Positions 1 to 34,821 of a DNA stretch of 34,821 bases are shown here, piece by piece. The stretch is from NCBI RefSeq assembly GCF_014696435.1, contig NZ_JACJQG010000090.1:1-34821 (forward strand), written 5' to 3'. A program made the position numbers and the translations under genes. Position 1 is the stretch's first letter, and the number at the start of each line of letters is the position of its first letter. The notes below the pieces were generated by a model. That model saw only the letters and a program-made list of their open reading frames with translations. It was not told the DNA's origin and did no database searches. The DNA comes from Calothrix anomala FACHB-343 (GTDB lineage: Bacteria; Cyanobacteriota; Cyanobacteriia; Cyanobacteriales; Nostocaceae).

Positions 1-8
1 AACACAAA

Positions 9-2492
9 TTAACTCTTGGGAATCGCCGCACAGGTTAATGGTTGTTGTCCGGGAATGGGAGATTTAGCTGCTACTAGCTCAATTTTACCTTGGGCGTTAC
101 GATGCCAGGAATTAGCTTGGATAAGAACTGCTGGTGATGTAGGTATTTGAGTAATTACCTCAGCCGTTTTTCTATATGCAGAGATATCGCGAATATCAGC
201 CCAAGTGCGATCGCTCCCCACTTCCTGTGCTGGATTTTGTGGAATACCACCCCTTCCAATTGCCACAAAACTGCTGCCTTGAGTGTCCGCGCAACCTGTA
301 GCAATTTGCTGTGATGGGTCTGTCAATTCTACGGGCAATTCGACTAAACCGGAACTGGGGTCAACGCCGATGTTGTTAATTTGCACTATACCATTGACAT
401 TGAATTGGGAACTGGCAGTGATGTCATTGGTGAGGTCGGTTCTGGGGGTGAGGGTATTGTGAAAAGCTAGACCAATAATGCCTTGAGTGGTGATATTAAT
501 GTTACCGCCACGACCTTGGACAGCATTGGCGATGATGTCACTGTTTTCTAACCCAACAATTACTGGTGCGTTAATCAACAGGTTGCCACCATTGCCGTTG
601 CCCGCAGCAGTGGCGGAAATCAGGCTACCGTGACGCATCAGCAGATAATCTTGTAAGTTTAATTTGACATTACCCCCGTTTCCAGAGGCGGTTGAGGCGG
701 TGATGCTGCCTTGGTTGTCAACAAAAATAGAGTTGGCGTTAAGGAGCAAATCTCCTGCTCTACCAGGCCCATCATTTTTGACGCTGATATATGCCCCATC
801 GGTGATGCGTAAGAATGGTGTGTTAATGGTTAGGGAACCAGCGTTTCCTGTGGGAATGGCAGGAATTCCATAGGCAGCTTGAAAGGCTGGATCGACAATC
901 TGGGCGCTTGAAACAATGCTGCTAGATAGAATTGATTCGGCATCTCTACCCTGGATATCTACGGACTTTGAAGCATTAATCGTCACGTTACTGGCTGAAC
1001 CCGTAGCAAGGGTGCCAGACCCTAGCAAGCCACCGTCTCGAATCACTAATCTAGACGTGTTGATAAACGTGTTCTGGGCATTTCCAGAGTTGATAGTCGA
1101 TGAAGCTATGGCACTCGGTAAGAATATAATGGAGTTGTTACCAGCGATTTCTATTAAGTCTTGTGCATTAACTCTTAACGTTCCAGCCTGTCCAGAGCCT
1201 ACGGATGTGGAGAGAAGAGTGCCACCATTGACAATCTTTAGGTTGCCGGTTGAGAGCGTAACATTTCCGGCGTTGGCGGAGCTAACTGTGCTTGTTTCGA
1301 TCACAGACCCATTGCCTGGCTCGCCAGGGGCAAAGCCATCGATATTGGTTGAGCCTGCAACATTGACTGTGATATTGCCACCAGGTGCTGGAGCAAACGT
1401 CCGATTATTGATTTGTCCACCATTTTGGAGGGATAGCTGGGCGGCGGAGATAGTAATATCGCCAGTCTGACTCGTTCCTAAGTTGTCGATTTGGATGAGG
1501 CTGCCCTGTCTTCCCTCAGGTGTATTCCCCGTCAGGTTAAGAGTCCCGGTGGCATTGACTGTAATCTCAACAGACGCTTGTCTACCAAGGTTTTGGATCA
1601 AGGCTACCGAACCCTCGGTGAAGTTGATATTGCGTCCAAGTAATTGGATCGAGCCGCTGCTACCAGAAGCATCTAACAGAGATTGCTGGGCGAGATGGAT
1701 ATCGTTGAATTGTCGCACCCCTGAGTAATCCCCGACCCAGCCTTGCTCTGTGGGATTGAGTCTGATTTGCCCATCGCTGACACTGCCTATTTCCAAATGC
1801 CCGCCACCATTAACCCCTGCAATGCCACCAGTGAAGTTAACTCTAGAGCCTAGAAGTGCCAGTGTATTACCAGCCCCGACTTCTAACCCACTGGGATTCT
1901 GGCTGCGATTTGCGGGAGTAAAAGATCCGCTGATCAGGCGATGTCCATTTCCTTGCACGGTAATCTCTCTGGAATTTTGCCCCATTTGCAACCCAATCGG
2001 CACACTCATTGTCAACAAAGGCGGCGTACTGGGATTAGTCGTACTAAACTCTATTCCATCAGCAAACTTAATACTATTCGCCGTCGTCCCCACAAACGAA
2101 CCCCCAATATTCAGGCTGGCATTTGGCCCGAATACAATCCCGTTGGGATTCATCAAAAATAAACTGACTGGGTTATTGCTATTCAGCGTGCGAATCAACC
2201 CATCAATATTAGATACATTGCTACCTGTGACTCGGCTAAATATCGTTGTAATATTTGGCGTATTGGTTAAATCAAAAGTCGCTGAACCATCTGTAGGCAC
2301 AGAGAAATTACTGAAGCTGTGAAATAAATTATTACCTTTATTTATCCCGTTAAGAATATTAAAATTATTACCACTTGGATTGACAATGGTGTTAGTTGTA
2401 CCATCGGATGTTACCTGAGCAATCACCCCTTGCATCATTCCTGGAGTGAATAACCCACTTATTAATATAAATAGAAAAGGTACGACTCTCAT
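9..2492 (-). CDS. TpsA1: secreted filamentous haemagglutinin-like protein (two-partner secretion)
   Basis: Large secreted exoprotein of the two-partner secretion (type Vb) pathway. It should cross the inner membrane by Sec and the outer membrane through a TpsB pore, probably the one at 13908-15677. Residues 1-26 form a signal peptide ending AQ. The TPS domain follows, with the family motif NPNG near residue 115 and the cyanobacterial signature GTTANSIKFADG. The rest is Gly/Asn/Thr-rich parallel beta-helix-type repeat ending in a conserved tail (GCAD...RGGIPQNP...WHRN.QGKIELVA...LTCAAIPKS). The only two cysteines of the mature chain are in that tail. The start is the ATG at 2490-2492, not the TTG/GTG codons just upstream: AAGGAAG sits 9 nt before the ATG, and the product then begins MRVV like its paralogues (MRAI). 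Length 827 aa. The passenger substrate or ligand is unknown. Confidence 0.9.
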   Translation of the reverse strand: MRVVPFLFILISGLFTPGMMQGVIAQVTSDGTTNTIVNPSGNNFNILNGINKGNNLFHSFSNFSVPTDGSATFDLTNTPNITTIFSRVTGSNVSNIDGLIRTLNSNNPVSLFLMNPNGIVFGPNASLNIGGSFVGTTANSIKFADGIEFSTTNPSTPPLLTMSVPIGLQMGQNSREITVQGNGHRLISGSFTPANRSQNPSGLEVGAGNTLALLGSRVNFTGGIAGVNGGGHLEIGSVSDGQIRLNPTEQGWVGDYSGVRQFNDIHLAQQSLLDASGSSGSIQLLGRNINFTEGSVALIQNLGRQASVEITVNATGTLNLTGNTPEGRQGSLIQIDNLGTSQTGDITISAAQLSLQNGGQINNRTFAPAPGGNITVNVAGSTNIDGFAPGEPGNGSVIETSTVSSANAGNVTLSTGNLKIVNGGTLLSTSVGSGQAGTLRVNAQDLIEIAGNNSIIFLPSAIASSTINSGNAQNTFINTSRLVIRDGGLLGSGTLATGSASNVTINASKSVDIQGRDAESILSSSIVSSAQIVDPAFQAAYGIPAIPTGNAGSLTINTPFLRITDGAYISVKNDGPGRAGDLLLNANSIFVDNQGSITASTASGNGGNVKLNLQDYLLMRHGSLISATAAGNGNGGNLLINAPVIVGLENSDIIANAVQGRGGNINITTQGIIGLAFHNTLTPRTDLTNDITASSQFNVNGIVQINNIGVDPSSGLVELPVELTDPSQQIATGCADTQGSSFVAIGRGGIPQNPAQEVGSDRTWADIRDISAYRKTAEVITQIPTSPAVLIQANSWHRNAQGKIELVAAKSPIPGQQPLTCAAIPKS

Positions 2493-2521
2493 CACCAAAG
2501 ACTTCCTTTACTGATTTAAAG

Positions 2522-2533
2522 TTAGAGTTCCCA
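2522..2533 (-). promoter_or_regulatory. Conserved upstream motif of the tpsA array, copy 1
   Basis: On the minus strand this reads TGGGAACTCTAA, ending 29 nt before the tpsA1 ATG. The same motif occurs at the same distance before the other three tpsA genes, while the DNA between motif and start codon differs. That points to a selected promoter or leader element. Its exact role (promoter element, activator site) is inference. Confidence 0.55.
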
Positions 2534-2557
2534 TCCAGGGCATTATTTATAACATCA

Positions 2558-5173
2558 TTAACTTTTAGGAACAGCAGCACAGGTTAATATTTGTTGCGCC
2601 TCAGTAGGAGATTTATCTGCAATTAACTCAATTTTTCCTTGTGTATTACGTCGCCAACCTGTAGCCTGGACAAGAATTTTTGGAGATTCGGGTATTTGGG
2701 CTGTAACTTCGCCTGTTTTGCGGTATGCAGAGATGTCACGGATATCTGACCAAGTGCGATCGCTTCCCACTTCCTGAATTGGATTTTGTGGTATTCCACC
2801 CCTTCCCGTGGCGACAAAACTACTACCACTTGTATCTGCACATCCTGTAGCAATTTGCTGAGACGGATCAGTAATATTTGCAGGTAGTTCTACTAAACCA
2901 GAATTGGGGTCAACACCAACATGATTGATTTGTACTGTACCATTAACACCAAATTGAGAACTGGCTGTAATGTCATTTTCTGGAGTCAGTTGGGGGCGAA
3001 ACTTTAGTCCAAAGATACCTTGAGTTGTGATTTGAATGTTACCACCGCGACCTGTGACCGCGTTAGCCATAATGTCACTGTTGTTAAATCCAACAATAAC
3101 TGGCGAATTAATCATAATATTGCCGCCATCTCCTGAACCTAAAGCAGTTCCGATAATGAAACTCTGATCTCGAAGAATGAGCGCGTTTGTGTGGATATTC
3201 ATATCACCGCCTTGTCCTGAAGCTGTAAAACTCGCTAAATATCCCTGATTTAACTCCAACATTTCCGCATTGATGTTCAGTGCGCCTGCATTCCCAATCC
3301 CATAGTTACCAGTATTAATTCTGGCTTCATCGCTAATTTTGAGGATAGGAGTATTGACAGTCACCTGTCCCGAAGAACCTCTAGGAATTTCGCTCAAATT
3401 TAATAATTTGGTATAGTAATCAGCGCTCAAAAAGCTAACAGTTGAAGAAATATTACTACCATAGGTAATACTTGGCGATCGACCACTTAAATTAATCGAT
3501 TCCGTCGCATTAACAGTCAAATCACCGGCATTACCTACCCCAAGACTCGCAGTTGTTACACTACCACTGTCCTGGATTGTAAGTGTGCGAGTATTTAGTC
3601 TCAGTTTCCCAGCATTACCACCATGACCAATAGTCGTATTAGCAATGACGCTAGCAATACTTATGGGAGTTGCGCCAATGACACTCACGCTATCGGCATC
3701 AATTGTAACTGCACCACTCGTACCCAGTCCAAAGGTTGTAGAACCGAGATAAGCACCGTCGAACACAGATAAATTTTGTGTTGTGACATTCACATCACCA
3801 GCTTTTCCTGTAGAGGATGTGAGTGTTCCGATTACCGCGTAGGCTGAAGGGTCGGTAGAAATGTAACCATTGACATTTAAATTAGAGGTTGTGATGTTGA
3901 TATAACCACTATCGGCAGATTTATAATTACGGTTAGCAACTATCGCACCGTTGTTAACGCTTAAATTTGGTGTAATAACGCTAATATTACCACTCATACC
4001 AGTGTTGACAGTCTCGTTGATCATACTGGTACGGATTTTCAAGTTAGTAGTCGCACCAGACAATTTCAGACTATCAGAGGCGAAAACATCGATATCTCCA
4101 GCTTTTTGGACTCCTCGGTTTTGCACCCATAATACAGAGCCATCTGTGAGGCTAACAATGCGACCTTGTACTTGAATAGAACCCGCATTAATGCCATTGA
4201 CATTCACAAGCGATCGCTCTGTAAGATTAATATCACCAAATGTAGAGATGTTTTGATAATCTAGGTTAAATCCTTGATTGGCTCTATTGAGTTTAACTTC
4301 ACCTTCAGCTACGCCACCCAGTTCAACTCGTCCCTCTGGAGCGAGTAAAATCCCACCATTCAGGTCAATAGAAGAACCCAAAAGTGCTAATGTCTGTCCC
4401 GATTTCACAGCCAAATTACCCTCTAAGACTGTAGGAACATAGGGTGTAATCAGTGGATTTTGAGAGGTGAGATGATGTCCAGTTCCTTGTAAGGCAATTT
4501 TTCCTGAGTTTTGACCAAACTGTAAGCCTATTGGTACATTCATCGTTAATAATGGCTTCTCAGTTAAATTCACAGCACTAAATTCTGTACCATCTGCAAA
4601 CTTAATACTATTCGCCGTTGTCCCTATAAATGAGCCGCTAATATTTAATCTGGCATTTGCCCCAAATAAAATCCCATTGGGATTAATTAAAAATAAACTA
4701 ACTGGGTTATTGCCATGAATTGTGCTAATTAACCCATCAATACTAGAAATAGTATTACCTGTAACTCGACTAAATATGTTTGTAATATTTGGTGTATTCA
4801 CTAAATCAAAAGTTGCCGAACCACCCGTAGGTATTGAGAAATTATTAAAGCTATGAAATAAGTTATTCCCTTTTTCAATTCCGTTAATAATCTGAAAATC
4901 ATTACCATTAGAGTTAACAATTGTGTTAGTGCTGGCATCAGATGAAATCTGAGACATTGCAGGTAATACCATCCCCGCAGTCAATAATCCTGTGGTGAAT
5001 GCTGCGAGAAACTTATAGGACTTACGCAGTGTCAGATATTTTTCATGCTTTTTGTCAATGGTCAATAGTCCATAGTCCAAAAACCTGAATTTTGACCATT
5101 GACTTTTGACTTTTGACCACCCTTGTGAGGGTTTTTGTGTTCGGTGCGTAAGTCCTAACTTAATTGCCCTCAT
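2558..5173 (-). CDS. TpsA2: secreted filamentous haemagglutinin-like protein, signal region carrying a MITE
   Basis: Second TpsA paralogue, 871 aa as read. The normal family layout is present: TPS domain with NPNG, beta-helix repeats, and a C-terminal tail with the two conserved cysteines (TGCADTSGSS and LTCAAVPKS). The N-terminus is abnormal: residues 6-54 are encoded by a 142-bp inverted-repeat element plus a 5-bp target duplication (147 bp, exactly 49 codons). Removing them gives MRAIK joined to FLAAFTTGLLTAGMVLPAMSQ, a normal signal peptide. AAGGAG lies 10 nt before the ATG at 5171-5173, so the ribosome-binding site is still at the original start. Translation either reads through the element, leaving the hydrophobic segment at about residues 55-75, or starts at an internal TTG or CTG. 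Whether export still works cannot be told from sequence. Confidence 0.88.
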   Translation of the reverse strand: MRAIKLGLTHRTQKPSQGWSKVKSQWSKFRFLDYGLLTIDKKHEKYLTLRKSYKFLAAFTTGLLTAGMVLPAMSQISSDASTNTIVNSNGNDFQIINGIEKGNNLFHSFNNFSIPTGGSATFDLVNTPNITNIFSRVTGNTISSIDGLISTIHGNNPVSLFLINPNGILFGANARLNISGSFIGTTANSIKFADGTEFSAVNLTEKPLLTMNVPIGLQFGQNSGKIALQGTGHHLTSQNPLITPYVPTVLEGNLAVKSGQTLALLGSSIDLNGGILLAPEGRVELGGVAEGEVKLNRANQGFNLDYQNISTFGDINLTERSLVNVNGINAGSIQVQGRIVSLTDGSVLWVQNRGVQKAGDIDVFASDSLKLSGATTNLKIRTSMINETVNTGMSGNISVITPNLSVNNGAIVANRNYKSADSGYINITTSNLNVNGYISTDPSAYAVIGTLTSSTGKAGDVNVTTQNLSVFDGAYLGSTTFGLGTSGAVTIDADSVSVIGATPISIASVIANTTIGHGGNAGKLRLNTRTLTIQDSGSVTTASLGVGNAGDLTVNATESINLSGRSPSITYGSNISSTVSFLSADYYTKLLNLSEIPRGSSGQVTVNTPILKISDEARINTGNYGIGNAGALNINAEMLELNQGYLASFTASGQGGDMNIHTNALILRDQSFIIGTALGSGDGGNIMINSPVIVGFNNSDIMANAVTGRGGNIQITTQGIFGLKFRPQLTPENDITASSQFGVNGTVQINHVGVDPNSGLVELPANITDPSQQIATGCADTSGSSFVATGRGGIPQNPIQEVGSDRTWSDIRDISAYRKTGEVTAQIPESPKILVQATGWRRNTQGKIELIADKSPTEAQQILTCAAVPKS
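5016..5157. mobile_element. 142-bp MITE-like element inserted in tpsA2
   Basis: The ends are perfect 13-bp inverted repeats, TAGGACTTACGCA (5016-5028) and TGCGTAAGTCCTA (5145-5157). The element is flanked by a direct repeat ACTTA (5011-5015 and 5158-5162), consistent with a 5-bp target-site duplication. The interior contains cyanobacterial short-repeat sequence (GTCAATGGTCAATAGTCC and a GACTTTTGACTTTTGACC stretch) and no transposase. It is non-autonomous and would need a transposase from elsewhere. In its present orientation it is stop-free in the tpsA2 frame. Confidence 0.85.
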
Positions 5174-5203
5174 GTCTTAAATACTCCTTGGATATGACAC
5201 AAT

Positions 5204-5214
5204 TTAGATTTCCC
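5204..5214 (-). promoter_or_regulatory. Conserved upstream motif of the tpsA array, copy 2 (divergent)
   Basis: Minus strand GGGAAATCTAA, ending 30 nt before the tpsA2 ATG. It has one substitution relative to the GGGAACTCTAA core of the other copies. Spacing is conserved; function is inferred. Confidence 0.45.
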
Positions 5215-5276
5215 GAAATCGGAGAAATCCTAACAGTAAACAATATCCAAGAATTTATTTAGCTTTTAATTACGCT

Positions 5277-5345
5277 TTAAATAGTATTAATACGGGTTAA
5301 TACTTGTTTGAAAATGAGACAATATTTATCTGCAATTAATTCAAA
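5277..5345 (-). pseudogene. Vestigial tpsA 3' end
   Basis: The minus strand reads FELIADK...KQVLT...TI followed by a stop. It aligns with the tail of tpsA2 (KIELIADK...QQILTCAAVPKS), and at DNA level both 'ggttaatattt'-like and 'atttatctgcaattaa' blocks are shared. It lies directly downstream of intact tpsA3 and before tpsA2. It is the decayed end of a former extra tpsA copy or an unequal-recombination scar. No more than the last 23 or so codons remain recognisable. Confidence 0.6.
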
Positions 5346-5351
5346 CACAAA

Positions 5352-7814
5352 TTAACTCTTGGGAATCGCCGCACAGGTTAATGGTTGTTGCATTTGAGTA
5401 GAAGATTTAGCTGCTACTAGCTCAATTTTGCCTTGGGTGTTACGATGCCAGGAATTAGCTTGGATGAGAACTGCTGGGAATGGAGGTGTTTGAGTCATTA
5501 CCTCAGCCGTTTTTCTATATGCAGAGATGTCGCGCATATCAGACCAAGTGCGATCGCTCCTCACTTCTTGGGTTGGATTTTGCGGTACACCACCCCTTCC
5601 GATAGCGACAAAACTACTACCACTAGTATCCGCACATCCTGCGGCTATTTGTTGCGATGGATCGGTGACATTTGCTGGTAGTTCGACTAAGGCAGAATTG
5701 GGATCGACACCAATATTATGAACGTTAACTGTACCATTCACCCCAAATTGCGAACTGGCGCTAATATCATTTTCTGGTGTTAGTTGCGAACGATATTCTA
5801 AACCGAAAATACCCTGAGTATTAATGTTAATATTACCACCTTGGCCTTGAACAGCATTGGCAATGATATCGCTGTTTTTCCACCCGAAAATAATCGGTGA
5901 GTTAATAGTAATATTTCCCCCGTTACCATTACCTTGTGCCGTGGAGGTAATTTGACTGCGATCGCGAATTAACAGCAAATCTCTGACTTGTAAGCTGATA
6001 TCGCCACCATTACCTGATTCTGTTTGTGCTTGAATTAAAGCTTGATTTTTCAATTGGATCTGATCGCTAATAATTTGCAGATTTCCTGCATTTCCAGTAC
6101 CTTGACTAGTAACTGTTACTGTTCCCCCATCTGTGAGTGTGAGTTTGGGTGTAGTAATAGTCACATTACCTGCATTTGCTGTCAGTATATCTGGTAAACC
6201 AAAGATTTCACGTATTTGCGGACTGAAACGCACAACAGAAGAGCCAATATTACTATTATTACTGCTACCACGACCACTAATGGCGATCGCGTCACTAGCA
6301 TTGATTTGGACATTCCCACCATTACCGACAAATAATGCAGATGAACCAATTATTCCACCATTTAATATCTGCAATTTCCCAGTATCTAATCTCAAATCTC
6401 TGGCATTTCCATCGGAAAATGTGGTGATACCAATATTGCTAGACAGTCCAAAAGGATTTTCACCCATAACGGTGGTATTTTGATTGCGAATCATTACCTG
6501 ACCAGTGGAGCCACTACCAAATGTCGCCGATAATAATGTAGCTCCCCCAGAGACTAATAAATTATTCCCATTAACCATGATATCTCCAGCCGCTCCTGTT
6601 GCATGGGCGCTAGTACTAATAGCTGTCGCTCCAGTGGGATTGAGGGGTGAAAAACCGGATACCTCTATATCTGCTGCTTGAATCTGGATGTTACCACCCT
6701 TAGCAGTGCCAAAAGTTACAGTAGCTATTCCTGAACCTTCTTTGATTGTCAAACGGGGAGTAATAATACTGATATTTGCACTGTCTCCCGTTCCCAAAGC
6801 TTCTCCACGAATCCAACTACGAACTTTAGCATCGGGTGTGGTACCAATAATTGCGATCGCTGCTGATGCTTGTAAGTTAATATTTCCACCGGGAAGAACG
6901 CCGTAATTCTGGGATAAAATCAACGAACCATCAGTAAAGCCTATATTTCTTCCCTGGAGTTGAACTGAACCGGAGTTAAACCCACTCACATCTAATAGTG
7001 ACTTTTGCGCCAGTTTAATATCTGCAAAACTTTGTCCCTGCTCGTACTCCAATTTATAACCCTGAGTAATCGGTACTAAACTAACTAATCCTGCACCTCC
7101 CAAACTTCCTAATTCTATTTGACTTGTTTGGGCACTCAGCGTCGCACCATCCAAACTGATATTTCCACCCACCAATGCTAAGGTTTTTCCTGACTGTACT
7201 TGTAATTTTGTGGAGCTAGGATTGCGAATTACAGGCGAAAAACTACTGAGAGTATCTAGGTTATGTCCTGTACCTTGGACTTGTATCGATGCGGGATTCT
7301 GTCCCATCTGCAAACCAATAGGTACAGTCATGGTTAATAATGGTTTAGCAGCAGAATTTATAGCACTAAATTCAACTCCATCAGCAAATTTGATGCTATT
7401 AGCAGTAGTCCCGACAAATGAGCCGCTAATATTCAAACTGGCATTTTGACCAAATACAATTCCATTGGGATTGATTAAAAACAAACTGACTGGATGATGA
7501 TTGTTAAGAGTTTGAATTAATCCATCAATCGTAGAAATACTCCCACCTGTAACCCGACTGAAGATATTAGTAATATTTGGCGTATTGACTAAATCAAAAG
7601 TTGCTGAACCATCTGTAGGGACTGAGAAATTACTGAAACTATGAAATAAATTATTACCTTTGGCAGTGCCGTCAGTAATTGTAAAATGATTGCCTGAAGG
7701 GGTGACAATGGTGTTGGTGGTAGCGTCAGATTGTACCTGAGCGATCGCACTTTTGCAAATTGCACCAGGTAATAACCCCATTATCAGTGTAGATACACAA
7801 GCGATCGCTCTCAT
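5352..7814 (-). CDS. TpsA3: secreted filamentous haemagglutinin-like protein
   Basis: Third TpsA paralogue, 820 aa. The signal peptide (MRAIACVSTLIMGLLPGAICKSAIAQ) is followed by the TPS domain with NPNGIVFG and GTTANSIKFADG, then Gly/Asn-rich beta-helix repeats and the shared tail with the two conserved cysteines. Its last 16 codons plus untranslated DNA (5344-5390) are nearly identical to the tpsA1 end (1-47), so these two copies were duplicated or converted recently. The ATG at 7812-7814 has only a weak upstream purine stretch. It belongs to the minus-strand array and likely shares the TpsB at 13908-15677. Confidence 0.9.
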   Translation of the reverse strand: MRAIACVSTLIMGLLPGAICKSAIAQVQSDATTNTIVTPSGNHFTITDGTAKGNNLFHSFSNFSVPTDGSATFDLVNTPNITNIFSRVTGGSISTIDGLIQTLNNHHPVSLFLINPNGIVFGQNASLNISGSFVGTTANSIKFADGVEFSAINSAAKPLLTMTVPIGLQMGQNPASIQVQGTGHNLDTLSSFSPVIRNPSSTKLQVQSGKTLALVGGNISLDGATLSAQTSQIELGSLGGAGLVSLVPITQGYKLEYEQGQSFADIKLAQKSLLDVSGFNSGSVQLQGRNIGFTDGSLILSQNYGVLPGGNINLQASAAIAIIGTTPDAKVRSWIRGEALGTGDSANISIITPRLTIKEGSGIATVTFGTAKGGNIQIQAADIEVSGFSPLNPTGATAISTSAHATGAAGDIMVNGNNLLVSGGATLLSATFGSGSTGQVMIRNQNTTVMGENPFGLSSNIGITTFSDGNARDLRLDTGKLQILNGGIIGSSALFVGNGGNVQINASDAIAISGRGSSNNSNIGSSVVRFSPQIREIFGLPDILTANAGNVTITTPKLTLTDGGTVTVTSQGTGNAGNLQIISDQIQLKNQALIQAQTESGNGGDISLQVRDLLLIRDRSQITSTAQGNGNGGNITINSPIIFGWKNSDIIANAVQGQGGNININTQGIFGLEYRSQLTPENDISASSQFGVNGTVNVHNIGVDPNSALVELPANVTDPSQQIAAGCADTSGSSFVAIGRGGVPQNPTQEVRSDRTWSDMRDISAYRKTAEVMTQTPPFPAVLIQANSWHRNTQGKIELVAAKSSTQMQQPLTCAAIPKS

Positions 7815-7844
7815 GCCTAAAATTATCTTTGACTCTAACTTTAA

Positions 7845-7856
7845 TTAGAGTTCCCA
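7845..7856 (-). promoter_or_regulatory. Conserved upstream motif of the tpsA array, copy 3
   Basis: Minus strand TGGGAACTCTAA, ending 30 nt before the tpsA3 ATG. Identical in sequence to copies 1 and 4. Confidence 0.55.
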
Positions 7857-7911
7857 AAATAGCATAGTTTCTAACTTGCCTCATCCAGGATACAATCTGT
7901 TATAGTTTGCT

Positions 7912-10374
7912 TCAGGGAATCGCCGCACAGGTTAATGGTTGTTTTTCTTCAATAGAAGATTGACGTGCAACTAACTCAATTTTACCTTGAGCGTTACGAT
8001 GCCAAGATGTAGCTTGGACAATAACCTCTGTTGATTGGGGAATTTGTGCCGTAATTGCGCCATTGTGCTGGAATGCAGAGATATCACGGATGTCTGACCA
8101 AGTGCGATCGCTTGTCAATTCCTGCGTCGGATTTTGCGGTACACCACCCCTTCCCGTGGCGATAAAACTACTACCAGTATTTGCAGCACAACCACTAGCA
8201 ATTTGTTGCGATGGATCAGTGATATTTGCTGGTAATTCAACTAAGGCAGAATTGGGATCGACACCAATATTATTAACGTTAACTATACCGTTAATGCCAA
8301 ATTCTGAACTTGCAGTAATATCATTTTCAACAGTGATATGAGGACGAAATTCTAAACCGAAAATACCTTGAGTATTAATGTTAATATTGCCACCTTGTCC
8401 TTGAAAAGCATTGGCAACGATATCGCTATTTTCCCAGCCAAACAGGATCGGTGAATTAATGCTAATATTGCCTCCGTGACCATTACCGCCTGCGGTGGAG
8501 GTAATTTGACTGCGATCGCGCAACCCCAAAAATTTACCCACCTGTAAATCAATATTGCCACCATTACCGGATTCTGTCCTGGCCTCGATTAAAGCTTGAT
8601 TTTTTAATTCAATACTATTAGCATGAATTTTCAGAATACCAGCATTACCAGTACCTTGATTGGTAACAGTCACAGTTCCTTGGTTTTCCAAGATCAGGTT
8701 TGGTGTTGTCAGGTCAATCGTACCAGCATCAGCAGTCAGTTTATATTGTGATAGTCCAAATAACTTCTGCAATACTGAGTTGAGAATCAGAGCAGAGGAG
8801 TTAATAGCACTCGGTGTTAAGGGATTGTAACCATTAACTTCCACAAATTCCGTAGCATTGATCCTCACATCCCCAGCATGACCGATAAAATATGAACTTG
8901 TGCCAACTGAGGCACCATCTATCACTTTTAACCTAGCGGTATCTATAGTTAAAGTTTTAGCATTGCCAACATTAAAAGTAACTGAGGCAATTCTTGTACC
9001 GAAGGGAGAGCTATTACTACTCTGCACAGTGGTATCTTGGTTACGAACCACAATTTCACCACTAGAACCAACACCCCGCGATACGGAAGACACTCCGCCA
9101 CCATAGGATACAAGTAAACTATCGCCCTTGATAAAAATATTACCTGCATTTCCAGCGCCAAAGGTACTGGTGTTAATAAAACTACCAGTGGCATTGTTGG
9201 GCGATAAGCCTGATATCTCTACATTTTTGGCATTAACCTGAATATTTCCACTATTAGACAATCCATAAGTATTACTACTTAATATTCCTCCATCGTAGAG
9301 ATTGAGTTTGGGTGTAATCACACTGATATTGCTACCAGTTCCCTGGCTCCAGGTTTCACTACGAACGCCACTCACTGCACCAATCAGATTGATACTTTCA
9401 GTTGCTTGAACAGATAAATTCCCCCCAGGCAAATTACCATGATTTTGCGCCAGTAACAGCGAGCCATCGGTAAATTGAATCTGCTTACCTTGTATCTGCA
9501 CAGAACCAGCATTGACTCCACTGACATCTAGTAAGGATTTTTGGGCAATTTGAATATCTCTAAAGCTGTTTACGTTTCCATATCCTAATGTATACCCTTG
9601 AGTGGTTGAAATCAGGTCAACAAATTCTGAGCTACCTACACTACCCAACTCAATGTTACCAGTTTCAGCATTTAGGGTTGCTCCATTGAGATTAAGATTA
9701 CCACCTACCAACGCCAGTGTTTTTCCTGGTTGTACTCTCAGTTGTGTCAGACTGGAAGTACGAATAATGGGAGATAGTATATTAGCAATATTTAAGCTAT
9801 ATCCTGTACCTTGAGCAGCGATTGCCCCTGGATTTTGTCCCATCTGCAACCCTACAGGTACGCTCATCGTTAGCAAAGGTGGTGCGGAAGCATTCACAGC
9901 ATTAAATTCTACCCCATCAGCAAACCTAATACTATTTGCTGTCGTTGCTATAAACGATCCACTAATATCCAATTTGGCATTTTGTCCAAATACAATGCCT
10001 TTGGGATTAATTAAAAATAAACTTACAGGATGATTACTATTAAGAGTTTGAATTAACCCATCAATATGAGAAGCATTTCCACCAGTAACCCGACTAAATA
10101 TAGTTGTAATATTGGGTGTATTCACTAGATCAAATTTTGCCGATCCACCTGTAGGGACAGAGAAATTACTGAAACTGTGAAATAAATTATTACCTTTTTG
10201 GCTGCCATTGAGAATATCAAAATTATTACCGTTGGTATCGATTAAGGTGTTGGTAGTTCCATCAGATGTCACCTGAGCAAAGACTGGTAAGCCACAACCT
10301 AAAGCATATAAACCAACAGATATCAGCAAATAAGCCTTAATTTTCTGGTTTGTGGCTTTGCAAATCGCTCTCAT
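7912..10374 (-). CDS. TpsA4: secreted filamentous haemagglutinin-like protein with an NPKG variant
   Basis: Fourth TpsA paralogue, 820 aa, nearest to TpsB. The signal peptide spans about residues 1-34 (ends VFAQ), followed by the TPS domain, beta-helix repeats and the conserved tail (SGCAANTGSS...LTCAAIP). The tail stops two residues earlier than its relatives, which end PKS. The usually invariant NPNG motif of the TPS domain reads NPKG at residues 123-126, and the following block has ATTANSIRFADG instead of GTTANSIKFADG. AAGGA is 8 nt before the ATG. The rest of the protein looks intact, so it may be functional; whether the changed motif alters recognition by TpsB is open. Confidence 0.9.
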   Translation of the reverse strand: MRAICKATNQKIKAYLLISVGLYALGCGLPVFAQVTSDGTTNTLIDTNGNNFDILNGSQKGNNLFHSFSNFSVPTGGSAKFDLVNTPNITTIFSRVTGGNASHIDGLIQTLNSNHPVSLFLINPKGIVFGQNAKLDISGSFIATTANSIRFADGVEFNAVNASAPPLLTMSVPVGLQMGQNPGAIAAQGTGYSLNIANILSPIIRTSSLTQLRVQPGKTLALVGGNLNLNGATLNAETGNIELGSVGSSEFVDLISTTQGYTLGYGNVNSFRDIQIAQKSLLDVSGVNAGSVQIQGKQIQFTDGSLLLAQNHGNLPGGNLSVQATESINLIGAVSGVRSETWSQGTGSNISVITPKLNLYDGGILSSNTYGLSNSGNIQVNAKNVEISGLSPNNATGSFINTSTFGAGNAGNIFIKGDSLLVSYGGGVSSVSRGVGSSGEIVVRNQDTTVQSSNSSPFGTRIASVTFNVGNAKTLTIDTARLKVIDGASVGTSSYFIGHAGDVRINATEFVEVNGYNPLTPSAINSSALILNSVLQKLFGLSQYKLTADAGTIDLTTPNLILENQGTVTVTNQGTGNAGILKIHANSIELKNQALIEARTESGNGGNIDLQVGKFLGLRDRSQITSTAGGNGHGGNISINSPILFGWENSDIVANAFQGQGGNININTQGIFGLEFRPHITVENDITASSEFGINGIVNVNNIGVDPNSALVELPANITDPSQQIASGCAANTGSSFIATGRGGVPQNPTQELTSDRTWSDIRDISAFQHNGAITAQIPQSTEVIVQATSWHRNAQGKIELVARQSSIEEKQPLTCAAIP

Positions 10375-10404
10375 GGCAATAATCCTTTACTATGGGCAAC
10401 AGTA

Positions 10405-10416
10405 TTAGAGTTCCCA
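10405..10416 (-). promoter_or_regulatory. Conserved upstream motif of the tpsA array, copy 4
   Basis: Minus strand TGGGAACTCTAA, ending 30 nt before the tpsA4 ATG and followed by an AAGGA ribosome-binding site. Same motif and spacing as for the other tpsA genes. Confidence 0.55.
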
Positions 10417-10487
10417 CCATGAAGAGCTAAGTAATAAATATTAGATAAAAATTAAAGAGTTTGAAGCTTGCAGCAATAGTTATAGTT

Positions 10488-12962
10488 TTATAGTTTTTCA
10501 TTTAATCTTGCTTTTGCTGCAGCGCGTACAACTCGATTTCCATCTTTCGCCAAAATTTGCAGAATTTCTGTTGATGTTTGCGGATTTTGGATGATGAGAT
10601 AACGTTCATACCAAGTAAATAAATTTAATGTTTTTAATTTTTGGAAAAAATATTCCTTAGGTAATTTAAAATTTTGGATAATAGCCAACCGAAATGGTAT
10701 TGAATCGATTGTGCGACCATTTGGTTCTATATACTGAACTAGATATTTGCTAGCGATTTCCGGAGCAATTTGTATTAGTTTTTTGACTGCTATTACAAAA
10801 ACTTTATGTTCTTTAAGGTTATGGTGACGTTGATAACGAGTATAGATACCGGGTGTATATTGATAATTTTTCGCTAGAATTTCTAGTATAGGAATTGGAG
10901 TATTAATGTTGTTAGCAACTGCTAGTCTCACAGCTTTATTTTTATCTTTTGCTAGCTTTTCTAGACAATTTCTAGCCTTTTCAGAATAATTATATGCTTC
11001 CATAAAGCGAGCGTTTTGGGCAACAGCTTCGCGAATCAATACAGATTTATGCTTGGCTAGTTCAATTAATTTTTCGATAGGAGTCTGCGAGCAGACTGCT
11101 GCATTATATGCAATTAAAAAAATATTTTGATGCTCACTATTAGCGAATTTATCTTTATATTTAATTAATGCAGCTTGGCGAACATCTGAAGTTATATCAT
11201 ATAATGAATTTTCTATAAAATCTAATGATATATGGGGATTTTGCAGCATTAGCCATCGCAGTCTATAGCCACTTAAATCTCTGAATTGTATGTTAGCTAT
11301 TTTGTGGCAAATTTCATTAGTTATATGTGGATGAGAAGCTACTGCTGCATATATATCTACACTACGAATATTTAAAATTTGTAGTAGTAAATCTGGCGAT
11401 AAATCAGGATTACAAACTACTTGTTGCCAAATATTATGTACTACTTCCCAATAAATATCGGTGGGTACAATCTTAATCAATTCCAATAATTGAGGAATTG
11501 GTGTCATTGCACTTGCGGCTATGTCATATTGTTCTTGACTAGGTAGTTCTTTTATTTCAATTCCTTGATAGTCGTATTCGCCGTTAAACAGCCTGCTCCA
11601 CAGATAAATATAATTAGATTTGCTGTAAATATACTGTAATTCTAATTGCGCGCGTAATTCTGGGGAAGTAGCTGGATTTAAGGCGATATTTTGCAGTATA
11701 CACCTATCTTGCTCTTGGTAAAGAAGTCGTACAATTTCTGATGGAGTATGGGGATTTTTAGCCACATCAGCACGGACATGGACATGGCGATCGCGCGATA
11801 ATATCTCAAGAATGTCTGGAGGTGTTTGGCTATTTAACGCTACTGCTCGACGCACGAGAATGCTTTTATCTTGAGTAAAATGTTTAAGTATATGTATATC
11901 TGCACAAGGATGACTAGCAACAGATACCCTGATTCTCCATTCAGGCGATCGCGCTAATTTTTCTAGATCGCTTAACTCTAGATTTGGATGCTTTGCAACT
12001 CTGACGCGAATAAATGACCATTTACTCGTACATAGTTCCCGTAACTTTTCTACCTCTGTATGCGGATGAGTTGCTAAAAATCGTTCTTGAAAAAAACTAT
12101 TAACTATTGACCTTGGTAAACTAGGATTTTTCATCGCTGTTTCCCTGACCATCCTAGAATTATGATTAACAAGTTCAATTAAACATTCAACAGGTGTATT
12201 TTTATTTTTAGCAACTTCAATCAGCGTGGGAATTTTAATTTTTAAAGTTAACAATTCTCGTAAATATTCTGGGGGAGTATCGCTAAATCTAGCGATAGTT
12301 TCCTGAATATATTCTGAAGCTTGAGCAAGTTGCAACTTAGGCTCAATTCCTAACAGCCAAAAAGTAAATTGATAATATTCTCCTTTACCACTGTTATAAG
12401 AATCACATCCCAATGGAGCAGTATTGTATAATCCTGATGCAATAATATCATGAATATTTTGTAATTTATTATCTGCATATTCTTGCCACCCTGAAGGCAT
12501 TTCTCCGGCAATATTGACATGCATTTCTATCAATTCTCGAATAAAATCATTACAATATTGATTTTCCGTCACTAATTGCAGTACTTTTTTGCTGACTTGA
12601 GGATTTTGCACAATTAGCAATAAATAATCATAATATCCAGAAGTAGCAAACTCAATTAACCATTCTTCAGGAGCATCTTCAGAGGCTAAAATATTTAGGA
12701 TAACTTCATGGGGAATTGTTTTGTAAAAAGCAGGATTTTCTAAATGTAATAAAGGTAAAATTGGATTTTTAATAAACTCTATGGGAAATTCTTCTGCTAG
12801 TTGAAATAACACATCTATAGGAGTATTAGGATTGCTAGCTACAGCTTGACGAACTTGTATATCTTTATGTCTCGCCAATTCTGTTAATAATTCTGGTGTA
12901 GTATCGATATTATTTGCGGCTGCAATTGCTACTTGATTACTGAGTTTTATAAATTCTTCCAT
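10488..12962 (-). CDS. Leucine-rich-repeat-variant (LRV/HEAT-like) repeat protein
   Basis: An 824-aa protein made almost wholly of short alpha-helical repeats of the type V-A-x-N-P-x-T-P-x-x-x-L-x-x-L-A-x-D/H-x-x-x-x-V-R-x-A. Examples are VRQAVASNPNTPIDVLFQLA near residue 37 and VRADVAKNPHTPSEIVRLL in the middle. This is the pattern of leucine-rich-repeat-variant proteins, which form a curved solenoid that usually binds other proteins. There is no signal peptide or membrane segment, so it is probably cytoplasmic. The ATG at 12960-12962 follows AGGA by 4 nt. It lies between tpsA4 and the small nuclease-like gene, on the same strand. The DNA looks more AT-rich than the neighbouring tps genes. 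The partner is unknown and a role in secretion is not shown. Confidence 0.75.
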   Translation of the reverse strand: MEEFIKLSNQVAIAAANNIDTTPELLTELARHKDIQVRQAVASNPNTPIDVLFQLAEEFPIEFIKNPILPLLHLENPAFYKTIPHEVILNILASEDAPEEWLIEFATSGYYDYLLLIVQNPQVSKKVLQLVTENQYCNDFIRELIEMHVNIAGEMPSGWQEYADNKLQNIHDIIASGLYNTAPLGCDSYNSGKGEYYQFTFWLLGIEPKLQLAQASEYIQETIARFSDTPPEYLRELLTLKIKIPTLIEVAKNKNTPVECLIELVNHNSRMVRETAMKNPSLPRSIVNSFFQERFLATHPHTEVEKLRELCTSKWSFIRVRVAKHPNLELSDLEKLARSPEWRIRVSVASHPCADIHILKHFTQDKSILVRRAVALNSQTPPDILEILSRDRHVHVRADVAKNPHTPSEIVRLLYQEQDRCILQNIALNPATSPELRAQLELQYIYSKSNYIYLWSRLFNGEYDYQGIEIKELPSQEQYDIAASAMTPIPQLLELIKIVPTDIYWEVVHNIWQQVVCNPDLSPDLLLQILNIRSVDIYAAVASHPHITNEICHKIANIQFRDLSGYRLRWLMLQNPHISLDFIENSLYDITSDVRQAALIKYKDKFANSEHQNIFLIAYNAAVCSQTPIEKLIELAKHKSVLIREAVAQNARFMEAYNYSEKARNCLEKLAKDKNKAVRLAVANNINTPIPILEILAKNYQYTPGIYTRYQRHHNLKEHKVFVIAVKKLIQIAPEIASKYLVQYIEPNGRTIDSIPFRLAIIQNFKLPKEYFFQKLKTLNLFTWYERYLIIQNPQTSTEILQILAKDGNRVVRAAAKARLNEKL

Positions 12963-13062
12963 TTATTCCTGTTTTTAATAAATAAATTAAGTTAATTACT
13001 TTTTTTCATGAAAGATTACTTTCTAAGCTCTCAATGTGCAAATTCAATACTTAGCAGCTTAG

Positions 13063-13668
13063 TTATGTTGCCAGGAAAATACCACTAGCTAAAATACCAA
13101 GAATTTTATTGACATCTTTGAGATAATATTCACTCAAATCAATCGTTAATATCTGTTCTTCTAGTTTCAAAAATTGCCAAATACTACCAGTTGTAACTGC
13201 ACCATAAATTGTCTTAATTTCTTTGGAGCTTTGCTGATTAAATATTTGGGCTGCTACCATTTCTGCTGCACATTGACCCAAACCTGCATTAATATTCTCT
13301 TTTTTTGCTTCAACAACTGTAATCACTGGTGCTGTGAGAATCAGAATTTCTGGAGATTTGGTAATAATAAAATCACAAATACCATTTAATCCTTTGCTAT
13401 CATCAACGTTAAAATCGATACCAGAAAATAAACTAATTTGCTCTTTTAGCTGTCGGCGCAAGTCAACTAAAATTGGTGCAATAATTAATTCAGAGCGGGC
13501 TTTTTTACTATTACTAGCTAAAGCAATCGCTAGGTTGTAATTTAGAGTTTCCGTAAGTAAATTACTGGCAGCTAATTCCGCAGCAGAAGCAAAAATATCG
13601 CGTTGCTCTACTGTAGTTAAACCAAAAGTTTGTTTGGCTTTAGCTAAACTAAACTCGCTGTAGGACAT
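13063..13668 (-). CDS. PD-(D/E)XK nuclease-fold protein of unknown function
   Basis: A 201-aa protein. The centre carries the signature of the restriction-endonuclease fold: an acidic residue in ARSELIIAPIL (E60), GICDFII (D99), then VITVVEAKKEN (E120-A-K122), followed by a helix with GQCAAEM. The layout resembles small cyanobacterial proteins related to the nuclease domain of type I restriction R subunits. There is no helicase or methylase beside it. AAGGA precedes the ATG (13666-13668) by 7 nt. It sits 100 bp upstream of the LRV gene on the same strand, so they may be cotranscribed. The catalytic triad appears intact, but substrate and biological role are unknown. Confidence 0.65.
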   Translation of the reverse strand: MSYSEFSLAKAKQTFGLTTVEQRDIFASAAELAASNLLTETLNYNLAIALASNSKKARSELIIAPILVDLRRQLKEQISLFSGIDFNVDDSKGLNGICDFIITKSPEILILTAPVITVVEAKKENINAGLGQCAAEMVAAQIFNQQSSKEIKTIYGAVTTGSIWQFLKLEEQILTIDLSEYYLKDVNKILGILASGIFLAT

Positions 13669-13716
13669 AGCACTATCCTTGAGTTTAAAGACTCTGTAAT
13701 TGAATACCTAATTATA

Positions 13717-13752
13717 TTATTTAGCAACCGCAGCACAGGTTAATACAAGTAG
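13717..13752 (-). pseudogene. Vestigial tpsA C-terminus
   Basis: The minus strand encodes LLVLTCAAVAK and then a stop, matching the extreme C-terminus of the TpsA proteins (ILTCAAVPKS, PLTCAAIPKS). A stop codon lies immediately upstream in the same frame. It lies between the nuclease-like gene and tpsB, where a tpsA gene would be expected in a canonical tpsB-tpsA pair. The match is short (about 30 bp), so confidence is limited. Confidence 0.45.
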
Positions 13753-13907
13753 AATTTATGACATCGTCAAGAGCGATTGTTATTTGTCACAGTTAACCCT
13801 GAACAACCATAGATAGATCGTGTTTGCAAATAAAGCAACAAATCTAATATTTCTTAGGTCTTTACAGGGTTTCTAAACATAGGAATTTAGGCTACAGTAT
13901 TGTGCGA

Positions 13908-15677
13908 TTAAAACGGCGAATACTGCACTGAAAAATACAGCCCATTTTCTTGCAAACTGCGTTTTTCACCCTCCACAGAAGTAAGGGGAATACCCCAATC
14001 AAACCTGGCTGAGAAAGTATCGCCTTGTTTCCACAGTAACCCTAACCCAGTACCCACTAAAGTACTTGGTGATGGATTGTCGCCCTTAACATTCCAGCCT
14101 GTACCCACATCAATAAAGGGTGTTAGTTGGAGGACTCCGCCCAACTTAGGAGCGCGGAGAATCGGTAACCGCAATTCTGCGGAGAACAACATACCATTAT
14201 CTGTAAGTAATGTATCCTGGCGGTAGCCGCGCACACTTAGCTGTCCACCTAGACCAAATTGTTCTAAGGGTACAAGGGAATTTGCGGATAGTTGGATATC
14301 GCCTCTAGTTAAAAATAGGGTATCTGGCGCTAACTGTCGCACCCACTGAGCTTGTCCGCGCCAAGAGAAAAAGCGGCTATCTGGTTCATCTTGATTAACA
14401 TTGGCTCCGAACCAATCTACACCTAAACTAAATTGCGATCGCAGTGCAAAAACTTGGCTGGTACTACGCTGAGTATAATCTTGAAAAAAGCGCAGGGCGG
14501 AAATATTGGTTCTTCCTTGCTCATCTGCGCCTGGTGAGAGGCGAAACGGGCCGATATTATCAATACCTAACTCAGTTTGGCTTTCCTGGCGCGAAAACGA
14601 GAAACCTACTGCTAATTCTTGGGTTGGTTTTTGCAGTAACGGTTGACGATAGCTAAATTCGTAAGAAGTCGTATCTGATTGAATATCAAGAACGCTGAAT
14701 GGTTCTTCTATGACACGGTTCCAACCTTTGTTAAACCCAAAGGAGAGAGTACCATTGTGCGCATTAATTGGTAGTGTGTAATTGAAATTAATTGTATTAC
14801 TGCCATCGGTATTGGCGTAGCCGATACTCAGAGTATCGCCTAAACCGAGTAAATTCGCTTCTTGCAGATCCACACCCCGACGAAAACTACCCACGCTAGG
14901 CGATCGCCCATTATCTATACTGGTTGTTAGTCTAAAGGTATCAGCTTCTTGGATTTCCACCTGTAAAATATTACTTCCCGGACGCACACCCATCTGCAAC
15001 TCTGCTGATAAATTTTGAATGCGCGGATCGAGGCGGAGGAGTTGCAGCTTTTCTAGTAAGCGGGGTACATTCAACGGCGTTCCTGCACCCAGTTGAATGC
15101 GCGAGCGAATATATTGACTATTTAATCGTCGGTTACCAACAATTTTAATTTCTTGCAGACTACCTTCAATTACCTGAATTTTGATGGTTCCATCTTCTAC
15201 AGTTTGCGGTGTAATCAACGCTCCTGTGGTGACATAACCCTTATCTGTGTAAAGCTTGGTAATTGCATCTTTGATTTGTAATAACTCTGCAAATGTCAGT
15301 TCCTTACCCAGATAAGGTTTGGTAATCACCGCAAACTCTTCTGGTTTGAAAACTGTACTCCCAACAACTTCAATGCGATCGACACGAAATTTAACATTAG
15401 CCCCATTCTCTGCGGGATTTGATTGATCTGGTATTGTTGGTAGCGGTAGTAATTGATTGTCTTCTGGTGGTGACGGTAGTACCTCTGAGGGTAATGGCGT
15501 TACTGGTACTTCTTCTACCCTTCCTGGTGGTAAGGTTTGAGGATTTGCAGTTTGAGCTATAGCATTTTCATAATTGCCCGTGACAGCTAGGAAAAAAAAG
15601 CCAAATGTCAGCGATTTCAGGCTAAAAATGTATTTTAAAGACCTATAAGAAATTGGGTTAGAGCCAATAGTCATCAT
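13908..15677 (-). CDS. TpsB: outer-membrane transporter (ShlB/FhaC/HecB family)
   Basis: Two-partner secretion transporter of the Omp85 superfamily that recognises TPS domains and exports TpsA proteins. Layout: signal peptide (first about 40 residues, ends AIAQ), a proline-rich linker, POTRA domains (VDRIEVVGSTVF... and LQEIKIVGNRRL..., about residues 96-230), then a 16-strand-type barrel. The barrel has the conserved loop motif VRGYRQ at residues 482-487 and a C-terminal phenylalanine. The start chosen is the ATG at 15675-15677, because AAGGA lies 7 nt upstream; the frame stays open further upstream to a TTG at 15725, which lacks a comparable site. Length 589 aa. It is the only TpsB here and so the likely exporter for four TpsA paralogues. 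Confidence 0.9.
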   Translation of the reverse strand: MMTIGSNPISYRSLKYIFSLKSLTFGFFFLAVTGNYENAIAQTANPQTLPPGRVEEVPVTPLPSEVLPSPPEDNQLLPLPTIPDQSNPAENGANVKFRVDRIEVVGSTVFKPEEFAVITKPYLGKELTFAELLQIKDAITKLYTDKGYVTTGALITPQTVEDGTIKIQVIEGSLQEIKIVGNRRLNSQYIRSRIQLGAGTPLNVPRLLEKLQLLRLDPRIQNLSAELQMGVRPGSNILQVEIQEADTFRLTTSIDNGRSPSVGSFRRGVDLQEANLLGLGDTLSIGYANTDGSNTINFNYTLPINAHNGTLSFGFNKGWNRVIEEPFSVLDIQSDTTSYEFSYRQPLLQKPTQELAVGFSFSRQESQTELGIDNIGPFRLSPGADEQGRTNISALRFFQDYTQRSTSQVFALRSQFSLGVDWFGANVNQDEPDSRFFSWRGQAQWVRQLAPDTLFLTRGDIQLSANSLVPLEQFGLGGQLSVRGYRQDTLLTDNGMLFSAELRLPILRAPKLGGVLQLTPFIDVGTGWNVKGDNPSPSTLVGTGLGLLWKQGDTFSARFDWGIPLTSVEGEKRSLQENGLYFSVQYSPF

Positions 15678-16227
15678 GTTGTAATCCTTTTTGTCACTCC
15701 CCGACAAAGAAAATTTGTGCATCAAGCCTGTCTAGATCGGGCTTTTGGTTAGTCAATCTCACCACCCTCTAATCCCAGGGAATTTTTCCCTTTAAATTTG
15801 GAATTAGAGATTGGCTATGAATTCTCAGATTCTGCGTACAATAATTGAGCAGAAGCTAGAAAAGCTACCAAAAAGCGGCAATTAGCGACAACCAGCAAAT
15901 GATATTTTTTTAACTTATATTGTAAGTAGTAATTCTGGAGAAAATATGAGGTTTTATATTATAGTCTGCTAAAAAAGGCAAATCGGGTGATTTCGGGGAA
16001 AAAGCTGTTAAGATAAAAGTTTTTATTTTACTAATTTCAAAAACTGTGCTTAAGTATATTTAACCAAGTATTGCAGTAAAAAATATACAAAAAAATTATA
16101 CTGCCATAGATGATAGATGTCTGGTAGATGTTGAGAATACAGAAACTTCAGGAGAAAACTCAGATTTTATCAGAGCGATCGCAGATGTGAAGCAATTTTA
16201 GATTTATTCACCGGATAAAAATAAATG
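15678..16227. other. AT-rich intergenic region upstream of tpsB
   Basis: About 550 bp without a supportable gene. It holds a short dyad GGGAA-TTT-TTCCC (15778-15790), AT-rich runs near 15900-16090 and one HIP1 site near 16177. It probably contains the tpsB promoter (minus strand), but no box is clear enough to mark. The tpsA motif TGGGAACTCTAA is not present at the corresponding position. Confidence 0.4.
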
Positions 16228-16380
16228 AAAAACTCCACCCACAAGGGGATGGAGTTTTTGGGCATGGGGAATGGGGCATCGGGCATGGGGAAGAAATTAC
16301 CAATGCCCAATGCCCAATGCCCCAAGCGGCGGGGCGGCTGTCCCTCTCCACCCACAAGGGGATGGAGTTTCCCGCCGCTT
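16228..16380. repeat. Composite hairpin/short-repeat element, copy 1
   Basis: Two hairpins of the type CTCCACCC-ACAAGGGGA-TGGAG (16228-16259 with flanking A5/T5 arms; 16346-16367) enclose a stretch of CATGGGG/CAATGCCC short repeats. The second hairpin is nested in a 10-bp inverted repeat AAGCGGCGGG/CCCGCCGCTT (16324-16333, 16371-16380). A second copy of the whole unit occurs in inverted orientation at 19517-19647. Transcribed, the first hairpin with its T-run would resemble an intrinsic terminator. Confidence 0.75.
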
Positions 16381-16479
16381 TCAATGAATTCATCATCTTG
16401 CAACAAACGTTACTAAATGACTGCTGAAACCTAATAGTAGAATAGGGTACAGAAGCAGCAAGTAACGGAGGAAGGGAAA

Positions 16480-17322
16480 TTGGATGAACTGAGGGCGGCT
16501 CTAGAGCTAGCAACTGAAGAAGAATTGCAGGATTTAACGGCGATTCTGTTTAGTCGTAAGTTCAATCCCTTAGACTACGTTCACACACCTGAACCGATTG
16601 AAGTCCAAAGTCAAGACCGCAAAGCTTGGTTAGATACACTAGAAGATCGTTTTCGCTTTTTAGCCGCAGATGGGATGACAGTATTGCGGGGACGCACTAG
16701 CCAGGTAACTTATCGGCAAGCATTAATTCAAGTATGTAAGTATTTAAAAATACCCTATTCTAACCAACTGGCAACAGTAGATTTAGAAGCAGAAGTATTT
16801 TTGCATCTATTAGGGCATGTGTGGAAAAAATTGCCAGAAAAAGAAAAACGAAAATTAACTCTACAGGTACAGCGTCACCTAATCAAATCGGAAGCTAAAC
16901 AACCGCTACCGCTTTTATTACAACGCGATCCCTTAGGCATAATTTTTAAAGGTGGTAGTGCTTTAGCTGTCACTTCTGTGATTCAACCACTGGTACTGAA
17001 ACAAATTGCTCGACAATTTGCTACACACTTTGCCACCTATCAAGTAGCGAAAACCGCCGCTATTCAAGGAACAGCAACTACAACTACGCAATTTCAAACT
17101 TATGTAGCGTTACAAATGGCACGACGGGGGATGACTGTCAACGCTGCACGTTATGGAGCGATGCGGAGTGTTTTCGCGGTGATCGGCCCGGTGATGTGGG
17201 CTTGGTTTTTTGCAGATTTAGGGTGGAGAGCGATCGCCACTAACTATGGTCGCATTATCCCGACTATCTTCGCCCTAGCGCAAATTCGTCTAACCCGTAG
17301 TGAATGCTGGGAGCTAGCTTGA
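16480..17322 (+). CDS. YaaW-family (UPF0174/DUF3944-like) protein
   Basis: A 280-aa protein resembling Escherichia coli YaaW: an N-terminal helical segment (ELRAALELATEEELQDLTAILF), a middle block with YRQALIQVCKYLKIPY and EVFLHLLGHVWKKLPEKEK, and a hydrophobic C-terminal third (about residues 160-260) that may associate with membrane. Biochemical function is unknown. Translation begins at TTG (16480-16482): GGAGG sits 8 nt upstream and no in-frame ATG is near. The 3' end overlaps the next gene by 19 bp, suggesting translational coupling with the membrane polymerase/ligase-like protein. Confidence 0.7.
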   Translation: MDELRAALELATEEELQDLTAILFSRKFNPLDYVHTPEPIEVQSQDRKAWLDTLEDRFRFLAADGMTVLRGRTSQVTYRQALIQVCKYLKIPYSNQLATVDLEAEVFLHLLGHVWKKLPEKEKRKLTLQVQRHLIKSEAKQPLPLLLQRDPLGIIFKGGSALAVTSVIQPLVLKQIARQFATHFATYQVAKTAAIQGTATTTTQFQTYVALQMARRGMTVNAARYGAMRSVFAVIGPVMWAWFFADLGWRAIATNYGRIIPTIFALAQIRLTRSECWELA

Positions 17323-18629
17323 GACAGGCTGTTTACCATCCAAACACAGCCTTACAATTGCCTTGGAATTTGACTCAAGTGGGGCTGGTTCTCTTCCCAT
17401 TGAGTCCCTTTTTGGGGGCTGTATTAATTGTATTGGCATCTTTAATTACTTTGGCGCGCCAATGGGGTAAAGTTATTCGCCGTCCTATTAATTGGGGATT
17501 TGCGCTTTTGGCTGTATTGCTAACAATTACAGCTGGGTTCGCCGAAGACAAAACCCTGGCTTATGTCGGCTTATTTAATTTTGTACCTTACTTTCTTGTT
17601 TTTGCTGGATTAAGCGCTTTATTCCAAAAAATCGCTCAATTACGGCAAATGGCTTGGATTTTGGTCATTGCTTCCGTACCTATTACTATTTTAGGCTTAG
17701 GACAGTTATTTTTGGGCTGGTCGCTCAATTTAACCTTTTTATGGGTGGTATTAGAGTGGACGATCGCGCCAGGAGGAGAACCACCAGGGCGGATGTCATC
17801 AATTTTAATGCACGCTAATACATTAGGTACTTATTTAGTTATACTTTTTACTTTTGGTTTGGGTTTAGGGCTAGAACAATGGCAGTTAATTAAGCAGGGA
17901 ATTCAACGTTCTAAGGCTCCTCTAATCTTTTTGACGATTACGGGAATTATCAATTTCATAGCGTTAATTTTTACCAACTCTCGGAATGCTTGGGCGATCG
18001 CTATTTTTGTTTGTTTAGCTTATGCACTCTACCAAGGTTGGCGAATTCTGGTAGCTGGTGTAAGTGCGATCGCAACTTGCATTTTATTAGCAGCGTTTGC
18101 GCCTTCACCATTCGCCCAATTTTTTCGCCGCTTCGTTCCCGCTTTCTTTTGGGCACGCTTAAACGATGATATGTATCCCGACAGGCCAGTAGCTTTAATG
18201 CGTAAAACCCAATGGGGATTTGCTTGGTCTTTAACTCAACAACATCCTTGGACAGGTTGGGGATTACGCAATTTTACAGGATTATACCAAGCAAAAACAC
18301 AGATTTCTCTAGGTCATCCCCACAACTTATTTTTAATGCTCACGGCTGAAACTGGGATACCTAGTACGCTGTTATTTTGTGGTTTAATAGGCTGGATTTT
18401 GTATGCATCTGTGAAATTGCTACGCGAAGCAAAATTCCCCAATTCTGAAGATAAATTGCTATTTTTTACCTATATAATCGCCTTATTTGGCTGGTTACTC
18501 TCTAATACTGTTGATGTCACTCTCTACGATTTTAGATTGAATACGCTGTCATGGTTGATGTTATCCGCAGTTTGCGGATTAGTCTATCGTTACAACCAAG
18601 ATAATAAATCGAAATCTCCAGAGAATTAG
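17304..18629 (+). CDS. O-antigen ligase/polymerase (Wzy/WaaL-like) family membrane protein
   Basis: A 441-aa integral membrane protein with about ten hydrophobic helices. The large periplasmic loop before the final helices holds the family signature: TNSRNAWAI, then HPWTGWGLRNF, then GHPHNLFLMLTAETGIPSTLL (His and Glu positions typical of O-antigen ligase and Wzy_C proteins). Such enzymes transfer or polymerise lipid-linked glycans on the periplasmic face of the inner membrane. The substrate here, probably an exopolysaccharide or lipopolysaccharide unit, cannot be inferred. The ATG at 17304 lies inside the end of the upstream gene, so the two are likely one operon. Confidence 0.85.
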   Translation: MLGASLRQAVYHPNTALQLPWNLTQVGLVLFPLSPFLGAVLIVLASLITLARQWGKVIRRPINWGFALLAVLLTITAGFAEDKTLAYVGLFNFVPYFLVFAGLSALFQKIAQLRQMAWILVIASVPITILGLGQLFLGWSLNLTFLWVVLEWTIAPGGEPPGRMSSILMHANTLGTYLVILFTFGLGLGLEQWQLIKQGIQRSKAPLIFLTITGIINFIALIFTNSRNAWAIAIFVCLAYALYQGWRILVAGVSAIATCILLAAFAPSPFAQFFRRFVPAFFWARLNDDMYPDRPVALMRKTQWGFAWSLTQQHPWTGWGLRNFTGLYQAKTQISLGHPHNLFLMLTAETGIPSTLLFCGLIGWILYASVKLLREAKFPNSEDKLLFFTYIIALFGWLLSNTVDVTLYDFRLNTLSWLMLSAVCGLVYRYNQDNKSKSPEN

Positions 18630-18832
18630 AGTCAATTAGCGAAGTTTTGATGACTTATTGGTAAGTACTTTATTGTCTGTAACAACCCCCATCAACAGCC
18701 AAGCAGATTAAATATATAAATTAAATTCGGCACAGTTGATGAATCTACACAGCAGATAACTTTTTCAGTGTATCCACCGGAGTCATTTATCCTTAACAGT
18801 TAATAAAATTACTAATATTCACGTCTGTGAGT

Positions 18833-18940
18833 GTCACTAATTCAAGTTAGTGACTGTTGCTGATTGTTGGGAAGGTGTACGGATAACCCTTTTGGGGGTT
18901 TTCCTGCATAATAGGCATCTGTAAAAGATGCCTTTTTTTT
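18833..18940 (+). ncRNA. Candidate structured RNA ending in an intrinsic terminator
   Basis: Three successive inverted repeats occur in about 110 nt of non-coding DNA: GTCACTAA/TTAGTGAC (18833-18840, 18847-18854), a GGATAACCC/GGGTTTTCC hairpin with one mismatch (18881-18904), and a strong terminator (18913-18940). This is the layout of a small RNA or a long attenuated leader. I do not recognise the family, and no promoter is certain; TAAAAT/TACTAAT-like sequence upstream near 18805-18818 is only suggestive. Confidence 0.35.
18913..18940 (+). terminator. Rho-independent terminator
   Basis: AGGCATC (18913-18919) pairs with GATGCCT (18927-18933) over a 7-nt loop, followed by an uninterrupted T8 tract. 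It ends either the operon at 16480-18629, with a long 3' untranslated region, or a separate small RNA. Confidence 0.8.
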
Positions 18941-19010
18941 ATCTATAGCTGTAGCCAGATAGATTAGGAAATCAAGTTAAAATAAAACCCTGACAATAAA
19001 AGGCTTTCAA

Positions 19011-19058
19011 GTCTGTCAACAGTCGACAGTCAACAGTTAACAATCAACAGTCAACAGC
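19011..19058. repeat. Short tandem repeat, GTCAACA type
   Basis: Degenerate heptamers related to GTCAACA/ACAGTCA (CAACAGTCGACAGTCAACAG...). This belongs to the short tandemly repeated repetitive sequences typical of Nostoc-like genomes. It lies just upstream of the small secreted protein gene. Confidence 0.75.
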
Positions 19059-19103
19059 TATATTTTGTTGTAATAAACCAGTCAATAATATCAGAATTTG
19101 TGT

Positions 19104-19514
19104 ATGAAAAGATTCTCTTCATTATTAGCAGTTGTCACATCTTCGTGTGGTTTATTAACCTTAAATCTGGCAATTTCCTCACCTGCTCAAGCTTCAGTTG
19201 TTTGTGAAACAGACACTATCACCAAATATGGAAATGGTTCCTTAGCAACTTGTATCCTCAGTCAAGATACAAATTTACAAATTTCTAGTTATAAAACAGG
19301 TACATCTAATTTTGTTTGCAAATCCGAAAATTATATTTCTTTCAGTGACAAAGGACAATTTGCAAGTTGTATCTTGGCAGAAGAAATGAAAATTATTAAA
19401 GGTAATACTGTAGAAACTTGTTTACCACAATATCAGCTAAATGTTGCCAGTACTGAAGATGGTAGTCTGGCGATTTCTTGTAAAAGTTTAAGATTATCAT
19501 CTTTCAACCAGTAG
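19104..19514 (+). CDS. Small secreted protein with three cysteine-bounded repeats
   Basis: A 136-aa protein with a signal peptide (about residues 1-31, ends AQAS). The mature part consists of three similar segments, each closed by a cysteine pair: C34-C50, C72-C89 and C106-C126. They share a pattern of alternating polar residues and a G-x-LA/FA-S/T-C closing motif (GSLATC, GQFASC, GSLAISC). Each pair could form a disulphide-closed beta-hairpin in the periplasm or outside the cell. The start is the ATG at 19104-19106; the upstream TTG codon in frame has no support. I do not recognise the family. A terminator-like hairpin lies downstream (19615-19647). Confidence 0.65.
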   Translation: MKRFSSLLAVVTSSCGLLTLNLAISSPAQASVVCETDTITKYGNGSLATCILSQDTNLQISSYKTGTSNFVCKSENYISFSDKGQFASCILAEEMKIIKGNTVETCLPQYQLNVASTEDGSLAISCKSLRLSSFNQ

Positions 19515-19516
19515 CT

Positions 19517-19647
19517 GCAGGAAACTCCATCCCCTTGTGGGTGGAGAAGTTACCTGCCTGGGGCATTGGGCATTGGTAACTCTTTACTATGCCCTATGCC
19601 CTATTCCCCATGCCAAAAACTCCATCCCCTTGTGGGTGGAGTTTTTT
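19517..19647. repeat. Composite hairpin/short-repeat element, copy 2 (inverted)
   Basis: Reverse-complement counterpart of 16228-16380: hairpins at 19525-19546 and 19615-19647 (AAAAACTCCA ... TGGAGTTTTTT) enclosing GGGCATTG and ATGCCCT short repeats. The outer GCAGG/CCTGC arms (19517-19521, 19553-19557) replace the GC-rich arms of copy 1. The last hairpin with its T6 run should terminate transcription from the small secreted protein gene, and the A-run on the other side makes it bidirectional. Confidence 0.75.
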
Positions 19648-19735
19648 ATTGTCGTGTGTCTATTGCTAACTAGGCAAACAGTAAGGAAGAAGGCTATTCC
19701 GAAATTTATCACCTAAAAATTTATACTCGCATAGG

Positions 19736-19780
19736 TTGACAAACTTATTTACATCATTTAGTGTAAACCTCTAATGATGT
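19736..19780 (+). promoter_or_regulatory. Probable promoter and operator of the pPIWI-RE operon
   Basis: A perfect -35 box TTGACA (19736-19741) is followed after 20 bp by TGTAAA (19762-19767), or after 17 bp by TAGTGT. A perfect dyad TTTACA-N8-TGTAAA (19748-19767) covers the spacer and -10 region. A second inverted repeat, ACATCATT/AATGATGT (19751-19758, 19773-19780), includes the start codons. There is no Shine-Dalgarno sequence, so the mRNA could be leaderless. The long spacer plus dyad recalls MerR-type promoters, and the first gene has a MerR-like N-terminus. Autoregulation is therefore a reasonable inference, not a demonstrated fact. Confidence 0.45.
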
Positions 19781-21312
19781 ATAGTAAACATATGAAATTT
19801 GAAAGCGTGCGTCAGTGGCAGGGAACTGCGGATGCACTCACAAAGGAACTTAAACACCAGATTAAACACTTGAGACTGTCAGTAGAGCCACCAGCCTTGC
19901 GAACCGTGCGGGCGTGGAGAGCAAAGCAACTTTTATCACAACCTAAAGGAGAAGAATTTGGATTTCGGCAAATTTTGGAGGGATTAGCAACAATTTTACT
20001 ATTAAAGAAAGGTTGGACACTAGCAGCGATCGCGCAAGTATTACCTTCTTTCTCTGCAGATACTTTGGAGTTGCAAATTCTGGCGGAAGCTCAAGGACAA
20101 GACCCTACATGGCTACCCACCATCACCACAACTTCTTTGCCGTTACCGACTGGACACAGACCACCAACGGATCTGGCTGAAGATGCCGTAGTTTTGTTAG
20201 CACAAGGAATTATCCGTCAGTATGACCGAGTGCTACCAGGGCAACAAATTGTCCGTCAAGAGGATAGTACATTGCCGCCAGAACTCTATCAAGCAATGTG
20301 CAAATTAGGTCGTTTATATATTGAAGAAGGACAATGCGATCGCGCGGCTTGTGTACATACTGTTTTGGATAACGCACGCTACCCGCTTGGTTCTGAACGT
20401 TGGGGGTTAGGAATTTTTAGCCAATCAGACTTTCGCTTTTCTAACGCAACCATCATTGATCCAGATTTGCGAGTTCCCACCTCAGACTGTGCCGAGATTG
20501 CCAACCTCAGTAGCGGTTTTGGGGAAAATAACGTTATTGAACATCGGCTTTATACTGACTTATGCGACGCAACTCAAAGGTTGGGCGGCCGTCGTCAACA
20601 TAAGGCTTACACTGCATTACGAGAGTTGTTTGGTAGGTATTCTCTGATTGGACAACGCCAACTATTTGATTACTTGGTTGACAATGACTTAACTCCTTTA
20701 CAGGGAATGATTCTTGATAATTTTTTCGATTTAGTACCGGATATTTGGCTAATTGATGGTTTAGCAAACCGTTGCGCCCACTGTGGCACACTTATGCGGC
20801 CTCACCCTAACAATAGGCTGTTTTCAGAAGGGCGTTGTCCTATTCGCCAGTGTATTGGTCATGAATTGCCAAAAGTGTCTGAGAAACTAGATCCCAACGA
20901 AGACATTTTACGAATTGCCAAGCCGCAAATTCTCACTTACTGGACAGGCCCAGCAATTGACGAATTAGCCATATTTGATACAGCTAGACAAAACGGACTA
21001 GATGCTGAACTTTATCCAGAGTCGGATTTATGCGATATAGCGATTAATGAAAAAGTAATTGGAATTGATGCTAAGTCCTATACAAGTCCGGTGACTTTAG
21101 CTTTGCGGCTAAATCGTAGTATTGGCGGTCTGATTTATTATCGTCGTCGGATTTTGGCTGTGAGCGATCGCTTAATTGAGGATAACCCAAGCTACATTTC
21201 CACCCTCAAATCAACACTTGATAAAAAAGGTGATGCAGCCAGTTTAGAAATTATGTCAGTTTCCTCGGTCATTGAGTTTTTACAGAAGATACCCTATGCG
21301 AACCAAACCTGA
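19774..21312 (+). CDS. pPIWI-RE-associated nuclease with MerR-like HTH, zinc ribbon and PD-(D/E)XK domain
   Basis: First gene of a three-gene island, 512 aa. Visible layout: a MerR-like winged helix at residues 40-92 (TVRAWRAKQLLS ... FGFRQILEGLATILLLKKGW); a helical middle; a zinc-ribbon candidate with C334-x2-C337 and C355-x4-C360; and a C-terminal restriction-endonuclease fold with D421 (LCDIAI) and D433-A-K435 (IGIDAKSY). In the predicted pPIWI-RE system this protein is the DNA-cutting partner of a DinG-like helicase and a PIWI protein. The start is the first of two adjacent ATGs; another in-frame ATG lies at 19792, and none has a clear ribosome-binding site. The 3' end overlaps the helicase gene by 17 bp. 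The PIWI-RE assignment rests on the whole operon more than on this protein alone. Confidence 0.8.
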   Translation: MMYSKHMKFESVRQWQGTADALTKELKHQIKHLRLSVEPPALRTVRAWRAKQLLSQPKGEEFGFRQILEGLATILLLKKGWTLAAIAQVLPSFSADTLELQILAEAQGQDPTWLPTITTTSLPLPTGHRPPTDLAEDAVVLLAQGIIRQYDRVLPGQQIVRQEDSTLPPELYQAMCKLGRLYIEEGQCDRAACVHTVLDNARYPLGSERWGLGIFSQSDFRFSNATIIDPDLRVPTSDCAEIANLSSGFGENNVIEHRLYTDLCDATQRLGGRRQHKAYTALRELFGRYSLIGQRQLFDYLVDNDLTPLQGMILDNFFDLVPDIWLIDGLANRCAHCGTLMRPHPNNRLFSEGRCPIRQCIGHELPKVSEKLDPNEDILRIAKPQILTYWTGPAIDELAIFDTARQNGLDAELYPESDLCDIAINEKVIGIDAKSYTSPVTLALRLNRSIGGLIYYRRRILAVSDRLIEDNPSYISTLKSTLDKKGDAASLEIMSVSSVIEFLQKIPYANQT

Positions 21313-24300
21313 TTTTTGGAAAGGTGCAGAGCGAATTTGTTGGCTTTGCGTCTTCATGGAAGAATTTATCGGCACTAATTCACTGGAGTATGCGCCAGTA
21401 GTTATGTCAGGTATGGCCAGCATTTTAAATGCACCTACCTTTGCACAAGCCCGTCAAGCTATTTTCAATATGCGTCAGATGTCACTGGCTTATGTAACGC
21501 ACCAATCAGTGAAGCACGCGATCGCTCTCTATAACAATTATCATTACTGCAACAATACTCAAGGGACGTATGAAATTGATATTGAAACACTTCACTTTCA
21601 CAGGACTGACGCTTTAGAAGATTCGTCAATTACAAAGGCGCGGCAAATTCTTAGTAACCCTTTGCCCTACGACACCTATAGTTTTACAGTTGCCGATCCT
21701 CGTCAGCCAATGGCTGTGGCGTTAGGTGAAGACTCAACCTCCGTAAAGTTAGACATTCCGCGTATTTCTGCCCCGATAGCTGCACGTCGTACACATTCCC
21801 TCAACCGCCAACCAAGAGGAAAGATTTGCATTCCCCTAAAAGAACTGCACGATTTGGCTCGTGAAATGGACGAACGTGAGAAGCAAGATCCTGGGCGACG
21901 ATTAGGTAATTGGAAAGAGCGCTTTGAACGCTTTGACCTGATGGTGTCGGAGGCTGGAAAAGGACTGCGGAAAGAAAATGATGTGTTGGAATTAGAGGAT
22001 ATCAAACACTTAATTGGTTTACCTGGGTCGGGTAAAACAACGTTGCTGGTGTTGATAGCTGTATGGTTGGGGCTACATGACTATAAAGCAATGTTTGTGT
22101 TTCCCTCCATTGAAGTTGCTAGACAGTACATGGCTGATTTGGCATTTCATCAAGTTAAAGTGGGAATGCTTGTCGGTCAAGGTGATGAAACTCGTCGTCA
22201 CCACGCAGACAATATTGCAGAAGCGATCGCCGCCATAGGAAATAATGGTGGTTTTGCTTACAGCTTAGAACAGGCAGAAGTTTTTGGACTCAACTGTGTT
22301 CTACCAGCTTTTTCTACTGCGGATACGTCTTTTTGGGGGTTTGGTTACGCACCTTGCAACGAGATATTGCAAGGAGGAGGGAAACAGGGAAAGATGAAAA
22401 AATGCCTGTGTCCCCTCTGGACAATGTGCGGTCGTAATAAAGCACAGCGAGATTTATTAGATGCCAATATTTGGGTTGGTCATGTGCGATCGCTTGATAC
22501 TCAAATATCACCCCATGCAACTTACGAACAGTTACGATATTTTGAATTAATCGCCCGTACCTTTGACCTAGTTGTTTTTGACGAAGGCGACATGGTGCAG
22601 AAAGTCTTAGATGATTATGGCGCTGCAACTTTAAGTATTTCCGGTTCAGAACGCTCAATTCATAGAGTAATTCTCGAACAAATTCATAATCGCTTTGCTC
22701 GTGGTGAAAACTATCGACTATTTGATCGGGATATAGAACTTTACAGCCGTGACTTAGCAGAATTTGGCAATCATAATACCTCTTTGATTACCACCATCCA
22801 TAATATGTCAGGGTCGCGTGTAAGAGAACGCTACGAAAATCAATTGCTGACTGTATTACGGATTGTTAGCGAACTATTGAATAGTGTTAAAAAATCTCAT
22901 AAGCAAGATGAAATTGATGAACAAGAGGTCAAAACAGAAGTTACCAGAAGTCGAGCATTAGCTGAATTTTGGGAAAAAGCAGCATATAACGCCTTTTATG
23001 ACCGCACAGGAGTTAATAACCCTCAAGATTTTAAAGCAGATTTTTGGCCTCATTATATAGGCATAAACAAAGAAACCTTAGAAAAGGAATGGAAGACTCT
23101 CATTCATCATTTTCGCCGTTACTTAGCTGAAAATCTCATTAAACAACGTGATGCGATTGTCCAAGAAATTATTGAAGTATTTTTCAAACTTTGTTTTCCC
23201 AAGCATCAATTAACTATAGAAACAGAGGATTTAATTAAATTACTTATAACTGTTACATTCGTAATTTTGGGTTATCAGCGAATTGTACCAGGGACAAGAA
23301 CAATGCTTGCAGAAGGTTTCATTCGTGAATCAGTTATGGAATCAACTGCATCACCAGAACTTAGAAAATTTATTCCCGAAAGCATTTTAGGTTCATTTTC
23401 TGGTGTGCGATACAGTTTTTTCAAAGCACTAACAACGCGCACTGCGGCTAGAAATATGGAGTTATCTTACATTACATTCGTAGGTGCGCCTCGGATGTTA
23501 ATGCACCGCTTTCATCGGTTGTTAGAGGCAGATAATGGACAAGCCAGTCCCACTATTTTAATTACCTCAGCTACATCATTTTTACAAGCCAGTCCTGCCT
23601 ATCATATTAACGCCGGGCCACATTATTTACTCAAACCACATCAGCCAAAAAATCAGACATCAGCAAAAAGCACTTATTATTTCAAATGGTTTTCAGATAG
23701 TCAACGGGGCGATCAACCTCTACTATACAGTGGCGCAGGCGATCGCAAAATGCAAACACGTAATCTTGAGCTGATGGTAGATGCTCTTGTCAAAGGAGGA
23801 AAAACTAAATCTGAAATTTATAAAGCTATGAATAAATTTGATATCAAGTCTGGTATTCGCCGTAAAGCAGCTTTAGTTGTTAATGGTTATGACCAAGCAC
23901 GCGATATCAAAAAATATATCAATACCTATTATCCTGATGTTGGTAGGCATACAAAAGCAGTTGTGAAGTCTCTAAAAGAAGGGGAACAACCAAAAGATTT
24001 TATCACTTCTGCGCAATGTGAAGCATTAGGAGATGATGAAAATTGTCACATTTTAATCTTTCCCCTGCTGGCAATTGGTAGAGGTGTCAATATTGTTTTT
24101 ACCAAAGGGGAAAGAAAGCTAGATGCAGCAATTGGCTCAATTTATTTCCTCACCCGTCCTCACCCTACTAAAGATGATATGCAGCTTTTGTATAGCTTAA
24201 CAGGACGAGCAACACAAGAATTTGATAGTCGAGTTTTTAGTGAAATAGAAGATTTGAATGCCATAGCAACAGCTTGGCGACAATCAAGAAAAGACTTGTG

Positions 24301-24721
24301 GTTAACTGCCAATAGATTGTTGCGTGAACCCTTAATGGCAAGCCGTTTAGGGACTGAACTATTCAAATCATTTACGGCTAATCAAATGGTAGCTATTCTG
24401 CAAACAATTGGTCGAGGAATGCGGAATGGATGCCCAGTATCAGTTTACTTTGTTGATGCAGCTTGGGCTAAAAAATCAACAGAAGGTAAAGCCGATTCTG
24501 GACGAGATAGTATGCTGATTCAGATGCGAATTATTTTAGAAGAATGTGTTAAGCACGAAGACCCCGTAATTCGAGAAATTTATCAGGAACTTTATAGCGC
24601 ATTTCTAGAACCTTTACAGCGCATTCAAGGAGTAATTTATTCTGATGAATTACATTCCTTAGAAGAATCGGCGGATGAAGAAACAGGTTTTGACGAATTT
24701 TCACCACTATTGGAGATGTAA
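21296..24721 (+). CDS. DinG/XPD-like helicase of the pPIWI-RE island
   Basis: An 1141-aa superfamily 2 helicase, the second gene of the island. After about 230 unassigned N-terminal residues come Walker A (GLPGSGKT, 241-248), a cysteine cluster (C334, C354, C370, C372, C378) in the place where DinG/XPD helicases hold a 4Fe-4S cluster, and Walker B as DEGD (429-432) instead of DEAH. These are followed by SAT (758-760) and motif VI QTIGRGMR (Q1036, R1040, R1043). Relatives with this layout unwind 5'-3' and resolve forked DNA or RNA-DNA hybrids. The ATG at 21296-21298 lies inside the end of the nuclease gene; an upstream in-frame TTG (21272) is less likely. Its stop is 2 bp before the PIWI start, so all three proteins are probably made in fixed ratio. 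The C-terminus is acidic. Confidence 0.85.
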   Translation: MRTKPDFWKGAERICWLCVFMEEFIGTNSLEYAPVVMSGMASILNAPTFAQARQAIFNMRQMSLAYVTHQSVKHAIALYNNYHYCNNTQGTYEIDIETLHFHRTDALEDSSITKARQILSNPLPYDTYSFTVADPRQPMAVALGEDSTSVKLDIPRISAPIAARRTHSLNRQPRGKICIPLKELHDLAREMDEREKQDPGRRLGNWKERFERFDLMVSEAGKGLRKENDVLELEDIKHLIGLPGSGKTTLLVLIAVWLGLHDYKAMFVFPSIEVARQYMADLAFHQVKVGMLVGQGDETRRHHADNIAEAIAAIGNNGGFAYSLEQAEVFGLNCVLPAFSTADTSFWGFGYAPCNEILQGGGKQGKMKKCLCPLWTMCGRNKAQRDLLDANIWVGHVRSLDTQISPHATYEQLRYFELIARTFDLVVFDEGDMVQKVLDDYGAATLSISGSERSIHRVILEQIHNRFARGENYRLFDRDIELYSRDLAEFGNHNTSLITTIHNMSGSRVRERYENQLLTVLRIVSELLNSVKKSHKQDEIDEQEVKTEVTRSRALAEFWEKAAYNAFYDRTGVNNPQDFKADFWPHYIGINKETLEKEWKTLIHHFRRYLAENLIKQRDAIVQEIIEVFFKLCFPKHQLTIETEDLIKLLITVTFVILGYQRIVPGTRTMLAEGFIRESVMESTASPELRKFIPESILGSFSGVRYSFFKALTTRTAARNMELSYITFVGAPRMLMHRFHRLLEADNGQASPTILITSATSFLQASPAYHINAGPHYLLKPHQPKNQTSAKSTYYFKWFSDSQRGDQPLLYSGAGDRKMQTRNLELMVDALVKGGKTKSEIYKAMNKFDIKSGIRRKAALVVNGYDQARDIKKYINTYYPDVGRHTKAVVKSLKEGEQPKDFITSAQCEALGDDENCHILIFPLLAIGRGVNIVFTKGERKLDAAIGSIYFLTRPHPTKDDMQLLYSLTGRATQEFDSRVFSEIEDLNAIATAWRQSRKDLWLTANRLLREPLMASRLGTELFKSFTANQMVAILQTIGRGMRNGCPVSVYFVDAAWAKKSTEGKADSGRDSMLIQMRIILEECVKHEDPVIREIYQELYSAFLEPLQRIQGVIYSDELHSLEESADEETGFDEFSPLLEM

Positions 24722-24723
24722 AA

Positions 24724-27700
24724 ATGATGAATAACTTTGATAATGAAATTGAATTTGAAGAAGATTTATTGGCAGAAGAGGAAGACGAAGAAATTGAAGG
24801 TGATTTCGTCTCAGATACATTGTATATCCAGCCAGGTCAAATCAAATCAATCGCAAAATTTCCTTTAGCTTTCACAGTACCAGATAAACTACCCCCAATT
24901 ATAGTAGAGGGTTGCACTCTTACTTGGACAAAACCAGCGTTGCAATGTTTTGGCGAGATTCAACAAGCAGCTAATGTCAAAAATCTTCCTTATGGCTCAT
25001 TGCGAAATTTCATACAAGTTGTCTTAAAAAATGCAGCAAGAATTGAACCAGAGATAGGCCTTAGCAAATATGCTTTGAATTCTGCTAAAGGCGATAATTT
25101 ACCAGAACCTTTTGTTTACTTTACTGGTGGCAATGAGGAAGAAATAAATAGAATGCTTCGCCCAATTATTAATGATTGGTTGACAAACTATCTCAAACCA
25201 TTTGCTGAAAAGGAGGATATATCAATAGGGATTATTGAACGCTTGGAAGATTTGCAAGAAAGAGGAGAGTTAATAAAAGTTGCTGCATTCAAATCTCAAG
25301 TATTACCTTGGGCTTGGAATACAAAGACGGATACAACTCAACCTAAAGATAAATATGCCTATCGAATGCTTGCAGATTATGTAGCTCGTCAAATTGCTGG
25401 ACAAGTTATTTTTCCAGAGTTAGGGCCGATGAAACGTGTTATTTTCAGCAATGGTACATTTAGTTCTGGTATTGCAGAACTGATTACAGATCCGATTACC
25501 TTAGATAACAAAAAAGGAAAATTCAGTTTTATAGTGAGATTAGAAGTTATTACTTATCCATCTTTACATCAACCTTTATTACAAGTTGAGGTTTCTAAAC
25601 GTCGCTGGTTCACTCAGTTAAAAGCTCCTGAATATGACCGTAGAAATATTAGCGGCTTCATATTTTCTCAAGAGCATACCGATCGCGCCTTCAGCTATCA
25701 AGTAAAATGCGAACGAGATAAAAAAGGTAAAAATGGTAAAACCAACAAAGAAGAGCAGGTAAAATGGGTTTGGAGAACAGATAAGGATTTTGAAATCCTG
25801 CGGAGAAAATTAAATCTGGGGTCATCTAGTGATGGTCAAGAAATCGCTTTGGGTTTAGCTTCTACTGATAGCTGTCAGGTACTTCTAACTTACCGTAATG
25901 GACTACAAGATAATTCAGAAGACGACGAAGAAACTTCAGAAAAATACGGTATTGAAACAGGTGTACCAGAGATTGATAAATTAGATGCGTTTGAAGCGAT
26001 CGCTAAAATTCTTCAACCATTAGGAATCGAAGTATTTAAGGATTGCGAAAAAGTACCATCTACCCACAAACTAGATGATACAGCATCACGCATGATTAAT
26101 CTTCCTACACTGCTTGGTGGTGTTTTGGAAGCTCTTCAAACAAATACTAAGTTAGAATTTACGCCGAAATATCTCGAACAACTCAATGATAAACAAATTG
26201 ATGACTTGCTAAGTAAATATTTTGGCATTCGTTTAGAAGGGATTCATTGGGGAAGAAAAGCTCTTCAATTCAAGGTAGGCACACTGAATCAAACGACTGA
26301 ACTTCAAGACCTGATTCAAGCAAACCAGACAGCGATGCAGAGATTGTATCCTAATGAACGACCGTCACTGTTTATCTTTTATGAAGCTCATTTACAAACA
26401 GAAGTGAAGCTGTTGCAGAAGGTTACTCAACTTTTGTGGAGAGATACACTTAAAGTAGAAATTAGTCGCTTGCCAGAAGATACTCATGGGCCAAAAGAGA
26501 TTCTACCAGGAAAAGAATTGAAGGCTAAAGAGCGATCGCGTGAGCGAATTAAAGCATGGGAATCCACTACACAACAGATTAAAAAGCTCAATCAGCCAAC
26601 TTTCTGCTTAATAATGGCGCGACAGTTTTATCCAAATCCTAATGGACAAAACAATGTCAAACCTGATGATAAAGTTAATAAACCCTCAACCCGCAAAGCA
26701 TTAGCAATGGCTGGTGCTGGTGTGCAATTTCTATTACCCATCGAAAAGACTCGGAAAGCAAATCATCTTAAACTTGCAGACTTTTTCCATCGGATGCAAT
26801 CAGCATTAAAAGACTTAATTTTTGCTCATTCTGGTCGTATTGATGAGGTCAAAGAAAAAGTTGATAAGTACCTGCAAAATATTCCACCGGAAGCAAGACC
26901 AAAAGAAATTATTATAACTACAATCGTCCGTAAACAAAAAGGTCGCGTTCGTGGCAAAATAGAAAGTACATTTTTACCAATAGCAATCCGCCTCAATGTG
27001 GATACAGGTAAATGTGAATTTTGCTGTGCTTATGATAGAGGAAATTTAGTAATCAGGCCGTGGATTAGTTTTTCAGAAGCACGAGCTTTGGTTGCTGAAC
27101 TTACTCCTATCAAACTGGCTGATAAAGAAAAGATACGCCAGACTAGATTCATGGACTTTGTGGAACAAATTGTTTCTAATTCTGTGGAAGAAGGGAAGCA
27201 ACCATTGGTTATGATTGATTCGTCCAACTGCGTTCAACTATGGCCTTGGTTAGCTGATATTAGAATAAATGCTAATCAAATCAACCTTGGTTCGTATCAA
27301 GATATGCAAGTTAACTGGCAAGGCGCACGTATAATTCGTATTCGCCAAGAACTTGCACCTGGCATTATTGAGAAAAAAGCCAGACATATCATAGAAACTT
27401 CTGTAGAAGATACCAGAACTAAAGAAGAACTAAAAAAACTGCCGCCTGACAAGAAAATTCCTTCAGCATCTAGTGCAACTGGTTTATTTAGACTCAGCGC
27501 GACTAACAAAACTGGATGCGTAGCTTATCTATCTGTAGCGCGTGAGCTACCACATCAACATACTCGCGGTCAAAGTTGCTATCGCTCAACCTACAGTCTG
27601 GATAAAAAAACTAGTTTACTCACTAAACAAGCTCCGTTTGCAGGTCGCTGGCCTACTCCCAACCCCCTTGAGATTGTCGTTACCCTACGTCAACCAGATG

Positions 27701-27870
27701 ATAATCCTGATGACTTAGCGGCTCTTGTAGAGTCACTACGCTACGGGTTTGGTCACTACAGCGATTGGACAGCCTTACCTGCTCCCTTATTTTTTGAGCG
27801 CGTTGTACGCGACTACATCAGCGATTTTACAATTGAAGACGAGGAAACGGAAGTAGAATCAGACTCGTAA
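24724..27870 (+). CDS. pPIWI-RE protein (divergent PIWI/RNase H-fold protein)
   Basis: Third gene of the island, 1048 aa. The C-terminal 250 residues match the RNase H-fold PIWI module of the pPIWI-RE family: a first strand with LVMIDSSN (D832 as candidate active-site acid), ARIIRIRQE (R869, R872, R874, E876), VARELPHQHTRG (R940-E941) and a closing LRYGFGHYSDW...LPAPLFFERV segment. The long N-terminal part (about 30-560) would hold the family-specific and MID-like regions; I cannot delimit them. Residues 8-27 are almost all acidic, and the C-terminal tail is acidic too. The family is predicted to bind guide or hybrid nucleic acid and to act in defence against plasmids or phages, possibly at R-loops. 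GGAG precedes the ATG by 8 nt. Family recognition is strong; activity is unproven. Confidence 0.82.
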   Translation: MMNNFDNEIEFEEDLLAEEEDEEIEGDFVSDTLYIQPGQIKSIAKFPLAFTVPDKLPPIIVEGCTLTWTKPALQCFGEIQQAANVKNLPYGSLRNFIQVVLKNAARIEPEIGLSKYALNSAKGDNLPEPFVYFTGGNEEEINRMLRPIINDWLTNYLKPFAEKEDISIGIIERLEDLQERGELIKVAAFKSQVLPWAWNTKTDTTQPKDKYAYRMLADYVARQIAGQVIFPELGPMKRVIFSNGTFSSGIAELITDPITLDNKKGKFSFIVRLEVITYPSLHQPLLQVEVSKRRWFTQLKAPEYDRRNISGFIFSQEHTDRAFSYQVKCERDKKGKNGKTNKEEQVKWVWRTDKDFEILRRKLNLGSSSDGQEIALGLASTDSCQVLLTYRNGLQDNSEDDEETSEKYGIETGVPEIDKLDAFEAIAKILQPLGIEVFKDCEKVPSTHKLDDTASRMINLPTLLGGVLEALQTNTKLEFTPKYLEQLNDKQIDDLLSKYFGIRLEGIHWGRKALQFKVGTLNQTTELQDLIQANQTAMQRLYPNERPSLFIFYEAHLQTEVKLLQKVTQLLWRDTLKVEISRLPEDTHGPKEILPGKELKAKERSRERIKAWESTTQQIKKLNQPTFCLIMARQFYPNPNGQNNVKPDDKVNKPSTRKALAMAGAGVQFLLPIEKTRKANHLKLADFFHRMQSALKDLIFAHSGRIDEVKEKVDKYLQNIPPEARPKEIIITTIVRKQKGRVRGKIESTFLPIAIRLNVDTGKCEFCCAYDRGNLVIRPWISFSEARALVAELTPIKLADKEKIRQTRFMDFVEQIVSNSVEEGKQPLVMIDSSNCVQLWPWLADIRINANQINLGSYQDMQVNWQGARIIRIRQELAPGIIEKKARHIIETSVEDTRTKEELKKLPPDKKIPSASSATGLFRLSATNKTGCVAYLSVARELPHQHTRGQSCYRSTYSLDKKTSLLTKQAPFAGRWPTPNPLEIVVTLRQPDDNPDDLAALVESLRYGFGHYSDWTALPAPLFFERVVRDYISDFTIEDEETEVESDS

Positions 27871-27874
27871 AAGT

Positions 27875-27894
27875 CAGCTAGGAAAGCTGCTTCT
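27875..27894 (+). terminator. Weak hairpin after the pPIWI-RE operon
   Basis: CAGCT/AGCTG (27875-27879, 27885-27889) with a 5-nt loop, then CTTCTT. It is positioned just after the operon's last stop codon but the stem is only 5 bp. Termination is possible, not certain. Confidence 0.25.
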
Positions 27895-27962
27895 TAGGGT
27901 GTAAGCACTCGGTAGAATGGTGTTGTCCGTAATCGAAAAATCACGCTTCAGTAGCCAACCTT

Positions 27963-28484
27963 ATGCTCACAACAGCAGATTTTCTTCAATATACCCAATG
28001 GTCAGGTATTGCCACGTTGGTATTTGCCGCCTTAACAGTCTTGGGTTTAATTTTTAAATGGGGTATTCGCTTTCGGCTGGTGGGTACGACTGGTTTTATG
28101 CTGGTACTGACAGGTGGTTTATTTGCACTCTCGTTAGTACCTTTAAGTCGTACTGTGATTCCTGGTGCAGTGCGTTATAGCTTAATTTATGACAATGGTT
28201 CTACACAAGCAGTCATTGCGATCGCACCAAATATTACCCCTTCAGCACTAGAAGCAACTTTACGTCAAGCAGCTAGTAATCTCTATTCTTATGGGCGTTT
28301 AGGTTCTAAGAATGACAATTATCTGACTATTCGTGCCCGTACCCTAATTCATCCAGAACCAGGGTTGACTGTACCACTGTACTTAGGTCAGGTCAAGCGC
28401 ACTCTAACTCAGCGAGAAGATCCCCAAATGGCGGTGGAAATTTATCCTGAGAAATTTGCCCAATTACCGAAAGCAGCAGCGTAG
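27963..28484 (+). CDS. ycf51: Ycf51-family protein
   Basis: A 173-aa protein conserved in cyanobacteria and some plastids. Two transmembrane helices lie at about residues 14-36 and 41-63. A soluble domain follows (SLIYDNGSTQAVIAIAP ... NLYSYGRLGSKNDNYLTIRAR ... VPLYLGQVKR ... MAVEIYPEKF), which gives the family its recognisable pattern. The function is unknown. It starts 92 bp after the pPIWI-RE operon and probably marks the return to core genome. A G-rich tandem repeat begins right after its stop. Confidence 0.8.
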   Translation: MLTTADFLQYTQWSGIATLVFAALTVLGLIFKWGIRFRLVGTTGFMLVLTGGLFALSLVPLSRTVIPGAVRYSLIYDNGSTQAVIAIAPNITPSALEATLRQAASNLYSYGRLGSKNDNYLTIRARTLIHPEPGLTVPLYLGQVKRTLTQREDPQMAVEIYPEKFAQLPKAAA

Positions 28485-28653
28485 GGAAGCAGGGGAGCAG
28501 GGGGGCAGGGAGCAGGGGGACAAGGGGGACAAGGGGGACAAGGGAGCAGAGGAGGCAGAGGAAGCAGAGGAAGCAGAGGAAGCAGAGGAGGAAAATTACA
28601 TCAATAGGGACTTCCAATGCCCAATGCCCCATGCCCAATGCCCCATGCCCCAT
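28485..28653. repeat. G-rich 9-bp tandem repeats followed by CAATGCCC repeats
   Basis: 28485-28592 contains GGGAGCAG units, three copies of GGGGGACAA and five copies of GCAGAGGAA or GCAGAGGAG, all 9-bp periodic. 28614-28653 contains CAATGCCC/CATGCCC units. Open reading frames across this stretch on either strand encode only low-complexity peptides and are not genes. Confidence 0.85.
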
Positions 28654-29228
28654 TCTATGTACTGTTTGTATCACTAATTAAATTTATATTTTTGACTCTG
28701 AGATTCCATATTTACGTTGTAGAGTGGTGTTTTTTTCTCACTGATACAAATTATTTAGTAAGTATATTTCTCTAAATTAAATTGGGGTTTCTTGTTAACA
28801 GTAAAACAATATTTTTTTTGTATTTCAGTATACAAGAATTATTTTTTTTAGATTAAGATATTAATTTAGCCATGCCATTGATGGGAAAAAGTGAATCTGT
28901 CTGTTGGTTATGGGTAATCGTGACAGAAGACATTATTAGTTCTTCCTCAGTACGAAACCCACATGACCAAAGCCTTTTTCGGAGTATCTAGGAGTGGTAT
29001 TGTGAATTAGTTATACGATTATTCAAAACTTTGATTGTTCGGGATTTAAGGCGAATGGGCACTATTGAGTCAAGCCATGTCAAACTGCTCAAGCAGTTGG
29101 CAGCAGGCTTTGTTGAGTCATCTGGATTTCTCGTGGTAGCAAACAGCCTGATTTGTAACTATTCAGCATAAGCCCGATTTTTATTGTTAATTTGCTGAGA
29201 AATATCAAGGTTTTGGCAAACTAGTTAT
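28654..29228. other. AT-rich intergenic region
   Basis: About 575 bp. The first half is AT-rich with long T runs. The second half holds a perfect hairpin AACTGC-TCAA-GCAGTT (near 29083-29098), CAGGCT/AGCCTG arms around 29103-29150, and a 38-codon open frame starting at an ATG at 29055 and ending at 29171 (first residues MGTIESSHVKLLKQLAAGF). No ribosome-binding site or family supports it as a gene. It likely contains the promoter of the downstream dehydrogenase gene. Confidence 0.4.
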
Positions 29229-30425
29229 ATGCCCAATCAATCTTTTACTCAAACTTTGTCTACTCAAACATCTAGTTCGTTATTAACGCTAGCGATCGCG
29301 CCAGCAAAAGTAATTCGTGGTGCCAGTGTATTAGAATCGGCAGCAGCAGAGATTGCTAGCTTGGGAAGTCGTCCTTTAATTGTCGCAGGCGATCGCACTC
29401 TGACAATTACTCAAGCCAGTTTGTCACCAATTTTAGAAAAACAACAGCTGCATGTAGCTCAAGCATCCTATGGTGCAGATTGCTGTGAAGCTAGTCTAAA
29501 ATCCTTACGTAAAGCAGCAAAAGACCATACAGCAGATTTAATTATCGGTGTTGGTGGCGGTAAAGCGCTAGATACGGCGAAATTAGTCGCCCATCAGTTG
29601 CAATTACCAGTGGTGACAATTCCCACCTCCGCAGCTACCTGTGCAGCTTGGTCGGCGCTGTCAAACGTGTATTCTGAATCTGGGGCGTTTTTATACGATG
29701 TCAGCTTATCGCGCTGTCCCGATTTACTCATTCTCGATTACGACTTAATTCAAACTGCGCCACAGCATACATTAGTTGCTGGAATTGGGGATGCGATCGC
29801 AAAATGGTATGAAGCCTCAGTTAGTAGCGGACATTCACAACAAACCCTTACCATCGCCGCAGTCCAACAAGCAAGAGTTTTGCGCGATATCTTATTACAA
29901 AAATCCACAACCGCCTTACAAGAACCAGGAAGCGAAGTTTGGCGGGAAGTTGTAGACGCGACAGTATTAATGGCTGGGGTAATTGGCGGACTTGGTGGTG
30001 CCCAATGTCGTACCGTTGCCGCCCATGCAGTGCATAATGGTTTAACCCATGTTGCCGGTCATAGCAGTATTCACGGTGAAAAAGTCGCCTATGGGATTTT
30101 AGTGCAACTGCGATTAGAAGAAATGGTACAGGGCAATCAGCTAGCAACCTCAGCTAGACAACAACTGTTGAAATTCTATGCAGAGATTGGCTTACCAAAA
30201 AAATTGAGCGATTTGGGATTGGGCAACATTACCTTAGCAGAACTGCAAACAGCAGCCGAAGTCGCCTTAGTTCCCACTTCTGATATCCACCGGCTACCGT
30301 TTAAAGTGGCGGTGGAACAATTAATGGCGGCGATGGTTTCTACCACTGCACCAGTAGAAAGCCGAGACACGGTAAATCGCGTCTCAGTGAGGGGAGTAAG
30401 TGACGAGGTTGAGGTTCAGGAATGA
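29229..30425 (+). CDS. Iron-containing alcohol dehydrogenase/glycerol dehydrogenase-family protein
   Basis: A 398-aa NAD(P)-dependent polyol or alcohol dehydrogenase of the GldA-like fold. An N-terminal nucleotide-binding domain has GVGGGKALDTAK at 107-118 and IPTSAATCAAWS at 131-142. The C-terminal helical domain has candidate metal ligands D188 (GIGDAIAKWYE), H266 (AAHAVHNG) and H282 (HGEKVAYG). Its physiological substrate cannot be named from sequence. The last 25 or so codons (VESRDTVNRVSVRG...) overlap a dispersed palindromic repeat and look like a late addition. The stop codon overlaps the next ATG (ATGA), so the aminotransferase is translationally coupled. Confidence 0.82.
   Translation: MPNQSFTQTLSTQTSSSLLTLAIAPAKVIRGASVLESAAAEIASLGSRPLIVAGDRTLTITQASLSPILEKQQLHVAQASYGADCCEASLKSLRKAAKDHTADLIIGVGGGKALDTAKLVAHQLQLPVVTIPTSAATCAAWSALSNVYSESGAFLYDVSLSRCPDLLILDYDLIQTAPQHTLVAGIGDAIAKWYEASVSSGHSQQTLTIAAVQQARVLRDILLQKSTTALQEPGSEVWREVVDATVLMAGVIGGLGGAQCRTVAAHAVHNGLTHVAGHSSIHGEKVAYGILVQLRLEEMVQGNQLATSARQQLLKFYAEIGLPKKLSDLGLGNITLAELQTAAEVALVPTSDIHRLPFKVAVEQLMAAMVSTTAPVESRDTVNRVSVRGVSDEVEVQE
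30364..30385. repeat. GAGAC...GTCTC palindromic repeat inside a coding sequence
   Basis: An imperfect dyad with GAGAC and GTCTC ends and an ATCGC centre. It is related to the 20-bp palindrome AGACGCGATTAATCGCGTCT at 32462-32481. Here it supplies codons for the extreme C-terminus of the dehydrogenase-family protein. Confidence 0.6.
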
Positions 30426-31603
30426 GTTTGGATTGGATTGTTCCCGCAGAACGAGTACAGAAGCTACCACCCTATGTATTTGCCCGTCTTGATGAACTCA
30501 AGGCTAAAGCTAGGGAACAAGGCTTAGATTTGATTGATTTGGGAATGGGAAACCCTGATGGCCCCACACCACAACCGGTAGTGGAAGCCGCCAAGCAGGC
30601 TTTGCAAAATGCGGCTAATCATGGTTATCCTCCCTTTGAGGGAACTGCTAGTTTCCGCCGTTCTATCACTAATTGGTACGATCGCCGTTATGGTGTTTCT
30701 CTCGATCCTGATAGCGAAGCCTTACCTCTACTCGGTTCTAAAGAAGGATTAGCCCATTTAGCCTTAGCTTACATCAATCCTGGCGATATAGTGCTGGTAC
30801 CTTCTCCTGCCTATCCCGTTCACGTTCGGGGCCCGGTAATCGCTGGCGGACAAGTTTACAGCTTGATGCTCAAACCAGAAAACGATTGGTTAATCGATTT
30901 AGCCGCGATTCCCGAAGAAGTTGCCCAAAAAGCCAAAATCCTCTATTTCAACTATCCCAGCAATCCCACGGCGGCGACTGCACCCCGGGAATTTTTTGAG
31001 GAAATCGTCGCTTTTGCCAAAAAACATGAAATTCTCTTAGTGCATGACTTGTGTTATGCCGAGTTAGCTTTTGATGGTTATCAACCGACTAGCTTATTAG
31101 AAATTCCTGGTGCAAAAGAAATTGGTGTCGAATTCCACACCTTATCCAAAACCTATAATATGGCTGGTTGGCGCGTGGGGTTTGTGGTGGGGAACCGCCA
31201 TGTAATTCAAGGTTTGCGGACTTTAAAAACTAACCTAGATTATGGCATCTTTGCCGCCTTGCAAACCGCCGCCGAAACCGCATTGCAACTACCAGATGAA
31301 TACTTGCATGAAGTCCAACAACGCTACCGCACCCGTCGCGATTTTTTGATTGCAGGGTTAGGAGAGTTAGGCTGGAATATTCCCAAAACCAAAGCAACTA
31401 TGTATTTGTGGGTGAAATGTCCTGAGGGCATTGGTTCCACTGATTTTGCTTTAGATGTACTGCAACAAACTGGTGTAGTTGTAACTCCAGGTAATGCCTT
31501 TGGCGCTGCTGGCGAAGGTTATGTACGTATTAGTTTAATTGCAGATTGCGATCGCTTGGGTGAAGCCTTGCACAGATTTAAAAAAGCGGGGATTCATTAC
31601 TAG
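30422..31603 (+). CDS. Class I/II PLP aminotransferase (aspartate / LL-diaminopimelate aminotransferase type)
   Basis: A 393-aa fold-type I aminotransferase. Motifs: GMGNPDGPTP at 41-50, GSKEGLAHL around 105-113, SPAYPVH at 128-134, FNYPSNPTA at 176-184, DLCYAEL at 209-215, and SKTYNMAGWRVGF with the PLP lysine K243. A substrate-carboxylate arginine lies in GYVRISLI near the end. Length and motifs fit aspartate or LL-diaminopimelate aminotransferases of cyanobacteria; which reaction it performs is not decided. Its ATG overlaps the stop of the dehydrogenase gene, which implies joint expression. Confidence 0.85.
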   Translation: MSLDWIVPAERVQKLPPYVFARLDELKAKAREQGLDLIDLGMGNPDGPTPQPVVEAAKQALQNAANHGYPPFEGTASFRRSITNWYDRRYGVSLDPDSEALPLLGSKEGLAHLALAYINPGDIVLVPSPAYPVHVRGPVIAGGQVYSLMLKPENDWLIDLAAIPEEVAQKAKILYFNYPSNPTAATAPREFFEEIVAFAKKHEILLVHDLCYAELAFDGYQPTSLLEIPGAKEIGVEFHTLSKTYNMAGWRVGFVVGNRHVIQGLRTLKTNLDYGIFAALQTAAETALQLPDEYLHEVQQRYRTRRDFLIAGLGELGWNIPKTKATMYLWVKCPEGIGSTDFALDVLQQTGVVVTPGNAFGAAGEGYVRISLIADCDRLGEALHRFKKAGIHY

Positions 31604-31604
31604 G

Positions 31605-31690
31605 GGCTAGGGAGGCAGGGGTGCAGGGGGCAGGGTGCAGGGGGAAAGAAATGCCTAACCAATGCCCAATGCCCCATGCCCCATGCCCAA
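31605..31690. repeat. GGGGCAG and CAATGCCC short tandem repeats
   Basis: GGGGTGCAGGGGGCAGGGTGCAG-type units are followed by CAATGCCCAATGCCCCATGCCC units. Same families as 28485-28653; no coding potential. Confidence 0.8.
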
Positions 31691-31981
31691 ATCGTTACAA
31701 AAATATATAGACATAATTAGCAGATATGTATGCAGCTATATCTGTTTTGGTGATAGTTAAGCGAGATAAGCAGTTTTTTGCGAATATTATCGGTTTATAA
31801 CAGGCAAATTGGCTGATTTATGAAGCAATATGTCGGGATGTAAGCATTGATAAAAGATTTTTACATTTCTATGTGCGAGAACGGACAGACCTGAACATCT
31901 AAAAGCGTTTAAATTGAAGATAAGTAAGTATTAGTATTCTATTGCCACTGCAAGTTTTACATCTTCATTAGGGTTGAAATT
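31691..31981. other. Intergenic region before the response regulator
   Basis: About 290 bp of AT-rich DNA with no gene that can be supported. It should contain the promoter of the receiver-domain gene; AGGG lies 9 nt before its ATG. No clear operator or terminator was seen. Confidence 0.4.
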
Positions 31982-32392
31982 ATGGATAACAAACCCCTTT
32001 CGTTCAAAGGCCTACGCTTACTGGTAGTTGATGACGATCCAGATACCAGAAAGCTAATCAGTATTTTATTTGAACTCGATGGGGCAGAGGTGCTAACAGC
32101 AACTTCAGCGAGTGAAGCCCTAGAAATCATCTTATGCTTTCAACCAGATGTCCTTATTTGCGATATTTGCTTACCTGATGAAGATGGCTATTCCTTACTG
32201 CGGAAAGTGAAAAGACTTGACATCGAGCAAGGTAGAATTACACGAGCGATCGCACTTAGTGCTTATGTGATGGATGAGGATCGCCAATATGCCTATTTAG
32301 CAGGTTATCAAAAGTATTTGCATAAACCAATTAACTTAGATGAATTAGCAAAAGCCGTGAATGATTTAGCGCAACTACAGCAGTATGCTTGA
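31982..32392 (+). CDS. Stand-alone response regulator receiver (CheY-like)
   Basis: A 136-aa protein consisting of one receiver domain: acidic pair D17-D18 (LLVVDDDP), phosphoacceptor D61 (LICDICLPDEDGY), S93 (ALSAY) and K115 (LHKPI). It has no output domain, so it likely passes phosphate within a multi-step phosphorelay or binds a partner. No histidine kinase lies nearby, so the cognate sensor is unknown. The active-site residues are complete. Confidence 0.92.
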   Translation: MDNKPLSFKGLRLLVVDDDPDTRKLISILFELDGAEVLTATSASEALEIILCFQPDVLICDICLPDEDGYSLLRKVKRLDIEQGRITRAIALSAYVMDEDRQYAYLAGYQKYLHKPINLDELAKAVNDLAQLQQYA

Positions 32393-32398
32393 CTGTGG

Positions 32399-32510
32399 AG
32401 AGAAGGCAGAGGGCAGAGGGCAGATGGCAGAAGGGAAGGAGGGCAAGGAAGACGATTGTACAGACGCGATTAATCGCGTCTCTAACTAATGACTAATGAC
32501 CAATGACAGA
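32399..32510. repeat. GGCAGAG repeats, 20-bp palindrome and GACTAATGAC repeats
   Basis: GGCAGAGGGCAGAGGGCAGATGGCAG units at 32399-32452, then the perfect palindrome AGACGCGATTAATCGCGTCT (32462-32481), then GACTAATGACCAATGAC units (32484-32508). All are dispersed repeat families of Nostoc-like genomes. The palindrome could act as a bidirectional transcription barrier between the two converging genes. Confidence 0.75.
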
Positions 32511-32514
32511 TAAA

Positions 32515-32790
32515 TCATTCTACTGTACGCACCATAGAAGCACCACCAAATGTAACAGCAACATCATAGCCAATTCGCATAGTAAATAATCTAGCTTTGG
32601 GATTCTTCTGCTTTAACATTAATGCAGATTCTACACCAGTTTTATCAATTCCATATTCGCCTGTTTCCGCATCGATTACAATCATCTTGCCAATATTATC
32701 GCCATATTCAACTTGTTGACGAATCCCATTTTCATAAAATTGTTTGGCTCGTTGCGCAACTTCTTCTACAGTCCAGAAAAGAGCTTGCAT
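32515..32790 (-). CDS. Conserved small cyanobacterial protein
   Basis: A 91-aa soluble protein with a helical start (FWTVEEVAQRAKQFYENGIRQQVEYG), then a beta-rich part (NIGKMIVIDAETGEYGID ... RLFTMRIGYDVAVTFGG). I recognise it only as a type of small protein common in cyanobacteria, sometimes found singly; function unknown. An antitoxin-like role is conceivable but no toxin gene is adjacent. AGGTG precedes the ATG by 4-5 nt. It converges with the response regulator gene. Confidence 0.65.
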   Translation of the reverse strand: MQALFWTVEEVAQRAKQFYENGIRQQVEYGDNIGKMIVIDAETGEYGIDKTGVESALMLKQKNPKARLFTMRIGYDVAVTFGGASMVRTVE

Positions 32791-32881
32791 ATTACACCTA
32801 CTATTAGCCTAGCGTTGTTATATATTCTCATTATAGAGGTGGAAAATTATCGATATTTTTCAACCGCAATGCTATTGTTCT

Positions 32882-32917
32882 CGGTCAACAGTCAACAGTC
32901 AACAGTCAACAGTCAAC
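32882..32917. repeat. Short tandem repeat, GTCAACA type
   Basis: About five head-to-tail copies of the heptamer GTCAACA. Same family as 19011-19058. Confidence 0.85.
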
Positions 32918-32920
32918 GAT

Positions 32921-33006
32921 ACTACGAATTATTTTTTCCCTTTTTTCCTAGCCGCATCTCTTACTTGTTGATTGAGTAAATAACCAAAGCCAACTGTCTC
33001 CAAGTC
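32921..33006 (-). pseudogene. Duplicated 3'-end fragment of the neighbouring Fis-HTH gene
   Basis: The minus strand encodes DLETVGFGYLLNQQVRDA and then ARKKGKK plus stop. This is nearly identical to the last 25 codons of the gene at 33126-34304 (RLETAGFGYLL...). The first 65 or so bases from 32921 match 33118 onward exactly, then similarity fades. No start codon or upstream coding part remains. It is the relic of a tandem duplication or of a repeat-mediated rearrangement. Confidence 0.75.
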
Positions 33007-33022
33007 AAAAATCTTAACCCGC

Positions 33023-33096
33023 GTAGGTTGGGTTGAGGAACGAAACCCAACATTTTCGGCGATTTGTTGGGTTTCACTTCGTTCAACCCAACCTAC
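33023..33096. repeat. 74-bp palindromic repeat (GTAGGTTGGGTTGA family)
   Basis: Perfect 14-bp terminal inverted repeats, GTAGGTTGGGTTGA (33023-33036) and TCAACCCAACCTAC (33083-33096). Imperfect pairing continues inward (AACGAAACCCAACA with TGTTGGGTTTCACTTCGT). It is MITE/REP-like and common in filamentous cyanobacteria. It separates the true gene end from the duplicated 3' fragment. Confidence 0.8.
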
Positions 33097-33125
33097 ATTT
33101 ATCCTTAACTAATTCTTACTACGAA

Positions 33126-34304
33126 TTATTTTTTCCCTTTTTTCCTAGCCGCATCTCTTACTTGTTGATTGAGTAAATAACCAAATCCTGCTGTCTCTAA
33201 GCGGGTGACAAATTCTTCGCGGGTGTTACCTAGTGCTTTGGCTGTAGCATCTATATTCCAGTTATAAAAATGTAGCTGGCTGAGTAAATAAACTCGCCGG
33301 GTTTGGGCGGTGGAAAGACGGTAAGTTTTGAGATATTCTAATTCGCCATTTTCTCGGATAATTGCTTCCCCAATATGATTTTCCTCCTTGAGGCGCAAAT
33401 CAGTGATAAATCTTTGGAGAACAAATGGCCCTGCTGTAAAAACTCTTTGAGAATTTAGCTGACGTTGTAACAATCCTTCCGCCATGAATCCCTGAAAAGC
33501 AGCCCAATCCGATCGCATTTTGGCGATCGCGCTGCGCAAATCTGCCAAACTATTAATTGTCGAATCATCTACAGATAAATCCATTGGTAAAGGCTTGTCA
33601 AACATCAAGCTGTATTCATAAATTAACTCGCCGTAGAAGTCCTCAAGTAAACTGGTATGTAAAGCGCGGTAATCTTCTGGCGTAGGAACGACAAACGCCG
33701 ATGCTAAAGTCTCAGCGACAAATACCAACACCCCAACTTGTCGCGGATGAATCTCAAATACTCGCAAAGCATCTTCCAATCCCGCAATATAACGTCCATT
33801 CACGGACATTTCAGAGCGCGAACCTAAGCCATGAGATAAAGCATACTTAGAATATTCACTCCAAGCAATATCGGGGCCGGAAAAAAACAACGAGAGAAAA
33901 CCTTCCATCGCCAAATGTAGCGGTAAAAATCGCAGTTGATTCTTAGCTTCTCGCTTCGCCATGCGATGCATTAAGCGTACAGTCGCACAACCGCAATCTA
34001 AACGCTTTCCATCTGATTTTATTATCTGTCCACCAAAGCTAGCTAGGGGACTTCCATCGTCACTCCAAGACATCACCAACCCATGAGGTACATAGGAATA
34101 GTATTTCATCCCAGGTTCCGCGATCTTTCCGTCTAAGGAGACAATAGTAATATCTTCGTTGTAGTTACGCTGCATTAAGCGTAAATCTCCCCGCACTTCA
34201 CGCCGCAATAAAGGGACAATTCGCACAGCACCGCGTATCTGAGATGGTGCAATTTCTAAGCCTTTTAAAGATATATCGGTTAATAATTTCTGTTTGGTTG
34301 CCAT
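33126..34304 (-). CDS. ARPP-2-like protein with C-terminal Fis-type HTH
   Basis: A 392-aa cytoplasmic protein. The long N-terminal domain (SLKGLEIAPSQIRGAVRIVPLLRREVRGDL ...) resembles, from memory, the ARPP-type domains found beside ADP-ribosylglycohydrolases and rhodanese-phosphatases; I hold this loosely. A CGC motif (LDCGCATVRLMHRMAK) lies near residue 105. The C-terminus (HFYNWNIDATAKALGNTREEFVTRLETAGFGYLL) is a clear Fis-type helix-turn-helix, so DNA binding is likely. No ribosome-binding site is evident before the ATG at 34302-34304. Its last 25 codons are duplicated downstream at 32921-33006. Confidence 0.65.
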   Translation of the reverse strand: MATKQKLLTDISLKGLEIAPSQIRGAVRIVPLLRREVRGDLRLMQRNYNEDITIVSLDGKIAEPGMKYYSYVPHGLVMSWSDDGSPLASFGGQIIKSDGKRLDCGCATVRLMHRMAKREAKNQLRFLPLHLAMEGFLSLFFSGPDIAWSEYSKYALSHGLGSRSEMSVNGRYIAGLEDALRVFEIHPRQVGVLVFVAETLASAFVVPTPEDYRALHTSLLEDFYGELIYEYSLMFDKPLPMDLSVDDSTINSLADLRSAIAKMRSDWAAFQGFMAEGLLQRQLNSQRVFTAGPFVLQRFITDLRLKEENHIGEAIIRENGELEYLKTYRLSTAQTRRVYLLSQLHFYNWNIDATAKALGNTREEFVTRLETAGFGYLLNQQVRDAARKKGKK

Positions 34305-34432
34305 GATTAAGAAGGGAAGTTAGGGTTGAGGCTTTTTTAACGCGGAGGGGTGCTGAGTTCTCGCAAAGGCACGCGGAGTTTTCTTGAGTTAATTGGTTGA
34401 GAAGGGATTATGTTTTGTTATGAGGTAGAAGT

Positions 34433-34705
34433 TTTGAGTTAAAAGGTGTAAGTTTTGAGTTTTGAAGTTCAACGTTCGAGTAAAAAGGTGCAACTTTCGA
34501 GTTCTGAAGTTCATGCTTCGAGTTAAAAGGTGCAACTTTCGAGTTCTGAAGTTCATGCTTCGAGTTAAAAGGTGCAAATTCCGAGTTCAGAACTTCAAGC
34601 TTCGAGTGAAAAGGCTCAACTTCCGAGTTCAGAACTTCAACTTTCGAGTGAAAAGGCTCAACTTCCGAGTTCAGAACCTCAAGCTTCGAGTAAAAAGGTG
34701 CAACC
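34433..34705. repeat. Exact 21-bp tandem array (13 units, alternating two types)
   Basis: Thirteen head-to-tail 21-bp units without any length change. Two unit types alternate, TTCGAGTTAAAAGGTGCAAC(T) and TTCGAGTTCTGAAGTTCATG(C), giving a 42-bp higher-order period. Several frames on both strands stay open because the unit length is divisible by three, but no start signal supports a gene. It lies between the HTH gene and an insertion sequence. Confidence 0.85.
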
Positions 34706-34750
34706 TCCACTCTCAGAGGATGTTTGAAAAGTCGGACAGATTGTAAAAAA

Positions 34751-34799
34751 GCTCTCTCGGTATACGCTGTGAATAGATAGTAGACAGCACCGAGAGAGC
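34751..34799. promoter_or_regulatory. Inverted repeat in front of a putative transposase start
   Basis: GCTCTCTCGGT (34751-34761) and ACCGAGAGAGC (34789-34799) are perfect complements around a 27-nt loop, ending 3 nt before an ATG. Such hairpins in insertion-sequence ends can hide the ribosome-binding site when transcription enters from outside. The GAGAG of the right arm would itself be the ribosome-binding site. Confidence 0.5.
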
Positions 34800-34802
34800 A
34801 AC

Positions 34803-34821
34803 ATGAGTAAAGCATATCCCA
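34803..34821 (+). CDS. 5' end of a putative transposase (cut by window edge)
   Basis: The open frame starts ATG AGT AAA GCA TAT CCC (MSKAYP) and runs off the window. Many cyanobacterial IS5-family transposases begin with closely similar residues, and GAGAG stands just upstream. Six codons are too few for certainty. Confidence 0.35.

Follow-up and report, generated by a model that had tools for sequence, protein, structure and literature searches.

The three adjacent plus-strand genes at positions 19774-27870 of the window, that is, of the whole 34,821-nt stretch that was analysed (Calothrix anomala FACHB-343, contig NZ_JACJQG010000090.1 of GCF_014696435.1, positions 1 to 34,821, forward strand), are a complete and genuine pPIWI-RE trio. 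Their products are a PD-(D/E)XK protein (REase), an Fe-S helicase of the DinG/XPD type and a PIWI protein. Each of them matches curated pPIWI-RE families of Pfam, as well as the PADLOC pPIWI-RE models, which confirms the complete three-gene island recognized in an earlier note on this DNA. The three ORFs are full length; the REase and helicase genes overlap by 17 bp, and the helicase and PIWI genes are 2 bp apart. The REase-helicase-PIWI order is found in 61 of the 61 loci having the three genes as usable rows, window included. The trio is a further member of the system predicted in 2013, when the pPIWI-RE island was proposed to be an RNA-dependent restriction system of invading DNA (Burroughs, Iyer and Aravind; PMC3702460). 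It shares with that island the three families, the conserved Arg and Glu of the PIWI domain, the gene order and the tight spacing, as well as the domain orders (Z-DinG; helical region, Zn ribbon, REase; X-MID-PIWI), and no essential difference separates the two. Cyanobacterial members were already known, since an Acaryochloris REase served as a query in PMC3702460. According to the reading developed below, to which we give about an even chance, the trio would be a mobile restriction module made of a guide-binding PIWI sensor, a helicase and an REase effector.

Judging from their conserved residues, the REase and the helicase look intact. Their features in the window are as follows.

19774..21312, plus strand: REase gene, 512 aa, PD-(D/E)XK (PF18154, 54.4 bits; PprRE, 397.6 bits)
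19900..20046, plus strand: possible MerR-like helix-turn-helix, aa 43-91, sub-threshold (PF13411, E 0.073, below the cut-off)
20773..20853, plus strand: zinc-ribbon-type cysteines C334, C337, C355 and C360 (conservation in 68 aligned rows)
20959..21276, plus strand: REase fold domain, aa 396-501, with D418, D421 and D432-A-K434 (PF18154)
21296..24721, plus strand: DinG/XPD-like SF2 helicase gene, 1141 aa, with N-terminal domain Z (PF18155, 111 bits; PprDinG, 1039.5 bits)
22016..22042, plus strand: Walker A GLPGSGKTT, aa 241-249 (G241, G246 and K247 in 69/69 rows)
22295..22429, plus strand: Fe-S-type cysteines C334, C354, C372 and C378 (each in 69/69 rows)
22580..22591, plus strand: DE box DEGD, aa 429-432 (D429 and E430 in 69/69 rows)
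24401..24424, plus strand: motif VI QTIGRGMR, aa 1036-1043 (R1040 and R1043 in 68/69 rows, one gap)

In aligned REase rows collected by similarity, a sample without truncated or very divergent copies, D418, D421, D432 and K434 are invariant (68 of 68), as are C334, C337 and C360, while C355 is kept in 54 of 68. The REase-fold protein with a Zn ribbon that characterizes the pPIWI-RE island is thus present, as indicated by PF18154, the cysteines and the catalytic residues. The sub-threshold MerR-like signal recurs at the matching position of the REases of two relatives (PF13411, E 0.079 and 0.047, also sub-threshold). The DinG-type SF2 helicase with its Cys-rich insert and domain Z is likewise present (PF18155, PprDinG and four cysteines in 69 of 69 rows, collected in the same manner); C370, close to the Fe-S-type cysteines, is not conserved in these rows. 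Single-protein searches of the PDB at E <= 0.001 returned no relative for the REase, the helicase or the PIWI protein. With profiles at E <= 1, the helicase gave 74 rows, the best 60 of which lie nearly all at the P-loop, the best match among those listed being reverse gyrase (E 3.7e-5). The REase profile gave 18 rows, at E 0.31 or worse, and the PIWI profile a single row at E 0.077, all of which were judged to be chance matches.

The profile search that had been suggested for the third protein places it in the same family, with all three of its domains.

24724..27870, plus strand: pPIWI-RE gene, 1048 aa (PF13111, PF18157 and PF13032 over their cut-offs; PprPIWI, 311.5 bits)
24868..26064, plus strand: N-terminal domain X, aa 49-447 (PF13111)
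26392..26847, plus strand: MID domain, aa 557-708 (PF18157)
26920..27822, plus strand: PIWI/RNase H domain, aa 733-1033 (PF13032)
26920..26922, plus strand: T733, to which the first catalytic Asp of pAgos aligns best (hhalign against 30 pAgos, weak)
27217..27219, plus strand: D832, presumed from its position and motif to be the second catalytic Asp (D in 37/71 rows)
27343..27345, plus strand: R874, presumed family 'R' by alignment and spacing (67/71 rows; invariant in A1, 23 rows)
27670..27672, plus strand: E983, presumed family 'E' by alignment and spacing (64/71 rows; invariant in A1, 23 rows)

The conserved Arg and Glu of the pPIWI-RE PIWI domain are therefore present as R874 and E983, as assigned by alignment and position. 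E983 sits 66 residues before the C-terminus, like E718 in a 784-aa PsPIWI-RE. Classical prokaryotic Argonautes (PF02171) share MID and RNase H-fold PIWI domains with the window's protein; the classical Piwi profile PF02171 itself has no match anywhere in the Calothrix anomala FACHB-343 genome. Structure models made from a shallow alignment of 10 rows were unusable, both for the full-length protein (mean pLDDT 39.6) and for its MID-PIWI part (10 rows, mean pLDDT 38.6). The first placed a helix (783-792) after strands 728-736, 749-758 and 764-771, at the place where the family trait described in 2013 is an extra helix, and the second had no helix after the strand meander.

Concerning the RNase H centre of the PIWI protein, profile alignments suggest that the first Asp is probably missing. 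The earlier note had held that all catalytic centres look intact. This applies to the motifs of the REase (68 of 68 rows) and of the helicase (69 of 69), but the PIWI part of the claim is unsupported, because T733 occupies the best-aligned first-Asp position, although D832 is kept. In the comparison with 30 cyanobacterial pAgos, which have Asp at both aligned catalytic positions in 30 of 30 cases, the alignment of all PIWI rows gave, taken as a single comparison, E 0.0008 with an HH probability of about 24%, which is weak, and the window's clade alone gave a much weaker match (E 0.22, probability 0.3%). With four other PIWI clades, the pAgo alignments fail to cover the first-Asp site. Column 733 contains neither Asp nor Glu in any of 71 aligned rows, and four additional plasmid PIWI proteins also lack Asp there. 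D832 lies outside all the profile alignments to pAgos, none of which covers the second Asp, and its column holds Asp in 37 rows, Glu in 22, His in 8, Ser in 3 and Leu in 1. N758/D760 had been considered for the first catalytic position. This candidate was dropped: the profile alignment with pAgos points to T733 instead, and within the window's clade D760 gives way to E, Q and K. The spacing to D832 fits either column, with 77-118 residues for column 733 and 60-94 for column 758, against 85 in PsPIWI-RE. Some pPIWI-RE versions have an incomplete RNase H centre (PMC3702460), and the window's protein is probably one of them.

Another possibility would be an active guided nuclease with a shifted acidic site, for instance E728/D832/E1025, the REase making guides or finishing the cut. 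Guided cutting has a precedent in PsPIWI-RE of Pseudomonas stutzeri which, as reported in PMC10991935, is an RNA-guided nuclease for ssDNA and a DNA-guided one for RNA, and needs two Asp residues, D525 and D610. Moreover, the position of the first Asp comes from a weak alignment, all 28 rows having Thr733 keep E728, D832 and E1025, and two PIWI rows carry a Glu two residues past column 733; because of these last two observations, an unusual metal site is possible. However, Asp and Glu are absent from the aligned first column while the REase residues are invariant, and the D832 column itself varies over all rows. We regard an active PIWI nuclease in the window as unlikely. PsPIWI-RE belongs to the same family, and PMC10991935 describes its gene as occurring together with genes for a DinG helicase and one more nuclease. 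It differs by having both D525 and D610, where the window's protein has D832 but, at the weakly aligned first site, T733, and by its length of about 784 aa (inferred from a 2352-bp gene) as against 1048 aa. The earlier note's statement that the mechanism is little tested has to be updated by the nuclease activity reported for this one member. Among the matches listed, it is the subject of the only experimental study on the family, and it has both catalytic Asp. As for PMC7641849, it was discarded as a PIWI-RE source, the 'PIWI-RE' matches in 11 listed passages of it being the word 'Piwi-related'.

In the preferred reading of a PIWI sensor with a separate effector, the PIWI protein would bind either a small nucleic-acid guide together with the target of that guide or an RNA-DNA hybrid. 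Having presumably lost the first Asp of its RNase H centre, it would be a poor nuclease on its own and would probably find targets without cutting them. The DinG-like Fe-S helicase would then be recruited and would open the DNA or translocate along it, and the separate PD-(D/E)XK protein would do the cutting. The target would be a plasmid, a phage or other invading DNA. The loss of cutting, the use of a guide, the order of these events and the nature of the target are parts of the scheme that we infer. The invariant motifs of the REase and the helicase, set against the probable absence of the first PIWI Asp, lead to the prediction that the effector is the REase and not the PIWI protein.

A similar division of labour exists in DdmDE, which, as described in PMC12409362 and PMC12904381, consists of a catalytically inactive Argonaute-type sensor, an SF2 helicase and a PD-(D/E)XK nuclease. 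However, DdmD fuses helicase and nuclease and DdmE is a pAgo, whereas the window has separate helicase and nuclease genes in a genome free of PF02171 matches, and the families differ. That the trio works like DdmDE, while not being one of its members, is about as likely as not. It may further be imagined, more tentatively and with doubt somewhat prevailing, that all cyanobacterial pPIWI-RE islands are DdmDE-like split systems having a non-cutting, guide-dependent PIWI sensor in every sampled lineage. If so, the invariant PD-(D/E)XK protein, moved by the DinG-type helicase, would do all the DNA destruction, and the 'dead Argonaute plus helicase-nuclease' design would have been reached independently.

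Of the 291 genomes examined from the order, 65 carry the trio, a patchy distribution in line with the accessory character put forward in the earlier note. The ycf51 (DUF2518) site does allow genomes to be compared, as that note proposed. The three proteins are co-inherited: their distances correlate at 0.79-0.90, the largest value in 200 permutations being 0.114. The trio is also horizontally exchanged, since 13-17% of fourfold sites differ from the same-site copy in Nostoc carneum as against 36-49% for four flanking genes. Relatives of the PIWI protein are carried on plasmids; the plasmid collection, searched with five PIWI proteins, returned no Pseudomonas copy. No record of PIWI relatives of the trio was found in the phage collection, and none was confirmed in viral contigs with search patterns that reach close relatives only. 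These features bear on the possibility of a replication or DNA-repair module that would clear R-loops or stalled forks. DinG-like helicases act on R-loops (PMC3702460), and bacteria deprived of PsPIWI-RE are more sensitive to ciprofloxacin and more filamentous, as reported in PMC10991935. Nevertheless, patchy presence, loss scars, horizontal exchange and plasmid carriage are unlike a housekeeping module, and a role in repair instead of defence seems quite improbable.

Decay has occurred in relatives: the PIWI gene is broken in three of them (L080, L038 and L053), and only a PIWI scar remains at the trio's site in three congeners. One may therefore wonder if the window's copy is itself a decaying or inactive remnant. 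Against this stand its full-length ORFs and the purifying selection acting on the three genes, with dN/dS to six relatives of 0.10-0.19 for the REase, 0.14-0.18 for the helicase and 0.22-0.31 for the PIWI gene, which make a remnant most improbable. The window's copy is a convenient test object owing to the trio-less relatives at the same site, the broken relatives and the same-site copy of Nostoc carneum NIES-2107.

Finally, modification-dependent restriction may be envisaged, in which the REase would read modified invading DNA, with the PIWI protein and the helicase as accessories. An REase without a methylase was likened to Mcr systems in PMC3702460, and the Pfam scan of 16 neighbouring proteins named no methylase. 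Yet in none of the three proteins did Pfam report a modified-base reader domain at E 0.001, and the constant linkage with a MID-PIWI protein suggests that a guide or a hybrid is what is recognized; modification-dependent restriction is very improbable. The scan of the 16 neighbours named no defence family either. Flanking repeats, considered as a cause of the trio's mobility, were rejected as unproven: the 24-bp repeat lies only to the left of the trio. Two more copies are located at 16.2-16.4 kb, and the repeat occurs at 33 places of the genome at up to 1 mismatch.

The three-gene pPIWI-RE island that the earlier note had recognized is borne out by profile searches. All three proteins match pPIWI-RE families in Pfam above the curated cut-offs, the third protein included, and PADLOC agrees; NCBIfam gave no match for them at E 0.001. 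The genes are the following:

19774-21312, plus strand: REase gene, 512 aa; PF18154 (pPIWI_RE_REase), PADLOC PprRE
21296-24721, plus strand: helicase gene, 1141 aa counted from the ATG; PF18155 (pPIWI_RE_Z), PADLOC PprDinG
24724-27870, plus strand: PIWI gene, 1048 aa; PF13111, PF18157 and PF13032 (X, MID and RNase H), PADLOC PprPIWI

The REase and helicase genes overlap by 17 bp and the helicase and PIWI genes are 2 bp apart. The trio adds one member to an already known kind of system. It is the single copy of the family in a genome of 9.24 Mb, where no classical Piwi-domain match was found. The window is one entire contig (C135), in which the trio neighbours two-partner-secretion adhesins, a ShlB-type transporter and an O-antigen ligase-like gene, as well as ycf51 (DUF2518), an iron-type dehydrogenase, an aminotransferase and a response regulator. 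Sixteen neighbouring proteins were scanned with Pfam; none was assigned to a defence family, and several gave no match at all. Positions 9-10374 and 13908-15725 hold four TPS-domain (two-partner secretion) proteins in tandem, each 820-871 aa long, plus the ShlB/FhaC-type transporter; a leucine-rich-repeat-variant/HEAT protein of 824 aa (10488-12962) lies between these. The small RNA NsiR9, which is induced by nitrogen stress, is found at 18811-18933 (96.1 bits). A 24-bp repeat, imperfectly self-complementary by eye, occurs at 16233-16256, 16346-16369, 19523-19546 and 19618-19641; genome-wide it is seen at 33 places with at most one mismatch, eight being pairs 85-119 bp apart.

Of 291 genomes sampled from the order, 65 have a PF13032 match (62 of them over the family cut-off), spread over 36 of 122 genera; a sample of 292 from the phylum gave 9, and 14 control genomes gave none. 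The order and phylum samples overlap, and both contain the window's own genome. Ten named Nostoc/Anabaena records show 73-88% identity. With the window protein as query, matches were obtained in 15 of 72,556 plasmid records (from cyanobacteria and proteobacteria, with a single Hymenobacter plasmid) and in none of 50,697 phage records. The order REase-helicase-PIWI is kept at each of the 61 loci, the window's included, where all three genes gave usable rows. Pairwise distances among the three proteins are correlated (Spearman 0.79-0.90; 200 permutations peak at 0.114). On a FastTree of 70 PIWI proteins, for which the program gave a long-branch warning, host family codes change 34 times, the minimum being 15 for 16 codes. 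The three genes are all under purifying selection, with dN/dS against six relatives of 0.10-0.19 for the REase (only 94 codons for the L039 locus), 0.14-0.18 for the helicase and 0.22-0.31 for the PIWI gene.

The ycf51 gene, beside which the trio lies in the window, is present in 40 of 40 relatives. Among 29 other genomes, in which this locus was searched by tblastn with 1.5 kb of flank, the PIWI gene adjoins ycf51 in one, a remnant does so in three, and neither is found in 25; ten of the loci were compared with longer flanks, the G509 contig stopping about 400 bases upstream of ycf51. The one case is G510, taken as Nostoc carneum NIES-2107, with the trio at the same place. At fourfold sites, the trios of the window and of N. 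carneum differ by 12.7-16.8%; for ycf51, the dehydrogenase, the aminotransferase and an upstream 138-aa gene (31 sites for the last) the figure is 35.5-48.5%. Thus, the trio was exchanged between the two lineages more recently than their flanks diverged. The 93%-identity segment common to both comprises just the trio (19713-27869). In the closest genome (G503; ycf51 97%, flanking genes 6.5-16% different at fourfold sites), the site is occupied by a 1084-aa CARDB/matrixin/calpain protein (L174:3814-7068) instead of the trio. In three relatives (G505, G506, G508), what remains of the PIWI gene beside ycf51 is roughly its final 55 codons; these remnants are loss scars. No trace was detected at ycf51 by tblastn in G507, G504, G517 and G511. 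The trio of the other nine named relatives is located elsewhere, since no ycf51 match lies within the flank compared.

Active sites were compared in an alignment of 60 of the 80 other places from the order search, the ten named loci and seven plasmid loci, with rows chosen by similarity and length, so that truncated copies are excluded. The earlier note had judged all catalytic centres intact. This holds for the REase, in which none of D418, D421, D432, K434 and three cysteines varies (68/68 rows), and for the helicase, where Walker A K247, D429-E430 and cysteines C334, C354, C372 and C378 are invariant (69/69) and motif VI R1040 and R1043 occur in 68 of 69 rows, the remaining one being a gap. 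It is not supported for the PIWI protein, in which the column weakly aligned with the first catalytic Asp of Argonautes (D1), that of T733, has neither Asp nor Glu in any of 71 rows (Thr 28, Tyr 14, Cys 9, Trp 9, Arg 3, His 3, Ser 3, Ala 2). Among four further plasmid proteins, one has Trp there, two have Ser and one has Gly; Glu occurs at column 735 in two rows (L039, L040). With 30 cyanobacterial Argonautes as reference, each having Asp at D1 and D2, the profile alignment of all rows places D1 on T733 at E 0.0008 for a single comparison (probability 24%), and that of the 28 Thr733 rows alone at E 0.22 (probability 0.3%); profiles of four other clades miss the D1 site. None reaches the second Asp (D2), so D832 is called such by position and motif only. 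Its column contains Asp 37, Glu 22, His 8, Ser 3 and Leu 1, with Asp in all 28 Thr733 rows; on the PIWI tree, these 28 rows and L108 (Ser) lie together to one side of the root branch. R874 is kept in 67 of the 71 rows and E983 in 64. A low-confidence, unreliable structure model has strands at 728-736 and 827-832, where strands 1 and 4 are expected. The D1-D2 spacing, 77-118 residues from column 733 or 60-94 from column 758, does not discriminate (85 in PsPIWI-RE of Pseudomonas stutzeri). A PIWI clade in REase-DinG-PIWI trios (L097, L101, L102, L103) lacks both the presumed family R and E, with Ile or Leu at the R874 column and Phe or Met at that of E983.

In the first proposal for the system (PMC3702460), RNA-DNA hybrids would be sensed by the PIWI protein and opened by DinG, with the REase making the cut; active and inactive versions of pPIWI-RE were already stated there to occur. 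The point added here is that the aligned first PIWI Asp is found in 0 of 71 rows versus 68 of 68 for the REase residues, which hinges on a weak alignment. This conservation pattern argues that, in the window's system, cutting would be left to the REase. Against such a reading, an altered metal site in the PIWI protein is possible, because the 28 Thr733 rows all share E728 and E1025. The mechanism had been described as little tested. Among the matches listed, from a collection that lacks most subscription papers and bioRxiv preprints, no second experimental study of the family accompanies PMC10991935. That paper reports that one member, PsPIWI-RE, cleaves DNA when guided by RNA and RNA when guided by DNA, D525 and D610 being required, R639 and E718 dispensable. 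A REase-dependent trio would share its division of labour with DdmDE, in which, according to PMC12409362 and PMC12904381, a helicase-nuclease bearing a PD-(D/E)XK domain is brought in by an Argonaute that lacks catalytic activity (the names DdmD and DdmE are swapped between these sources; the usage of PMC12409362 is adopted). However, the trio is not a DdmDE member, because its helicase and nuclease are separate and its sensor belongs to another family.

Broken copies are also seen. At L080, L038 and L053 the PIWI coding sequence falls into two or three frames with REase and helicase frames still present, the L053 REase being short and close to a contig end; in the Hymenobacter plasmid (L109:7508-10530), it is split over three frames downstream of REase and DinG genes. 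Finally, plasmids of Microvirga (L107:8899-19083), Bradyrhizobium (L111:8815-18117) and Azospirillum (L112:8791-18567) carry an extended variant of the island. The PIWI-RE part opens a protein of 3100-3400 aa, split in two in Azospirillum, with REase and DinG genes upstream, a divergent WYL regulator before and an AAA ATPase gene after. The far part was scanned for Microvirga, where it holds an AAA_22 domain, and for Azospirillum, where the AAA_22 match stays below the cut-off.
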